The notes under the pieces: model-generated
Told to the model about the DNA's origin: nothing
Database searches by the model: none
Seen by the model: only the letters and a program-made list of their open reading frames with translations
Made by a program: the position numbers and the translations under genes
Part shown: positions 1-64,000 of the stretch, piece after piece
Numbering within the stretch: the first letter of the stretch is position 1
Layout: each line of letters opens with the position of its first letter
Origin: Paenibacillus sp. FSL H8-0079
Lineage (GTDB): Bacteria; Bacillota; Bacilli; Paenibacillales; Paenibacillaceae
DNA: 64,000 nucleotides
Reading direction: 5' to 3'
NCBI RefSeq assembly: GCF_037991315.1
Contig: NZ_CP150300.1
Span: 2,046,001-2,110,000 of the forward strand

Positions 1-1
1 A

Positions 2-1744
2 GATCGGCGGATTCATGAGAATGAGCAGTGGTATCAGGCCTTGTATCATAACCATTCGGATGCCATTATCTCCGTGGACAAGGAAGGCATTGTCAAAGGG
101 ATAAATGTTGCTGTAACGACGATTACCGGATATCCTGAAAAAGAGGTCATGGATCGTTCCATTGACGAGATTGCTCAGCGGATCGAAATAGAGTGGATCA
201 GTGAATTTGATTCCATCGACTGGGATGATAATCGTCTGGAGCAGGTGCACTATATGGCCAAAATGAGGGACGTACAGGGTGAACTTCTGGACCTTAGTAT
301 TGTTGTGGTTCCTGTTGTCATTGATGATAAACATGTGGGAAGCCACATTCTAATCAAGGACATTACTGAGGAGAAGCAGGCTCAGGAGAGCATTCGTCAC
401 CAGGCTTTGCATGATCCACTGACAGGGCTGCCCAATCGGCGCAAGTTGGATGATATGCTGGCGGGTACGATTCAAGCTTCTGAAGAAGAAGGAAATTCTT
501 TTGCTGTTATGGTAATGGATATAGACCGTTTCAAAATGATTAATGACTCCCTCGGACACTCCGTCGGGGACGTATTTCTAAGAGAAGTCAGCAACCGAAT
601 TATAGCAGCGATAGAAGCCTCCGATCCAAAAGCTATGGAAAATGTCATGTTGGCCCGTATGGGCGGTGATGAATTCACACTGGTGGTGACCCATGATCAA
701 GCGACTGAGGTTCGGGTGGCCGAACTCGCGAAACAGATTGTAGAAGCCATTCAGTTACCTTACCGATTAAAGGAAAATGACTTTTACGTGACAGCTAGCA
801 TCGGGATTGCGATGTATCCGCACCATGGAGTGGGAGCAGATTCTTTGCTGAAACATGCGGACTCCGCCATGTATGAAGTGAAGAAGAATGGCAAGAACGG
901 TTTTCAGTTCTATACCGCCCAACTCGATTCGGAACTCTATGAACGTATTGAGCTGGAAGGTTACTTGCGTAAAGCGTTGGAGCGCGAGGAGATGGTCCTG
1001 TATTATCAACCGCAGATTCGTACCGAGGATAGCCGCATGATTGGTGTGGAGGCTCTTATTCGTTGGAATCATCCACTCAAAGGTCTGCTCGCACCTAATG
1101 TATTCATCCCGCTCGCAGAAGAGACAGGTATGATCTATGAGATTGGTAACTGGACGCTGCGGGAAGCGTGCAGGCAGATGAAGCTCTGGCATGCCAGTGG
1201 TGGACCGCTCATTCCGGTATCGGTTAACTTGTCCAGCCAGCAGTTCCATCAATCCAATTTGGTAGAACAGGTCAAGAATGCACTTCATGAGACAGGGCTG
1301 GATGCACGATATCTGGAGCTGGAGATTACAGAGAGTATGATGATGGATGCAACAGTATCCACGGCGATCCTGAACGAACTGACAGCATTGGGTGTCAAGA
1401 TCAGTCTGGATGATTTCGGTACGGGATACAGTTCACTGAGTTATCTGAAGCATTTCCCGATTCATAAGCTCAAGATTGATCGTTCATTCGTGACAGACAT
1501 TACGGAAAATCGGAGCGATCAGGCGATTGTGGCAACCATTATTTCGATGGCTCAGAATCTCCAGATGGAAGTGATTGCCGAAGGCATTGAGACGAAAGGG
1601 CAGTTGGATATTCTGATGCAGAATGACTGCCGGGAGATACAGGGGTATTATTTCAGTCGTCCACTGCCTGCAAGTGAAGTGGAACATGACTTTTTTGTAC
1701 CGCTGCGGTTGCAGGGCAATGGTACACCACCGGTACAATCCTAA
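2..1744 (+). CDS. PAS-GGDEF-EAL c-di-GMP signalling protein (5' end outside window)
   Basis: The reading frame is open from base 2, so the start lies left of the window. The visible protein has a PAS-like sensor segment (roughly the first 110 residues), a diguanylate cyclase domain with an intact GGDEF motif at bases 662-676, and a phosphodiesterase domain with EAL at bases 1049-1057 and the downstream DDFGTGYSSL signature. Both halves keep their hallmark residues, so it may make and degrade c-di-GMP; no RxxD inhibitory site is visible just before GGDEF. The first codons read RIHENEQWYQAL, typical of a PAS domain entry, so more PAS or membrane sensor sequence may lie upstream. It ends in a strong terminator and has no operon partner in view. 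Confidence 0.93.
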   Translation, partial: DRRIHENEQWYQALYHNHSDAIISVDKEGIVKGINVAVTTITGYPEKEVMDRSIDEIAQRIEIEWISEFDSIDWDDNRLEQVHYMAKMRDVQGELLDLSIVVVPVVIDDKHVGSHILIKDITEEKQAQESIRHQALHDPLTGLPNRRKLDDMLAGTIQASEEEGNSFAVMVMDIDRFKMINDSLGHSVGDVFLREVSNRIIAAIEASDPKAMENVMLARMGGDEFTLVVTHDQATEVRVAELAKQIVEAIQLPYRLKENDFYVTASIGIAMYPHHGVGADSLLKHADSAMYEVKKNGKNGFQFYTAQLDSELYERIELEGYLRKALEREEMVLYYQPQIRTEDSRMIGVEALIRWNHPLKGLLAPNVFIPLAEETGMIYEIGNWTLREACRQMKLWHASGGPLIPVSVNLSSQQFHQSNLVEQVKNALHETGLDARYLELEITESMMMDATVSTAILNELTALGVKISLDDFGTGYSSLSYLKHFPIHKLKIDRSFVTDITENRSDQAIVATIISMAQNLQMEVIAEGIETKGQLDILMQNDCREIQGYYFSRPLPASEVEHDFFVPLRLQGNGTPPVQS

Positions 1745-1750
1745 TCCTAT

Positions 1751-1800
1751 AAATACCAAGCGGCAAGTCCCCGTGTGTGTCGGGAACTTGCCGCTTTTTG
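1751..1800. terminator. Intrinsic terminator, copy 1 of a duplicated 50-bp sequence
   Basis: The arms AAGCGGCAAGT and ACTTGCCGCTT close over a GC-rich loop and are followed by a T run. It terminates the PAS-GGDEF-EAL gene and, read the other way, the chemoreceptor gene. An almost identical 50-bp copy lies at 5048-5097. Confidence 0.85.
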
Positions 1801-1893
1801 TTTACTTTTTATTTTTATATAACACTGGATAAAAGTATAGAGTTCAATACAACATATCGTACAAACGGTTGAATATAACGATCTGCTTCGGTC

Positions 1894-3582
1894 CTAGAGC
1901 TTAATATCCTTAACAGAATGAAGCAATTCCTCGGCCATTAGAGCCAGCGCTTGAGACGAAGAGGTTATTTCCTCCATCGTTGCCAGCTGCTGTTCTGTCG
2001 CAGCCGATACACTGATTGTACCGGAAGAAGTTTCTTCTGCTACTATTGCTACTCCCTGCAATGTTTCAGCAAGCTTAACGGTGTCTTCCGACAATTGATG
2101 AGACGCTTCGGATACGGAATTAATTTGGGAAGTGACCGAGTCGACAGCCTCCCGAATATGCAGGAATGATTCGCCTGCGGTCGAGACCGCTATAATACCA
2201 GCTTGGACAACTTCATTACCTTCTCTGACATTATGGACCGTCACCTGAGTATCTGCTTGAATAGAACGAACGAGCTCAGCGATTTGCTTACTTGAGAGTG
2301 AGGACTGTTCCGCAAGCTTACGTACCTCTGACGATACGACAGCGAAGCCGCGACCCGCTTCACCAGCACGCGCTGCCTCAATTGCGGCATTAAGCGCAAG
2401 TAGATTGGTCTGCTTGGCAATCGTTGAAATCACTTCAACAATTTGGCCGATCTCATTGGACCGAGAGCCAAGTACATGAACGCCATCCTCTATTTTCTTA
2501 ACTGTTGATTGAATATCCTCCATCTGACGTATAGCAGACTGTACGGCTATCGTGCCATCTGCAGCTGTCTGTGTTGCAACATTCGATTTATCAGCGACTT
2601 CGCGGGCGCTATGAGCGATATTCCTTGACTCCACTGACATATTGCCGACAAAAGCTACACTTTCCTGAACGACAGCTATTTGCCGTTCTGAACCACTGGC
2701 TACCTGCTCGATAATTTCGACGACTTGCTCCGTTGCTTTGGTCGTTTGCTCTGCACCTGCCATCAATTGCTCTGACGACGCGGCAACTTGCATCGCATTT
2801 TGCGATACTTGCTCAATAAGACTTCGTAAGTTTTCAGTCATCCGTTGGAAAGATACAGCAAGTGAACCGATCTCATCTCGGTTTTTCACTTTAACTGGTT
2901 CGCTTGTCAAATCACCGGCTGCAATTAACTCAGCTACTGAGGTAATTCTTCGGATTGGTAACGTGATCATTCGACTGATGAAGAAAGCAATACCAATGCC
3001 AGCCAATATGGTTACAATGAGCAATATAATAACAAATCTTTTGGAATCGGCAATACTACTTTGCGTATCATTAAGACTTTGCGCCAAAGCGTCCTCCTGT
3101 ATTTTTATGTAACGATCAGCCGTTTGCATAAACTTATCGATGATCGGCTCATTTTTAAGGGTGAGCTTCATATAATTTTCTACTTCATTTTGCTTCTTGA
3201 ATTCAATGATCTCTTCCGCATTAGTTGTGAAATTCTGTTGCAGCAAATCTAGTCCTTGTAGCAGTAGCCAGTCATTCGGATCTGTTGTCCGCGATTGAAT
3301 CTCCTGACTGACCATAGCGTAACTGCGCACCGCTTCACGATAAGATGTGATGTCATCTTCCTCACCCATAAGTAAAAACGTGTTTATACTTAAATTCTCA
3401 TCCTTAATAGCAAGACTAAGTGTTTTAACCTTACTTACGATATCAGCACGATCACTAAGGAGCTTTTGGTAGGTTGTATCAATAGAATTGATTTGAAGAT
3501 AACTGACTGTGGCAATGAGACACAATAATAATAAAATAGATATAAATCCGCTATATAGTTTTTTGCTAATCGTCAATTTCAT
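1894..3582 (-). CDS. Methyl-accepting chemotaxis protein with four-helix-bundle sensor
   Basis: A 562-residue transmembrane chemoreceptor. One membrane segment at about residues 10-30 precedes an extracellular helical domain of the 4HB_MCP type (about 31-182). A second membrane segment (about 183-203), a HAMP linker and a long coiled-coil signalling domain follow. The signalling tip ([16 protein letters not shown]) is intact, so it should couple to CheW/CheA. The start codon directly abuts the stop of the upstream solute-binding lipoprotein, so the two are translationally coupled. Four-helix-bundle receptors such as Tar and Trg read ligand-loaded binding proteins, which makes the neighbour a likely ligand carrier; that pairing is inference. 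Confidence 0.93.
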
Positions 3583-4911
3583 TTAGCTAGATCCTTCCCC
3601 ATTGGAGACGACTTCCGCGAACACTTCTGTTGCGCCATCTCTGAATTGTTTCGCAGCCTCTTCCGGTGTGATGTCTCCCTGAAGCATTTGATTTCTAGCC
3701 TTGGTGAATAAAATATTAATGCTGTTTGCTACAAGTGGCACGGGTGGATCAATTGGACTGGAATGCTGCTCGACGTGCTCCATATATTTATACTGCTCTT
3801 TATCCTCTTCCTTCATCGAACTGAGCAGATGCTCGCGTACTTTCGCCGTAGCTGGAACACCACGCTCAGCTTGCAATATGTCGTTTGCGTCCAAATCATT
3901 AAAGAAGAAATCAACGAACAATGCGGCTTCCTTCGTCTGCTTCGTATAAGCAGAGACGGAAAAATACATGGATGGCTTAACATAGTTGCCTTCTGAACCG
4001 CCTTTGTAACCCGGGAGCGGAATGAGCTTTAACGCCTTCTCTGTCGATTTACTGTAGCTTACAACGTTATTACTTGTCAGCATATGAAACGCTGCTAACT
4101 TGTTCACGATAAGCTTATCTTTGTCAGCGGTACGGTTTCTGGTCTCTTCCGGACTAGCCATCAACTTTTCATCAATGAACTGCTTTTCCATCTTGAAGAA
4201 ATCCGCCAAGTATTCATCCTTGTCATAACCAAGCGTACTACCATCAATCGAGTATAGAGAAGTTCCACGTTGTCTCAAATAATAAGGGAAATCCAATTCT
4301 CCCGAACCAATCGGATAAAACCCGGGCTGATCCACAGTTGCTTTCAACTGCCTTGCGATCTCAGCAAGATCCTCGTATGTATAGCCTATAGATGGCGGCT
4401 CAATCCCGTTTTCCGTGAAAAAGTCAGGGTTGTAAATGATCCCTTGTGCATTAATACCTGTTACCACGCCGTACAGTTTATCATCGATCTTCCCTGAAGC
4501 AAGTGAAGAGGCATCAAGATCAGCTATATTCAAATCACCAGAAGAAACCAACTCATCCAGCGGCAACAACAGCTTGCGTTGCACGAATTCGTCAATATAC
4601 TTGTAGTCCATTTGAATGACATCAGGGAATTGTTGATCTGCGGCATTCATTGCAAGCATTGTCCAATACTCACCATTCGGGCCATCAGACGGTTCCACTT
4701 TAATATCAGGGTATTTCTTCTCAAATAACTCGATAACCTTCAGTGTTCTTTCTTTGCGTCCATCATTTCCCCACCAGGCAACCTTTAATATTTTTTGGCC
4801 TGTTTCTGACGTTGCTTCTGTTTTCTGTGCATCCTGATTAGTACAACCTGTTATCAGTGCAGCAGCCATGATGGTGCACAAAGCGATTTTCATTTTCATC
4901 AAATAACTCAC
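3583..4911 (-). CDS. Extracellular solute-binding lipoprotein (carbohydrate ABC type), orphan
   Basis: A 442-residue periplasmic-binding-type protein. A lipoprotein signal ends in the lipobox LITGC, with lipidated Cys at about residue 23. The rest matches family 1 sugar-binding proteins (the WWGNDGR segment, then VIELFEKKYPDIKVE). The GTG start at 4911 is supported by a purine-rich AAGGGGGG site upstream. No permease or ATPase gene lies nearby; instead the stop codon abuts a chemoreceptor start. It may serve as a sensor ligand carrier or work with permeases encoded elsewhere. Substrate cannot be told from the sequence. Confidence 0.9.
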   Translation of the reverse strand: MSYLMKMKIALCTIMAAALITGCTNQDAQKTEATSETGQKILKVAWWGNDGRKERTLKVIELFEKKYPDIKVEPSDGPNGEYWTMLAMNAADQQFPDVIQMDYKYIDEFVQRKLLLPLDELVSSGDLNIADLDASSLASGKIDDKLYGVVTGINAQGIIYNPDFFTENGIEPPSIGYTYEDLAEIARQLKATVDQPGFYPIGSGELDFPYYLRQRGTSLYSIDGSTLGYDKDEYLADFFKMEKQFIDEKLMASPEETRNRTADKDKLIVNKLAAFHMLTSNNVVSYSKSTEKALKLIPLPGYKGGSEGNYVKPSMYFSVSAYTKQTKEAALFVDFFFNDLDANDILQAERGVPATAKVREHLLSSMKEEDKEQYKYMEHVEQHSSPIDPPVPLVANSINILFTKARNQMLQGDITPEEAAKQFRDGATEVFAEVVSNGEGSS

Positions 4912-5047
4912 GATTGCCCCCCCTTGCTTTTGATCAATTTAGTGAATGATCATTAATGTAATTTATCGGATTTTTAATTTTTTTAATTAGATGAATGTGG
5001 CTCTATCTCATAATGCGATGAAACGCAATTTTAAATATTGATTTTGA

Positions 5048-5097
5048 AATGCCAAGCGGCAAGTCCCCGTGTGTCTCGGGAACTTGCCGCTTATTGT
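5048..5097. terminator. Intrinsic terminator-like hairpin, copy 2 of a duplicated 50-bp sequence
   Basis: Same stem arms as the copy at 1751-1800; about 47 of 50 bases agree, including flanking bases outside the stem. It sits behind the 3' end of spoVR and upstream of the binding-protein gene. Its T run is interrupted, so as a terminator it is weaker than copy 1. Confidence 0.75.
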
Positions 5098-5177
5098 GTT
5101 TTTTATGATATGTCGCCATCTTTCATGCGTGATACGAAGGTTCTCTTTATCAAAAAAGAGAAGGGGCTATTGGAACC

Positions 5178-6614
5178 TCACAAAAACTTGCGGTGGTGCT
5201 TCTTGCCATCATACGTAAACCAGATCGGTTTATCCTCGACACGTGTCTCTACATGTACCGTACGTCCCCAGAGGCGATACAGATAGGGTAGGGTGCGTTC
5301 CATATATTTCAGATCCAGCTCGATGCCTTCATATTGATGTTTAAGCACGAGTTCTCCGGTCCGCAAATAGTCAGCATCTTGCACGACCAGATAAGGGGAC
5401 CCCCCGTTGACACGTGAAAATACGAGCTGATCCCGTATGTTCTCCCAGGCCTTGTCGGTGATTTTCCAATCAGGACCTTTTTTCTCAAATACGTAAAGGT
5501 CGAGATCTTCGGTTAATTGCTTGGTCATGTAATTGCGGATGAAGGAGGTATCGGAATCAAATTCACGCACCTCGAACATTTTGGCACGACCTTGGCCCGG
5601 TTTGCGGCCCCAACGTTCCTGTTCTTCACGGGTTGGGTTATCCCAGCGGCGTTCAATATCCTCGAAAATCTTCAATCCCAAATAATACGGGTTCAGACTT
5701 TGCTTGGATGGCTGCACCACGGAGGAGTTGAGTTTGGCAAATTCGATCGTATCCTCACTGTTCAGATCGAGCTCACGTATAATGCGTTGATGCCAGTAGG
5801 AGGCCCAGCCTTCGTTCATGATTTTAGTTTCCATCTGTGGCCAGAAATAAAGCATCTCTTCACGCATCATACTCATGATATCCCGCTGCCAGTCGGTCAG
5901 CACTTCCGAGAATTCCTGAATAAACCACATAACATCCTTCTCCGGTTCAGGCGGAAAGTGATGGACCTGAATGCCTTCGGCAGGTGCTTCTTCGGTCTGC
6001 ACATCGTCAAGTGACCATAGATCATCATAGCGGCCTTCAGGCCGTGGTGCTTTCTCACCACGCTGCTCCCGCATTTTCATCTCCATGTAGCGTTGTTTGT
6101 CCAAATGGCGGGGTTTAATCAGCTGTGGGTCCACATGTTCCTGAATCGCGATCACGGCATCGATAAATGCTTCAACCGCTTCCGTTCCGTACTCCATCTC
6201 ATAATTACTAATCCGATCCGCTGTAGCGGCCATACTTTCGACCATATTTCGATTGGATTTGGAGAAGCGGGCATTATTTTTGAAAAAATCGCAGTGCGCC
6301 AGTACGTGGGCCACGATCAATTTGTTCTGAATCAGGGAATTGCCATCCAGCAGGAAGGCATAACAAGGGTTGGAGTTGATGACAAGCTCATAAATTTTGC
6401 TGAGTCCAAAGTCGTATTGCATTTTCATCTTATGAAATGTTTTGCCGAAGCTCCAGTGACTGAATCTGGTCGGCATGCCGTAAGCTCCAAATGTATAAAT
6501 AATATCCGATGGGCAGATTTCGTACCGCATGGGGTAATAATCCAGGCCGAATCCATCGGCAATCTCCATAATCTCGGCAATGGCGTATTCTAGGTCGCGG
6601 ATTTCATCTGTCAT
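5178..6614 (-). CDS. spoVR: SpoVR family stage V sporulation protein
   Basis: A 478-residue cytoplasmic protein whose length and sequence fit the SpoVR family, needed for proper spore cortex formation in Bacillus subtilis and also found in non-sporulating bacteria (YcgB of E. coli). Recognisable family stretches include the [11 protein letters not shown] region, the [18 protein letters not shown] region and the C-terminal Lys/His-rich end. The ATG start overlaps the yhbH stop by four bases, so it is translated from the yhbH transcript. Biochemical activity of the family is not established. It ends close to the duplicated hairpin at 5048-5097. Confidence 0.93.
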
Positions 6615-7780
6615 CTAACGCTGCCTCCTTCCCTTTTCTGGAAAAAGCTGCGCAAAGCTTTGTACACTTCGCCTTTTTCTTTGATCACATAATACATGAA
6701 CTGATCCATCTTGATATGACGGTAAGCCGACATCAGTGTGCTGCTGCGGTTGTACTGATTCACCTCGCCGTACCCAAACATGTTACTACGCTTCATTAAC
6801 TCACCGATCAGCTTCACACACCGCTCGTTATCCGAGGTCAGGTTATCCCCGTCAGAGAAGTGGAAAGGGTAGATGTTGTAGCTTGAAGGTGGATACCGGC
6901 TGTCAATAATATCCAGTGCCTTCATATATACAGAGGAGCAGATGGTGCCTCCGCTCTCGCCACGGGTAAAGAACTCTTCTTCTGTTACTTCCTTGGCTTC
7001 CGTATGATGGGCGAGGAAAACAATCTCAACTTTCTCATACTGACGGCGTAGAAAACGGGTCATCCAGAAGAAGAAGCTGCGTGCGCAGTATTTCTCAAAT
7101 GAACCCATGGACCCGGATGTATCCATCATGGCAATAATAACGGCATTGGATTGTGGAATAATTTTGTCTTCCCATGTCTTGTAGCGCAGGTCATCCGGAC
7201 TGATGTGATGGATGCCTGGCGTACCGGTCGTTGCATTGCGACGCAGATTTTCCAGAATGGTACGTTTCTTGTCAATATTGGACTGCATGCCTTTTTTGCG
7301 AATATCGTTGAAAACTACCGTATGTGTCTCAATCAGGTCTTTGTCTTTCTGCTTCAGATCGGGTAATTCCAGCTCAGCGAAGAGCATATCTTCCAATTCC
7401 TCAATACTAACTTCGGCTTCCACAATATCATGACCAGGCTGATCACCAGCTTTTTCGCCTTTGCCGGGTTTCTGCGAAGCAGAGGGATCACGACCGATGA
7501 CGTCTCCGACCTGACTGTCACCGTCTCCTTGACCGACATGTTTTTGCTTCTGGTAGTTATACACAAAACGGTACTCATCCAGACTGCGGATTGGTACCTT
7601 GATGATTTGTTTTCCATCAGACATGATGATGTTTTCTTCCGTGATCAGATCAGGCAGATTCTGCTTGATGACATCTTTCACCTTTTGCTGATGGCGCTGC
7701 TGGTCCTGGTACCCTTTGCGGTGAAGCGACCAATCTTCCTTCGACACGACGAACGAGTAAGGCTGGTGTGAATTTGACAT
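6611..7780 (-). CDS. yhbH: YhbH/YeaH family (DUF444) sporulation protein
   Basis: A 389-residue protein of the DUF444/UPF0229 family with a von Willebrand A-like fold; the metal-site motif DTSGSMG is clear. An ATG 15 bases upstream (7795) is in frame, but its codons contain the GGGGGG ribosome site that properly serves the ATG at 7780, so the start giving [10 protein letters not shown] is preferred. A charged, Gly/Lys-rich linker follows the N-terminal third. In many bacteria yhbH sits between prkA (a serine kinase) and spoVR; here spoVR follows, but no prkA is present upstream. A possible SigE-like -10 (CATATCGT, minus strand, around 7850) is too weak to annotate. Confidence 0.9.
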
Positions 7781-8036
7781 GTAGGCACCCCCCATTGATT
7801 ACGCGGCACAGTTTGGCCTGTCGGTAATTAAGTATATTCACGGGCGGGGACGATATGTGATGAGAGTGGATATAAAATGATACAATTACGCAAGTTCACC
7901 TCAGAGGTAAGGTGAGTCGTAAGAACAGAACTGCACCATTTTTTACAGAAACAGTGAACAAGTGTGATATCCTTCCTTTACAATAGGAGAAAGACATCAA
8001 TTATTTAATAGAGATGCGTGCAAAGGAAGGATTCAT

Positions 8037-9374
8037 GTGAATAAAAAGGCGATCAAGGCTTGGATTATGTATGATTGGGCCAACTCGGCGTATGCAACAA
8101 CAGTACTGGCGGCAGTATTGCCCGTATTCTATGCTTCGGTGGCTGCAGCTACGCTGGATACGGATACCGCTGCTTCCTACCTAGCCTACACACACTCCAT
8201 TGGCATGTTGTGCGTAGCTCTGCTAACACCGTTGCTTGGCACGTTGGCTGATTTGTCAGGACGGAAGGGCGACTTCCTGCGTGTATTTGCAATCATAGGC
8301 GTTCTTGCCACATTGGGATTCAGCGCAATTGGAGAAGGGGACTGGCTACTTGCTTCCGCGTTACTGGTCATATCCACCATTGGTTTTGCGGGTGGTAACA
8401 CCTTTTACGATGCGATGCTGCCGGATCTGGTACCCGTGGAACGAAGGGACATGATATCCTCCAAAGGTTATGCCTATGGATATATTGGAGGAGGCTTGCT
8501 GCTTGCCGTCAATATGCTGATGATTCAGCAACCGGGCTGGTTTGGGATGAGCAGTACACTGGCAGGTACAAGGCTTGCGTTCATCTCTGTATCGTTGTGG
8601 TGGTTACTGTTCTCGATACCGATCTTCCGCCATGCTCCGAGACGTCCTGCATCACCGGACATGCCTGGATCATGGAAAGGTTACGCCGTGGTGGGCGTTC
8701 GCAGACTGCGGCAAACCTTCCGTCAGATGCGACGTTTTCCCCAGTTAATTCGTATGCTGGTGGCGTTCTGGTTTTTTAATGACGGCATTAATACCATCAT
8801 TCTTATGGCTACGATCTATGGGACAAGTATAGGCATAGGTACAGCCGACTTGATGCTCGCACTGCTGCTAACCCAGTTCATCGGTTTCCCGTGCACCTTG
8901 TTACTGGGAGCATGGGCGCAGCGCTGGGGCGCAAAGCAGGTATTAATCGTGAGTTTATCCGTGTACATATGTATCGTGATCCTCGGTTATTTCATGACAC
9001 AAGCGAGCCACTTTTATATACTCGCTGGGCTGGTTGGTGTCGTGCAGGGTGTGAGTCAATCCACAGCTCGTTCCCTGTTTAGCAATCTGATGCCAGCTGG
9101 CAGAACAGGAGAGTATTTTGGCTTTGTGAATATTACAGGCAAATTCTCTTCGATCTTCGGTCCATTTGTGTTTGGTTATGTTGGGCAGATCACTGGTTCC
9201 ACGCGTTGGGGTATTCTGTCGCTCATCTTCTTTTTCGTCGCGGGAATTGCTGTATTGTTAACCGTGAAGGTACAGAACGGGATGCAGGATGCTACACGGG
9301 CAGATCAGGAAGAAGAGCGAAATGGGAGTATCGGAGCTGCTGGGAAAAGTTCAAATGTAAGGTTTACAGGTTAG
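8037..9374 (+). CDS. MFS transporter, UMF1 family
   Basis: A 445-residue polytopic membrane protein with about twelve hydrophobic segments. The opening KAWIMYDWANSAYATTVLAA is the signature start of UMF1 (vacuole-effluxer-like) major facilitator proteins. The GTG start at 8037 follows AAGGAAGG with good spacing. Substrate is unknown; relatives are annotated as general MFS exporters. It is transcribed alone and its stop is 423 bases before the lasso peptide locus, so a role in exporting that product is possible but unsupported: the cluster has its own ABC exporter. Its C-terminus is polar and charged. Confidence 0.9.
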   Translation: MNKKAIKAWIMYDWANSAYATTVLAAVLPVFYASVAAATLDTDTAASYLAYTHSIGMLCVALLTPLLGTLADLSGRKGDFLRVFAIIGVLATLGFSAIGEGDWLLASALLVISTIGFAGGNTFYDAMLPDLVPVERRDMISSKGYAYGYIGGGLLLAVNMLMIQQPGWFGMSSTLAGTRLAFISVSLWWLLFSIPIFRHAPRRPASPDMPGSWKGYAVVGVRRLRQTFRQMRRFPQLIRMLVAFWFFNDGINTIILMATIYGTSIGIGTADLMLALLLTQFIGFPCTLLLGAWAQRWGAKQVLIVSLSVYICIVILGYFMTQASHFYILAGLVGVVQGVSQSTARSLFSNLMPAGRTGEYFGFVNITGKFSSIFGPFVFGYVGQITGSTRWGILSLIFFFVAGIAVLLTVKVQNGMQDATRADQEEERNGSIGAAGKSSNVRFTG

Positions 9375-9570
9375 TTGTTCATCGGTTTTCATATCAAACT
9401 TCTCTAATGAATTACTCTCATGGCTTCAGGCATTGTTCCTCGCAGAACATGTCTGGAGCTTATTCGCGTTTGTGCATCCTGCTCAGAATTGATTATGAAT
9501 AAGTGCTTAAACGACAGACAGCAGAATACAGTGAAAGAGTAACAATTTATGAAAAGGTGAAAATAAAAGA

Positions 9571-9599
9571 TTGACATGATACATTTTGTATCATAGAGT
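9571..9599 (+). promoter_or_regulatory. SigA-type promoter of the lasso peptide operon
   Basis: TTGACA (9571-9576) and TAGAGT (9594-9599) are separated by 17 bases. The spacer is almost wholly occupied by a perfect palindrome (9576-9594). Predicted transcription would start near 9606, leaving a leader of about 190 bases before the TTG start of the sulfotransferase. The upstream part of the gap (9375-9570) shows nothing I can name. Confidence 0.75.
9576..9594. promoter_or_regulatory. Operator-like palindrome 1 in promoter spacer
   Basis: ATGATACA, three T, TGTATCAT: a perfect 8-3-8 inverted repeat lying between the -35 and -10 elements. A protein bound here would compete with RNA polymerase, so repression is the simplest reading. 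Confidence 0.65.
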
Positions 9600-9609
9600 A
9601 AAACTATGA

Positions 9610-9622
9610 ATACATAATGTAT
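9610..9622. promoter_or_regulatory. Operator-like palindrome 2
   Basis: ATACAT-A-ATGTAT, a perfect 6-1-6 inverted repeat just downstream of the predicted transcription start. It shares the ATACA/TGTAT half-site with palindromes 1 and 3. Confidence 0.5.
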
Positions 9623-9639
9623 CTGAGAGTTGTCGAAAG

Positions 9640-9651
9640 AATACATGTATT
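9640..9651. promoter_or_regulatory. Operator-like palindrome 3
   Basis: AATACATGTATT, a perfect 12-base palindrome in the untranslated leader. Same half-site as the two palindromes upstream; spacing between the three centres is about 30 bases. Confidence 0.5.
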
Positions 9652-9797
9652 TTGCATCACTCTTGGGTTAAATTCCGACGGAATGTTGCAAAATGCTGAC
9701 CTATAGCGTGCGTAGTAATCGTTTTGCCAAACACAAAAGTAGAGTCTGGTCTATCCCGGCTGCATGCTTATTTTAATGAACAAAGGAGAGGCTGCCA

Positions 9798-11066
9798 TTG
9801 ATCGACGCTCAAGGTAACGGACTTGTTTTCTTACTATGTGTTCCCCGCAGTGGTAGCTCGTTGTCCACCGTCATGCTACAAAATCACAGTCGTATATTTG
9901 CCACCCAGGAAATGTGGTTTCTGATGAGCCTTGTCGATCTGCCAAAGACCGATTCACGTGCTTACGGTGGCAGCTCCATCATGCGTCAGTTCTACAATGC
10001 CATGGTATCTGAGGATGTTTTCGAAAAGGCGTGCAGAAGTTTTGCTCTTGAGATCTACAATGGATTCCTGGAAGGCAGTGGAGCAGACTTCATCGTTGAT
10101 AAATCTCCGCGTTATTATTACATGCTTGAATGGCTGGATCGTTTGTTCCCGCAGTCCAAGCGCATTCATCTCCAGCGTAATCCTCTGGCTATAGCAGCAT
10201 CATTCAAAAAGGTAAACCGTCATACAGGTGAAGGATTCGATCTGACTCATAGTCTACAGAGTAGCAAATTAAATATGAAAGCCGTAGATCTCACACTGGG
10301 TATGCTCCGCCTGAATGATTATTTTGCCGAACCACACACCAATGCGCATGAACTGCAATATGAACAATTGGTCGCCAGACCTCAGGAAGAACTCGAGAAA
10401 CTATGTGCATTTCTGGGGATTCGATATGAACAGGGTATGGAACAGTATGGACAGTTTCTGGATAGTGCAAAATCTGACATGTTCTACAGTATGGGGGTTG
10501 GTGATCCATTCCTCTCTTCGCATCAAGAGGCTCATCAGGGTTCTGTTAACAACTGGAAAAGTATATTAGATCCACAAGAAGTTGAACTGTATTGCCGTGT
10601 TATGGGTGCAGATCTGTTCCACCGGATGGGGTACAGTGAACAGCTGGCGGAAGCTGAACAATGGACGGGTGTTCGTTATGAAGCAAGTCCGGATCAGGAA
10701 GTCATTGACCGAATCACGCATCAGTTGACGGTAGCGACCGGTTGCCAGTGGCAGCAACAATACCGGATGCAGCCAGCTGATTCTGTTGTTCGTGATTCGC
10801 TCGCGAATCGGAATGATCCAGTTGTCGAAGGAAAGGAAAAGACAGATCCGACGTTGGCTGCGCTGGCAACGATCAGGCAGTTACAGGCCGCGCTACGAGC
10901 AGCAGATCATCGACTGGAACGGGGATACGGCGAGCGGGAGCGCTTGAAACTCCAACTGGCCTCTGCTCAAAGCAAAATACAGCGTATCAAATCATGGGTA
11001 CCATTTGGTCATCAGATCAGCGCTTGGGCTTCACAGCGCAAGATTCTACGGGGAGGAAAATCATGA
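9798..11066 (+). CDS. Sulfotransferase family protein, first gene of the lasso peptide operon
   Basis: A 422-residue PAPS-dependent sulfotransferase-like protein. The 5'-phosphosulfate loop PRSGSS is at residues 16-21, and the 3'-phosphate pair is visible as Arg127 and Ser135, eight residues apart as in known sulfotransferases. The core ends near residue 270. A long extension follows whose last 60 residues are charged and likely form a coiled coil, an unusual addition that could be a docking element. The TTG start is chosen because AAAGGAGAGG lies just upstream and the P-loop sits right behind it. The stop overlaps the cyclase start by four bases, tying it to lasso peptide production. The target is not proven; the peptide core offers Tyr5, Tyr19, Thr and Ser hydroxyls. 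Confidence 0.85.
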   Translation: MIDAQGNGLVFLLCVPRSGSSLSTVMLQNHSRIFATQEMWFLMSLVDLPKTDSRAYGGSSIMRQFYNAMVSEDVFEKACRSFALEIYNGFLEGSGADFIVDKSPRYYYMLEWLDRLFPQSKRIHLQRNPLAIAASFKKVNRHTGEGFDLTHSLQSSKLNMKAVDLTLGMLRLNDYFAEPHTNAHELQYEQLVARPQEELEKLCAFLGIRYEQGMEQYGQFLDSAKSDMFYSMGVGDPFLSSHQEAHQGSVNNWKSILDPQEVELYCRVMGADLFHRMGYSEQLAEAEQWTGVRYEASPDQEVIDRITHQLTVATGCQWQQQYRMQPADSVVRDSLANRNDPVVEGKEKTDPTLAALATIRQLQAALRAADHRLERGYGERERLKLQLASAQSKIQRIKSWVPFGHQISAWASQRKILRGGKS

Positions 11067-12994
11067 GCGCCATAGCGGGAATTGTTCACAACGATGGTCA
11101 GCAGGCGCTATGGGAAGACAGCTGGCGTTTGTACGCAAGCCTGGGGCATGTGCCTGCAGATACGACAGGGGTCTGGAAAGGCAATGAGGCGTTCCTTAGC
11201 TGTCATGCCCAGTGGATTACACCGGAATCGGTAAGCGAGAAGCTGCCTTTATATGATGAGGATAGTGGTCTGACCATCACAGCAGATGCCATCCTGGATA
11301 ATCGGGAACAACTGGCAGATCAATTACAGATATCCAGAGCAGAACTGGCTATGTTGGCGGATAGTGAACTGATCCTGCGTGCCTATCAGCGTTGGGGAGA
11401 CGATGTGGCTGTTCGATTACTAGGGGATTTTGTATTTGCCATCTGGGATGATCGGAATCGCAAACTATATGCAGCAAGAGACATTACAGGCATGAGAGCT
11501 TTTTATTACCGACATGATGGTTCACGTTTTGCTTTCTGCACACTCATGAATCCGTTGCTCGGACTTGAAGGGGTACATAAAGAACTTGATGAGACCTGGT
11601 TATCTGAGTTCCTTGCCATTCCTGACATGCATGATTCAGCAGATATCAACTCGACCGTATACCGGGGAATAAGTCAGCTGCCTTCTGCACATACACTTGT
11701 CTTCCGGGACGGGAGGCTGGAACTAAAGCAATATCATCGCTGGGATGAAGTGGAGCCTCTAAGGCTTAAATCCGACGGTGAATATGTAGAAGCGTTTCGA
11801 GAGGTCTTTGGGCAGGCGGTCGGATCACGATTGCGAACTCACAGGCAAGTGGCTGCTGCATTAAGTGGAGGGCTCGACTCCGGAGCCGTGGTTGGTTTTG
11901 CCTCCGGAACACTGAGAAGTCAGGGCAAACGGCTGCATGCCTATAGTTATGTTCCCGTGCCGGATTTCACTGATTATACGTCGAAAACGTTGCTGGCAGA
12001 CGAGAGGCCCTTCATTCGTTCCACGATTAATCACGTCGGCAATATCACAGAGAACTATCTTGATTTTGAAGGCAGAAGTCCTCTCAGTGAAGTGGATACT
12101 TGGCTCGACATTATGGAGATGCCCTATAAATACTTTGAAAATTCGTTCTGGATACGCGGATTCTATGAAAAAGCGAGCCAGCAGGATGCAGGCATTCTAC
12201 TCACAGGGGCACGTGGTAATTTCACCATCTCCTGGGGTCCGGCTCTGGATTATTACGCCAGTCTGCTGAAAAGTGGCCGTTGGTACCGCTGGTTCCGTGA
12301 GATGCAGCAGTATAGTGAACGCACTGGCATGCCTTTCTCCCGTATAGCCAAGATCACAGGGAAAAAGGCATATCCGGATTGGTTCAAGGCTCAGTCCAAA
12401 GGAGCCAGCCAGGCCGCATCCGTACAGTTGATTCATCCTGATTTTGCGCAGAGAACGGGTGTACTGGAACGACTCAAATCCATTATCGTTCTGCAGGGCG
12501 GTGCCCAGGCGGATGCGCTCAAAGTGCGTGCCGAGAAATTCAATAATCTGGCCATTGCGAACAAAAACGGTGCTGTCGCCACGAAATGTTCTCTCCGTTA
12601 CCGGGCTTGGGAGCGTGACCCGACAAGCGATGCCAGAGTCATTCGGTTCTGCCTGTCCGTACCGATTGAACAATATGTGAAACAAGGGACGGATCGTTCG
12701 TTGATTCGCCGGGCTACTTCACCGGAGTTGCCTGATAAGGTCAGACTGAATCAGCGGGTACGGGGTGTTCAGCCGGCGGATTGGTTACATCGCATCATTC
12801 CGAATTGGGATGCCTTTACGGCCGAGTTGCATGCCTTGTGTTCTGACAGCAAGGTCGCTGGCATATTAAACACGGAGCGTATCAAGTCTGCTCTGGCCAA
12901 TTTTCCGAGTCCGAGACCTGAACTTGCGTCTCATCCAGATCTGCGATTGATGATGCATAGTCTGATCGTCTATCGGTTCATTCGGAAATTTTGA
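11063..12994 (+). CDS. Lasso peptide cyclase (asparagine synthetase-like, C protein)
   Basis: A 643-residue asparagine synthetase B homologue. The N-terminal glutaminase-like half begins MSAIAGI, so Cys2 of true AsnB is replaced by Ser and ammonia release from glutamine should be lost, as in lasso cyclases. The ATP-pyrophosphatase motif SGGLDS is intact in the C-terminal half. Such enzymes adenylate the side chain of an acidic core residue and close the macrolactam onto the peptide's new N-terminus. The ATG at 11063 is chosen over an upstream in-frame start because GGGAGGA precedes it and the family's N-terminus begins there. It overlaps the sulfotransferase stop and lies 29 bases before the precursor gene. 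Confidence 0.92.
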   Translation: MSAIAGIVHNDGQQALWEDSWRLYASLGHVPADTTGVWKGNEAFLSCHAQWITPESVSEKLPLYDEDSGLTITADAILDNREQLADQLQISRAELAMLADSELILRAYQRWGDDVAVRLLGDFVFAIWDDRNRKLYAARDITGMRAFYYRHDGSRFAFCTLMNPLLGLEGVHKELDETWLSEFLAIPDMHDSADINSTVYRGISQLPSAHTLVFRDGRLELKQYHRWDEVEPLRLKSDGEYVEAFREVFGQAVGSRLRTHRQVAAALSGGLDSGAVVGFASGTLRSQGKRLHAYSYVPVPDFTDYTSKTLLADERPFIRSTINHVGNITENYLDFEGRSPLSEVDTWLDIMEMPYKYFENSFWIRGFYEKASQQDAGILLTGARGNFTISWGPALDYYASLLKSGRWYRWFREMQQYSERTGMPFSRIAKITGKKAYPDWFKAQSKGASQAASVQLIHPDFAQRTGVLERLKSIIVLQGGAQADALKVRAEKFNNLAIANKNGAVATKCSLRYRAWERDPTSDARVIRFCLSVPIEQYVKQGTDRSLIRRATSPELPDKVRLNQRVRGVQPADWLHRIIPNWDAFTAELHALCSDSKVAGILNTERIKSALANFPSPRPELASHPDLRLMMHSLIVYRFIRKF

Positions 12995-13023
12995 ATGAGG
13001 GCACATGAAAGGAGGTGAATACG

Positions 13024-13161
13024 ATGCAAATGGAAAAAAAGGAATGGCAAGCACCAGCTCTTGAAGTGTTGGAAGTCAATCAAACGATGGCCGGTACTGG
13101 CTACAGACAAATTGACTGGGTAACGGTTCACGATGCAGATCTGTACGATCCAACTTCCTAA
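13024..13161 (+). CDS. Lasso peptide precursor, paeninodin-like
   Basis: A 45-codon gene behind a near-perfect GGAGGTG site. The predicted leader (residues 1-22) carries the WQAP version of the YxxP-type recognition motif at 8-11 and Thr at -2 (Thr21-Met22). The predicted core, residues 23-45, begins AGTGYRQID, so Ala1 and Asp9 would form a nine-residue macrolactam ring. The tail continues with Trp10, is rich in Asp, has Tyr19, and ends PTS with Ser23 as the last residue. Paeninodin has the same core length, an Ala1-Asp9 ring and a C-terminal Ser that its cluster kinase phosphorylates. The match in plan with little sequence identity beyond the ring start suggests a new member of that class. 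Confidence 0.93.
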   Translation: MQMEKKEWQAPALEVLEVNQTMAGTGYRQIDWVTVHDADLYDPTS

Positions 13162-13194
13162 GTTATTAAGTTTTATGTAGTGTCATCATACTTA

Positions 13195-13270
13195 AAGGGC
13201 GGAATGCAACAAATCCAGCTTTTCGCCTCCGCCCTTATATTGAGCAACACGAATATAAGGGCTTTTTTTT
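13195..13270 (+). terminator. Intrinsic terminator with a competing upstream stem between precursor and kinase
   Basis: GCCCTTATATT (13231-13241) pairs perfectly with AATATAAGGGC (13252-13262) over a ten-base loop and is followed by eight T: a textbook terminator. The segment AAGGGCGGA (13195-13203) is perfectly complementary to 13228-13236, which includes the first six bases of the terminator's 5' arm. The two stems cannot form together, so the upstream stem could act as an antiterminator. At the least this limits read-through and keeps precursor mRNA in excess over the tailoring enzymes. Confidence 0.85.
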
Positions 13271-13299
13271 ACATTTTATTACGAAGGAGGCGTCGTTCA

Positions 13300-14247
13300 T
13301 TGTTGCCTGTGCATTATGTAGCGTATGGTTTGCGCTGGTCGAGCCAAATTCCAATGCCTGAACTGCAGAGCGTACCCATGCATGCAGAGATTCGTTCTGA
13401 TATCGCGGATGTACACATTGAGTCATCAGATCTGACTACATTGTGGGAGAAGTGGGATCTCGGCAACGACAACTTTGTGGCAAGGGAAGGCAGCCTTTTT
13501 TTCAAAATCGAAGATACAGGTCTGTTTCTAATGGAGCAAGGAAAGCGCATCGTTGTATGCTCACAACCGGGAGCAGATGAGAAGAAGGTTAGATTATTCA
13601 TCCTGGGCACCTGTATGGCGGTTATTATGATGCAACGTGGCATTCTTCCACTACATGGTAGTGCAGTTGTTATGGATGGCTGGGCTTACGCATTTGTCGG
13701 ACATTCGGGGGCAGGGAAATCAACGCTGTCGGCTGCACTCGCATCACGCGGATATCCGCTTCTCACCGATGATGTTGTCGCACTGACCTGGGATGCTGGG
13801 GGAAGAGCCATCGTATCACCTGGTTATCCGCAACAGAAGTTATGGCAGTCCAGTCTGGATGGCTTCGGCATGAAGGAACAGGATTATGCAACGGTTCATG
13901 CAGAGATTACGAAGTATGCGATACCTGTTCAGCACTATTTTCATGAGATGGCTGTGCCACTGGCAGGGGTATTTGAACTTGCTCCACAACCGGAAGAAGA
14001 CCATACGTCCGTTCAACTGGTTGAAGTGACAGGGCTGGAACGACTGCATCTGTTATGCTCCCATACGTTCCGTGGTGGACTCGTTGCAAGGCAAGGGTTG
14101 GCACAATGGCTATTCGAGACCGTCTCAAGACTCTCGGCAAGTGTGGAAATAGGCAGATTGACCAGAAAGGGCGCTGAGTTTACAGCATTTGAGATGGTGG
14201 ATCGGATCACAGATCATATACGCAAAGGAGTGCATACAGGACAATGA
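13300..14247 (+). CDS. HPr kinase-like lasso peptide kinase (PadeK type)
   Basis: A 315-residue protein resembling the C-terminal domain of HPr kinase/phosphorylase. The Walker A loop GHSGAGKST is at about residues 134-142, followed by LLTDDVVAL as in HprK-type kinases. In paeninodin-type clusters this kinase phosphorylates the C-terminal Ser of the precursor; the terminal Ser here fits. The TTG at 13300 is chosen because AAGGAGG ends nine bases before it; the longer open frame upstream runs through the terminator hairpin and has no ribosome site. It is the first gene after the terminator and its stop overlaps the B1 start by four bases. Confidence 0.88.
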   Translation: MLPVHYVAYGLRWSSQIPMPELQSVPMHAEIRSDIADVHIESSDLTTLWEKWDLGNDNFVAREGSLFFKIEDTGLFLMEQGKRIVVCSQPGADEKKVRLFILGTCMAVIMMQRGILPLHGSAVVMDGWAYAFVGHSGAGKSTLSAALASRGYPLLTDDVVALTWDAGGRAIVSPGYPQQKLWQSSLDGFGMKEQDYATVHAEITKYAIPVQHYFHEMAVPLAGVFELAPQPEEDHTSVQLVEVTGLERLHLLCSHTFRGGLVARQGLAQWLFETVSRLSASVEIGRLTRKGAEFTAFEMVDRITDHIRKGVHTGQ

Positions 14248-14543
14248 CAGCAACTACACCGATGAATGTGGAAGACCGGGTAACCCGGAAGGAAGGTAAT
14301 CTGGTCAGTGATATGGGCGGTGAGAAAGTCATGATGAGCATTAGCTCTGGAAAGTACTATAATCTCGGGAGTACGGGCGGGAGAATCTGGGATCTGATCG
14401 CAGAGGAACGTACGCTGGGGGAACTGGTGGAGGTACTTGCTGCGGAGTATGAGATTGAGCCGGATGTATGTCGTGAGCAGGTAGTGCAATTCCTGGAACA
14501 TCTGTCCCGTGAGGGATTAATCGACGTTGCTCGCGGAGTGTAG
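14244..14543 (+). CDS. Lasso peptide B1 protein (PqqD-like RiPP recognition element)
   Basis: A 99-residue PqqD-family protein. The KYYNLGSTGGRIWDLI stretch and a helical C-terminal half (ELVEVLAAEYEI, VVQFLEHLSREGLI) match RiPP recognition elements, which bind the leader's YxxP-type motif and hand the precursor to the B2 peptidase. The split of B into separate B1 and B2 genes is usual in Firmicutes and Actinobacteria. ATG overlaps the kinase stop (ATGA). It likely binds around Trp8-Pro11 of the leader. Confidence 0.92.
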   Translation: MTATTPMNVEDRVTRKEGNLVSDMGGEKVMMSISSGKYYNLGSTGGRIWDLIAEERTLGELVEVLAAEYEIEPDVCREQVVQFLEHLSREGLIDVARGV

Positions 14544-14544
14544 A

Positions 14545-15030
14545 ATGATGTTGCGAAAAATGAAGGCCTATTTCTCCCTTCCGCGCGCGATGCGCCGACT
14601 GGTCTGGGAAGCTTATGTTCTCCTGGGTTGGGCGCGAATCCTGAAGGCTATGCCATTTGCCAAAATCGCACCCGGGCTGGGGATGCCCATGGTCGAAACA
14701 CCGATGACCGGACTCGACCGCAGCGAGGTAATTGCGATACGGAATATTTCCAGAGCGATTGTGCTCGCCAGCAAATATACGTTATGGGAAAGCCGCTGCC
14801 TTGTTATGGCGATTGCCGGGATGAAGATGCTTGAGCGACGCAAGATAGAGAGTACGTTATATATGGGGACTGCACGAAATAAGCAAGGACATATGATGGC
14901 TCATGCCTGGCTGCGAAGTGGGAAATTGATCGTGACCGGAGCAGATACTATGGACCAATATACGGTTGTCGGCGTGTTTGGCAAACGGTGTCCGGAGAAG
15001 GGATCTGGGGAGATTGTCTATGATACATGA
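14545..15030 (+). CDS. Lasso peptide leader peptidase B2 (transglutaminase-like)
   Basis: A 161-residue cysteine protease of the lasso B2 family (papain/transglutaminase fold). The likely triad is visible: Cys85 in SRCLVMA, His120 in MAHAW and an Asp at 134 or 137. It should cut after Met22 of the precursor, behind the conserved Thr at -2. The ATG at 14545 begins two bases after the B1 stop and has GGAG six bases upstream; an upstream in-frame start would overlap B1 and lacks a good site. Its 3' end overlaps the nucleotidyltransferase start by eleven bases. Confidence 0.9.
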   Translation: MMLRKMKAYFSLPRAMRRLVWEAYVLLGWARILKAMPFAKIAPGLGMPMVETPMTGLDRSEVIAIRNISRAIVLASKYTLWESRCLVMAIAGMKMLERRKIESTLYMGTARNKQGHMMAHAWLRSGKLIVTGADTMDQYTVVGVFGKRCPEKGSGEIVYDT

Positions 15031-16216
15031 AAGTGAACTCTATTCATCAGGATTTCCGAAGGAGCTTAAACTGATTTTGAGTATGATTAGAGGTGATCTG
15101 ACGGCTCTATCCCCTGAAGAACTCAAGGCGCGTTTGCAGGGAACGGATTGGCAGCTCTTTCTGCGGCTTGTCTATCATCACCGCTTGTACTCTGTCCTTT
15201 ACCTGAAAATGAAAGAACTGAACTCCACGATCATTCCGGCGGATGTTATGGAGAGTCTGCGACAACAATATACGGCCAATACGTTTCGCATGTTACATCT
15301 GACAGCTGAGATGGAGCAGGTGTGCGGAGCTTTTCGTGAAAGAGGCATCCGCAATATTACACTAAAGGGACCGGCGCTCGCACATGATCTCTATGGCGAT
15401 GTATCCATGCGTACTTCCAAAGACCTGGATATTCTGATTCCATTCGATGATGTGGAAGCGGCTGAAGGTATTCTTGCTACCCTAGGTTACGTATCCAAGG
15501 AAGAGGAGCGAACACATACGGTTCGTAGTTGGAAATGGCGGGAACATCATATCTGTTACACACATCCGGTCAAGAAGACTCAAGTGGAGATCCATTGGCG
15601 GCTTAACCCGGATTCGGGCAAAGAAACCGATTTTGAATTGCTGTGGCAACGCAGCCGGTTCAGTTCATACACACAGACACCTGTCCGCATGCTCGAACAA
15701 GAAGATCTGTGGGCTTATCTGGTAACTCATGGAGCGCGGCACGGATGGTTCAGACTACGCTGGTTGCTGGATATCGACCAGATGATTCGCAGTATGTCAC
15801 TCGATGTGAAGAAAGTAGAACGGCGTCTGAAAGCAGAAGGACGGTTATCGATCGGTTCGCAGGCGCTCTGCTTGACCTCGGATTTATTTAACACGCCGCT
15901 GGATGCAGAGTACAGGTCCTTAATGTCCTTGAGTGATCGTACAGGCAAGCGATTAGCCAGTGAAGGCGTACTGTTCATGAATGACATGCTGGAAAGTCCA
16001 GCTGATATGAAGTCTTATCAATCGTATCTGTTTAAACTTCGAAGTACGAAGCAGAAATGGTTTTTCTTTATTGAACGTTTATATCCAAGTACATGGGATG
16101 TGGATCAATTGCCGCTTCCACGTTCTTTGTTTTTTCTATACTTTCCGTTACGTCCGTTTCTCTGGTTCTGGCGGCGAATTAAAAGGTATACGGTGACGGA
16201 AAGGGGTAAAGTATGA
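15020..16216 (+). CDS. Nucleotidyltransferase-fold protein of lasso cluster (PF14907 type)
   Basis: A 398-residue protein of the uncharacterised nucleotidyltransferase family seen in several Firmicutes lasso clusters. The polymerase-beta-like core has the metal-binding pair Asp135 and Asp137 in SKDLDILI, preceded by LKGPALAHDLYGD. In the Bacillus pseudomycoides lasso cluster a homologue was reported to act on the phosphorylated peptide and add sugar; whether that holds here is unknown. The ATG at 15020 is favoured by GGGGAG seven bases upstream, over a longer frame starting inside B2. It overlaps the exporter start by four bases. Confidence 0.82.
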   Translation: MIHESELYSSGFPKELKLILSMIRGDLTALSPEELKARLQGTDWQLFLRLVYHHRLYSVLYLKMKELNSTIIPADVMESLRQQYTANTFRMLHLTAEMEQVCGAFRERGIRNITLKGPALAHDLYGDVSMRTSKDLDILIPFDDVEAAEGILATLGYVSKEEERTHTVRSWKWREHHICYTHPVKKTQVEIHWRLNPDSGKETDFELLWQRSRFSSYTQTPVRMLEQEDLWAYLVTHGARHGWFRLRWLLDIDQMIRSMSLDVKKVERRLKAEGRLSIGSQALCLTSDLFNTPLDAEYRSLMSLSDRTGKRLASEGVLFMNDMLESPADMKSYQSYLFKLRSTKQKWFFFIERLYPSTWDVDQLPLPRSLFFLYFPLRPFLWFWRRIKRYTVTERGKV

Positions 16217-18033
16217 TCTCGGAATTAAAGTATTTCATGCGAAAGTTGCATCATGTTACGGGGCCCATTTTATATTGGAATCTGCTTGGGATGATCTGTA
16301 TCAGTCTCATGGAAGGGATCGGCATCTACATGCTTGTTCCGATGCTGAGTCTGATCGGCATATTTGATATGGGCTCCACAGGCTTGAACATTCCCTGGCT
16401 CGGAGAAGTGTTGAATCGTTTTTCTGAGAATAGTCAATTGTTACTCGTACTGTTCACCTTTGTGTTGATTGTCTCCGGACAGGCCTGGATGCAGCGTCTC
16501 CAGACGATCCGTAATACGCGAATCCAGCAGCAATTTGTACGAACGCTGCGCATGGAAACCTATGGTGCCATTATCATGGCGCAATGGTCATTTTTTCTCC
16601 AAAAACGAAAATCCGATTTTAACCATATATTAACGACTGAACTTGCACGTGTGAGCCAAGGAACGAGCATTATGCTGCAAATGGCAGCCTCGCTGATCTT
16701 TACGGGCATTCAGATCGGTCTTGCTTTCTGGTTATCCGCCAAGCTGACGGCACTTGTGCTGGTCTGTGGATTGTTATTATTTTTTGTCTTACGAAAATTC
16801 GTCAAGCGGGCCAAGCAGATCGGAGACCAGACCTCTGAATTCTCGCAAAGTTATTATAACGGCATTACCGAGCATTTCAACGGAATTAAGGATATCAAGA
16901 GCAATATGCTCGAGCGTTCACACATGAACTGGTTTGAGCGCATGTGCAGACAGATTGAACGCAATGTCATTCAATTTAGCCAATTGAACAGTGGCACACA
17001 GCTGATTCACCGGATGTCCGCAGCTATCATTATTGCGGCATTCATCTATCTTTCTCTCCGTGTAATGACAGTACCTCCGGCAAGTCTCATACTCATTATC
17101 CTTATCTTTTCCCGCTTATGGCCAAGGTTTACGGCGATTCAGTCCAATTTGGAGTACATCAGCTCCATGCTGCCTGCGTTTCGGGTGGTAAGAGAACTGC
17201 AAGCGCAGACGGCGAAGAGTCGTGAGTTTAGTGAAGAGATTGCCTCAGCAGGAGATGTTGGAATTGGTGGGATTCAACCTATGAAACTGAAGGAATCTAT
17301 CACGTGTCAGGATATCTGCTATCGCTATGAGGGAAGTGATACGTATTCATTGATGAATGTGCAAGCTTCTATACCTGCAAGGGGCATGACCGCGATTGTA
17401 GGCAAATCCGGAGCAGGCAAGAGCACGCTGATAGATCTGATTATGGGCCTTGTGAGGCCTGAAACTGGTCGTATTCTGATTGACGGTGTACCGTTGTCAG
17501 AAGAACGATTACTGAGCTGGCGAAGTTCCATCGGATATGTCTCCCAGGACCCATTCCTGTTTCATACGAGTATTCGGGAGAATCTGCGTCTGGTTGATCC
17601 GAATGCAAGTGAAGAACAGATGTGGCAAGCATTGCAGTTTTCGTCTTCTGCGGCTTTTGTACGGAAGTTACCTCAGGGTCTGGATACGATTATAGGTGAT
17701 CGAGGTATCCGACTATCTGGGGGGGAACGCCAACGGTTGGTGCTTGCCCGGGCCATGCTGCGGAATCCTTCGGTGCTAGTGCTGGATGAAGCAACGAGTG
17801 CGCTGGACAGTGAGAATGAACAGTACATTCATGAGGCGCTGGAACGGTTAAAAGGACATGTCACCATTATCGTGATTGCACACCGATTGTCCACCATTCG
17901 GACGGCAGATCGTGTGATTGTGCTGGACGAAGGTCGTGTCATCCAAGAGGGCGGATATCAGCAGTTATCTACAGACCCGGTAGGCACGTTCAGCAAACTT
18001 CTGAACATGCAAGCGGGTGTTGTAGGACAGTAG
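16213..18033 (+). CDS. ABC exporter of lasso peptide (D protein)
   Basis: A 606-residue half-transporter with an N-terminal six-helix membrane domain and a C-terminal ATPase. Walker A GKSGAGKST begins at residue 397, the signature LSGGERQR at about 501, and Walker B VLVLDEATSALD at about 522. Such D proteins export the finished lasso peptide and give self-immunity. It is the last gene of the run and is followed by a strong bidirectional terminator. No isopeptidase or separate immunity gene is visible, so the exporter probably protects the producer. Confidence 0.93.
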   Translation: MISELKYFMRKLHHVTGPILYWNLLGMICISLMEGIGIYMLVPMLSLIGIFDMGSTGLNIPWLGEVLNRFSENSQLLLVLFTFVLIVSGQAWMQRLQTIRNTRIQQQFVRTLRMETYGAIIMAQWSFFLQKRKSDFNHILTTELARVSQGTSIMLQMAASLIFTGIQIGLAFWLSAKLTALVLVCGLLLFFVLRKFVKRAKQIGDQTSEFSQSYYNGITEHFNGIKDIKSNMLERSHMNWFERMCRQIERNVIQFSQLNSGTQLIHRMSAAIIIAAFIYLSLRVMTVPPASLILIILIFSRLWPRFTAIQSNLEYISSMLPAFRVVRELQAQTAKSREFSEEIASAGDVGIGGIQPMKLKESITCQDICYRYEGSDTYSLMNVQASIPARGMTAIVGKSGAGKSTLIDLIMGLVRPETGRILIDGVPLSEERLLSWRSSIGYVSQDPFLFHTSIRENLRLVDPNASEEQMWQALQFSSSAAFVRKLPQGLDTIIGDRGIRLSGGERQRLVLARAMLRNPSVLVLDEATSALDSENEQYIHEALERLKGHVTIIVIAHRLSTIRTADRVIVLDEGRVIQEGGYQQLSTDPVGTFSKLLNMQAGVVGQ

Positions 18034-18055
18034 GGAGGCAAGCCATAACGTAAAG

Positions 18056-18078
18056 AGGCGCGCCACGATGGCGCGCCT
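18056..18078. terminator. Bidirectional hairpin between exporter and cysC
   Basis: AGGCGCGCCA and TGGCGCGCCT form a ten-base perfect GC-rich stem with a three-base loop between two convergent genes. The T run is short, so it may act as a blocking hairpin in both directions. Confidence 0.7.
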
Positions 18079-18110
18079 TTCATGTAAGTCATTAGTGTGA
18101 TGTGCAAGAA

Positions 18111-18749
18111 TTAATGAACGAGCGCTGTATTCGTAGGGAGTGGCAGTTGAAGAGCACCAATCTGCTCTAAATGCTGTACGATCTCCTGCACGGCGTCCTC
18201 AATGGACCATTGCTCCGTATCGATGATGAATGAAGGAGATTTCGGTACATCATAGGGGGCGGAAATGCCTGTGAAATGAGGGATGTCACCGTTGCGGGCT
18301 TTTTTGTACAGGCCTTTGGGATCTCGCCGCTCACATTCTTCAATCGAACAGCGCACATAGATTTCAATGAAATCATCCGGTTCAAATAACTGTCTAACCA
18401 TCTCCCGATCCTGTTCATGAGGAGAGATAAAGGCTGAAAGGACGAACAACCCGGCATCTACCATTAACTTCGATACTTCACCAATTCGCCGCAGATTTTC
18501 TTGACGATCCTCAGCTGTAAAACCGAGATCCCGGTTCAGACCATGACGTACATTATCCCCGTCTAGAACATAACAACGCACGCCTTGGTCGTAGAGATAC
18601 TGCTCCAGGGCAAATGCAAGGGATGACTTTCCTGCACCCGATAACCCGGTAAACCAGATGGCACGACTACGGTGTCCATTATGTTTCTCCCGGTCTTGTC
18701 TGTTGATGCTAGATGATTGCCAGGTTATGTTGCGCTCTTCCTTTGACAT
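18111..18749 (-). CDS. cysC: Adenylylsulfate kinase (APS kinase)
   Basis: A 212-residue CysC. Walker [10 protein letters not shown] is at residues 35-43, followed by the family motifs [27 protein letters not shown], the FISP region and [10 protein letters not shown]. It phosphorylates adenylylsulfate to PAPS, the donor used by sulfotransferases. No ATP sulfurylase or PAPS reductase lies next to it, so it is not part of a sulfate-reduction operon here. Its place at the end of a cluster that starts with a sulfotransferase suggests dedicated PAPS supply; that link is inference. Confidence 0.95.
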
Positions 18750-18805
18750 GAGTATCCCGCCTTTTCCCTACCATGATATGTATAATATTTTAACATATTT
18801 ACAAG

Positions 18806-18832
18806 ATTATAGCACCTTATAGATTTCTTCAA
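18806..18832 (-). promoter_or_regulatory. Likely cysC promoter with extended -10
   Basis: On the minus strand TGCTATAAT gives an extended -10 with a perfect hexamer; TTTGAA lies 16 bases upstream (or TTGAAG at 15). Leader to the cysC ATG is about 50 bases. Confidence 0.5.
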
Positions 18833-18898
18833 AATAAGCGTGAATCGACAAAATATCGGGTATAGATGTAGTACATACATAGCAGGAGGATCAATGTC

Positions 18899-19306
18899 AT
18901 GAGTGAAAACATACAAAACATACAGGTTGGATTCAAGTGCCCGGATTGCCAGCAGGATGTCCGAGCGGAATTTATAGATGAACAGGTTAGCACGGTTCGT
19001 TGTAAAGGTTGTGACAGAGCGTATACGCTATTGAAACCAACCATCGGTGATGAGATTCTACTTGATTGGGAGCAGGAGGCTTTGTATCACAAGCTGAGGG
19101 CAGAGCGGTCTGAACTGGATAATCACAATATGTCGGCCTTGATTATCAAAGTCATCGAGCTACTTACTTGGCGTGATCGGGGAGATGGGCAGACCCGTGC
19201 CATACAGACTGTGAGGGAGTGGCTCGCTTCCAGTGGCAAACCCCAGACCTTGCTCGAATTGTTTCATCAAACTCCGCCACAACATGAAAATAAACGTTTC
19301 GATTAG
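18899..19306 (+). CDS. Small zinc-ribbon protein, unknown function
   Basis: A 135-residue cytoplasmic protein. Two CxxC pairs (CPDC and CKGC, residues about 14-40) should bind one zinc. The rest is mainly helical and charged with no family I recognise. The ATG at 18899 follows AGGAGG; an overlapping ATG at 18894 is out of frame. The stop codon TAG lies inside the left end of a MITE-like element, so the present C-terminus may have been set by the insertion. Confidence 0.75.
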   Translation: MSENIQNIQVGFKCPDCQQDVRAEFIDEQVSTVRCKGCDRAYTLLKPTIGDEILLDWEQEALYHKLRAERSELDNHNMSALIIKVIELLTWRDRGDGQTRAIQTVREWLASSGKPQTLLELFHQTPPQHENKRFD

Positions 19307-19468
19307 GGCGTGTCTGAAACTCCGAAGGAAGCAGATTTTGCTGAATTTTCGTTCCAAGCAAGGAAGTTTTCCGCAGGCGTGCCGGGGCACGTCAAGGGAA
19401 AGTGAAGAAGCAGGGGGCGAAAAGGCGGTAAAAGATGCACTTCAGCGAGTTTCAAGACACGCTCTAAT
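19302..19468. mobile_element. MITE-like element, 167 bp with imperfect terminal inverted repeats
   Basis: The left end reads ATTAGGGCGTGTCTGAAACT and the complement of the right end reads ATTAGAGCGTGTCTTGAAAC, agreeing over about 22 bases with one mismatch and one inserted base. The centre contains another inverted pair (GCGTGCC/GGCACG). There is no coding capacity for a transposase, so it would be non-autonomous. No clear target duplication outside ATTAG/CTAAT was seen. Confidence 0.6.
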
Positions 19469-19568
19469 AAGCATTTACATACATTAGCCGTTCCTGTGGC
19501 ATATTACCTGAAGGTGTTCGTGTGTGCAGACGACTAACCGAATTTTCTCAGGAACAGGAGCGGATAGA

Positions 19569-20348
19569 ATGAAGCGAATGGTTCTATACATACTGTTGGG
19601 GCTATTGTCCATCAGTATGGTACCGGCACAGGCTGAAGCATCGCCGGTTACCGGAGCTTATCACTTTGGCTTCAAGAAAAGTCAAAATGGTCAGCTGCCC
19701 TCCATTGATCAGGAAGGCTTTAAATCGATCTTACAACATAACGATGCCATTTTCCTGGGGGATACGAAGCAGAAGGAATTGTATCTCACGTTTGATAACG
19801 GGTATGAGAATGGGTTCACGCCTGCCATACTGGATGTTTTGCGTGCCAAGAAGGTACCTGCGGCTTTCTTTGTGACAGGTCATTATCTCAAGGATCAACC
19901 TGAGTTGGTTAAACGCATGGCGGCTGAAGGTCATATTGTGGGTAACCATTCATGGAGCCATCCAGACATGACCCGCATCTCCAATGAGAAGCTTAGGGTG
20001 GAACTGGATAAGGTCAAGTCGGAAGTGAATCGGCTAACGGGTCAACAAGCGACCTTTTTGCGGCCACCGCGTGGGATATTTAACAATCGTACGCTTGCAG
20101 AGAGTCATGCTCAAGGGTATGTGAACGTGTTCTGGTCAGTTGCCTACAAAGATTGGGACACCAATGTGCAGCGTGGTGCACAATATGCTCATCAGCAGGT
20201 GCTGAAACAACTCCATCCGGGGGCTGTCATTTTGCTTCATTCGGTATCCAAAGACAACACGGAAGCTTTGGGTTCCATTATCGATGAGGCACGTAAGCAA
20301 GGATATGCATTTAAAAGTCTGGATGATTTGAGGACGAAAACGTATTGA
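19569..20348 (+). CDS. pdaA: PdaA-like polysaccharide deacetylase (spore cortex muramic lactam)
   Basis: A 259-residue secreted or membrane-attached protein with an N-terminal signal segment ending near AEA. The NodB domain follows: LYLTFDNGYENG (in which the usual catalytic TFDDG is TFDNG), VGNHSWSHPDM for the metal His pair, FLRPPRG, and a late LLHSVS motif. TFDNGYENG is the PdaA form of the motif; PdaA removes the N-acetyl group before muramic delta-lactam forms in the spore cortex. The ATG at 19569 has AGGAG eight bases upstream and begins directly at the signal peptide, so an upstream in-frame GTG is rejected. Confidence 0.9.
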   Translation: MKRMVLYILLGLLSISMVPAQAEASPVTGAYHFGFKKSQNGQLPSIDQEGFKSILQHNDAIFLGDTKQKELYLTFDNGYENGFTPAILDVLRAKKVPAAFFVTGHYLKDQPELVKRMAAEGHIVGNHSWSHPDMTRISNEKLRVELDKVKSEVNRLTGQQATFLRPPRGIFNNRTLAESHAQGYVNVFWSVAYKDWDTNVQRGAQYAHQQVLKQLHPGAVILLHSVSKDNTEALGSIIDEARKQGYAFKSLDDLRTKTY

Positions 20349-20408
20349 TCCTGTATCATATATGATCAATCGGCTAACTTAAGGTTATTCTTGAATTTAG
20401 CAAATTAT

Positions 20409-20449
20409 AAAAGGGCATCCTGAGCGATTAAGCTCGGAATGCCCTTTTT
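20409..20449 (+). terminator. Intrinsic terminator after pdaA
   Basis: AAAAGGGCAT and ATGCCCTTTTT bracket an inner GAGC/GCTC stem and end in a T run. Confidence 0.85.
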
Positions 20450-20545
20450 ACGTTGTATTGGTATGTCGGTTGCAAGTATTGGATGTGACCACATACAAAT
20501 CCAGAAGATAGGATATAGTCATAAGATACGAAGTTGCGTGTGATA

Positions 20546-21394
20546 CTATATAACAGTATTATAGATGATTCCAATCGTTTTCGGACCACAGTGACTGCAT
20601 ACTACACAACCGGCAGTGGTCAGTTCCACGCGGGCACCCGTCTGTTCCTGCAAAGACTTCTGCAAATCAAGTGCATCCTCTTCAGCCATGGTATGCACAA
20701 CGATCAGTAGGTCTGGATCAATCTGTTCCTTCGCGCTGAGCGTGTTTTGCAGCATTTGTTCCAGAGCTTTCTCCCGTTTACCGCGTACTTTATAGGCGGG
20801 CGCCATCTTGCCATCCGTTACCCGGATGACAGGGCGGATTTTCAACAGACTGCCAATCAGATTCTGCATGCCCGAACAACGTCCGCCTTTGTGCAGATAC
20901 TCCAGTGTATCAATGACAAACTCCGTGCGCACATTCGGTTTCATCGCCTCAATCAGGTGTGTAATCTGAGTCAGGTTTTGTCCTTTATCGGCTGCATGTA
21001 CTGCTTTCATCACCATAAGGGCAATTCCGGATGAGAGATTTTGTGAGTCGATGACGGAAATTCGTCCTTCCGGGAACTCGGAACTCGCTAGTCGTGCATT
21101 TTGGTAGGTAGAAGAAAGTTCAGAGGACAAGCTGATATATAGAATCTCATCCCCTTGGTCTATGTAAGGTTGAAATGCCGTCATGAAATCAGCGGGTGAA
21201 GGTGCAGCTGTTTTGGGGAGACGCCCATCTTGGCTGACACGTTCATATAGCTGTTCAGGCTTAATCTCAGCACCGTCTTTCAGTGATTCTTCACCGAACA
21301 CCACATACAAGGGGATGATGCCGATATCGTGTTGCTGGATCCATTCGGGAGCCAGATCACTTGTGCTGTCCGCAAAAATTTTGATTCGTGACAT
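20546..21394 (-). CDS. DegV family fatty acid-binding protein
   Basis: A 282-residue DegV-family protein. It opens IKIFADSTSDLAPEW and holds the SPADFM, SSELSSTYQNA and CGPKTIGIIY stretches typical of the family. Family members bind a fatty acid; in some Firmicutes (FakB) they present it to the kinase FakA. No fakA homologue is nearby. The start giving MSRIKIF at 21394 has AAAGGAG upstream; a longer frame from 21466 lacks one and adds an unlikely extension. Confidence 0.92.
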   Translation of the reverse strand: MSRIKIFADSTSDLAPEWIQQHDIGIIPLYVVFGEESLKDGAEIKPEQLYERVSQDGRLPKTAAPSPADFMTAFQPYIDQGDEILYISLSSELSSTYQNARLASSEFPEGRISVIDSQNLSSGIALMVMKAVHAADKGQNLTQITHLIEAMKPNVRTEFVIDTLEYLHKGGRCSGMQNLIGSLLKIRPVIRVTDGKMAPAYKVRGKREKALEQMLQNTLSAKEQIDPDLLIVVHTMAEEDALDLQKSLQEQTGARVELTTAGCVVCSHCGPKTIGIIYNTVI

Positions 21395-21502
21395 GTCAAT
21401 CTCCTTTGAAATACAAGAATTTTTAGCAAAATAGTATAGATTATATTCATGTGTAAACCCATTCATTTTAATTATAAGGAAACATGACGCTGATGCAAAC
21501 CG

Positions 21503-21973
21503 TTACATCATGTTCATGCCCACCAAAATAAGACCAATGAATGCCAGAATGATGATCCCATTCAACAGCATCCCGATAATGGCAAAGACTTTCTTGCGAT
21601 TCTTGAGGACAAGACCAATGATTCCGAGTATGCCTCCGGCCAGATTGAGAATCAGGCAGACCAGAATGGCTAATGAAGCCAGAATGACGGCTGGATGCAA
21701 GGCTAGCTCTTCTGCCTGCAACGGGGTGAGGACTTCGATTGAATCGTTTAGGGCCATAGCGGCAATAAAAAATATCAGAATGTAACCCACGATTGCAACC
21801 AATCCAATGACAAAGCTGGCGATTCCAGGTCCGGAATGTTTCAGTGGAGCCATGGGTTCCCTCTCATGATCTGGCGGGTATGGTTCATAGATATTGTTAT
21901 TGTATTGATCTGCATGGTTAGCATTCTGATCTGTGTTGTTATAACCTGAATTGTAGGAATTGTGATTATCCAT
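21503..21973 (-). CDS. Small membrane protein with Asn-rich N-terminus (DUF4190-like)
   Basis: A 156-residue protein. The first 45 residues are polar and rich in Asn, Tyr and Pro. Three hydrophobic segments follow at about 51-73, 94-116 and 127-150, with a Gly-rich GGILGIIGLVLKNRKK loop like DUF4190 proteins. Function is unknown. The start is backed by a GGAGGGAT site on the minus strand. Confidence 0.75.
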   Translation of the reverse strand: MDNHNSYNSGYNNTDQNANHADQYNNNIYEPYPPDHEREPMAPLKHSGPGIASFVIGLVAIVGYILIFFIAAMALNDSIEVLTPLQAEELALHPAVILASLAILVCLILNLAGGILGIIGLVLKNRKKVFAIIGMLLNGIIILAFIGLILVGMNMM

Positions 21974-22253
21974 TATTTTAATATCCCTCCTTAATCACGT
22001 ACTGAGTGTTATTAACCTAATCGGCGTATAATGATCTTCTATTTAATATAAAGATTGCATACCTGTTTACTTTTCCATAATTATCGATAAAAATCAAGGA
22101 TTTACGCCAGTTTTCTACGATATATAGGGTAGGGATAGGATTAGTAAGTATAAACAGACATATGATCTATGAAGCTCCGCTCCGACTGGTAAAGGGTGAT
22201 TGGATTCGCTACAATAAAAGGAGGGAAGAGTTGAATTAAGGGAGAGAACTTAC

Positions 22254-22640
22254 ATGCAACGAAGATGGATGATGCTTGGAGCTGTAATGACCATGTTATC
22301 GGTTGCGATCGGTGCGTTTGGTGCACATATGCTCAAAGATACAATTGGGCCGGCGGCCATAGCTACATATGAGACTGGTGTGCAATATCAGATGATTCAT
22401 GCAGTGGCCTTACTCATTATCGGCTTGACGGCTGGTCAGCTTGGTGCATCTACGAAACTGAAATGGGCCGCACGTCTGTTGTTTATCGGAATTATCGTGT
22501 TCTCGGGCAGCTTGTATGTGCTCAGCATTTCGGGTATCAAGATTCTGGGTGCCATCACACCGATTGGTGGGGTAGCTTTCATTGCTGGATGGTTGTTATT
22601 GGCATTAGATGTATGGCAGCGAGGTAAGGATCGCTCATGA
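22254..22640 (+). CDS. DUF423 family membrane protein (YwdK-like)
   Basis: A 128-residue protein with four hydrophobic helices. The GAFGAHMLKD and YQMIHAVALL motifs are the hallmark of the DUF423/YwdK family, whose function is not known. AGGGAGAG precedes the ATG. It is monocistronic and ends before a strong two-way terminator. Confidence 0.9.
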   Translation: MQRRWMMLGAVMTMLSVAIGAFGAHMLKDTIGPAAIATYETGVQYQMIHAVALLIIGLTAGQLGASTKLKWAARLLFIGIIVFSGSLYVLSISGIKILGAITPIGGVAFIAGWLLLALDVWQRGKDRS

Positions 22641-22714
22641 TCCATCCAAAGGAATCAATCATAACGATATATGGAAAAGTAAGAAATTCCTTTGTTATCT
22701 GAATGAATTAACTG

Positions 22715-22766
22715 AAAAAGCAACTTGCGTTAGAATGTCACGTCATTCTAACGCAAGTTGCTTTTT
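22715..22766. terminator. Bidirectional terminator, 23-bp perfect stem
   Basis: A 23-base perfect inverted repeat (22715-22737 with 22744-22766) over a six-base loop, starting with five A and ending with five T, so it works for both convergent genes. Confidence 0.9.
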
Positions 22767-22787
22767 GTTTTAATCGGATTAAGTTAG

Positions 22788-23366
22788 TTACAGAAACTCA
22801 TCGATTTCATTCGTTCGGAACGTATACACTTGTTTTTCATCTACATGGTAAATGCTCACCACACTGGTATCCCGATCAAAATTCAAAATGCGGCAAGGAA
22901 TGCTCTGATGTTTACCGTTTTTGTTGTTGACAACAATACGGGTTAGACGATTTTCTTTAATAAGCGTGTCAATCCACGCATCAAACGAATTTCCTTCGGA
23001 AACATTGGATGTTTGGGGGGCAGGCTTTTTCTCGCTAACTGGTTTTTCTTGCTGATTCTGTGCTTTGACTGGAGCAGGTGAGGCAGGTGTCTGTGTTGCA
23101 GTGGACGCCTTCTGTGCTGCGTTGGCTTGTGATTTTTTACGTTCGTTGTGAAGGGTGACGAAGGAGTCCTTCTTGGACTGGAGTGTCGCTTCAATAATTT
23201 TGCCTAGCTCTATGCCGGATTGAATCCGAAAGTCCGCAATTTGTTCCTCTTTGTTTATGAATTCCAACAGGGACTGCAGTGCCAATGCATTTGAGCGGCT
23301 CTTAATAAGTATATCGACATTAAATAAAAAGCCGATTTCCTCTTGATTGGATAAGGTTTCTTTCAT
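22788..23366 (-). CDS. Hypothetical protein with two small domains and a Pro/Ala linker
   Basis: A 192-residue protein I do not recognise. An N-terminal helical segment (about 1-65) is followed by a low-complexity linker rich in Ala, Gln, Pro and Lys (about 72-122). A C-terminal beta-rich domain (about 125-192) contains IPCRILNFDRDTSVVSIYHV, which has the look of an Sm/Hfq-like strand order; that fold is only a guess. It is transcribed toward the shared terminator at 22715-22766. Confidence 0.65.
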   Translation of the reverse strand: MKETLSNQEEIGFLFNVDILIKSRSNALALQSLLEFINKEEQIADFRIQSGIELGKIIEATLQSKKDSFVTLHNERKKSQANAAQKASTATQTPASPAPVKAQNQQEKPVSEKKPAPQTSNVSEGNSFDAWIDTLIKENRLTRIVVNNKNGKHQSIPCRILNFDRDTSVVSIYHVDEKQVYTFRTNEIDEFL

Positions 23367-23633
23367 TCATCCCAGCCCCGTTAAAAAGTATGTCAGCATA
23401 TAAAACGCTTCAATACACTATATCATTAAAAAGGCAATAATCATAGTGCCAGAGACGCAGAAATATGCAGAAACGATATGAATCAAGACCCGGAGTGTCC
23501 CTTAATTTCTACCCATAATAGAACTTATATTCTTCCTTTTTCATCCCCTGATCATCCTGTTTGCCTGCGTCAGTCGTGAGGGTCTAATCTATAATTTATA
23601 TAACAGGACAGGAAGCAACAGGGGGAATCGACA

Positions 23634-26354
23634 ATGGGCAATGCATATCAGGATCGATTGAGGTACGTATATAAAGTTACATCTTCGAGAATTAGAAAAG
23701 CGGATTATAATCTCCATCTTACCTATCAAGAAGCGACAGTAAATGGAGAAGTGGCATCTATTGGAAGCCATCAGGTGTTTCGTTTTATAGATCATATCCG
23801 AGGCTACAAGGAGAGAGAGCGAGATCTGGCTAGAATCAAGCTGGACATAGAGCAATTAAAAGCTTTGAAAACCAATGCTGAGCATAAAAGAACAATGAAG
23901 AAATTACATGAAGAACTGAAAAATCTGAAATTTGTCGATGATTACCTGCTGGTGGTCATTGAAAATAATAAAGACTACGATCGGCTGAATTCATGGAAAG
24001 CCTTTTCCATCAACGGCAAAAAATACAAGCGTCTATTGGCTACAACAGGTGGTGCCAAAAGTTCGACGGTCATCTATGTGAGTGAGGATATTCACCCGCT
24101 TTTGGAGAAAAGATTGAATAACGGCAGAGATCCGAATAAAGAGCTGGTTCCTGCCAAACTGGAGGCATATAAAGCTCTAGCCTGTAGTACAAGCACACCT
24201 GTGTCACATCCCGAACGAGTATTGGTTGTTCAGGATTGCATAACCGAATTTGGCGCAGACATCATTCAGATTGATGATACCGAGACAGAGTTTCCTCGTG
24301 TTGAGAGTAGGAAAAATGAGCCTATTCAGATGAATATGAGTGACGGATTCGGTCTTATCTCTCCTGCACTTAGTGAACTTTGGGCAACCGAGTTGGGGCA
24401 TGCATATATCCCGAGTGGATTTTGTATTCGTAATAGCTTCTGTAAAGGTATGGTATTTACATTTGATTATCACGCATTTGCTGATCAAGTTGCAGGCAAG
24501 TATATGGTGGACGATGCCTGGGGTAATCCTGTGGATATTCTAGAGGTAGACCTGATCATCACAACGTCCATGCTCAAAATATGGAGCTCGTACAACAGTA
24601 TCGACGATTATTTGTTATGTTGCGGTTATTATGGCTACACGTTCAGTGTGACGAAAGTTACACCCGAAGAACTGGAGGACGAGCGTCATTTAAATTACCA
24701 GTTCATTCAATCGCTTCAATTAGATGATAACGAGATTGGTGAACTCATTACTCCCACGGTGGACTCGATTAAGGATGTGCTAGGTGAGGACTATCGCAAG
24801 GCACTGTTATTCCTCAAAGGAATTCATATCCATGAGAATGACTACAGAAATAGTCCGGATGATTATATCAAAGGGCTGATGGTAGACCCACGACTTATAG
24901 ATGATCCTTTTGTGCGGAGCAAAATTCATACATTAATACGTAAGCGAATGAATGAAGCCAAGATCGGGGTTCTGAGAGTTAAAGGCAATTTCAGCATTAT
25001 TTCTGGCGATCCCTATACATTGTGTCAGAGCATATTTGGCTTACCTTTAACAGGATTGCTAAACTCGGGTGAGTTTTACTCCAGATATTGGAATGAGCGG
25101 CATGTAGACCGCGTGGCTTGCTTCAGAGCTCCAATGACTTGTCATAACAATATCAAGGTGCTTCGTTTCCAAAACACGGATGAGATGCAGCAATGGTATC
25201 GCTATATGAACACGGTTACGATCTTGAATTCATGGGATACGACGACGCATTCTTTAAATGGTGCAGATATGGATAGTGATCAGGTATTAACTACAGATAA
25301 CACAACGATTCTTGGTTCAATTCAGGAGCTGGATGCGATTGTATGTGTACAAAAAACCTCAGCCCAAAAAATTCCGGATGAGAAGGATCTGATCCAGGCT
25401 AACAAGGATAGTTTCGGTGATCTAATCGGTTTTACAACGAACAAAATTACATCGATGTTCGATGTATTAGCCAATTATGAGGAGCATAGTGCAGAATATC
25501 AGGAAATGATGTACCGAATTCAATGTGGTCAGCATTATCAACAAAATGCCATTGACCAGGCCAAAGGTATTGAATGTAAAAGAATGCCGAAGCACTGGTA
25601 TGATATTCGCGCTGCGGTGACGGACGAGTCTGCCTTGAAAATGGTAGCGCACAAGAAGCCTTACTTTTTCATATACAATGACCTGGAGCAGAAAAAAGAA
25701 TATACCACCTATGTAGAAAAAACGAGTCAGAAGTGCTTGCAGCTCTTTGGTATGACTGTGGATGAATTGGTTTCGAAAAAGGAGTTATCTCCGGACCAGG
25801 AACAGTTCCTTGCACAGTATGAACAGAGAATGCCTGTATCCACGGCACCTTCTGTGATGAACCGGTTATGCCATCAAGTGGAAGACGAGTTCAACAAGTT
25901 AAAGTTAAAACAGACCGAGAGTCCGTTTGATCATACGATATTGAAGAGTACCAAGAAATATTCCCAGGCTCGTTACAAAGAGATCCAACGATTATATCAG
26001 ATGCATAACGAAGAATTACGTAGTTATATGACTAACTTGCGCAAGAGTAAGGTGAAAAAGGAAGAAAGATCTGCCCGATGGCAGTTGTTTGTTTCACGCT
26101 TTAAGGAGCAGGCGCTGGAGATCTGTACTAACGAAGAAGATCTGTGCAATATGATTGTGGACATGTGTTATCGAAATGCGGAGAAATCAAAGCAATTTGT
26201 ATGGGATGTGTCAGGAGATCAGATTATTCGCAATCTATTGCTCAGCAATGATCATATCATCCATTATCCGGTTAGAGACCCGGAGGGCGATATTGAATAC
26301 GCGGGAAGAACCTTTAAAATGACCCAAATGCATATGAAGGAGCAACGCCCTTGA
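23634..26354 (+). CDS. YonO-like single-chain RNA polymerase (double-psi beta-barrel family)
   Basis: A 906-residue protein, practically the length of SPbeta YonO (905). The catalytic metal motif DxDxD is visible as Asp545, Asp547 and Asp549 in NGADMDSDQV. It is preceded by a barrel-like FRAPMTCHNNIKVLRF stretch and a Trp-rich segment, the same order as in QDE-1/YonO polymerases; the usual DxDGD has Ser in place of Gly. A charged helical region lies at about 55-100 and a basic helical region near 770-830. YonO transcribes late genes of SPbeta from DNA without sigma factor. ATG follows AGGGGGAAT. The stop overlaps the next gene by four bases, and structural-looking genes follow. Assignment rests on motif, length and context. 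Confidence 0.8.
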   Translation: MGNAYQDRLRYVYKVTSSRIRKADYNLHLTYQEATVNGEVASIGSHQVFRFIDHIRGYKERERDLARIKLDIEQLKALKTNAEHKRTMKKLHEELKNLKFVDDYLLVVIENNKDYDRLNSWKAFSINGKKYKRLLATTGGAKSSTVIYVSEDIHPLLEKRLNNGRDPNKELVPAKLEAYKALACSTSTPVSHPERVLVVQDCITEFGADIIQIDDTETEFPRVESRKNEPIQMNMSDGFGLISPALSELWATELGHAYIPSGFCIRNSFCKGMVFTFDYHAFADQVAGKYMVDDAWGNPVDILEVDLIITTSMLKIWSSYNSIDDYLLCCGYYGYTFSVTKVTPEELEDERHLNYQFIQSLQLDDNEIGELITPTVDSIKDVLGEDYRKALLFLKGIHIHENDYRNSPDDYIKGLMVDPRLIDDPFVRSKIHTLIRKRMNEAKIGVLRVKGNFSIISGDPYTLCQSIFGLPLTGLLNSGEFYSRYWNERHVDRVACFRAPMTCHNNIKVLRFQNTDEMQQWYRYMNTVTILNSWDTTTHSLNGADMDSDQVLTTDNTTILGSIQELDAIVCVQKTSAQKIPDEKDLIQANKDSFGDLIGFTTNKITSMFDVLANYEEHSAEYQEMMYRIQCGQHYQQNAIDQAKGIECKRMPKHWYDIRAAVTDESALKMVAHKKPYFFIYNDLEQKKEYTTYVEKTSQKCLQLFGMTVDELVSKKELSPDQEQFLAQYEQRMPVSTAPSVMNRLCHQVEDEFNKLKLKQTESPFDHTILKSTKKYSQARYKEIQRLYQMHNEELRSYMTNLRKSKVKKEERSARWQLFVSRFKEQALEICTNEEDLCNMIVDMCYRNAEKSKQFVWDVSGDQIIRNLLLSNDHIIHYPVRDPEGDIEYAGRTFKMTQMHMKEQRP

Positions 26355-27109
26355 AAATCATTCTGAATGAACGTCAACATGCCGAGCAAGCAATTGCACA
26401 TGGGAAAATGGATAAGAAACCAACTAAAACTTTGATATGTTTAGCTAAATACGGGCTTGAACAGGGGAAGAACGCCGAAGATGCGTATGCGTTGTTAAAT
26501 CAGTTTATGACCAAATACTATCCAGACTACAATGCTGTCCAGTGGGATACATTTCTCAATCGTATCATTAAGCAATCTCAGAAGTATATCAAGATAAGGA
26601 AGGAGGCAGGCAAGAGCACGCTAATTGAGATTGATCATGTACCTGTGATACATGAAGAACTTCAAAAGATCAAACAACTTAAAAGTAAACGACTTGAGAA
26701 ATTGGCCTTTGTTTTACTGGTCTACAGCAAGATTAATAATCGAATCAATGAAAATGATACGTATTGGATTAATAATGAATGGAAAGAAATCTACGGCGAT
26801 AGCCAAATGGCGGTAAGCAAAAAAGATCAGGGGTTATTGGTGCACAAACTTATTCAGTTAGGGTACCTCAAAGAAAGTAAACGCGTCGATTCAACTAACG
26901 TACAGGTTTTATACGCTGCGGAGCATGGTGAGGTTGCCTTCCAGCTAGTTCGCTTCGATGACTTTGTGTTGGAGTATTCTCGCTGGAAAGGAGAAAATAT
27001 TAAAAATTGTACCGTATGTGGAAAACGGATGCTGGCAAAATCGAACCGAATGAAATACTGCAAGGAATGCAAAAAAATTGGCATTAATCCCATTAGAGAA
27101 CTTCTCTAA
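26351..27109 (+). CDS. Zinc-ribbon protein coupled to the YonO-like polymerase
   Basis: A 252-residue protein I do not recognise as a family. It starts with TTG overlapping the polymerase stop (TTGA), with AAGGAGC inside the polymerase's last codons. The N-terminal 90 residues are helical. A middle part (about 115-200) could form a winged-helix fold (KRLEKLAFVLLVYSKI, then LVHKLIQLGYLKE). The C-terminus has four zinc-binding Cys, 220/223 and 237/240, as in CTVC and CKEC. DNA binding, and thus a template- or promoter-recognition role for the polymerase, is an inference from coupling and fold impression. Confidence 0.7.
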   Translation: MKIILNERQHAEQAIAHGKMDKKPTKTLICLAKYGLEQGKNAEDAYALLNQFMTKYYPDYNAVQWDTFLNRIIKQSQKYIKIRKEAGKSTLIEIDHVPVIHEELQKIKQLKSKRLEKLAFVLLVYSKINNRINENDTYWINNEWKEIYGDSQMAVSKKDQGLLVHKLIQLGYLKESKRVDSTNVQVLYAAEHGEVAFQLVRFDDFVLEYSRWKGENIKNCTVCGKRMLAKSNRMKYCKECKKIGINPIRELL

Positions 27110-27255
27110 AGCCAGACACAGCAATGCTTTTCATGGTTGTTCAAGAATTTCTTTAATGATAAGCCAGAGACAGGTTTCCTAGTTATGGGGGAGGTATTAA
27201 CTTGGAAACAGTCTTATAAAGAAAATATGCTACATAACGCTTAGGTAGGTGAATT

Positions 27256-28017
27256 ATGTCAAATGGGATAACTTTAGCACATGTAGAGTCTTTAATTAGA
27301 GAAGCGGTGAAACATAGCGGTCCTGGACAGCCTGGAGATTCTGGGGAAACCGAACTCGCCATCAAACGGGCACTGGAGGCTGCTGGCGAAGCCTTACAGG
27401 CTGCCGGAAAAGCAAAAGAGGCTTATCAGACGACTCGACTTGTGTACCAGAGTCCAGTTGCTGATTTTGAGGAGTTAAGTATGCAGTACTCTTCTCCTGA
27501 AATAGGCTGGACGGTACAAACGTATAAGGATGGCAAAAGATATCGTTTTGATGGACAGACATGGGTAGAGATTGATGTATTTGGTCAAAACCTTCAGGTG
27601 GTTAATTCCGATATGGATGGGCTCATGAGTAGAGCTGAACACCTGAAATTAAATGAGATTCCGTTGGAAGTACAGGATCGCGTTATGGTCTTTTGCAAAG
27701 AATCACGGGTGTACCCGGAAGTACTGGGGATTCTAGCCCCCTTTCCATTCAATGGCGAGATTTTACACGTAAAGGGCTACTGTGGAGTTTCTGGAGATAC
27801 CGCAACTGAAATAAGAATCGAACGATCCAAGGATCTCATTCACTGGCAGGATGTGATGGGGAGTCCACTGAAATTTGAAGCATTTCAACATCAAGATGAC
27901 GGTGAGGCTACATTTGAGACCAAAAAAGTGGAGACTGGAGATATCTTCAGAATCAACATCATTGAAGCAGGTTCAAACATTCAACATCTTACAATTCAAT
28001 TAACCATAAGAACATAA
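27256..28017 (+). CDS. Phage tail-like structural protein
   Basis: A 253-residue protein. A short collagen-like Gly/Pro segment (GPGQPGDSGE, about 22-31) and an Ala-rich helix lead into a small region with RYRFDGQTWVEID, common in tail-fibre N-terminal parts. A C-terminal beta-sandwich (about 140-253) with ERSKDLIHWQDV resembles F5/8- or fibre-type modules. The family is not certain. It opens the structural block behind the polymerase genes; a SigA-like TTGGAA/TATGCT pair lies in the 145-base gap before it. Confidence 0.6.
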   Translation: MSNGITLAHVESLIREAVKHSGPGQPGDSGETELAIKRALEAAGEALQAAGKAKEAYQTTRLVYQSPVADFEELSMQYSSPEIGWTVQTYKDGKRYRFDGQTWVEIDVFGQNLQVVNSDMDGLMSRAEHLKLNEIPLEVQDRVMVFCKESRVYPEVLGILAPFPFNGEILHVKGYCGVSGDTATEIRIERSKDLIHWQDVMGSPLKFEAFQHQDDGEATFETKKVETGDIFRINIIEAGSNIQHLTIQLTIRT

Positions 28018-28036
28018 AAAAAGGAGATTGATTATA

Positions 28037-28579
28037 ATGACACAACCAATTATTACATGGATGGACGCAACACATAGCAAGGAGATTGTAGCACCGTTTG
28101 ATTATGGTGTTATTGATGCAGATACCAAAAGTGAAATTCGTATTTTTAATGTGTGGAACAACAAAGGTGGTGCGACGGATGTGTCCAAAATGGAGGACTG
28201 CACCTTTACAACGCGGGATATGGATGGGGGGACTGGTGATACGGTTAAATACGATATTGAAGCTGTTAAAAACAACTGGTTTCATGTGCAAGTGGACTCA
28301 CTTGGGGAGAATGATTTGGATGAAGAGAGCTCTCGTGTAGGCAAGGACTTTTCGAAGCCTATTGGAACTACGGGCAAAACCACGGTGGATTATTCAGGAA
28401 CACCTTATGCAACACCGCTAGTACCGGGAGCAAAAGAGATTTTGGGAGTCAATAATAATGGAAATCAAGAAGACGCCGCAGGTAACTATGTAACGCTGTC
28501 TATTCAATGCGAAGTACCCTTGAATGCTCGTAGTGGTAAACAAGAGTTCAAGAAACGTATCTCCTATCGTTACGTTTAA
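28037..28579 (+). CDS. Putative phage structural protein
   Basis: A 180-residue acidic protein, not recognised. It begins TQPIITWMDATHSKEIVAPFDYGVIDADT and reads like a beta-rich virion or tail component. The ATG at 28037 is preferred to an in-frame TTG because AAGGAG is ten bases upstream. A terminator follows directly, so this gene and the one before form the first transcript of the structural block. Confidence 0.6.
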   Translation: MTQPIITWMDATHSKEIVAPFDYGVIDADTKSEIRIFNVWNNKGGATDVSKMEDCTFTTRDMDGGTGDTVKYDIEAVKNNWFHVQVDSLGENDLDEESSRVGKDFSKPIGTTGKTTVDYSGTPYATPLVPGAKEILGVNNNGNQEDAAGNYVTLSIQCEVPLNARSGKQEFKKRISYRYV

Positions 28580-28595
28580 GAAAAGTTAATGATGC

Positions 28596-28625
28596 AGACA
28601 GGCCATTGTAGCCTGTCTTTTTATT
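28596..28625 (+). terminator. Intrinsic terminator inside the structural block
   Basis: AGACAGGC (28596-28603) pairs with GCCTGTCT (28611-28618) over seven bases and runs into a T-rich stretch. Confidence 0.85.
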
Positions 28626-28646
28626 TATCTATGAGGAGGGAAAATT

Positions 28647-29267
28647 GTGATTTTAGGTCAGAAACAGTACTCTCGTTCACCTGTATCTCAAGCTTATATA
28701 TGGATTGCCGATTATTATGATGGAACATATCTGAGTGAGTATGATCTTCAGACACAACATGCACACCGCTTTTATGACATCAACAAAGAGAAGTTGGTGT
28801 TATTCGGATTGATGGGTCAAGGATCCCAAGTTTATTACAATGTTGCCAATGGGATCTTTCACATTAATGCTGATCGTTACTCCATATCTTATGAATGTGA
28901 GGAGCAGGAGTACCCTTTAACCGGGAGGACGTTTGTGTACAATGACATCATCCAATTCAAAAATGGGTCCTCAGAAGCGAATATGGCTGGATTTTCAGGG
29001 CAAGGGAATTCAGGGGCTTTCCGAAATACGATTGAATGTTTTAACTTTGGTTACAAAAAAACAATGAACCTGAACGATGCACAAATTAATTTCCAATGCG
29101 TTTGTTCCCTGCCTCTAAAGGAATCTGTATTCTTTCATATAAAAATTTCTTCTAACCTGGACTTGCCTGGGCAACTCGTTATTCGTAAAAATGGGTTTGT
29201 CGTAGATCGAATCATAGCCCCTCTGAAGGCAAATCATGCTGGGATCATAAACTGGGACATTCGTTAA
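28647..29267 (+). CDS. Hypothetical structural-block protein
   Basis: A 206-residue protein, not recognised. GTG start behind GAGGAGGG. Predominantly beta-strand-like, with aromatic-rich N-terminus (AYIWIADYYDGTYLSEYD) and a C-terminal LPGQLVIRKNGFVVDRI stretch. No signal peptide or membrane segment, which fits a cytoplasmically assembled particle better than a secreted protein. Confidence 0.55.
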   Translation: MILGQKQYSRSPVSQAYIWIADYYDGTYLSEYDLQTQHAHRFYDINKEKLVLFGLMGQGSQVYYNVANGIFHINADRYSISYECEEQEYPLTGRTFVYNDIIQFKNGSSEANMAGFSGQGNSGAFRNTIECFNFGYKKTMNLNDAQINFQCVCSLPLKESVFFHIKISSNLDLPGQLVIRKNGFVVDRIIAPLKANHAGIINWDIR

Positions 29268-29300
29268 GCTGGATTTTGAGATGAGATTGGTGGTGAGAGT

Positions 29301-29873
29301 ATGGCAATTCAAGAAATTCTACTAGATATAGATCTGTCTGTAGGTGTTTTTCAAGATACGATAGTTGAGGATCAGAAGTTGAAATTAAGGGAACTTGGTC
29401 ATGATGCGGACGGTAATCCAATCTATCCTGCTACTGGATCTTGGGAGTCTACTGCGATTCGAATTCAGGATAAGATCGCATCATTTAAAGGTGTGGCTGC
29501 AAAGGTAGATGTTGCGGGGGGCGCAGCATACAAAATCTACTGGAGTACATCTGAGGATGGCTTTGAGTGGCTGGAGTATGAGGAAGTCTCAGCTAATAGC
29601 GCTGTATCCCAATCTCCTGCAAAGTATGCGAAGGTGAAAATTGAGATTTTTGCAGAAAAGAAATATTCGAACTTTTACATAGACGATTTTAACAAGAAGG
29701 ATAAATACAGTAATTCTTTTATTGAAAGTGAATCTGGTTCACTAGGCTTAAAGAAACTATATCAATTGAACATGGAACGAGCATCTGACACTCCAACAGG
29801 CATGGTGTTACGTCAGAAGGTTGAAAAAGCGAAATTTCAAAAAGTAGATGGAATCAGAGTGAGTAAGGGGTGA
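29301..29873 (+). CDS. Hypothetical structural-block protein with discoidin-like strands
   Basis: A 190-residue protein with no signal peptide. The middle part (WESTAIRIQDKIASFKGVAAK, then IYWSTSEDGFEWLEYEEV) resembles the strand pattern of F5/8 type C sugar-binding folds, but too weakly to name. ATG follows GGTGGTGAG. It ends four bases before the next start, so translation is coupled. Confidence 0.55.
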   Translation: MAIQEILLDIDLSVGVFQDTIVEDQKLKLRELGHDADGNPIYPATGSWESTAIRIQDKIASFKGVAAKVDVAGGAAYKIYWSTSEDGFEWLEYEEVSANSAVSQSPAKYAKVKIEIFAEKKYSNFYIDDFNKKDKYSNSFIESESGSLGLKKLYQLNMERASDTPTGMVLRQKVEKAKFQKVDGIRVSKG

Positions 29874-29877
29874 TTTT

Positions 29878-30570
29878 ATGGCAGTTCCAGCCACTACAGG
29901 GCAGTTGAGAGAAAAGCTATCTGATATGGAGATCGGAGACTATATTGTTTGGAAGTACGACAATACAATAAATGGATATATTTTCGGAGGAAGTACGACG
30001 GGGTATACAGAAATTCCGCTAACAGGAAATCCATTAGCCAGTATGCCTTTGAAATATTTTTGGTATGTCATCAAAGTGGATAGAGGGTTGCTAATAGCAG
30101 ATAGAGTTGTAAATAACACGATAACATGGGATTGGTTAAATTCCAATAAGTTTGTTGAAGGTTCCCCGCGCATTATAAGTGAAACATCAGGAATTGTCCG
30201 TAGTATATCTGGTGGAGTGGGATATGCAGATGCGAATGGGAAACTGAGTATGAAGGATTTAGGATTGGGGGCATTCCCCAATAATAATGAATATGACAAA
30301 TATATTATGAAGTCCAGTTTGGGTGGCAAGGCTACACCTAATGATGATAATGTTTGGCATCACCATAACGTGTTTTGTTGGGCAAAGGAAACACCTGTTC
30401 TCGGTTCATGGACTACGAACAAAGGAACTGCCTTAACAGCGAATTCAACAAGCAGAATAGTACGAGGGTTTGAGTCACGAGATGACAATAGAGGTGTTGC
30501 TTTTACAGGAGGCTCAGCATCTCAGAATTATATTGGGTTTCGTCCAGCATTTGAATATAAGGAGGTGTAG
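29878..30570 (+). CDS. Tail-fibre-like module protein
   Basis: A 230-residue protein forming one complete module: MEIGDYIVWKYDN, then FYW-type strands and LIADRVVNNTITWDWLN, then NEYDKYIMKSSLGG and a C-terminal IGFRPAFEYKEV. The same module occurs in the next protein, there split by an inserted domain. Homologous modules occur in tail and adhesin proteins of Paenibacillus and related phages, as far as I recall. No export signal. It ends three bases before the next start. Confidence 0.6.
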   Translation: MAVPATTGQLREKLSDMEIGDYIVWKYDNTINGYIFGGSTTGYTEIPLTGNPLASMPLKYFWYVIKVDRGLLIADRVVNNTITWDWLNSNKFVEGSPRIISETSGIVRSISGGVGYADANGKLSMKDLGLGAFPNNNEYDKYIMKSSLGGKATPNDDNVWHHHNVFCWAKETPVLGSWTTNKGTALTANSTSRIVRGFESRDDNRGVAFTGGSASQNYIGFRPAFEYKEV

Positions 30571-30573
30571 TAT

Positions 30574-33500
30574 ATGGCTACAGTAGGAGATCAACTGGCA
30601 CTACCAGAATCAGGATGGAGACGATATGATGATACACATGTTGGTTTAAAGTATACAGGGAGTTGGTACAAAGTAACCAGCACAAATTACTATAATGGCA
30701 GTGTGAATGTAACGACTAGAGCGGCAGACAACAACTATGTGGCATTTTCTTTTTATGGAACTAAAATTAGAATCATCTCTGATATTGCTCAAGATAGACA
30801 TTCGGACAATACGATTACTGTAGATGGTGTAACGGAATCATTTAATACAAATAAAACAGGGACTGGTGTATTAAATGCAATCGTTTATGAAAAAACGAAC
30901 TTACCTCTTGGATTTCACACAGTTACAATTACGGTAGGGCATAATCGTACTAACTTCATCATGGATGCTATAGATATTGATGAGACAGGTTACTTATATG
31001 GGTATTCTTTAACAGCGCCTGAAGATGGATGGAAAAGGTATGATGATGCTGAGCCATCTTTTAGCTACACGGGGTTTACCCAAAGGAACCTTGCCGTTGC
31101 AGGTGCATATGAGGGCAAATCTTCTTACAATGCAAATGGGTCTGCTGTAGGGGAAGTAGTTTTCTCTTTCGTAGGAACTAAGATAAGGATTATCTCTTCA
31201 ACTACCTCCACAGTCAGAGCAGAGAGCATATCTGTTTCCATTGATGGTAGTGTTGAGACATTTACAGCTAGAACCGCTCAGAGTCAAGTGCAAACGCTTG
31301 TATATGAAAAGAAAAATCTACCTTACGGGACGCATACTGTGAAGATTTTCGACTTCAAGGGTGTGATGACTGGAACTGCCGCCGCCGCTTTCGGTCTAGA
31401 CGCTATAGACATTGATTCCGATGGTCGCTTAATAAGATCTGTTGGATCTGAAGCAACAGCACCAGAAGATGGATGGAGAAGGTATGATACGGATGACTAC
31501 GCACAGTTCTTGGGTACAGATTGGAAGACAGTAGCGAATTCCACAGGGCGTGTATTTGAAGGTGGCTCTGTTAAGTATAGTAATGTAATAGGAAATCAAA
31601 TAGAATTCTCCTTTGCAGGAGACAAGCTTAGACTTATTGCAGAGTATGGTAGCGCATATGATACAAATGTTGAAGTTAGTATTGATGGAGTAATAAAATA
31701 TATCAATCTATCAACTTCATCTTCTTCTATTCAATATCAACCTCAAAGGATAGTTTTTGAACAATTTGGTTTAACTGATGGGGTTCATGAGGTTATAGTT
31801 AAAAAAGTTAGTGGCACAGGTAATTTTCATATTGATGCTGTTGATATTGATGTAAATGGACGCATGGTAAGACCTATTGGTTCTCAATTGACCACGCCAG
31901 ATGAGGGTTGGAAAAGGTATGACAATAGTTCAGCTATGAAGTACGAAGGGTTAGGTTGGGTTTCTGCTATAGGTGATGCTACTACTTATGCAGGAACAGG
32001 CCACTATGTTCCACTTAATGGGGCATCATCAAATAGCATTGAATTTAATTTTTATGGGACAAAATTGAGGATCATTGATCTGTATTGGACTAATAGAGTG
32101 AATAACGTGACCATAGATATTGATGGGAAAGTCTCTACATGGAATCCAAACAATCCAGCAAATAAGTATCAAATATTGGTCTTTGAAGCGTCAGGCTTGG
32201 AGAAAGGTTTACATAAAGTGAAGCTTTCTACAACAAGTTTGAGTGGAACATTTTCTCTTGATGCTGTAGACATTGACCTTGATGGACGAATGTTTCATCC
32301 AGATGAAGTGACAAATATTACAGAACTTGAGATTGGCAAGCGAATCAGATGTCATTACATTGCGGCTAGGAATAGTGCTGGAGTATTTAGTAGGCTTGGA
32401 GAAGAGACTTTTGACTTTATAAGTCCTTCAGGAAGTCCTATCCCAATGGGAGATTTTTATTGGATTATGGTTGAAGACTGGAATAAGAGAAAATTTCTAG
32501 TGGCTGATAGAAACATACAGAATGCTGTATCTTGGGATTCAATTAACAAGGAGGGTTATGTTTTTGGATTTGAATCAACAACTATTTCTAAGACGCATAA
32601 TAAGACACCATATCTAACTTCAGCTTCCGATGTATATAGCGTAACTGGTGTTGGAAATTCCCTGACCAATGAAGATCCTTGGAGAGCCTTTTCGTTAGCC
32701 GGATCAAGTGGATGGTGGGGGTCATATGCAGGTACAGGTTTAATATTAGACTGTAAGCGAAAAGTGAAGTTTGGAGAAATAAAAGTAATTGCTTTCAGAG
32801 GAGCGAACATGGCTTCAGTGATTGATGTGTATGGAAGTGATAATAATGTTGACTATACTCTAATAAAAAGTTGCCAAAAATCTACTTGGATCGACTCAGA
32901 ACAAGCTACATTTTATTTTGACGAACCCGTAGAATACAGATATTACAAGATTATGAAGACCACACAGGTATCGAATAGTAATGCGGCAAGATTAAACCTT
33001 GAGTTAAGTTATTCAGAGAAAATAGACAATAATCATATTTTTAAAGTAAGACTTCTCACAGGCGGCATTAACGCAACAGATAAGGATAATGAATGGGATA
33101 AGTATATTGTTAACTCAACATTAAATGGGAAAATCATTGCTGGTGACAACAATGTATGGAATTATGGTGGTGGAGCTTCGTGGACTTCCACAACTAATGC
33201 CGCTGGTTCGGGAAACAGAACTGGACGAGGTGCAAGTGGCAATGCAGGAGCAAGCGGATTTAATCCAACTTCTTATGTAGCGGCGGCAACTGCTACAGGA
33301 TTTAGACCATTAATGGAGATTGAAATTCTTCCAATGAACAGATCGTTCATTAATTATGATGGTGCATATAGAACGATAAGTGAAAATATATTATATATAT
33401 ACTCAACCGAAACGGCTGCTCCCATGATGACATCAAATACAGCACCTTCAGGTGTAGCAAGTGCAAGTAGTATATTTAATTTTACTTATGATGCTTGGAA

Positions 33501-34101
33501 AGCATTTAATGGAAGCTCAGTTGATTTCAACGATTGTTGGGCTACTGTAAGCGGAACTGTTTCTGGATGGTTGGCATATAAATTTTCTTCTTCAGTAAGT
33601 GTTTATGAATATTTAATAACATCGCGAAACTCTTCAGATGCTGAGGAAGCAAAAGGATCAGCACCAAAGAAATGGACATTTGAAGGATCTAACGATGGAG
33701 TTAACTGGACTGTATTGGACACAGTAACCAACTCGAATAATTGGATTGCCAATGAAACTCGAACATATAGATTACCTGAAAACATGATTTCAGATTACCT
33801 CAACTATAGATTGAACATCACCGAGAATAATGGTTGGGCTACTTGGACAGTGGTTACAGGACTTAAACTATTTTCGAGAACAACGATGGTAAGAAAAGGA
33901 TGGAACACAGTATCAACAACTTTACCATCAGAAAACACTTTTATTAATGAGGGAATTGATGATCTGTCTGTTTTAGATAGAAAAAACGAAGATTTCGTTC
34001 AGACTATGACTGCCCATGGATCGTTAGGATCAGGCAAGTTATTTAAAGAAAGAATCGATCTGAAAAAGTTTTTCGAAATAACAAATGTAAGTGTGAAGTA
34101 G
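30574..34101 (+). CDS. Giant multi-domain tail-fibre/adhesin-like protein
   Basis: An 1175-residue protein without signal peptide. Four successive beta-sandwich repeats of about 140 residues (about 5-143, 146-289, 293-433, 438-573) each start GWKRYDD-like, contain a FYGTKIRII-type strand and end in DAIDID. This is the carbohydrate-binding-like module common in cell-surface glycosidases. Next comes the module of the preceding gene (about 581-668 and 820-915) interrupted by a discoidin-like domain (about 669-819), then an F5/8 type C domain (about 947-1105) and a C-terminal domain shared with three following proteins. The content argues for glycan binding. Whether it sits on a virion, a tail-like particle or the cell is unknown. 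Confidence 0.75.
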   Translation: MATVGDQLALPESGWRRYDDTHVGLKYTGSWYKVTSTNYYNGSVNVTTRAADNNYVAFSFYGTKIRIISDIAQDRHSDNTITVDGVTESFNTNKTGTGVLNAIVYEKTNLPLGFHTVTITVGHNRTNFIMDAIDIDETGYLYGYSLTAPEDGWKRYDDAEPSFSYTGFTQRNLAVAGAYEGKSSYNANGSAVGEVVFSFVGTKIRIISSTTSTVRAESISVSIDGSVETFTARTAQSQVQTLVYEKKNLPYGTHTVKIFDFKGVMTGTAAAAFGLDAIDIDSDGRLIRSVGSEATAPEDGWRRYDTDDYAQFLGTDWKTVANSTGRVFEGGSVKYSNVIGNQIEFSFAGDKLRLIAEYGSAYDTNVEVSIDGVIKYINLSTSSSSIQYQPQRIVFEQFGLTDGVHEVIVKKVSGTGNFHIDAVDIDVNGRMVRPIGSQLTTPDEGWKRYDNSSAMKYEGLGWVSAIGDATTYAGTGHYVPLNGASSNSIEFNFYGTKLRIIDLYWTNRVNNVTIDIDGKVSTWNPNNPANKYQILVFEASGLEKGLHKVKLSTTSLSGTFSLDAVDIDLDGRMFHPDEVTNITELEIGKRIRCHYIAARNSAGVFSRLGEETFDFISPSGSPIPMGDFYWIMVEDWNKRKFLVADRNIQNAVSWDSINKEGYVFGFESTTISKTHNKTPYLTSASDVYSVTGVGNSLTNEDPWRAFSLAGSSGWWGSYAGTGLILDCKRKVKFGEIKVIAFRGANMASVIDVYGSDNNVDYTLIKSCQKSTWIDSEQATFYFDEPVEYRYYKIMKTTQVSNSNAARLNLELSYSEKIDNNHIFKVRLLTGGINATDKDNEWDKYIVNSTLNGKIIAGDNNVWNYGGGASWTSTTNAAGSGNRTGRGASGNAGASGFNPTSYVAAATATGFRPLMEIEILPMNRSFINYDGAYRTISENILYIYSTETAAPMMTSNTAPSGVASASSIFNFTYDAWKAFNGSSVDFNDCWATVSGTVSGWLAYKFSSSVSVYEYLITSRNSSDAEEAKGSAPKKWTFEGSNDGVNWTVLDTVTNSNNWIANETRTYRLPENMISDYLNYRLNITENNGWATWTVVTGLKLFSRTTMVRKGWNTVSTTLPSENTFINEGIDDLSVLDRKNEDFVQTMTAHGSLGSGKLFKERIDLKKFFEITNVSVK

Positions 34102-34127
34102 GGTTTGAATGCTCTACTTCTTTTTGT
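34095..34127 (+). terminator. Terminator overlapping the stop codon of the giant gene
   Basis: GAAGTAGGG (34095-34103, including the TAG stop) pairs with CTCTACTTC (34112-34120), one mismatch, followed by five T. Confidence 0.7.
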
Positions 34128-34167
34128 ATGTAAAATAATGATTTCAATTAGGAAGGGAGTTGATTAT

Positions 34168-34941
34168 ATGTTAGAAGAAACAATAGATGGCAGATGGAGT
34201 AGAAATTCCAGTTATACAGCTCCAAATCAAGGTCTAACCTCAATAACAACTAGTGGATCTAGAAAATTGGGAGAAGGTCGCTTTTATTTTGAGATTACAA
34301 TGCCTACTTCTGGAAATCTAACTTATAGATATCTTGGTATAACAGAGACTAATTCTCCTGCATGGGTTTCTAATGGGAATCTAACAAAGACAAAAATTTT
34401 AGTTTGGGGTCCTCTAACTCTAGGTGCGATATATGGCATAGAACTTGATCTTTCTTCTAGCGATACAGGAATGGCAAGAGTGAGAGTTAATGGTGGTGCA
34501 TTTTCGAATTGGACAACTTTAAGCGACTATCAGGGAACGAAATTGCAATCTTTTAGACCAATGTTACTCGGAGGATCAAGCTCTAATACAGCATTATCAT
34601 TTACAATTAGCACTGGTCAATCTTCAATGCCATATTTGCAAAACATATTTGAATATAAATTATATTCATTTGATGGTAGTATGCAATCTTCATTTAATAA
34701 GATATTACTTTTATCAGGTGGGGTCAAATATTCTTTAAAGAATTCAACTATTATAAAAATGGAGACAAATAGTGAAAAGAACTTTGTTAATTATGGTGCA
34801 GATTCTACGTTTGATTTTAACGGATATGTGGTCAAACAAAAAGATATAACAAGTACAAGTGTTACATTGGGATCTGGTAAAACCCTTGAGCACACAATTG
34901 ATATGTCAAAACGCCGAGTAGATAAAATTATACTAGGCTAA
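34168..34941 (+). CDS. SPRY-like binding protein with shared C-terminal domain
   Basis: A 257-residue protein. The first 170 residues (GRWSRNSSYTAP, then GEGRFYFEITM, YRYLGITETN, YGIELDL, and FRPMLLGGSSS) follow the strand order of SPRY/B30.2 domains, a protein- or glycan-binding fold. The last 60 residues are the domain shared by four proteins of this block, ending KRRVDKIILG. Start at 34168 is set by GGAAGGGAG; a longer frame upstream overlaps the terminator and lacks a site. No signal peptide. Confidence 0.65.
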   Translation: MLEETIDGRWSRNSSYTAPNQGLTSITTSGSRKLGEGRFYFEITMPTSGNLTYRYLGITETNSPAWVSNGNLTKTKILVWGPLTLGAIYGIELDLSSSDTGMARVRVNGGAFSNWTTLSDYQGTKLQSFRPMLLGGSSSNTALSFTISTGQSSMPYLQNIFEYKLYSFDGSMQSSFNKILLLSGGVKYSLKNSTIIKMETNSEKNFVNYGADSTFDFNGYVVKQKDITSTSVTLGSGKTLEHTIDMSKRRVDKIILG

Positions 34942-34950
34942 ATTTATTTG

Positions 34951-34973
34951 GAACACATCTACAGGGTGTGTTC
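34951..34973 (+). terminator. Weak terminator-like hairpin between cassettes
   Basis: GAACACA and TGTGTTC arms (with a G-T pair and C-G continuing the stem) precede a T/A-rich run. Confidence 0.5.
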
Positions 34974-35001
34974 TATTTATTTTTGAAAGGAGATGATTTA
35001 A

Positions 35002-36411
35002 ATGGCAAGAGGGAATCCCTATGCTTTAGCGTTTAATGGAACAAATAGTCAGGTAAATATTGCTTCCAATGCCGCATTGAATTTTACACAGGCAAGCAAG
35101 TTCTCTATAGAAATGTGGTTTAAAGCTAACTCTATTGGTAGCAACATGACGTTATTCAACAAACAAAGAGCAACAACAAATGAGTTTGTGATTAGTGTTG
35201 ATGTACAGGCTGATGGATATATATTATACGCTATAGGCAAACAGAATGTAGCGCCAGTTAATGCGAGAAGCAAGAATCCCATTATATCTGGAAAATGGTA
35301 TCATATAGCGGCTATTTCAGATGGAACTAATATTTCTCTTTATTTGGATGGGGTTATTCAAGAGTCTGTATTAATCTCAGTTACAGGTACTACACAATCT
35401 TTAGCAAATGCACTTATTGGACATTGGTATTTTAATGCAACGAGCTATTTCAATGGCCAGATAGACGAATTCAGAATATGGAATACTAACAGGTCTGTTG
35501 ATGATGTTAATAAAAATAAAAATTCATATCTCAAAGGAACAGAATCTAATTTGATTTTGCTATATAGAATGAATGAGGGTTCTGGTTTGACTACTATAGA
35601 CTCATCACCAAGTAATATCTCTGGGACTTTGGTTAATGTTACTTGGACTAAGGGGATGGTTGATATGTTCGGGAATAGTGAAAAATTCTTGATTACATCC
35701 GAAGATGGAGTCATTCATTCTGTGACAGGTTGGAACCCTAAAGATAGTTTAATTTCTCCTCTAACTGCCAATATATCATCTGATGGCGAAGCAAGAAGTA
35801 GTTCAAATTATGATTTAACATATGATGCTTGGAAAGCATTTGATGGTGTGACTACAGGAAACCAAAATGGATGGGCTACCCCCATAGGAACTACTAATGG
35901 ATGGCTGGAATTTTATTTTTTCAGACCTCAGATTGTAACATTGTATTCGATGGTAAGTAGGAATCCTGTTTCACACATATTTGAAATGCCTAAAGATTGG
36001 ACATTTGAAGGTTCTAATGATGGATTTATTTGGGAAATATTAGATACCCAGAAAAATATATCTTGGGCATTAGGAGTTTCGAAAGCATTCTCCTTCAATA
36101 ACTATAAGAGTTTTAACAGATATAGAATAAACATCTCGGCAAATGGGGGTTCATTCACACAGAACTATTTATGTATTGGTGAGGTGACAATGGGGGGGAC
36201 TGAAGAGGTACAACTAAAGTCAATTCCCAATTTTACTGAAGAGTACTACATTAGATATGGGATGAATAAAAACACAGAAATAAGCTTAAATGTAGTACTA
36301 TCCAAAAGAAATTATCTTTCAAACTCATCAACCTCTTTAGGATTAGGAAAGGTATTCAAACAGAGAATAGATAGGTCAAAGCATAAAGTGCACAAAATTA
36401 TATTAGGTTAG
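35002..36411 (+). CDS. LamG plus F5/8C domain binding protein
   Basis: A 469-residue protein. Residues 1-205 are a laminin-G/concanavalin-like domain (LAFNGTNSQVNI, FSIEMWFKAN, WYHIAAISDGTNISLYLDG, GQIDEFRIWN). Residues about 250-400 are an F5/8 type C (discoidin) domain with DWTFEGSNDGFIWEIL. The last 60 residues are the shared C-terminal domain. Both folds bind glycans in many proteins. Start set by GAAAGGAGATG. No export signal and no catalytic domain. Confidence 0.75.
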   Translation: MARGNPYALAFNGTNSQVNIASNAALNFTQASKFSIEMWFKANSIGSNMTLFNKQRATTNEFVISVDVQADGYILYAIGKQNVAPVNARSKNPIISGKWYHIAAISDGTNISLYLDGVIQESVLISVTGTTQSLANALIGHWYFNATSYFNGQIDEFRIWNTNRSVDDVNKNKNSYLKGTESNLILLYRMNEGSGLTTIDSSPSNISGTLVNVTWTKGMVDMFGNSEKFLITSEDGVIHSVTGWNPKDSLISPLTANISSDGEARSSSNYDLTYDAWKAFDGVTTGNQNGWATPIGTTNGWLEFYFFRPQIVTLYSMVSRNPVSHIFEMPKDWTFEGSNDGFIWEILDTQKNISWALGVSKAFSFNNYKSFNRYRINISANGGSFTQNYLCIGEVTMGGTEEVQLKSIPNFTEEYYIRYGMNKNTEISLNVVLSKRNYLSNSSTSLGLGKVFKQRIDRSKHKVHKIILG

Positions 36412-36420
36412 ATTCTGAGA

Positions 36421-36440
36421 ACATCATTAGATGTATTTTT
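36421..36440 (+). terminator. Short terminator-like hairpin between cassettes
   Basis: ACATC and GATGT arms over four bases followed by ATTTTTG; weak but in the same place as hairpins after the two previous genes. Confidence 0.35.
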
Positions 36441-36466
36441 GTTTATTTTGAAAGGAGATGTTACTA

Positions 36467-37606
36467 ATGGCTATAGTAGGAGATCAGTTACCATTTCCCG
36501 AATCAGGGTGGCAAAGGATTGATGATGAAAATAAGAATATCAAATATAAAGGTAATTGGATTTATGTTTCAGGAGATCCAAATACGTATGCGGGAACAGC
36601 TCATTACTTTACTCTAAGTGGAGCAACAACAAATTCGATCGAATTCTATTTTTATGGAACTAAGTTAAGAATCATTGATATGTATTGGTCGAACAGAGTG
36701 AATAATGTAACTGTAGAATTAGATGGGGTTATCTCTTCATACAATCCCAATAACTCTACAAACAAATACAGGGTAATTGTATTCGAAAGACTAAACTTAC
36801 AATATGGTTTTCACAAAGTAAAGTTAACAACAACAAGTACAAGCAATAACTTTTCTCTAGACGCTATAGATATTGATTCTAATGGCGAAATTACCGCACC
36901 TCCTCTGAGTAAGTTCTTGATTTCATCAGAAGACCAACACTACAGTATTACAAATAAATACAAAGATAATGCTATTCCTGCAATGACATCTAACACTAGT
37001 CCGAATGGAATTGTAGATGCAAGTTCGTTTTACACGACATTTTATCCATGGAAAGCATTTGATAGAATTATTGATCCAAATGGATGGGTTACTAATATCA
37101 ATGTTCTAACAGGATGGTTAAGTTATGAATTTGATTCACCTAAAACAATCTCCGCCTATTCAATTCAAGCAGGAACCACTCCTGTAAACAGACCTCCAAA
37201 AACTTGGACATTTGAGGGGTGGGATGGATCAAAATGGGTTTTATTAGATTCAAGAATGAATGAACCCAACTTTGCTGGAGAGGAATATCGCCTCTACAAT
37301 TTTAAAAATAAGGTTGCTTATAAGAGATACAGAATTAATGTCACTGCGAATCAAGGCGCTGGAGACTTCTTGGCGATTGGTGATTTAGGTATGTACGAAC
37401 TCGATAAATACATATCCTCCGTAGACAATTCAGAAACAAGCTTTCTTGAACATGGGATGGAAAAAGGGATGATTATTGATCTAGAGGATGAATTCATCGA
37501 AAGAAAGTCCGTGGTTAAAGATCATAAAAAAATTGGTTCAGGAAAGGGGTTCAAGCAGAAAATCGACACAGCTAAAATACCAATAAAGAAAGCATCAATC
37601 ACATGA
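36467..37606 (+). CDS. Beta-sandwich plus F5/8C binding protein
   Basis: A 379-residue protein. Residues 1-140 are the same carbohydrate-binding-like module as in the giant protein and closest to its fourth repeat (both carry YFYGTKLRIID or FYGTKLRIID followed by an RVNNVT stretch). Residues about 160-310 are an F5/8 type C domain (KTWTFEGWDGSKWVLLD), then the shared C-terminal domain. The start at 36467 follows AAAGGAGATG; the in-frame codon three positions earlier sits in the ribosome-site spacer. Confidence 0.75.
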   Translation: MAIVGDQLPFPESGWQRIDDENKNIKYKGNWIYVSGDPNTYAGTAHYFTLSGATTNSIEFYFYGTKLRIIDMYWSNRVNNVTVELDGVISSYNPNNSTNKYRVIVFERLNLQYGFHKVKLTTTSTSNNFSLDAIDIDSNGEITAPPLSKFLISSEDQHYSITNKYKDNAIPAMTSNTSPNGIVDASSFYTTFYPWKAFDRIIDPNGWVTNINVLTGWLSYEFDSPKTISAYSIQAGTTPVNRPPKTWTFEGWDGSKWVLLDSRMNEPNFAGEEYRLYNFKNKVAYKRYRINVTANQGAGDFLAIGDLGMYELDKYISSVDNSETSFLEHGMEKGMIIDLEDEFIERKSVVKDHKKIGSGKGFKQKIDTAKIPIKKASIT

Positions 37607-37657
37607 ACTAATAAAATGAACTATCTATTTAGAATTCAGAAAGGAGTGGGTTAATTA

Positions 37658-39742
37658 ATGGCAACTTTAGGTCAAGCACTGCCGCTTCCAGAAGAGGGTT
37701 GGAAAAGGTACGATGATAACGAAATAATCTTTAAGTATTCAAGCGGATTTGTTTCCTCTCCAAATGAAGTATATTACAATGGTACCTCTAGACTAGCTTC
37801 AATAGCAAATTCAACTTTAGAATTTCAATTTAAGGGCACAAAGCTAAGGATAATTGGCAACAGGCATAACAGAGGATCATCTAATATATCTGTCTCTATT
37901 GATGGGTTAACTGAAGTTTTCAGTGAAAATCATGTAGATATTGTTCAACAAGCACTAGTCTATGAAAAATTAAATTTGTCCGATGCTATTCATACTGTGA
38001 AAATCACCACCAATGACACCAATTTTGTTCTTTTTGACGCGATAGATGTGACCGAGATGTTCTATAAGACATTTGTGCGCTCTAACAGTCTATATTACTA
38101 CTATTTAAACTCATCGTGGAATCAACTGTCTAGTATTGATCCAACTGAGCAAGACTATAAAATTTACGGTATGGATGATTTGTTGATTGTTCCTGAATCC
38201 GCGTGGGCACAGTTTCAAGGTGAAGTAGAGTTATTTCACTATACAAACGACCCAGTACAAGAAGTATCCTTTAACATCGAAACCGAATCTTTTACTCTCG
38301 AAGAGGAGTGGGCAGACAAGGATATTGAAGTACTTTATTATACAGACGATCCCAATGCTACAGAATCGGTGGTAACAATCGAAACCGAGCCCTTCACCCT
38401 AGCCGAAGAATGGGAAGACAAAGAGATCAAAATCATTGAATACACCGATGACCCGAACCAAACCGAATCAACGATTACAATCGAAACCGAACCGTTTACC
38501 CTCTACGATGAGTTGGGTGACAGTGTAGACGTTCTATACTACACTGACGATCCCTCCAAAACGTCAGCAGAACTAAATATCACGGCTAACTACTCCCCAT
38601 TGGATGAACTTGAGGGAGATTTTGACGTGGTTACGTGGACGAATGATGAAGAGGTAATCGCCGGAAATCGAGACATGATGCTGACGTATAACGCGCTACC
38701 GTTTGAACAGTTAATTGTGCAACCAACAGACATAGCGTTATATGGAGATGTCAAAAAGGTTATTGCTACGAAAGTAACGGAGAACAGTCCGCAAGGTATA
38801 TTAAGGATGGCTGCTTCGTTCGACTCAGGGCTCACATGGAAGACATACCGTTTCAACAAGTGGCTTGATCTGGATATTCAGAATACAACCCTATTCAAGA
38901 GAAAAGGAATGAATCTGGACACACTCAACGCCATCCCTGAAAAGAATTTAATAGCTTTAACACGAATCGCCTATTACTTCGATAGCAGTAAGCACTATGA
39001 AAACAGCTATTCGCTGGACGAAGTGAAGATGATCGTTGATGCACCGCGTAATGCGGTGGAGTTTAGAGATATGTCACTGCAATTGTTAAACACCACTGCC
39101 ACAATCGACCTGACCTTCTCTGGCAACAAACTTACAGGTGTGCTTGATGATGCAGATCAAGGCAAGGTTAAGTACCGCGTGTTGTTGAACGGTAAAACGT
39201 ATTATCCGGCGGATGGCAATTTTACGCGACTAGCAGCTTCACCATTCAATATTGAACTCAATATTGACGAGAGAAATGTTAATTTTGGCGTAGAGAATAT
39301 ATTGAAGGTTGAATTTCAGGACTATTGGGGTGCAGTAGACTCTCGGGAAACCAAGTTTATCGGATCGTATTCAGGATTAATGTTTATGGATGAGTCTGGA
39401 GATTTTCTTTCAGATACCTTTGGGGGAATTTTGAAACAACTTGATTATGGGGTGATCATTGCCGGACAGACGACATTAACGAAGAAAGTCAGAATTAAAA
39501 ACTTGCTTGGATATGCTGTGGATCATGTTTACCTGGAGATGGATAAGAAATTCGAAACGGGTGGTGTTGACGTCCAATTGTCCAGACAGGCCGATCCGTT
39601 TCTTCCGATCGATTATCTGACCTATGGTCTGATTCAACCGGAGGGTAGCATCGATTTTTATATTCGTATCGCAACAGATATTCATGCCAAGCCGAATCCG
39701 AATGGTAATTTTGAAATGAAGGTCACAGCAGACCGGGTGTAG
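37658..39742 (+). CDS. Mosaic tail-fibre-like protein with tandem 34-residue repeats
   Basis: A 694-residue protein. It starts with the carbohydrate-binding-like module (about 1-130, GWKRYDDNEIIFKY), then a linker containing YGMDDL that recalls the shared C-terminal domain of its neighbours. Four tandem 34-residue repeats follow (about 189-323, YTDDP then TIETEPFTL). The C-terminal 370 residues are beta-rich with no family I can name; DVTLMFMDESGDFLS-like strands and a bacterial-Ig-like tail are only impressions. Base composition shifts along the gene: the first 500 bases are A+T-rich, the rest is close to genome average, as if a foreign N-terminal module was joined to a resident gene. Confidence 0.65.
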   Translation: MATLGQALPLPEEGWKRYDDNEIIFKYSSGFVSSPNEVYYNGTSRLASIANSTLEFQFKGTKLRIIGNRHNRGSSNISVSIDGLTEVFSENHVDIVQQALVYEKLNLSDAIHTVKITTNDTNFVLFDAIDVTEMFYKTFVRSNSLYYYYLNSSWNQLSSIDPTEQDYKIYGMDDLLIVPESAWAQFQGEVELFHYTNDPVQEVSFNIETESFTLEEEWADKDIEVLYYTDDPNATESVVTIETEPFTLAEEWEDKEIKIIEYTDDPNQTESTITIETEPFTLYDELGDSVDVLYYTDDPSKTSAELNITANYSPLDELEGDFDVVTWTNDEEVIAGNRDMMLTYNALPFEQLIVQPTDIALYGDVKKVIATKVTENSPQGILRMAASFDSGLTWKTYRFNKWLDLDIQNTTLFKRKGMNLDTLNAIPEKNLIALTRIAYYFDSSKHYENSYSLDEVKMIVDAPRNAVEFRDMSLQLLNTTATIDLTFSGNKLTGVLDDADQGKVKYRVLLNGKTYYPADGNFTRLAASPFNIELNIDERNVNFGVENILKVEFQDYWGAVDSRETKFIGSYSGLMFMDESGDFLSDTFGGILKQLDYGVIIAGQTTLTKKVRIKNLLGYAVDHVYLEMDKKFETGGVDVQLSRQADPFLPIDYLTYGLIQPEGSIDFYIRIATDIHAKPNPNGNFEMKVTADRV
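38224..38625 (+). repeat. Four tandem repeats of about 102 bp (34 residues)
   Basis: Units begin near 38224, 38326, 38428 and 38527. Each encodes a Y(T)(D/N)DP motif, then TIETEPFTL or a variant and an acidic end. Units 1-3 are closest at DNA level; unit 4 has diverged. Confidence 0.8.
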
Positions 39743-39753
39743 CTCTCAATACA

Positions 39754-41712
39754 ATGAGACGGGAAGTGAGTGGAATTAATAACGGGGAGACTCTATTAGA
39801 TAGTTATATACATATTAAAAGTCCGGAAAATCGTTTTCCAGCAAAGTATATCCTGTACAATCAAGTAGATGAAGATCTGCCTTCGATCCTAATAGCTGCT
39901 ACAAGAAAAGTGTCCGAGATCGTCTCCAGTGTATCCGTACGTGTCAGACGGTCACAGGAATTGAGCAATTCGCTATCGGTGATGTACAGGTCGCAAGGAG
40001 ATCTGAGCGCAACCATTCAAGCGGCATCCAAAGTTGATCTTGAAGGCATGCTGTACGTTCGCCCACATAACCGTGCACACGGCAAATATGAATTACTGGA
40101 AGCACCGCGTGTAACTGTTAATCTTAAGCCTGTTGCTGATGCAACCACGCGAAGTCAAACTCACTTGCAGACGATCAATTTTGGTGATACACAGCGTATG
40201 ATGATCGGCAGAGACGAGATGGAGCAATTCGAATCGTTTATACATTTCGGTGATCTGGATACCAGAATACCCGATTTGTTATATCTGGAAGAAGCTAAAT
40301 TGAGGTTATATTACACAGGAACCCTGGCACCTGGAGCACACATTGAGCTGCATCAGCCGGATACATTGTGGCGGGAGTACGGGATCACGTATGCAAACAG
40401 ACCTCATTCCATTCAGCTCTTATCGTCCAGTTATATTATGAATACGACTGAACGTTATGTTGAGTTTGATATGATGGCATTACTTCAAATGTGGAGAGAA
40501 GGTATTCTTTCGAATGTTGGAATGATTATTCAGTCTAGCGGTAACACGCCGATATATTTCAACACTCGTGAGTCTTCCAAACCACCTGTTTTGCAGATCA
40601 AATATATCACTTCTCAGATCTATTCCATCGGTCGAACCGAAATCGAAAGTGAAGTTTTTATTTATGGTGCAGGTCGCAAGGAGATTAGTTCAACGTTAGT
40701 TGTTCACAGTGATATTGGGCTGGATTGGCTCAAATCTCAGTTGTACGTCCACCGATATGAGGATCACATGCATCATGATATTCCTCAAGTAATCGCAGTC
40801 AGCCGTCCAGACCTGGATGTAGATCTGATAGTAGCTAAACGTATAGAGGCGGAACTAGATTCGAACATCTCTATTGCTGAAAGTAGGACCGAAGAGAAGG
40901 AAACATGGGTTTCTATTTCTAAGCCCGAACTTCACTCGCAGTTCATTACCGCCATACGGACAACTAGAGATACAGAAGGCAATCTTGCGGTTAGAACAGG
41001 TCTGGACGACGAAAAAACTGTAGAAATCGCAGTTTCTCATCCTGACATACCTTCAGTTATTACGGTAGATAGACAAATGTCTCTGGTTAGTACGTTAACG
41101 ATATCACAGTTGTTCAATGATGGACGGGATACGAGTTTAATTGTATCCATACCTGATCTTCATGCTTCGTTGGAAGTCTCCAATTATATAAAAGCAACTT
41201 CAACGTTGGGGTCTTTGTTAACGGTCATGTACGACTGTGATTCGACTGTGATTTCGGAGATTATGGTTAATAAGCCTGATCTGAATAGTATCCTTCAAGT
41301 CAGAGCATTAGATCATGATGAGAGGGCAGGCACTCTTGAGATTCCTTATTTGGAAGAACAGCCTGGGCAATTATATATTTCCAGACCTGATGTACTTTCC
41401 AGCATTGAGGTCAGGTATATGGATGTTTTGGATAGCCACATTAGTATCAAGGAAAGAGAATACTTAGATGGCTATCTTCAGGTAAGAGAGTGGAAGGATA
41501 TGCTGTCTACAGTAGATGTGAGACAGATTGTGGATATGGCTACTGAACTGACAATTTCCAAGCCTGATCTGGCCGCGTATATCCTACCAAGAGTTATTGC
41601 GAATGAGGAGTTAGATTCAATCGCAAGTATCCGTAAACGGGATGCTAGTGATATAGTGACCACAGTGATTGTGAAGAGTCCAGGGAATCAAGCTTATTTT
41701 TACATTCTATAA
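39754..41712 (+). CDS. DNRLRE-domain protein with long SxPDL repeats
   Basis: A 652-residue protein. Residues about 127-285 match a DNRLRE domain (FGDTQRMMIGRDEMEQFESF, AKLRLYYTG, LQMWREGILSNVGMIIQS), a beta module of surface and tail proteins that forms isopeptide-stabilised stalks in some cases. About 30-110 and 290-652 consist of degenerate repeats, units of roughly 40 residues with ISKPDL or SRPDV followed by L-x-V strands, likely a fibrous stalk. Start is uncertain: the ATG at 39754 has no good ribosome site, while GGGAAGTGAG lies just inside the frame. It closes the block, followed by a strong terminator. Confidence 0.7.
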   Translation: MRREVSGINNGETLLDSYIHIKSPENRFPAKYILYNQVDEDLPSILIAATRKVSEIVSSVSVRVRRSQELSNSLSVMYRSQGDLSATIQAASKVDLEGMLYVRPHNRAHGKYELLEAPRVTVNLKPVADATTRSQTHLQTINFGDTQRMMIGRDEMEQFESFIHFGDLDTRIPDLLYLEEAKLRLYYTGTLAPGAHIELHQPDTLWREYGITYANRPHSIQLLSSSYIMNTTERYVEFDMMALLQMWREGILSNVGMIIQSSGNTPIYFNTRESSKPPVLQIKYITSQIYSIGRTEIESEVFIYGAGRKEISSTLVVHSDIGLDWLKSQLYVHRYEDHMHHDIPQVIAVSRPDLDVDLIVAKRIEAELDSNISIAESRTEEKETWVSISKPELHSQFITAIRTTRDTEGNLAVRTGLDDEKTVEIAVSHPDIPSVITVDRQMSLVSTLTISQLFNDGRDTSLIVSIPDLHASLEVSNYIKATSTLGSLLTVMYDCDSTVISEIMVNKPDLNSILQVRALDHDERAGTLEIPYLEEQPGQLYISRPDVLSSIEVRYMDVLDSHISIKEREYLDGYLQVREWKDMLSTVDVRQIVDMATELTISKPDLAAYILPRVIANEELDSIASIRKRDASDIVTTVIVKSPGNQAYFYIL

Positions 41713-41726
41713 AATGATATATCATC

Positions 41727-41753
41727 AAAGAGGGCATTGGCCCTCTTTTTTTT
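41727..41753 (+). terminator. Intrinsic terminator at end of the structural block
   Basis: AAAGAGGGC and GCCCTCTTT arms over ATTG, followed by eight T. Confidence 0.9.
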
Positions 41754-41857
41754 GCGTTTAGGCTCTTGCCCAACTCTAAGCATCTGTACTTTATTGTGTA
41801 ACAGTCGTCTTCTCGTTATGTTACAATATGTTCATCACATATTAAGGAATGAAGACC

Positions 41858-42112
41858 ATGCGTCAAGAGGACAGCGTATTTGAACAGATTATGAAGCAGA
41901 AGAGATTGAAGCGTATCAAGCCTGAAACAAAAAAACTTCAAGTAATACATAAAAAGAAACTAGCTCAGGAGCAATTAAGTGAATTGGATGTCCAGTTCAA
42001 AAAAACGGTAGCTGAATCAATAGATCGAAGTGCACTTCATAGACGTGTACTGGGAATTAGAAGAGAGCTAACGGAGATAAGGCGATTAAAGAATGATGAG
42101 CATACGTTTTAA
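41858..42112 (+). CDS. Small basic helical protein, unknown
   Basis: An 84-residue Lys/Arg-rich, largely helical protein with no recognised family. The ATG at 41858 is chosen over one nine bases earlier because AAGGA abuts the earlier codon but is well spaced for this one. It could bind nucleic acid by charge alone, but nothing more can be said. It sits alone between the tail-like block and a poorly coding gap. Confidence 0.55.
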   Translation: MRQEDSVFEQIMKQKRLKRIKPETKKLQVIHKKKLAQEQLSELDVQFKKTVAESIDRSALHRRVLGIRRELTEIRRLKNDEHTF

Positions 42113-42189
42113 GGTAGGCCCAATTGGACTCATCTTTGGGGGGATAATTTATTTCGTCCCATCTGGGGCTATTTTGACCAGTTAGTTTA

Positions 42190-42332
42190 ATGTTGGCTAG
42201 GGTTACTGATGTTGTAAGACTTAGAGTAATATACACAGATTATAATTTGAAGTATGACCTTGATGAACTTATAGACGCTCAAAAATATTAACGATTATTA
42301 TGAGAGCTGCCTCATTTCTGAGGTGGCTTTTT
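42190..42332 (+). other. Gap with a 33-codon frame and a terminator (possible small gene or gene remnant)
   Basis: In the 392-base gap before yunC a short frame runs from ATG 42190 to TAA 42291 (end reads YDLDELIDAQKY) without a ribosome site. A hairpin with arms at 42306-42314 and 42319-42327 (two wobble pairs) and a T run follows. This could be the 3' remnant of a lost gene or a small transcript. The rest of the gap shows nothing I can name. Confidence 0.3.
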
Positions 42333-42504
42333 ATTTTCCAACTAAGCATATCCCTCCTATCTAAGTCTGCGAAGAGAATTACCAACAATGCATTTGAACT
42401 GTAAGTACCTACATTTTCTCAAACACGGCAGGTGTCCACACGACAATCCAGAATGAGGCATACAATTATCGTGACCTGTGGAAGAGGAGGTGGATCGGGA
42501 AATT

Positions 42505-42807
42505 ATGGTGACGATGGAGCCCATTGTAGTTGGAGAGCATGTATTGGTTGGGGTAGAAGTCAAGCTGCCCAAAACAACGTTGTTGACCATTAACACATCC
42601 AAAGGATATATCATGTGCGGAGCACTCGACGTGGGATTACTTAATGAGAAGCTCGGGGATCGCAAAATTATTGCAGCTCGGGCGGTTGGTGTGCGTACAC
42701 TAGAGCAGTTGTTGCATGCACCTATGGAGTCGGTGACAACAGAGGCAGAGGCCATGGGCATTACGGTTGGCATGACGGGTGTAGAGGCTTTGTTGAAAAT
42801 GATCTAA
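42505..42807 (+). CDS. yunC: YunC family protein (DUF1805)
   Basis: A 100-residue protein. VKLPKTTLLTINTSKGYIM, CGALDVGLLNEKL and AARAVGVRTLEQLL define the DUF1805/YunC family, of unknown function. The ATG at 42505 is chosen because the protein then opens MVTMEPIVV, in register with B. subtilis YunC; an upstream in-frame GTG would place the AGGAGGTG site inside the gene. In B. subtilis yunC neighbours yunD; here the yunD homologue lies 13 kb away. Confidence 0.88.
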   Translation: MVTMEPIVVGEHVLVGVEVKLPKTTLLTINTSKGYIMCGALDVGLLNEKLGDRKIIAARAVGVRTLEQLLHAPMESVTTEAEAMGITVGMTGVEALLKMI

Positions 42808-42817
42808 TCACTAACAA

Positions 42818-42847
42818 AAGGGCTCCCCATATGGGAAGCCCTTCTTT
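42818..42847 (+). terminator. Intrinsic terminator after yunC
   Basis: AAGGGCT and AGCCCTT arms with a CCCAT/ATGGG inner stem (one mismatch), followed by a T-rich run. Confidence 0.75.
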
Positions 42848-42939
42848 AGCGTCGTAATTCAGAACTAGTGCACGTCTTAGCCACCAACGATATGCACCAA
42901 CTCTATATACACGAACTCTTCTTGAATACTCTTATTAAG

Positions 42940-44013
42940 TTAAGCTTCTTCCTTCGCGAACAAAGCAGCCAGGTTTTCTTGGAAAGGAGCGCGAACAACG
43001 CCTTTTTCCGTGATAATCGCTGTTACATATTCGTTAGGTGTTACGTCAAATGCTGGATTGTATACTTTAACACCTTGGGGTGCTGTTCGTTTGCCAAATC
43101 CTTCGGTCACTTCCTCCGCAGCACGTTCCTCAATTGGAATCAGGTCGCCGGATGGAGTGGACAGGTCGATGGTTGACAATGGACTTGCTACATAGAACGG
43201 AATGTTGTGAGCCTTGGCAAGCACGGCCACGCTGTAAGTTCCGATCTTGTTAGCTACGTCGCCATTTGCTGCAACACGGTCTGTACCAACGATAACGGCT
43301 TGAATCCAGCCTTTGGACATGACCATGCCTGCCATGTTATCACAGAGCAGCGTAACATCAATGCCGGCTTGCTGTAACTCAAATGCGGTCAGGCGTGCAC
43401 CCTGAAGTACAGGACGAGTCTCGTCTGCAAATACTTTCAGGTGGATGCCGCGTTCCTGTGCGAGATACATTGGAGCAGTTGCCGTACCGTACTTCGCTGT
43501 TGCCAGTCCGCCTGCATTACAGTGGGTGAGTACACCCATACCATCTTCGAACAAAGGCAGTGCATTCTCGCCGATCATACGGCAGACTTCTTCGTCTTCT
43601 TTCTGAATCAACAGAGCTTCTACTTCAAGAGCAGCACTGCCCTCTTCTAGACTCAGGCCGGATTCGACGACCTCATTTGCTTTTTGCATCATGCGATCTA
43701 GTGCCCAGAATAAGTTCACCGCTGTTGGACGGGAAGTAGCCAGATGAGCACATATGGATTTTACGTGATCCAGCCAGTCTTGAATGGTCGATCCGTCATA
43801 TGACTTCGCGCCCAGTACGACACCAAATGCAGCAGCAATACCGATTGCTGGAGCACCGCGTACTTTCATGGAGTGGATGGATTCCCATACTTCCTCAGGT
43901 GTGTACAATTTCAGCATGAGGATGGTTTCGGGCAGCAGACGCTGGTCAAGCATTTCAAGCTTGTCCTTTTTCCAGATGAGAGAGGACAGAGGCTGATATT
44001 CAGGGATTGTCAT
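42940..44013 (-). CDS. mtnA: Methylthioribose-1-phosphate isomerase
   Basis: A 357-residue MtnA, full length. Converts 5-methylthioribose-1-phosphate to methylthioribulose-1-phosphate in the methionine salvage pathway. The [16 protein letters not shown] motif, the catalytic Cys in [16 protein letters not shown] and the catalytic Asp in [18 protein letters not shown] are all present. It follows mtnK by 23 bases on the same strand with GGAGGAACC upstream of the ATG, forming the usual mtnKA pair. The other salvage genes (mtnW, X, B, D) are not in the window. Confidence 0.97.
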
Positions 44014-44036
44014 GGATGGTTCCTCCGTTCCTTATG

Positions 44037-45254
44037 TTAAGCCTTAGTAGTTGAGACAGCTGTAGATACAATATCCAGCACTTCACCGATGGTATTCAAG
44101 CGACGGTTGTTCTTGATTAACGCTTTACCAATGGCCAATGATTTACGCTGAGAACGTTCACGTTTAGTTGCATCCGAAATGGTATCTATATCCGCCACGT
44201 GCGCGAGGCCCACGATACGACGAACCATTTTGGCACCTGCGAAGCCGATCGAATCTCTGAACAATTGTTGCACATACAGATCCTGGTACCCTGGCGTTTT
44301 CGCCATTGGATCGACCAGTTCATTAGCCCAGAGGGCACGGAAACGGGATTCGAACTCAGTCCATACATCACGAACCATGTTCAGCAAAAGCGTTTCACGC
44401 TCACGCAAATCAGTCTCATTCTGAATCCATCCTGGCAGGGATGCATAATTCAAGAGCAGATTCGCAAGGACTGCACCGACATCGAATCCCATGGGGCCGT
44501 AGTACGCAAATTCGGGATCAATGACTTTGGTCGATTCAGGTGTAACAAAAATACTGCCAGTGTGCAGATCCCCGTGAAGCAGTGCCTGCCCATGTGTAAG
44601 GAATTTTTCCCGCAGCAAGGCCACTTCAAGGTGAAGTTCTCCATCTGTTCGAAGGGCTTCAGCTTCATCTTCAATGGAAACATCATAATTATTTTTCTCG
44701 GCGATCCGGTAGGGTTCATCAAAGATCAGATCTTCCGTTATTTTGCATTGGTCCGGATTAATGAATCTGCCCTGTTGTTCCTTCTTCAACTGCTGATCCA
44801 TGCCCAAGTCGGATGTGAAGAACAGCGTTCTTGCCATGAACTCCCCAATATGCTGTGCAAAAAGAGGATAGGTAACACCTTCGATCAGGCCTTTGCGCAT
44901 GATCACATGATCACTCAGATCTTCCATAACCGTTAACGCAAGGTCATCATCGTAATGGTACACTTCCGGTACCATCCCTGGACACAGACGATACTCTTCC
45001 TGAAGAATCTCACGTTCGATTCGGGCGCGCACCAGAGACAGTGGCCATGATTCTCCAACCACTTTCGCATAAGGAAGCGCCTGTTTGATAATGATACTTT
45101 TATCGGAGTTCTGATCCGTAATGTGGAATACCAAATTCAGATTGCCGTCGCCGATCTCGTGACAATCCAGATTCGCATCTGCCGCAAATGGACCCGGTAA
45201 TGTTTTGGCCAGTTCAATTGCATCCTGGGGGGTAAAAGGGTGATATTGGGACAA
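44037..45254 (-). CDS. mtnK: Methylthioribose kinase
   Basis: A 405-residue MtnK, an aminoglycoside-phosphotransferase-like kinase that phosphorylates methylthioribose. Visible motifs: CHEIGDGNLNLVFHI (nucleotide loop), HGDLHTGSIFV (catalytic loop) and DPEFAYYGPMGFDVG (metal-binding). The frame is open far upstream, but the TTG at 45254, giving MSQYHPFTPQDA, is preferred: GGAGGTGG precedes it and family length (about 397-405) fits. A TTCAAA/TATACT promoter is placed about 60 bases upstream, leaving no room for the SAM riboswitch that controls mtnKA in B. subtilis. Confidence 0.93.
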   Translation of the reverse strand: MSQYHPFTPQDAIELAKTLPGPFAADANLDCHEIGDGNLNLVFHITDQNSDKSIIIKQALPYAKVVGESWPLSLVRARIEREILQEEYRLCPGMVPEVYHYDDDLALTVMEDLSDHVIMRKGLIEGVTYPLFAQHIGEFMARTLFFTSDLGMDQQLKKEQQGRFINPDQCKITEDLIFDEPYRIAEKNNYDVSIEDEAEALRTDGELHLEVALLREKFLTHGQALLHGDLHTGSIFVTPESTKVIDPEFAYYGPMGFDVGAVLANLLLNYASLPGWIQNETDLRERETLLLNMVRDVWTEFESRFRALWANELVDPMAKTPGYQDLYVQQLFRDSIGFAGAKMVRRIVGLAHVADIDTISDATKRERSQRKSLAIGKALIKNNRRLNTIGEVLDIVSTAVSTTKA

Positions 45255-45551
45255 AGGTGCCACCTCCATATATATGAAGAAACAGGAAAACCCACTTCTT
45301 TGCTTGGTATATGTCAGTATATCGGAAATAGCGCGGTTTTTGAACTTTTTTTTGAGACAAGCCAAGGCGATCCTGATTCGAACTTCTTGTTCAAGGGTAA
45401 AAACAAATAGGCCGGACGGTTGAGAGAAACGCCGCGAGCAGGCCTCTCCGCTACCAAGCGGTGACACATTATTAACTCTCTGTTATTCAGTGCAGGACAA
45501 CCTGCTTACCGCTGCATGACAGACTAATTTTAAATAAAGGATGGGATTAAT

Positions 45552-46013
45552 ATGGCTACAACAAACAAAACAGATCAAGCAAAATCGGTGGAACAAGTAC
45601 TTAATCGTCAGGTGGCTAACCTGAACGTATTGTATGTCAAAATCCATAACTATCACTGGTACGTTAAAGGACCTAACTTCTTCACGTTGCATGTGAAATT
45701 CGAAGAGTTCTACAACGAAGTTACGGTGCAAATGGATGAAATCGCTGAGCGTATTCTTACGCTGAAAGGTAGCCCTGCGGCTACAATGAAAGAGTATCTG
45801 GAGCTTTCCTCTATCCAGGAAGCAGCAGGTGGCGAAGACGCGAAAACAATGGTACAAAACCTGATTGAGGACTTCGCTACACTTTCGAACGAATATCAGG
45901 AGGGTATCGAAGTTGCAGATGCAGCTGAAGATCAACCAACATCCGATATGCTGACAGGCTTCAAGGCAGATCTGGAGAAACATATGTGGATGCTTCGCTC
46001 TTTCCTGGGTTAA
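45552..46013 (+). CDS. dps: Dps family DNA-protecting ferritin-like protein
   Basis: A 153-residue Dps. The ferroxidase signature is present: IHNYHWYVKGPNFFTLHVKFEEFYNE, then DEIAERI, giving the inter-subunit His, His, Asp and Glu ligands. Dps dodecamers oxidise and store iron with peroxide and protect DNA. AAGGATGGG precedes the ATG. The 297 bases between mtnK and dps hold both divergent promoters; I could not find a clear PerR box there. A CCGCT/AGCGG hairpin (around 45449-45462) is visible but unassigned. Confidence 0.93.
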   Translation: MATTNKTDQAKSVEQVLNRQVANLNVLYVKIHNYHWYVKGPNFFTLHVKFEEFYNEVTVQMDEIAERILTLKGSPAATMKEYLELSSIQEAAGGEDAKTMVQNLIEDFATLSNEYQEGIEVADAAEDQPTSDMLTGFKADLEKHMWMLRSFLG

Positions 46014-46139
46014 TACATCTACGATTTAAGCCTAATACAAGTGTGTCTTTTACGTAAGCTTTCTAAGCCCGGATCATGTTGTCAGAAACGCCCTGAGCGT
46101 CTATACTGCTGACAAGAACGATAGGGGAGGGAAGCGCTT

Positions 46140-46715
46140 ATGTTAGAACCAACGATACCGGCTTTAAAAGAATGGGCTTCTGCAATCAAAGCATTGGAAA
46201 CGGGTCGCCAGATTATTGTGATGCGCAAAGGTGGGATCGTAGAGGAAACCCGACATTTTGAGTTGAAAAGTCCAGCGTTTTACCTGTATCCGACTTATGA
46301 ACATCAGCGTAAAGAACTGATTAAGTCCTCGGATCAATCCTATGTTGAAGAATCATTGGCCGAATGGGTGCCCGAAGCTTCGACAATCCGCATTACGGCA
46401 TATGCTGAAGTAACGCAGGATCTGGAGATACGAGATCAGGAGATGCTGGATCGACTTCTTGACTTTCATATGTGGACAGCGGATTTTGCCGAAGACCGTT
46501 TGAAATGGAAACGGAAAGATCCGCTCCATGTATTGATTTTACGTGTGTACCTTTTGAAAGAACCGATGGAAATCCCCGTACTGCCTGAATATAATGGTTG
46601 CCGTTCATGGATTTCTATTCCGAATGGTCCGGTGCCGCGCGAAATGACGCCGGTGGTGGACGTTGCGGATTTTGACCAACAGGTACAGAAGATTAACGAG
46701 ATGCTCAAATTGTAA
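46140..46715 (+). CDS. DUF1802 family protein
   Basis: A 191-residue protein of the DUF1802 family: ALKEWASAIKALETGRQIIVMRKGGI, FYLYPTYEHQ and HVLILRVYLL are typical. Function is unknown. GGGGAGGGAAG lies upstream of the ATG. A terminator follows immediately, so it is separate from the suf operon. Confidence 0.85.
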   Translation: MLEPTIPALKEWASAIKALETGRQIIVMRKGGIVEETRHFELKSPAFYLYPTYEHQRKELIKSSDQSYVEESLAEWVPEASTIRITAYAEVTQDLEIRDQEMLDRLLDFHMWTADFAEDRLKWKRKDPLHVLILRVYLLKEPMEIPVLPEYNGCRSWISIPNGPVPREMTPVVDVADFDQQVQKINEMLKL

Positions 46716-46736
46716 GTGGTAACGTTATTAACGGAG

Positions 46737-46769
46737 GGACTTGTCCATAATATGGATAAGTCCTTTTTT
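46737..46769 (+). terminator. Intrinsic terminator after DUF1802 gene
   Basis: GGACTT and AAGTCC with inner TCCAT/ATGGA form a 12-pair stem over three bases, followed by six T. Confidence 0.88.
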
Positions 46770-46930
46770 GGATTATGTATAGCAGATGGCATAAAACCTT
46801 AAATTGCTGTGATTTTTCTCACTGTACATTTATGCGTAAGATGTTTTCTAATTTGATTCAATTTGTCTTTTAATATAGAATCAGAAAGAATAATGTTTCC
46901 TGCAAGGGACAAAGGTTCTTAGGAAATGAC

Positions 46931-46967
46931 TTGATTATCATTGAGAATCAGTTTAGAATTATTCTAA
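46931..46967 (+). promoter_or_regulatory. suf promoter overlapped by two Fur-family-like boxes
   Basis: TTGATT (46931-46936) and TAGAAT (46954-46959) are 17 bases apart. A 19-base palindrome of the Fur-box type (46932-46950; TGATT, TCA, TGA and AATCA positions symmetric) covers the -35 and spacer. A second, perfect palindrome TTAGAATTATTCTAA (46953-46967, 7-1-7) covers the -10 and differs from the PerR consensus TTATAATNATTATAA at one base per half. A second possible -10, TATAAT, is at 47026-47031. Iron and/or peroxide control of the suf operon is implied. Confidence 0.65.
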
Positions 46968-47091
46968 AGTGTTCTTGCTTTGAAGATTCGAGTTCAGGAG
47001 AAATTCAGGGGAAGCCCTGTTCAGATATAATAGGCGCTTTTTCGTTTTCGACAACTAACATCAATTTAATCAATGGAGGGAAACAATACAC

Positions 47092-47874
47092 ATGGCTACG
47101 AATTTCGTCATTGAAGGTCTGAAAGCGACGATCGAAGGTAAGGAAATCCTGAAAGGCATCAACTTGGAAATGAAAGGTGGAGAAATCCACGCAATCATGG
47201 GACCGAACGGAACAGGTAAATCCACTCTGGCTTCTGCATTGATGGGTCACCCTAAATACGAAGTAACAGACGGTACGATTACACTTGATGGTGAAGATGT
47301 ATTGGATATGGCTGTAGATGAGCGTGCACGTGCAGGTCTCTTCCTGGCTATGCAATACCCAAGTGAAATTGCTGGTGTTACGAACTCCGACTTCTTGCGT
47401 AGTGCAATTAACGCACGTCGTGGCGAAGGTAACGAGATCTCTCTGATCAAGTTCATTCGTCAAATGGAAGGTAAAATGAAAGAACTCGACATGAACCCTG
47501 AGTTCGCTCACCGTTACCTGAATGAAGGTTTCTCCGGTGGTGAGAAAAAACGTAACGAAATTCTGCAAATGATGTTGCTTGATCCGAAAATCGTAGTACT
47601 TGATGAAATCGACTCCGGTCTGGACATCGATGCTTTGAAAATCGTGGCTGACGGTGTTAACGCTATGAAGAGCGAAGATCGTGGCTTCCTGATCATCACT
47701 CACTACCAACGTCTGTTGAACTACATTACGCCTGACTATGTTCACGTAATGATGCAAGGTCGTATCGTGAAATCCGGCGGACCTGAATTGGCTCACCGTC
47801 TGGAAGCGGAAGGGTATGACTGGGTAAAGGCAGAGCTGGGAATTACAGACGAAACTGTAGGTCAAGAAGCGTAA
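47092..47874 (+). CDS. sufC: Fe-S assembly ATPase SufC
   Basis: A 260-residue cytoplasmic ABC-type ATPase without membrane partner. Walker A GPNGTGKST, signature FSGGEKKR and Walker B VVLDEIDSGLD are intact; the EIDSGLD form is SufC-specific. It powers the SufBCD scaffold. First gene of sufCDSUB, with GGAGGGAAAC upstream of the ATG. Codon use is strongly biased (highly expressed pattern) compared with neighbouring genes. Confidence 0.97.
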   Translation: MATNFVIEGLKATIEGKEILKGINLEMKGGEIHAIMGPNGTGKSTLASALMGHPKYEVTDGTITLDGEDVLDMAVDERARAGLFLAMQYPSEIAGVTNSDFLRSAINARRGEGNEISLIKFIRQMEGKMKELDMNPEFAHRYLNEGFSGGEKKRNEILQMMLLDPKIVVLDEIDSGLDIDALKIVADGVNAMKSEDRGFLIITHYQRLLNYITPDYVHVMMQGRIVKSGGPELAHRLEAEGYDWVKAELGITDETVGQEA

Positions 47875-47899
47875 AGACAAAACGGAGGAGGATTAATCA

Positions 47900-50842
<2,943 letters not shown>

Positions 50843-50862
50843 CGATAGGGAGGTAGAGCAAG

Positions 50863-52260
50863 ATGGCTAAAAAAGCACCAGAAATGGAAGAGTACAAATA
50901 TGGTTTTCGCGACGAGCACAAATCCATCTTTCAAACCGGTAAAGGTCTGACTGCAGAAGTGGTTACCGAAATTTCCAAGATTAAGAATGAACCGGAATGG
51001 ATGTTGGAATTCCGTTTGAAATCTTTAAAACAATTCGAAAAGATGCCAATGCCGAAATGGGGCGGAGATCTCGACGGATTGGATTTCAATGAAATTCAGT
51101 ACTACGTTCGTGCTTCTGAAAAACAGGGTAAAACATGGGAGGAAGTTCCTTCCGAAATCAAGGAAACCTTTGATAAATTGGGTATCCCTGAAGCAGAGCA
51201 AAAGTTCCTGGCAGGTGTATCGGCTCAGTATGAGTCCGAGGTTGTATACCACAACATGCAAAAGGAATTGGAAGACCAAGGTGTAATCTTCATGGATACG
51301 GATACGGCTCTCAGAGAGCATCCGGAAATCCTGCGTGAATATTTTGCAACGGTTATTCCGCCAGCAGATAACAAATTTGCTGCATTGAATAGTGCGGTAT
51401 GGTCCGGAGGAAGCTTCATCTACGTGCCTAAAGGCGTTAAATGTGAAGTGCCTCTGCAAGCGTACTTCCGGATTAACTCCGAGAATATGGGCCAATTCGA
51501 GCGTACACTCATCATTGCGGACGAAGACAGCTTCGTTCACTATGTAGAGGGCTGTACAGCTCCAATCTACAGCACGAACTCACTGCACAGTGCGGTCGTT
51601 GAGATCATTTGTAAGAAAAATGCCCGTGTTCGTTACACTACGATCCAAAACTGGGCACCAAACATCTACAACCTCGTTACAAAACGTGCGGTTGCTGAAG
51701 AAAATGCAACGATGGAATGGGTCGATGGTAACATCGGTTCCAAACTGACGATGAAATATCCAGCGGTTGTACTGAAAGGCCGTGGAGCTAAAGGTTCCGT
51801 ACTCTCCATCGCTGTAGCTGGTAAAAACCAGCATCAGGATGCAGGTGCGAAAATGATCCACTTGGCTCCGGATACAACATCTACAATCGTATCCAAGTCC
51901 ATCAGTAAACATGGTGGTAAAGTAACGTACCGTGGTTTGGCTTCCTTTGGACGTCAAGCTGAGGGCGCGAAATCCAACATCAAGTGTGATACACTCATTC
52001 TCGATAATGAGTCCACATCGGATACAATTCCTTACAATGAAATCATGAATGATAACATCATGCTGGAGCATGAAGCTACAGTATCCAAAGTTTCCGAGGA
52101 TCAGCTCTTCTACCTGATGAGCCGTGGTCTGACGGATGCAGAGGCTACACAGATGATCATCATGGGCTTCATTGAGCCATTCACGAAGGAATTGCCAATG
52201 GAATACGCAGTTGAGATGAATAGATTGATCAAATTCGAAATGGAAGGTTCTATTGGTTAA
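50863..52260 (+). CDS. sufB: Fe-S assembly scaffold SufB
   Basis: A 465-residue SufB, the main scaffold of the SufBC2D complex. Family stretches include [42 protein letters not shown] and [34 protein letters not shown] lies before the ATG. Last gene of the operon, followed by a strong terminator. Confidence 0.97.
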
Positions 52261-52340
52261 TCCAATGCAACGCCTTTCGAAGCCGTGAACTGAACCTTGC
52301 TGCTGATGTTAAGCGGCAGATACAGTATCATGTGATTGAA

Positions 52341-52388
52341 TACCCTGTAGAGCAGACTCTTTAAAAAGTCTCTCTACGGGGTATTTTT
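52341..52388 (+). terminator. Intrinsic terminator of the suf operon
   Basis: A long stem built of TACCC/GGGTA, GTAGAG/CTCTAC and AGACT/AGTCT blocks with one bulged base, then a T-rich run. Confidence 0.88.
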
Positions 52389-52403
52389 ATTTTCGTACGA
52401 GCA

Positions 52404-52699
52404 ATGATCTACCATGGCGGCCAATCGAACATTGCCACACTGAACCTGGCAGACGGAGAGTATTTAACCCAGGCGACAATTGGTCAGGGGACACGAAATG
52501 GAGATAAACGGATCTTTTTACATCGAGTTGTCCACCAATCTTGGAAATAAAATCGAAGGCGGACAAAAAAACTTCGGATGAAATCAATCTTGGGGCACCA
52601 GCTGGGTGGTATATAGCCGGATTTATTGGAAGAGCAGGACAGGGGTTGGATCAGCTCGGTGTCAAATACAGACCTGAATTAGGAGTGATTAGTGGTTAA
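52404..52699 (+). pseudogene. Jacalin-like lectin remnant with two frameshifts
   Basis: Joining three frames gives a coherent jacalin-type lectin domain. MIYHGGQSNIATLNLADGEY runs to the T run near 52514-52518, where removing one T continues as FYIELSTNLGNKIEGG. Removing one A from the run at 52565-52571 continues as SDEINLGAPAGWYIAGFIGR and ends LDQLGVKYRPELGVISG. The Gly-rich end of PAGWYIAGFIGR is characteristic of jacalin folds. There is no ribosome site before the ATG and the suf terminator is 16 bases away, so the 5' part is also lost. Both lesions are in homopolymers, so sequencing error is the alternative. The remaining 191 bases to the next gene show nothing more. Confidence 0.65.
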
Positions 52700-52890
52700 A
52701 ATGAAATAATAATATATACATCTCATAGAGTGATCATAACGGCATAGCGGGCCGCTTGGAATATACGTTGGAGGGACCTCAAGGTTTGCCAATGCTATTC
52801 TGAGCGGTGTTTTTTTGTAATAAAATAAGACCAATAGCACAAGCCATTTCATAGATTTAAGCATCTAATGATAGAAAAGGATGTGAGTGT

Positions 52891-53610
52891 ATGAGCGTGA
52901 ATCCTTTCGAGGGATATCGGATTACAAGTTCATTCGGCTATCGAATTCATCCCATTCATGGTGGACAGACGTTTCACCGCGGAATTGATCTTGTAACAGA
53001 GCCATGGAATAGTCCCGTCTATGCCTTTATGGAGGGTAGGGTACGTTTTGCTTCCGAGGGAGTTACGGGCTCTGGATTCGGCGGTTACGGGCTTACAGTA
53101 GCACTTCAGGATCATCGAGGCTATTTACATTGTTATGCGCACCTTTCGCGTATTGCTGTAACTGTTGGACAACGCGTGAAGCGAGGTCAGCTTATCGGTA
53201 ATCAGGGAAGCACGGGTCAGAGCACCGGCCCGCATGTACATTATGAGATTCGTAAAACAAGTGCGCCATCGTACGGTTATACAGCCAGTGAAGATGGTGT
53301 GACGGAACCGGGAGCATATCTACAGGCCGAATACGGAACTGCATCTCAGGAACAGGAGGCTCCGCCGATGACCACTGAGCAGAAGAGAATGTTTGAAGCC
53401 ATGCAGAAGACGCTGGAGATTCAGGGAGGATGGATTCAGCAACAGAAGCAACTTTCCAATATGGCCTGCCCCGCATGGGCACAGGAAGCGCTTGACTATT
53501 ATCGACCGTATATTATGAACGACACAGGCAGTTATGAATTTTGGCGATTACTCGTCATTATGTACCGCAAGGAAAAGGGTATCCAGGTTCATTCGGATTC
53601 TGACATATAG
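52891..53610 (+). CDS. M23 family peptidase without signal peptide
   Basis: A 239-residue protein with a LytM/M23 zinc peptidase domain in the first 130 residues. Zinc and catalytic ligands are visible: His29 and Asp33 in HRGID, His84, and His115/His117 in HVHYEI. It cuts peptidoglycan cross-bridges or stems. There is no signal peptide. The C-terminal 100 residues are helical with a possible protein- or wall-binding role (EALDYYRPYIMNDTGSYEFWRL). Absence of an export signal recalls phage endolysins or mother-cell-acting enzymes. AAAGGATGTGAG lies before the ATG. Confidence 0.85.
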   Translation: MSVNPFEGYRITSSFGYRIHPIHGGQTFHRGIDLVTEPWNSPVYAFMEGRVRFASEGVTGSGFGGYGLTVALQDHRGYLHCYAHLSRIAVTVGQRVKRGQLIGNQGSTGQSTGPHVHYEIRKTSAPSYGYTASEDGVTEPGAYLQAEYGTASQEQEAPPMTTEQKRMFEAMQKTLEIQGGWIQQQKQLSNMACPAWAQEALDYYRPYIMNDTGSYEFWRLLVIMYRKEKGIQVHSDSDI

Positions 53611-53759
53611 ACCCCTGCAAAGAACAGGGAGTAGCACAAGACTGATCCTCAGGAAGATTGCAGGCAGACAACCATTTATCGAATGTTGCCTGTTCGCCCG
53701 GTTCATTCCACCGGAAACGTCATATGTTAGGGTATACCTGATGAAGAGGAGGCAATCAC

Positions 53760-53900
53760 ATGAGCGAAGTAGGATATGGCTGTGGGGGCAACGTAGGCGG
53801 AGTAGGCGGCGTTGGTGGATACAATATGTTCACAAACACTGGTGCGATCTTGGTACTGTTCATTCTGTTGGTTATCATCACGAAAGCATTCTGCGTGTAA
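53760..53900 (+). CDS. YjcZ family small sporulation peptide
   Basis: A 46-residue peptide behind GAGGAGG. Its N-terminus is Gly-rich with one Cys (GYGCGGNVGGVGG) and its C-terminus is a single hydrophobic helix (AILVLFILLVIITKAF). This plan matches the YjcZ/YtzM family of tiny sporulation-associated membrane peptides in Bacillales. A terminator follows. Confidence 0.85.
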   Translation: MSEVGYGCGGNVGGVGGVGGYNMFTNTGAILVLFILLVIITKAFCV

Positions 53901-53926
53901 TCCAGCATGAACGAATCGAGATAGAC

Positions 53927-53956
53927 AAAAGGGAAGCCGTTATGGCTTCCCTTTTT
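53927..53956 (+). terminator. Intrinsic terminator after YjcZ-type gene
   Basis: AAAAGGGAAGCC and GGCTTCCCTTTTT arms over five bases. It can also serve the convergent HD-GYP gene. Confidence 0.9.
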
Positions 53957-54011
53957 ACATATGCCAACCTATAAGTTGGTTAATGAAGCTAATGTTTAGT
54001 TCTTCGTATGC

Positions 54012-55061
54012 TTACTGAACATAAATCTCAACGATAGCAATATCTCTTTCCTTCGCTAAATCAATAAAGGCCGTAGAGGTCTGAACGAGTGGTCGGAAAT
54101 AATCCGCAGGATTATTCATGACAATGAGTCCCGTCTGACCCGTGGTGAGCAGAACCCTTTTACCGATAAAATTAGGGAGCATGTGCTTGATCAGTTCCTG
54201 CGTTGCTTCACCATTTAACTGACCGAAGCTGAGGCTGTACAATTCGCACAGAACAGAGATAAGCTCCTGTTTGGTCTGATACACCCGATTGGTCGTCATG
54301 GCGCTGTATACGTCCGCTACAGCCGTTATACGTGAATATGGATGGATCTCATCCCCTCGCAGTCCATGCGGATAACCACTTCCATCCTCGCGCTCATGAT
54401 GCTGAAGGGCAACCGTTGCCAGAATTTCATCCTGGGTGGATTCTTTAATAATATCGTATCCATAGAACGTGTGTTTCTTCATTTCATCGAATTCTTCCGT
54501 GGTCAATTTACCCGGTTTATGTAACATTTCAGAAGGAATCTTGGACTTGCCTATATCATGAAGATATCCTGCTTTGGCTACCGTTAGACATTCCTCGGGG
54601 TTGTAGCCCATCCAGCCGGCGATATAAAAAGCGAGCATTCCGACTTGCAATGAATGGTTGTAGGTATAATCGCTATCCCCGTCCAGCATAAGCAACAAGG
54701 AGACAACATCTTTTTGTTTTTCCAACTGTCCCGTTAGGGTAATCAAAATCTCATCGACCTGTGTCTCATCAATAAAACCCTTCTCCATCGCTTGTTGAAA
54801 TAGAGATTCAGTACCTTTGATCGTATCGTTAAACAGATTAGTTAACAGACGGGTTTGATCGGAAGGTAAGGTTTGTTCATCAGAGTGTAGGTCGGAAGTT
54901 GTATGTTCTACATCTGCGTAATCGATTCCATGTTGCAACAGCTTAGATAGGTCATCTTCACTGAGGGTGGAACCTTTCATCAGCATGTGGAGACCCGAAC
55001 TGTTGTATACATCATTTTTTAACAGGTCACCAGGTTTAAGATCAGTAACATGCACTCTCAC
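54012..55061 (-). CDS. HD-GYP domain phosphodiesterase
   Basis: A 349-residue protein. An N-terminal DUF3391-like segment (VTDLKPGDLLKNDVYNSSGLHML) precedes the HD-GYP domain with LHDIGKSKIP, HTFYGYDII, HHEREDGSGYP and DVYSAMTTNRVY, all c-di-GMP phosphodiesterase hallmarks. The GTG at 55061 is preferred: AAAGGTGG precedes it and the paralogue at 57555 begins the same way (VRVHVTDLKPGD versus MRLVHINLLQPG). Likely degrades c-di-GMP, opposing the cyclase at the left edge. Confidence 0.9.
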   Translation of the reverse strand: MRVHVTDLKPGDLLKNDVYNSSGLHMLMKGSTLSEDDLSKLLQHGIDYADVEHTTSDLHSDEQTLPSDQTRLLTNLFNDTIKGTESLFQQAMEKGFIDETQVDEILITLTGQLEKQKDVVSLLLMLDGDSDYTYNHSLQVGMLAFYIAGWMGYNPEECLTVAKAGYLHDIGKSKIPSEMLHKPGKLTTEEFDEMKKHTFYGYDIIKESTQDEILATVALQHHEREDGSGYPHGLRGDEIHPYSRITAVADVYSAMTTNRVYQTKQELISVLCELYSLSFGQLNGEATQELIKHMLPNFIGKRVLLTTGQTGLIVMNNPADYFRPLVQTSTAFIDLAKERDIAIVEIYVQ

Positions 55062-55186
55062 GTATAAACCACCTTTTCCTCGACTAATATCGACACATAT
55101 CATTATAATAACAAGAAAAAAATGGGTTGACAACGACTTATTTACTATTAAGTAACTCTGTCGAAGAAGGTGTAAGGACTCATTGT

Positions 55187-55933
55187 TTAGTTAGCCATGG
55201 GGTTCCAGGGTCCTAGTTGATGTCCCTTCCATTCAGATCCATCTTCCCATATTTCCTTTTTCCAAATGGGGACCGTCTGTTTAAGTCTTTCAATGGCGTA
55301 GCGGCTTGCATCATAACAGTCGTTGCGATGAGGCGAGGAGACGGCAATGACGACACTAATCTCTGCCACATCCACTTTGCCGATGCGGTGACTGATCGCG
55401 CACAATACACCAGGCCAGCGCTCCGAGATTTCCGTACCAATGGCTGCCATCTGAGAAAGAGCCATTGGCACATAGGCCTCGTACTCCAGATGAATGGTGC
55501 GCTGTTCACCGGTCATTTCGCGAGTCGTACCTACAAAAGTAAGAGCTGCTCCGTGATTTGCAGTAATGACTAGCGCCGTTGTAGCTTCCACAGACAAGGC
55601 CGACTCGGTAATGAGAAATAACCCATCTTCAGTCCGATGCTCAAGAGAAGTAGAACGATGCTGTTCATTGGACTTATCTGTACCATCGCCTCCGGAGACA
55701 GGAGGAATTAACGCAAGTTCGTCTTCTGACTTGAGTATCGTATTGGCAGGAGCGTACTGCTGGTTAACTGCCAAAAAGGATGTCCGTATCTGAGAAGCTG
55801 CCTCCGGATAGGCGAGACTCAGTTTTTCTTTTACATCAGCAGCAGTCGGAGCGTCTCCAATGTACTCAAACTCCAGAAGGGATGTATTTAAACGTTCTGC
55901 GATGCCTGCAAATAGTTGAATTGTCAATTTCAT
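55187..55933 (-). CDS. MoaD-MoaE fusion, molybdopterin synthase
   Basis: A 248-residue fusion of both molybdopterin synthase subunits. Residues 1-82 are MoaD, ending PPVSGG with the Gly-Gly at 81-82. Residues about 100-248 are MoaE with FVGTTRE, HRIGKVDVAE, SPHRNDCYDASRYAI and the catalytic PIWKKE. It adds two sulfurs to cyclic pyranopterin to form molybdopterin. MoaD works through a C-terminal Gly thiocarboxylate, so the fused Gly82 must be freed by cleavage, as for MoaX of Mycobacterium tuberculosis. No other moa genes are adjacent. The start follows GAGGTGAG on the minus strand. Confidence 0.92.
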   Translation of the reverse strand: MKLTIQLFAGIAERLNTSLLEFEYIGDAPTAADVKEKLSLAYPEAASQIRTSFLAVNQQYAPANTILKSEDELALIPPVSGGDGTDKSNEQHRSTSLEHRTEDGLFLITESALSVEATTALVITANHGAALTFVGTTREMTGEQRTIHLEYEAYVPMALSQMAAIGTEISERWPGVLCAISHRIGKVDVAEISVVIAVSSPHRNDCYDASRYAIERLKQTVPIWKKEIWEDGSEWKGHQLGPWNPMAN

Positions 55934-56053
55934 AGATATGACTCACCTCTTTTTGATCTCTAAACCCTTTAAATATATCATAACGACGCGGAAAATGTTA
56001 TGCTTATCCATTAGAAGAATGAACGTTTATCGAAGAGCGGGGGAGGCGGTGTG

Positions 56054-57487
56054 ATGAGCACCAGAGAGAAGCAAACATTGACGATTCTGCACACCAATGA
56101 CATCCATAGTCACTTCGGCTCCATGAGCACCATCGCCGCTATGATCAATCAGGAACGTGAACAAGGTGGGAACGTGCTTGTACTGGATATTGGCGACCAT
56201 ATGGACCGGATGGCTGTTGAGACAGAAGGGACGCTGGGCACGGCTAACGTCGATGTGATCAATCTGACTGGCTACGATGCCATAACCATCGGAAATAACG
56301 AAGGACTGACCTTTACGCCTGATCAGCTCGCGCAGTCATACGCTGGACTTCTGTGTCCTGTAGTATGCGGCAATGTCGTGGAACAAGCCACCGGCCTTCC
56401 GCCAGTATGGATGAAACCTTCTCTTATCGTGGAGAAAGGTCCATTTCGCATTGGTTTGCTGGGGGCCACTGCACCCTTCACTACGTTCTATGAACTTCTG
56501 GGATGGGATGTTCTGGACCCGGTGGAGACGTTAAAAGCTCAGGTTGAAGTATTACGTCATGAAGTGGATGTGGTGATTATTCTCTCACATCTGGGACTCT
56601 CCACAGATCGGAGACTGGCGGAGCAGATTACTGGAATTGATGTTATTCTCGGCGGGCATACCCATCATGTTCTTGAAGAACCATTAGTCATTGGTCAGAC
56701 CGTGCTGGGCGCAGCCGGCAAATTCGGTCAATGGCTTGGGAAAGTGGTTCTGGAACGAACAAGTGTGGCAAAACCTCTTCAACTGGTAAGCAGCGGATGT
56801 GTTGCTGCCGAGAGTATATTACTGGATGATCAGGTCGCGCTGGCAATCGCCACGAATCGCACGGAAGCCGAGAGAGCGCTGGATCAGACGGCCGTGATCA
56901 CGGACCGGATGCTTCCCATCCAGTATGATCGGGAGTCTGCATTTGCCACATTACTTGCGCAAGCCGTACGTCATTTTACAGGAGCACAGTTGTCTCTGGT
57001 GAATGCGGGGCAGCTTCTCGGAGATCTGCCACAGGGAAATATTACAAAAGGAATGTTGCATTCCCTATGTCCATCTCCTATAAATGCTTGTACAATATGC
57101 TTGAGTGGAAGTCATATTCGTGAAGCACTTGAGCAGTCATTGTTGGATGAGTTTTCTGGTAAACCTATTGTCGGATTTGGTTTTCGCGGTCAACTTCTCG
57201 GCACGCTGTGTATGGATGGAATGGAAGTTCAGTACAATCCGCATGCGCCAGCCTATGAGAAAATTGAGACCATTTACATCAATGGGGAGCCTATGGACGA
57301 TCAATGTGAGTATGTCGTTGGAACACTGGACATGTTTACGTTCAATGTGGGGTATCCTTCTCTGGCTCATGGAACCGGTACGCTCTATCATCTTCCGGAA
57401 TTCATACGTGATTTGCTGGAACTGGAATTAAAACGACCAGGGGCGCTGGATGACAGCCTGCGAGCCCGCTGGCATGAAACTAAATAA
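56054..57487 (+). CDS. yunD: Metallophosphatase/5'-nucleotidase (YunD-like)
   Basis: A 477-residue protein of the bifunctional nucleotidase family. LTILHTNDIHSH, DIGDHMD, TIGNNE and GGHTHH give the two-metal phosphoesterase site; the C-terminal half is the 5'-nucleotidase domain. No signal peptide, so cytoplasmic like B. subtilis YunD. Start at ATG 56054 or the GTG just before it; GGGGGAGGCGG precedes both. Substrate among nucleotides or nucleotide sugars is open. Confidence 0.9.
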   Translation: MSTREKQTLTILHTNDIHSHFGSMSTIAAMINQEREQGGNVLVLDIGDHMDRMAVETEGTLGTANVDVINLTGYDAITIGNNEGLTFTPDQLAQSYAGLLCPVVCGNVVEQATGLPPVWMKPSLIVEKGPFRIGLLGATAPFTTFYELLGWDVLDPVETLKAQVEVLRHEVDVVIILSHLGLSTDRRLAEQITGIDVILGGHTHHVLEEPLVIGQTVLGAAGKFGQWLGKVVLERTSVAKPLQLVSSGCVAAESILLDDQVALAIATNRTEAERALDQTAVITDRMLPIQYDRESAFATLLAQAVRHFTGAQLSLVNAGQLLGDLPQGNITKGMLHSLCPSPINACTICLSGSHIREALEQSLLDEFSGKPIVGFGFRGQLLGTLCMDGMEVQYNPHAPAYEKIETIYINGEPMDDQCEYVVGTLDMFTFNVGYPSLAHGTGTLYHLPEFIRDLLELELKRPGALDDSLRARWHETK

Positions 57488-57554
57488 AGTACTTGCCTTC
57501 TGCTGTAGCGGCGGCTAGTGGTAATTACATCTACGGAGCGGGAGAGGATAGGCT

Positions 57555-58676
57555 GTGCGTTTAGTACATATAAACTTATTGCAGCCTGGCATGAAGCTGG
57601 GGAAACGTATATATAGTGAAGAAGGCCTGGTATTACTTAGTGAGGATGTAGAGCTGACGACCCGACTGATTGGGCGTCTCAAGGATCTTGGGGTCGGTTA
57701 TGTGTATATTAAAGATGCTGCGACCGAGGATATCATTGTTCCAGATATGTTGCAGGAAGAGACCCGAAGGAAGGCACTGGTAGAGATCAAGCAGCAATTT
57801 CAGAGCATGTCCGGAATGAAAACAAAGAATCGGATTCCTCATTTCGGCAAAGCGCTTAGTGGGGTGATGAATACCATTCTGGAAGACATCGGCAGTCAGA
57901 AGGAAGCCATGATTATGCTGATGGACATGAACTCCAGTGATTTTGACCTGTATAATCATTCTCTGAATGTATGTGTGTACACGCTGGTTCTTGGTGTCGC
58001 TTCAGGTTACACACGCCAGCAATTAATGGAGATTGGTCTGGGCTCCTTGTTGCATGATATTGGCAAGACACAGATTGCACCAGAAATCCTGCATAAGCCC
58101 TCCAAGTTGAGTGACGAGGAGTTTAAAATCATTCAGCAGCACACTACATATGGACATCGTATTCTCAAAGACGAACCAGGTATACCGCTTCTATCTGCAC
58201 ATTGTGCATTGCAGCACCATGAGCGAATTGATGGCAGTGGGTACCCCTTTGGCCTGAAGGACAAAGAGATTCATGAATATGCCAAGTGGATTGCACTTGC
58301 TGATTCGTATGATGCCATGACAACGAATCGGGTGTACAAGCAAGCCTTGCTGCCACATCAGGCCGTAGAGGTGCTGTATACTGGCTCAGGAACGCTTTAT
58401 GAACAACGAATGCTGGAGAGATTCAGGGATTGTGTAGCGATCTACCCCGTGGGTCTATCGGTCACGCTCAGTACGGGAGAGGTTGGGGTGGTCGCAGCGA
58501 TTCATCCACGCGTTCCTCAACGTCCGCTGATCCGGGTGCTCAAGGATGCGGATGGCCAGACCTTATCTTCGCCTTACGAAATTAACCTGTCGACAGCACT
58601 GTCTGTGATGATCACAGGTGTAGAGGGTGTGGAGGATACACCTTCATCTGCCCAAAGTGAACGGTTAGAAAGCTGA
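57555..58676 (+). CDS. HD-GYP domain phosphodiesterase
   Basis: A 373-residue paralogue of the HD-GYP protein at 54012. LLHDIGKTQIAPEILHKP, HTTYGHRIL, HHERIDGSGYP and DSYDAMTTNRVY are intact. A C-terminal segment of about 75 residues (VGLSVTLSTGEVGVVAAIHP) may be a small beta-domain as in the paralogue. GTG start behind GGGAGAGGAT. Two HD-GYP genes 2.5 kb apart on opposite strands suggest local duplication followed by divergence. Confidence 0.9.
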   Translation: MRLVHINLLQPGMKLGKRIYSEEGLVLLSEDVELTTRLIGRLKDLGVGYVYIKDAATEDIIVPDMLQEETRRKALVEIKQQFQSMSGMKTKNRIPHFGKALSGVMNTILEDIGSQKEAMIMLMDMNSSDFDLYNHSLNVCVYTLVLGVASGYTRQQLMEIGLGSLLHDIGKTQIAPEILHKPSKLSDEEFKIIQQHTTYGHRILKDEPGIPLLSAHCALQHHERIDGSGYPFGLKDKEIHEYAKWIALADSYDAMTTNRVYKQALLPHQAVEVLYTGSGTLYEQRMLERFRDCVAIYPVGLSVTLSTGEVGVVAAIHPRVPQRPLIRVLKDADGQTLSSPYEINLSTALSVMITGVEGVEDTPSSAQSERLES

Positions 58677-58897
58677 ACAAGTTTGGAAGATGATTAGCGC
58701 TCATGTCGTAATATCGGGGCCGTTTCGTAATTCGGCCCAGAGTTACCTGAGTGTTTTTTGTCATGTAATGGACAGGGTCTACGTATGCCGGAGCATTCAA
58801 AATTGTGCTATGATAAAAGATAACTCCAAAAAGAGAAACACAAGGTATGATGTAAATAAAACTTTTTAGGTTAATAAAAGGAATAAGGTGAAGAACA

Positions 58898-60034
58898 ATG
58901 ACCATGCTAAACTCAGGATCGGTACAACCGATGCCTTTATCGCCGACGAATGATCCGTGGGATCCGATCGGCTCTCTGCGTACATATGGACGCCATGTGT
59001 TGACCAGTGTAGAAATGACCGTGACACATCTATGCAACATGCGGTGTGAGCACTGTGCCGTCGGAGATATGCTTACGATGCGTGAAGCGCCAGCTCTTCC
59101 GTTACCGCTGATGCTGAAACGATTGGATGAAGTGGAGCATCTGCAGACGATTAGTCTGACAGGTGGCGAGCCAAGCTTTAGCCAGAAAACAGTGGATGAG
59201 ATGATTATCCCACTGCTCAAATATGCCAAGGAACGTGGAATCCGTTCCCAGATCAATTCTAACTTAACGCTGGATATCAGCCGATATGAGCAACTTTTGC
59301 CGTATCTGGACGTTATGCATATCTCATTCAACTACCTCAATGCTGATGATTTCCATCAAGTCGGATTTGCAAATAGTGGCAGACCTGTGAAACGTGAAGT
59401 AGCGGTGAAGATGTATGAGAAAATGATTGAAAATTCCCGCAAATTAAGTGAAGCAGGTATGTTCATTTCTGCGGAGTCCATGATTAACTTCCGTACACAC
59501 GACAAGCTAGATGGTATTCATCAATTAATTCGTGAGATGGGCTGTGTCCGTCATGAAGTGCATCCAATGTATAATTCGAACTTTGCTTCTTCACTGCCCG
59601 TGTTATCACTGGACCATATGAGAGCAGCGATTCATCGTTTGCTTGATGCACGCGACAAGGATATGTGGATGCTCTTCGGTACCCTGCCATTCTTCGCATG
59701 CAGTGCAGCAGAGCAAGATCGGGAACTGATCAACCGATTATACAGCGAGCCTAATGTGACGGTACGTAATGATCCGGACGGACGCAACCGCGTTAACGTC
59801 AACATGTTTACGGGCAATGTGTATGTGACGGATTTTGCAGACATCCCGGCATTTGGCAACATTCGTGATCGTAAACTGGATGATGTGTTCCATGAATGGT
59901 CAGCTGAACATCCGTTGAATCAAACGGTCAACTGCCATTGTGACATCGCATCCTGTTGCGGGCCAAACCTGCTGGTGGCAGATATGTATTACAAAGGTGT
60001 GGATTTCAAATCGAGAAAGGCAATCACACGTTGA
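58898..60034 (+). CDS. yfkAB: Radical SAM protein, YfkAB type
   Basis: A 378-residue radical SAM enzyme. The 4Fe-4S cluster motif CxxxCxxC is at Cys46, Cys50 and Cys53, followed by SLTGGEPSFS (SAM binding). The Cys-rich C-terminus (NCHCDIASCCGPN) could bind a second cluster. The family resembles YfkAB, of unknown substrate. AAGGTG precedes the ATG; an extended -10 (TGCTATGAT) is visible about 85 bases upstream. The GGGCCG/CGGCCC inverted repeat in the gap before it lacks a T run. Confidence 0.88.
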   Translation: MTMLNSGSVQPMPLSPTNDPWDPIGSLRTYGRHVLTSVEMTVTHLCNMRCEHCAVGDMLTMREAPALPLPLMLKRLDEVEHLQTISLTGGEPSFSQKTVDEMIIPLLKYAKERGIRSQINSNLTLDISRYEQLLPYLDVMHISFNYLNADDFHQVGFANSGRPVKREVAVKMYEKMIENSRKLSEAGMFISAESMINFRTHDKLDGIHQLIREMGCVRHEVHPMYNSNFASSLPVLSLDHMRAAIHRLLDARDKDMWMLFGTLPFFACSAAEQDRELINRLYSEPNVTVRNDPDGRNRVNVNMFTGNVYVTDFADIPAFGNIRDRKLDDVFHEWSAEHPLNQTVNCHCDIASCCGPNLLVADMYYKGVDFKSRKAITR

Positions 60035-60080
60035 TATTCCAGGTGTATTCCTGAAATAGATAGAAAAGGGGAGTTTCAAC

Positions 60081-61433
60081 TTGGATATTCATACCGAATT
60101 TCATCTTGGGCAGCTGGTATTTAATCTGGTCTGTGTCTTTTTGCTCGTGTTTTTGAATGGCGTATTTGTTGCAGCGGAATTTTCCCTTGTGAAAGTAAGG
60201 CAGACACGCTTAACTCAATTGCAGAGTGAAGGAAACCGTATGGCCGGTTACGCTTTGAAGGTGAATAGTAAACTGGATTCCTATCTATCGGCAACTCAGT
60301 TCGGGATTACACTGACATCGCTTGGACTTGGGTGGCTGGGAGAACCGGCCATCTCCGAATTGCTCGTTGAGCCACTCATGTATAAGCTCGGCGTAGGAGA
60401 TACAGGGCTTATATCGACGGTGTCCGTCATTATCGGTTTCTGTATCATTACGTTTCTGCATATTGTGCTGGGTGAGCTTGCGCCTAAATCGTTGGCAATT
60501 CAAAAAACAGACGGAGTGGCACTGTTCCTATCTGCACCCTTGCTGTTGTTCTATAAAATCTTCTTCCCGTTCATCTGGGTTCTGAATGTATCGGCTAATG
60601 CATTGTTACGTCTGGCGGGTATCGAGCCTGCCAGTGAAGGAGAAGCACACTCGGAAGATGAACTTCGTATTCTGATGAAACAGAGTGCCAAAAGTGGTGT
60701 CATCGATAAGGATGAGATCAAACTGATGGACAACATCTTTGATTTCTCCGATATGCTGGCACGTGAAGTGATGCTGCCACGTACAGACATGGATTGTCTG
60801 TATACCCATATGTCTTTGGAAGAGAACCTGAAGATTATTAATGCAACCAAACATTCCCGGTATCCTGTGGCAGTAGAAGACAAGGATGAGATTATCGGAT
60901 TTATCCACATCACTGATCTGCTGCTGGCTGACCCGGAGCAACAACAGGATCTGGCTTCACTTGTCCGTCCAATCTTAAACGTTCCTGAATCCATGGAAAT
61001 CAGCCATGTACTGCGTCTGATGCAGAAGAAACATTCCCAGATGACGCTGGTGGTTGATGAATATGGGGGTACAGCGGGACTACTGACAGCCGAAGAGATT
61101 CTGGAAGAGATCGTTGGAGACCTGTATGACGAGTTTGAGGATGAGCGTCCGCATATGGAACGCAGTGGTGATTCATTTTCCGTTGATGGTCGATCTCTTA
61201 TTGAAGAGGTTCATAAGTGGACCGGAGCCGTCATTGAGGATGACGAGGTGGATACCATTGGCGGATGGTTGTTTAAAGAGCTTGGTGGCAGTCCGGCCAA
61301 GGGCAAAACGCAGGAAATGAACGGATACGTCTTTGAAGTGGAAGAATCCACTCGTTTGCGAATAACCCGGGTCCGAGTGTACAAGCAGTCTGTCTCTGAA
61401 GATATGAATTCGGAAGAAAAACCGGCAGAATAG
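60081..61433 (+). CDS. CNNM/HlyC-type membrane protein with CBS domains
   Basis: A 450-residue membrane protein. An N-terminal DUF21 domain has four hydrophobic segments (to about residue 185) with GVFVAAEFSLVKVRQTRL and LGELAPKSLAIQ. A pair of CBS domains follows (about 215-340, MLPRTDMDCLYT and YGGTAGLLTAEEIL), then a CorC_HlyC domain. Relatives transport or regulate Mg2+ and other cations. TTG start behind AAAAGGGGAG. Confidence 0.92.
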   Translation: MDIHTEFHLGQLVFNLVCVFLLVFLNGVFVAAEFSLVKVRQTRLTQLQSEGNRMAGYALKVNSKLDSYLSATQFGITLTSLGLGWLGEPAISELLVEPLMYKLGVGDTGLISTVSVIIGFCIITFLHIVLGELAPKSLAIQKTDGVALFLSAPLLLFYKIFFPFIWVLNVSANALLRLAGIEPASEGEAHSEDELRILMKQSAKSGVIDKDEIKLMDNIFDFSDMLAREVMLPRTDMDCLYTHMSLEENLKIINATKHSRYPVAVEDKDEIIGFIHITDLLLADPEQQQDLASLVRPILNVPESMEISHVLRLMQKKHSQMTLVVDEYGGTAGLLTAEEILEEIVGDLYDEFEDERPHMERSGDSFSVDGRSLIEEVHKWTGAVIEDDEVDTIGGWLFKELGGSPAKGKTQEMNGYVFEVEESTRLRITRVRVYKQSVSEDMNSEEKPAE

Positions 61434-61510
61434 TTCTCTCGTTGCAGGAGCAAGATGAGATGGAGCAAGAGTAAGCCATGATGCAGATTACAGAAATCTG
61501 CCATGATAGA

Positions 61511-61559
61511 GACCCCCGGTTCGTTACCTGAACGGGTAACGAACCGAGGGTCTTTTTTT
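61511..61559 (+). terminator. Intrinsic terminator after CBS membrane protein
   Basis: Arms of about 18 bases with GGTTCGTTACC and GGTAACGAACC at the core, flanked by GACCC/GGGTC, then seven T. Confidence 0.9.
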
Positions 61560-61712
61560 ATTGAAGAGAGAAAGTGGAGAATTTCTGCGCTTCGTTCAAG
61601 CGAATTTCGGATTAACTTTGGATACAGCGTCATATGGTTATAGAGACGGGAAACGGGAAGGACCTTAGTGGTATGCAGTTGCACCAACGATGTAATAAGG
61701 AGGCGTTGTTCT

Positions 61713-61952
61713 GTGAAAGATCCGCAGCTTCGTGCTTACGCCCCTTTTGTGGGGCCGTTTGATCCTTGTCCACCAGTAGCGATTCGGACGTATCTGGTAC
61801 CTCCGCAATTATTTATTCCATTTCAGCCGATGGGCTGGCCACAGTACAGTCCGGCAGAAGCGTTAAGATTGGGAACATTATGGCCTGCATTATACAGCCC
61901 TTATACACCAGCGAGATCGAAGGGAAGGAAGGTGGAAGTGGATGGAACCTGA
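61713..61952 (+). CDS. cotJA: Spore coat-associated protein CotJA
   Basis: A 79-residue CotJA: YAPFVGPFDPCPP, FIPFQPMGWPQYSPAEALRLGTLWPALYSPY match the family. Part of the SigE-controlled cotJ operon in Bacillus, involved in the inner coat. GTG start with AAGGAGG nine bases upstream. The reading frame overlaps cotJB by eleven bases. Confidence 0.92.
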   Translation: MKDPQLRAYAPFVGPFDPCPPVAIRTYLVPPQLFIPFQPMGWPQYSPAEALRLGTLWPALYSPYTPARSKGRKVEVDGT

Positions 61953-62217
61953 AGTGCCGAAACCCTGTGACGCTAAATACTACGAGTTGCTTGAAGAACT
62001 TCAGGCGCTGGATTTCGTGTTAGTGGAACTGAATCTGTACCTGGACACCCATCCAGGAGACTTCCAAAGCATTGAGCAGTACAACAAGTTCAGCCAAGAG
62101 CGAATGCGGGTAGCCCATGAATTTCAGCAGTTGTACGGACCGTTGATGAACTTTGGGCATGCGTTCTCCAAGTATCCGTGGGAATGGTCACAGACACCTT
62201 GGCCATGGCAAGTATGA
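61942..62217 (+). CDS. cotJB: Spore coat protein CotJB
   Basis: A 91-residue CotJB: ELLEELQALDFVLVELNLYLDTHPGD, QYNKFSQER and a C-terminal YPWEWSQTPWPWQV, all typical. The ATG is preceded by GGAAGGTGG inside cotJA. Needed together with CotJA and CotJC for coat assembly. Confidence 0.93.
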   Translation: MEPEVPKPCDAKYYELLEELQALDFVLVELNLYLDTHPGDFQSIEQYNKFSQERMRVAHEFQQLYGPLMNFGHAFSKYPWEWSQTPWPWQV

Positions 62218-62315
62218 TGTTATCAGCCCCCGGCTTCCTTGTAAGACTATAAGTTCGGGAAGCTCGGGGGCCGAAGAAGGGATGTATTTTGATAACGTAG
62301 AGGGAGGCATCTGGC

Positions 62316-62885
62316 ATGTGGGTATATGAGAAAAAATTGCAGTACCCCGTAAGGGTTAGTAAATGTGATCCTCATATGGCGAAATTGCTAGCGGAGCAAT
62401 ATGGAGGAGCGGATGGGGAACTCGCGGCGGCACTGCGGTATTTGAACCAGCGCTATACAATTCCGGACAAAATTATCGGGTTATTGACCGACATAGGCAC
62501 GGAAGAATTCGCCCACTTGGAAATGATTGCCACCATGATCTACAAGTTAACAAAAGATGCTTCGGTAGAACAGTTGCAAGAAGCCGGTCTTGGGCCTAAC
62601 TATGCGCAACGTGACTCTGCCTTGTTTTATACGAATTCCTCCGGTGTACCATTTACGGCAGCTTATATCGCTTCAAAGGGTGACCCGATCGCGGATTTAT
62701 ACGAGGACATTGCAGCAGAAGAGAAGGCCAGGGCTACATATCAATGGTTGATCGATCTAACCGATGACGTGGATCTACAGGATAGTCTGAAGTTTCTGCG
62801 GGAACGGGAGATTGTGCATTCCTTACGTTTCCGGGAGGCTGTGGAGATTCTGAAAGACGATCGGGAGACGAAGAAGATTTTCTGA
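62316..62885 (+). CDS. cotJC: Spore coat protein CotJC, manganese catalase-like
   Basis: A 189-residue CotJC of the manganese catalase ferritin-like fold. Di-metal ligands are visible in the EEFAHLEM and EEKARATYQWL helices and in the late IVHSLRF helix. MWVYEKKLQYPV is the family N-terminus. May detoxify peroxide in the coat. AGGGAGGC precedes the ATG. A GCAGTCC/GGGCTGC hairpin and T run at about 62908-62935 follow as terminator. Confidence 0.94.
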   Translation: MWVYEKKLQYPVRVSKCDPHMAKLLAEQYGGADGELAAALRYLNQRYTIPDKIIGLLTDIGTEEFAHLEMIATMIYKLTKDASVEQLQEAGLGPNYAQRDSALFYTNSSGVPFTAAYIASKGDPIADLYEDIAAEEKARATYQWLIDLTDDVDLQDSLKFLREREIVHSLRFREAVEILKDDRETKKIF

Positions 62886-63058
62886 ACAGGTGGAAATAGG
62901 AACCTGGCAGTCCGATGAGGGCTGCTTTTTGCTTTGAAGGAATAGAGAGCCAGAAGGAGTGTGCGTGCTGAAATGTGGATTGCATTCAAATAAAAAAGAC
63001 GATCCATTTTAATTAAAATAAAAGGGATCGTCCTGTTTTTATTTTGGCGAATAAAGGC

Positions 63059-64000
63059 CTAGTATTCAACCACCATGGCAACATTTTGCCACCCGGCTCC
63101 AACGGTCCAGAACAACACTTTGTCACCTCGCTGAATCTGACCGAATGTAATCGCCCGATGCAATGCGATGAACGGACTGCTGGTGGAGGTATATCCGAAT
63201 TCGTCTCCGATGTAGACGGCAATATCATCACCGATGCCAACGTTCGTGGAGACAGCCCGAATGTTACCAATGGATAGTTGAGAGAAGCAGGCGGCTTTGA
63301 TCTCATCTGGTCCAATCTCGTTGCGTGTCAGGAGGGTACGAATGGACTCCGAAGCGGCATCCACACAGATCGAATCATCAAATGGGATGAATTTCACATG
63401 AAAGGCCCCTGCATCTACACCCGTTTGGCCCAGTTTCGCAAGGCCTTCAGCAGGAAAGAGTGAATTACCATACACACAAGTATCGGTCTGATAGATTGAA
63501 TCAATGAAACCGATAGCATGTTCATCCCGCTCTACAATAACCGCCGCTGCTGCATCACCGAAGTTGGCAAAGTATACGGGATCATCCGGACTGGCGTGAG
63601 GAGCCACGTAATCCGAGCCGATGATTAATGCACGGCGAATTCGAGGATTACCCAGCATCTGCCGGCTAACCTGTTCGAAAGCTGCGGTCATGCCTGCACA
63701 GTTAGCGTTGCTGTCAATGCAGATCGTGTGAGAAGCGCCATTAATCAGGCGATGAATCATCAAGGAATTCGTAGGAAAGATGTATTCTGGCGTTTGGCTT
63801 GCATAAGCAATCAGATCAATATCTGCACCGGTGAGTCCGGTTTTTTCCAGTAGGTTACTGGCTGCCTCAAAGGCCATGCTTAGTGAGTTTTCGTCATCGT
63901 TGTCAATTTTATAACGTGTATCACGACCAAGTGCCTTTAACAATCCACGAATATCTACACCTCTTGCGTCAAAATGTTCAATATAAAAATCATTGTGCAC
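63059..64000 (-). CDS. Ketoacyl-ACP synthase III-like protein (5' end outside window)
   Basis: The last 313 residues of a FabH-fold thiolase family protein; the frame continues past the right edge. The nucleophile Cys in DSNANCAGM and the GDAAAAVIVE motif are present. The two other catalytic residues of decarboxylating FabH appear replaced: the HQAN motif reads SQLS and the GNTSAAS motif reads GYTSTSS, so His and Asn are lost. That points to acyl transfer without decarboxylation, or a divergent condensation, not standard fatty acid initiation. Its operon context is outside the window. Confidence 0.85.
   Translation of the reverse strand: MHNDFYIEHFDARGVDIRGLLKALGRDTRYKIDNDDENSLSMAFEAASNLLEKTGLTGADIDLIAYASQTPEYIFPTNSLMIHRLINGASHTICIDSNANCAGMTAAFEQVSRQMLGNPRIRRALIIGSDYVAPHASPDDPVYFANFGDAAAAVIVERDEHAIGFIDSIYQTDTCVYGNSLFPAEGLAKLGQTGVDAGAFHVKFIPFDDSICVDAASESIRTLLTRNEIGPDEIKAACFSQLSIGNIRAVSTNVGIGDDIAVYIGDEFGYTSTSSPFIALHRAITFGQIQRGDKVLFWTVGAGWQNVAMVVEY

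Follow-up and report, generated by a model that had tools for sequence, protein, structure and literature searches.

What is a relative of the phage RNA polymerase YonO doing in a bacterial chromosome, directly 5' of a block of phage tail-like genes? YonO is a processive DNA-dependent RNA polymerase that is needed for 37 late genes of phage SPbeta, whose transcription begins at a single site 5' of yonK (Forrest et al. 2017, PMC5467207); in the accessible parts of that paper, its promoter sequence and possible extra factors are left open, and chromosomal relatives are a matter of speculation only.

The locus under discussion lies in a 64-kb stretch of DNA from a soil Paenibacillus (the "window"), corresponding to 2.05-2.11 Mb of a 6.7-Mb single-contig genome. 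We regard it as probable that it is a chromosomally fixed, headless phage-tail locus equipped with its own YonO-family polymerase, the latter probably made of two chains. Genomes and loci are cited by our own handles (G and L numbers, respectively), G000 being the genome of the window.

The polymerase gene and its zinc-ribbon partner

The polymerase and partner genes are located as follows:

23634..26354, +: YonO-family RNA polymerase core (RNAP), ATG start, 906 aa; assigned from profile, homology, motif and predicted fold
25257..25286, +: codons of NGADMDSDQV with the catalytic DxDxD; D545, D547 and D549 invariant in 107 sequences
26351..27109, +: partner gene, 252 aa, with a C-terminal zinc ribbon (CxxC...CxxC); candidate second RNAP subunit, after RNAP in 22/22 headless and 78/80 viral loci

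That the first of these genes encodes a YonO-family polymerase is supported by homology, catalytic motif and predicted fold. The reading frame is not a chance one, given at least 3468 database matches at E <= 1e-3 among 7999 scored candidates, PHROG profile matches with a best score of 661 bits, and a mean pairwise dN/dS of about 0.08. Records of the SPbeta group are matched at 22-24% identity (tblastn, E 1e-15 to 2e-22), and a profile built from six relatives, with the window protein left out, retrieves YonO at E 6e-48. NGADMDSDQV corresponds to residues 542-551; G543 and the three aspartates show no variation in the RNAP alignment (107 sequences), and the position between the last two aspartates is occupied by G (27), Y (26), S (25), F (12), A (8), M (8) or L (1). 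The serine of DxDSD is, thus, an ordinary state, and it was ruled out as a mark of an inactive enzyme. The predicted structure shows a two-barrel RNA polymerase fold, with the two barrels taken together rather than dissected singly, and its top structural matches are RDR2 and QDE-1. Several RNAP homologues, one of them at 80% identity, carry precomputed matches to PF05183 (RdRP), and some bear the name RNA-dependent RNA polymerase; the window protein gives no PF05183 match up to E 10.

A preceding sequence-only reading had already pointed to the DxDxD motif, to the replacement of the glycine of DxDGD by serine and to the kinship with YonO, all of which were borne out. It had proposed a comparison with YonO and QDE-1, which returned the one by profile and the other among the best structural matches, and it would have been contradicted by a structure lacking double-psi barrels or by clear homology to another enzyme family, neither of which was found. 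Its statement that the length is almost exactly that of YonO had to be dropped, considering 906 aa versus the 839 aa encoded by SPbeta yonO (2520 nt including the stop codon).

As a separate observation, two genomes that belong to different families, namely G277 (L151, ~6630-7050) and G447 (L248, ~6665-6900), have an RNAP gene that is broken directly behind its DxDxD codons. PHROGs divides the RNAP family near the same point into phrog_25339 and phrog_35857, and the break in G277 gives a weak group I intron match (E 0.037); possibly, the catalytic site is an intron hot spot.

The start of the partner gene overlaps the end of the RNAP gene by 4 nt, and the pattern CxxC-x(8-20)-CxxC is contained in 76 of the 78 viral partner copies and in 25 of 28 other copies. 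With 34.6 bits, 10.2 of which are bias (E 6.6e-11 among SPbeta frames), the partner profile aligns to the YonO frame (843 residues) over residues 739-839, zinc ribbon included; it matches none of 200 shuffles of the YonO C-terminal stretch and none of the RNAPs of other loci. Because the C-terminal part of the RNAP profile itself matches YonO residues 710-796 weakly, overlapping with the partner-profile match, only the last ~40 residues of YonO, i.e., the zinc ribbon, are clearly of partner type. This fits an arrangement in which YonO would unite core and ribbon in one chain and most of its relatives would be composed of two, with the partner possibly working together with RNAP as a polymerase subunit. 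The earlier designation "single-chain" may need correcting, as the partner seems to be a second chain; since YonO ends in a partner-type zinc ribbon, the polymerase family may have a second subunit that this label has hidden.

A tail block at one chromosomal site, in two forms

The element spans about 23367 to 41848. Apart from RNAP and partner, the following genes belong to it or flank it:

22788..23366, -: left flank, 192-aa chromosomal gene outside the element; in 74/75 genus genomes, left of RNAP in 12/12 carriers
27256..28017, +: f12, 253 aa, corresponding to the C-terminal part of a 384-aa baseplate/fibre protein encoded by the long form; N-terminus different (phrog_11315; G040 alignment)
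28028..28579, +: f13, phage protein, function unassigned in PHROG (phrog_11814)
28647..29267, +: f14, phage protein, function unassigned in PHROG (phrog_11178)
29301..29873, +: f15, possibly tail-related (phrog_21223; weak minor-tail match, phrog_3475, E 4e-5)
29878..30570, +: f16, fibre-associated protein (phrog_30895, also inside f17)
30574..34101, +: f17, 1175-aa receptor-binding/fibre-type protein (CE2_N, F5/8 type C, phrog_17517 tail)
34105..34941, +: f18, fibre paralogue (C-terminal part of phrog_17517, E 5e-6)
35002..36411, +: f19, fibre paralogue with LamG-type lectin domain (domain/profile match)
36458..37606, +: f20, fibre paralogue (phrog_17517 tail)
37658..39742, +: f21, fibre/adhesin-type protein (phrog_10667, function unassigned; CE2_N)
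39754..41712, +: f22, 652 aa, CBM96 domain, last element gene; in 12/12 carriers
41849..42112, +: f23, right flank, chromosomal; at seven element-free sites

The PHROG and domain matches agree with the tail-like block that had been described 3' of RNAP. Likewise, the remark that other phage core genes are missing from 40 kb is in line with the absence of any terminase, portal or capsid profile match between 17634 and 57633. Within the element, integrase, replication, head and packaging genes were not recognised in PHROG, domain and profile searches; judged by gene content, it would not qualify as an SPbeta-like prophage as regards integrase, replication and head genes. Its G+C content of 33-44%, versus 40-52% outside, is low, a feature shared with recent phage DNA. 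Of the genes on either flank, all that were checked belong to the host; f23 was ruled out as a member of the element, as it stands at element-free sites, and the further right neighbours, yunC and mtnA, are chromosomal as well. The fibre genes f17-f20 (30574-37606) share similar C-terminal stretches, e.g., SLGSGKLFKERID in f17, as if these fibres had one attachment or folding domain in common.

RNAP is found at 78-100% identity in 12 of 75 genus genomes, including that of the window, and the element occupies one and the same site in all 12 carriers. The 192-aa gene and mtnA lie within a few kb of each other in 10/10 fetched non-carriers, seven of which have f23 between the two; in these 10 of the 63 non-carriers, blastp gave no match to the element in this interval. 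The chromosomal setting proposed previously is, thus, supported by carriers and element-free sites alike. At the element-free sites L123-L129, a few hundred bp separate the 192-aa gene from f23, which by eye are partly yunC-like; hence, the site may be rearranged rather than a clean insertion point. At a threshold of E <= 1e-10, an RNAP match is obtained in 26 genus genomes, 13 of which have distant copies (E 1e-28 to 9e-11) that were left out of the headless and complete classes; G006, G048, G023 and G044 are among these.

The element exists in two forms. The long form, present in 4/12 carriers (G040, G049, G050 and G030, with G040 listed under the same species as the window strain), has ~16 kb of tail genes after RNAP and partner, followed by the fibres. 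This block begins with genes for 184-aa and 239-aa proteins and comprises a 247-aa protein placed as major tail protein (MTP; phrog_2729, whose label is virion structural), a pair of small chaperone-like genes, a tape measure of 2183 aa that contains a transglycosylase domain (phrog_4211, E 1e-256; PF01464) and a 1172-aa tail-associated protein (Tal; phrog_6211, YOMG_N domain), followed by further baseplate-type genes. The short form of the other 8/12 carriers, including the window, lacks the tube block and shows the order RNAP, partner, intergenic element, shortened f12, fibre genes. A search for MTP (E <= 1) gave no match in G000, G002 and G029, which have the short form, and one copy each in G040 and G049, and Tal has no copy in G000 (E <= 1e-10). 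Between G000 and G040, RNAP, f13 and f14 are ~98% identical, the partner 74%, f16 67%, and f17 56% over 61% of its length. Long and short forms are interleaved on the RNAP tree, which fits allele exchange by recombination.

Both forms are under purifying selection in RNAP, partner and fibres, as derived from mean pairwise dN/dS values (custom Nei-Gojobori script). These amount to 0.079 (7 short forms) and 0.067 (4 long forms) for RNAP, 0.13 (short) and 0.17 (long) for the partner, 0.06 to 0.30 for f12-f16, and 0.13-0.19 for f21 and f22, compared with 0.01-0.04 for the flanking DUF423 and mtnA genes and 0.16 for the 192-aa gene. Splits affect some of the genes f13-f17 in G037, G005 or G054 and the RNAP gene in G005, G054, G277 and G447, and one stop was flagged within the Tal match of G050. 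Split genes can mean decay in some lineages; as chromosomal genes of G005 and G054 are split or shortened as well, the breaks in these two genomes may be sequencing errors, and the RNAP breaks there were discarded as proof of decay.

Headless loci across Bacilli and competing explanations

At E <= 1e-100, RNAP was detected in 23 of 394 genomes of the family. Three of these (G025, G172 and G209) have prophage-type loci with terminase, portal and capsid genes, and 20 are headless, with 12 in this genus and 8 elsewhere. An order-wide search (392 genomes) added G447, with a headless locus, and G511, with one headless and one complete locus; both headless loci belong to another family. Terminase, portal and capsid profiles had no match in the 40-kb regions of the 22 headless loci, and head-gene profiles had none in the 3' extensions of three long forms. 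As a positive control, viral loci extending at least 9 kb past the partner were scanned for TerL, which was recovered in 50 of 53; among those without it is a headless Paenibacillus-type locus.

Lysis genes are distributed unevenly. In the four loci outside the genus that were searched with PHROG, G148 and G280 each gave a holin and an endolysin, G085 a holin, and G277 no lysis gene; a profile made from these holins detects further ones in G121, G119 and G115. Holin and lysin profiles have no match in the loci of this genus, and PHROG shows no separate gene for a holin or an endolysin in the element of the window.

The RNAP phylogeny addresses the origin of these loci. A first tree was calculated without G005 and G054, and a careful tree, additionally without PMBT24, G277 and G447, comprises 38 sequences with 19 headless rows and 15 of the 80 viral loci. 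On it, the 19 headless rows require 4 changes (4-5 in bootstrap trees), and a tree grouping all headless loci was rejected (AU p 8e-61), whereby a single origin is ruled out. The simplest reading is that heads were lost about four separate times, with RNAP and partner left beside the tail, although losses and regains are not strictly separable. This suggests that phage tails have repeatedly been tamed by bacteria together with the phage's own transcription machine.

The strongest competitor is a decaying remnant of an SPbeta-type prophage, in which RNAP would have been kept by chance and would be idle. Low G+C, loss of the tube in 8/12 carriers, the lack of recognised lysis genes in the loci of the genus and split genes in some genomes are compatible with it. 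However, the low dN/dS of RNAP and partner in both forms and the recurrence of head loss with both genes retained in about four lineages speak against idleness, and two of the genomes with breaks may simply contain sequencing errors; we, therefore, consider a remnant unlikely.

Less probable still, and in our view improbable, is that the element acts as a satellite or depends on a helper, lending its fibres or tails to the particles of some other phage, resident or infecting. This would account for the short form with its fibres and no tube, for fibre sets that differ between strains of the same species, and for related tails (57-58% Tal), presumably of prophages, in G006 and G048 of this genus. 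Yet integrase and packaging genes were not recognised in the element, neither Tal (E <= 1e-10) nor MTP (E <= 1) has a second copy in G000, and an SPbeta-type TerL query gave no match in G000 in a search run without positive control.

That the polymerase serves RNA silencing or phage defence, with the tail next to it by coincidence, is hardly credible despite RDR2 and QDE-1 as best structural matches and the RNA-dependent names of several homologues, since RNAP and partner precede the terminase in 50/53 viral loci and YonO is a DNA-dependent enzyme for late genes (PMC5467207, as far as its accessible text goes), and a defence role was ruled out upon a PADLOC scan of six locus proteins without a match.

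Candidate promoters, proposed mechanism and known systems

The candidate promoters are located as follows:

23590..23595, +: TATAAT, candidate -10 box of host type in front of RNAP, without clear -35 (by eye, upstream DNA of 12 carriers)
27147..27162, +: ATTTCTTTAATGATAA, window copy of an element conserved 3' of the partner, candidate RNAP promoter (motif search on 16 loci, position checked; viral loci have a related element)

Further upstream of RNAP, at 23521-23532, stands GAACTTATATTC, with similar sequences in most, not all, of the 12 carriers. We take it to resemble the Bacillus-type LexA box GAAC-N4-GTTC with one change, which would fit SOS induction.

Viral motifs were trained on 55 of 78 gaps 3' of the partner, once near-copies, short gaps and the headless Paenibacillus-type locus L159 had been removed. 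With more random starts in real runs than in shuffles, the strongest motif, an imperfect hairpin assigned to ~56% of the 55 gaps, reached a log-likelihood of 352 versus 106 +/- 6 for shuffles, and the motif following it, TTGATG-n-TATAATGAAAGGA, reached 360 versus 112 +/- 4.5, being model-assigned to 97% of gaps at scores between -6.5 and 29 bits. When 16 Bacilli loci were searched separately, nTTTnTATAGTGATAG was obtained, with 63.6 versus 47.3 +/- 3.5 (maximum 55.5) for 12 shuffles, a score that is inflated because some of the 16 loci are closely related.

The copy ATTTCTTTAATGATAA is retained in the short form, immediately upstream of f12. The viral-trained matrix does not single it out, the best gap site ranking 7th on the + strand in 40 kb of G000; in other loci, the rank of the best gap site ranges from 1st (G280) to 348th (G172). 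A loose, hand-made pattern of the window element has further occurrences in the 64 kb, three on the + strand and two on the - strand. Its core is TATAAT-like, resembling a host -10 box, and could be a host promoter. The conserved element is a candidate for the RNAP promoter, and RNAP may transcribe the adjoining block from its own promoters, a proposal based on repeated head loss with RNAP and partner retained next to the tail and on the conserved element.

The mechanism that belongs to the reading judged probable at the outset would proceed as follows. Host RNA polymerase, acting at a promoter 5' of 23634, would produce RNAP and partner, whereupon the RNAP core with its zinc-ribbon partner would start at the conserved element that closely follows the partner gene and transcribe all downstream genes as one operon, as YonO does for the SPbeta late genes. 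From the genes read in the long form, this operon would give rise to a non-contractile tail with tape measure, tail-associated protein and changeable receptor-binding fibres, i.e., an F-type-tailocin-like particle, which might kill relatives. The product of the short form would be fibre or receptor-binding proteins instead of a complete tail, because tube, chaperone, tape-measure and tail-associated genes are gone and the fibres remain. On the broader proposal, that several lineages of Bacilli have independently domesticated tails along with a two-chain YonO-type RNAP, so that a non-host polymerase transcribes a chromosomal operon from its own promoter and the stripped form expresses receptor-binding proteins alone, our judgement is evenly divided.

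The locus offers a testable case, with a defined target operon, a candidate promoter and a candidate second subunit; in addition, long and short forms occur naturally within one species, and the element-free sites can serve as controls. Should the proposal be true, a dedicated polymerase of the two-barrel superfamily can run tailocins, and a small two-chain model for the origin of multi-subunit RNA polymerases becomes available.

Among known systems, the F-type tailocins, such as the Listeria monocin (PMC6872733) and rhizoviticin (PMC10811719), are, as far as the accessible texts describe them, comparable in their headless, non-contractile tail with variable fibres, which the long form shares, and in their lysis genes, which several relatives of the window locus have. 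The window form differs in that it is without a tube. A complete siphophage-type tail is encoded in G040, G049, G050 and G030, not in the window and the other short forms (8/12); the window element gives no terminase, portal or capsid profile match, in keeping with F-type tailocins, and has no recognised lysis cassette. Because of the missing tube, we do not file the window locus as a tailocin. The monocin locus possesses a regulatory module of repressor and anti-repressor, according to the accessible part of PMC6872733. A tailocin with its own RNA polymerase was not described in the openly licensed tailocin literature searched, including a review whose main text does not contain the term "RNA polymerase" (PMC12090994); printed sources may differ.

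With SPbeta YonO, the window locus has in common the polymerase family, the DxDxD core, the position upstream of structural genes and a C-terminal zinc ribbon like that of the partner. In contrast, YonO is found in a complete phage and carries the ribbon in the same chain of 839 aa, whereas in the window core (906 aa) and partner (252 aa) are separate, with no head, replication or integration genes recognised beside them. As an additional observation, phage BUCT082 (L002, ~7250-9160) and SPbeta (L153, 4154-5835) have a similar long stretch free of annotated genes from an HU-type gene to yonK or its follower, and it is in this place that the YonO paper, in its accessible part, mentions an unannotated non-coding RNA (PMC5467207).

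More distant relatives are presumably the RNA polymerases of P23-45 (gp96), P32 (gp64), P74 (gp62) and the crAss-like phage phi14:2, which come from complete phages. Phages of the PMBT24 and BUCT082 types, finally, share an RNAP (38% and 31% identical, respectively) located directly before the partner gene; they differ by carrying terminase, portal and capsid genes between partner and tail, which is precisely the block that is gone in the headless loci.
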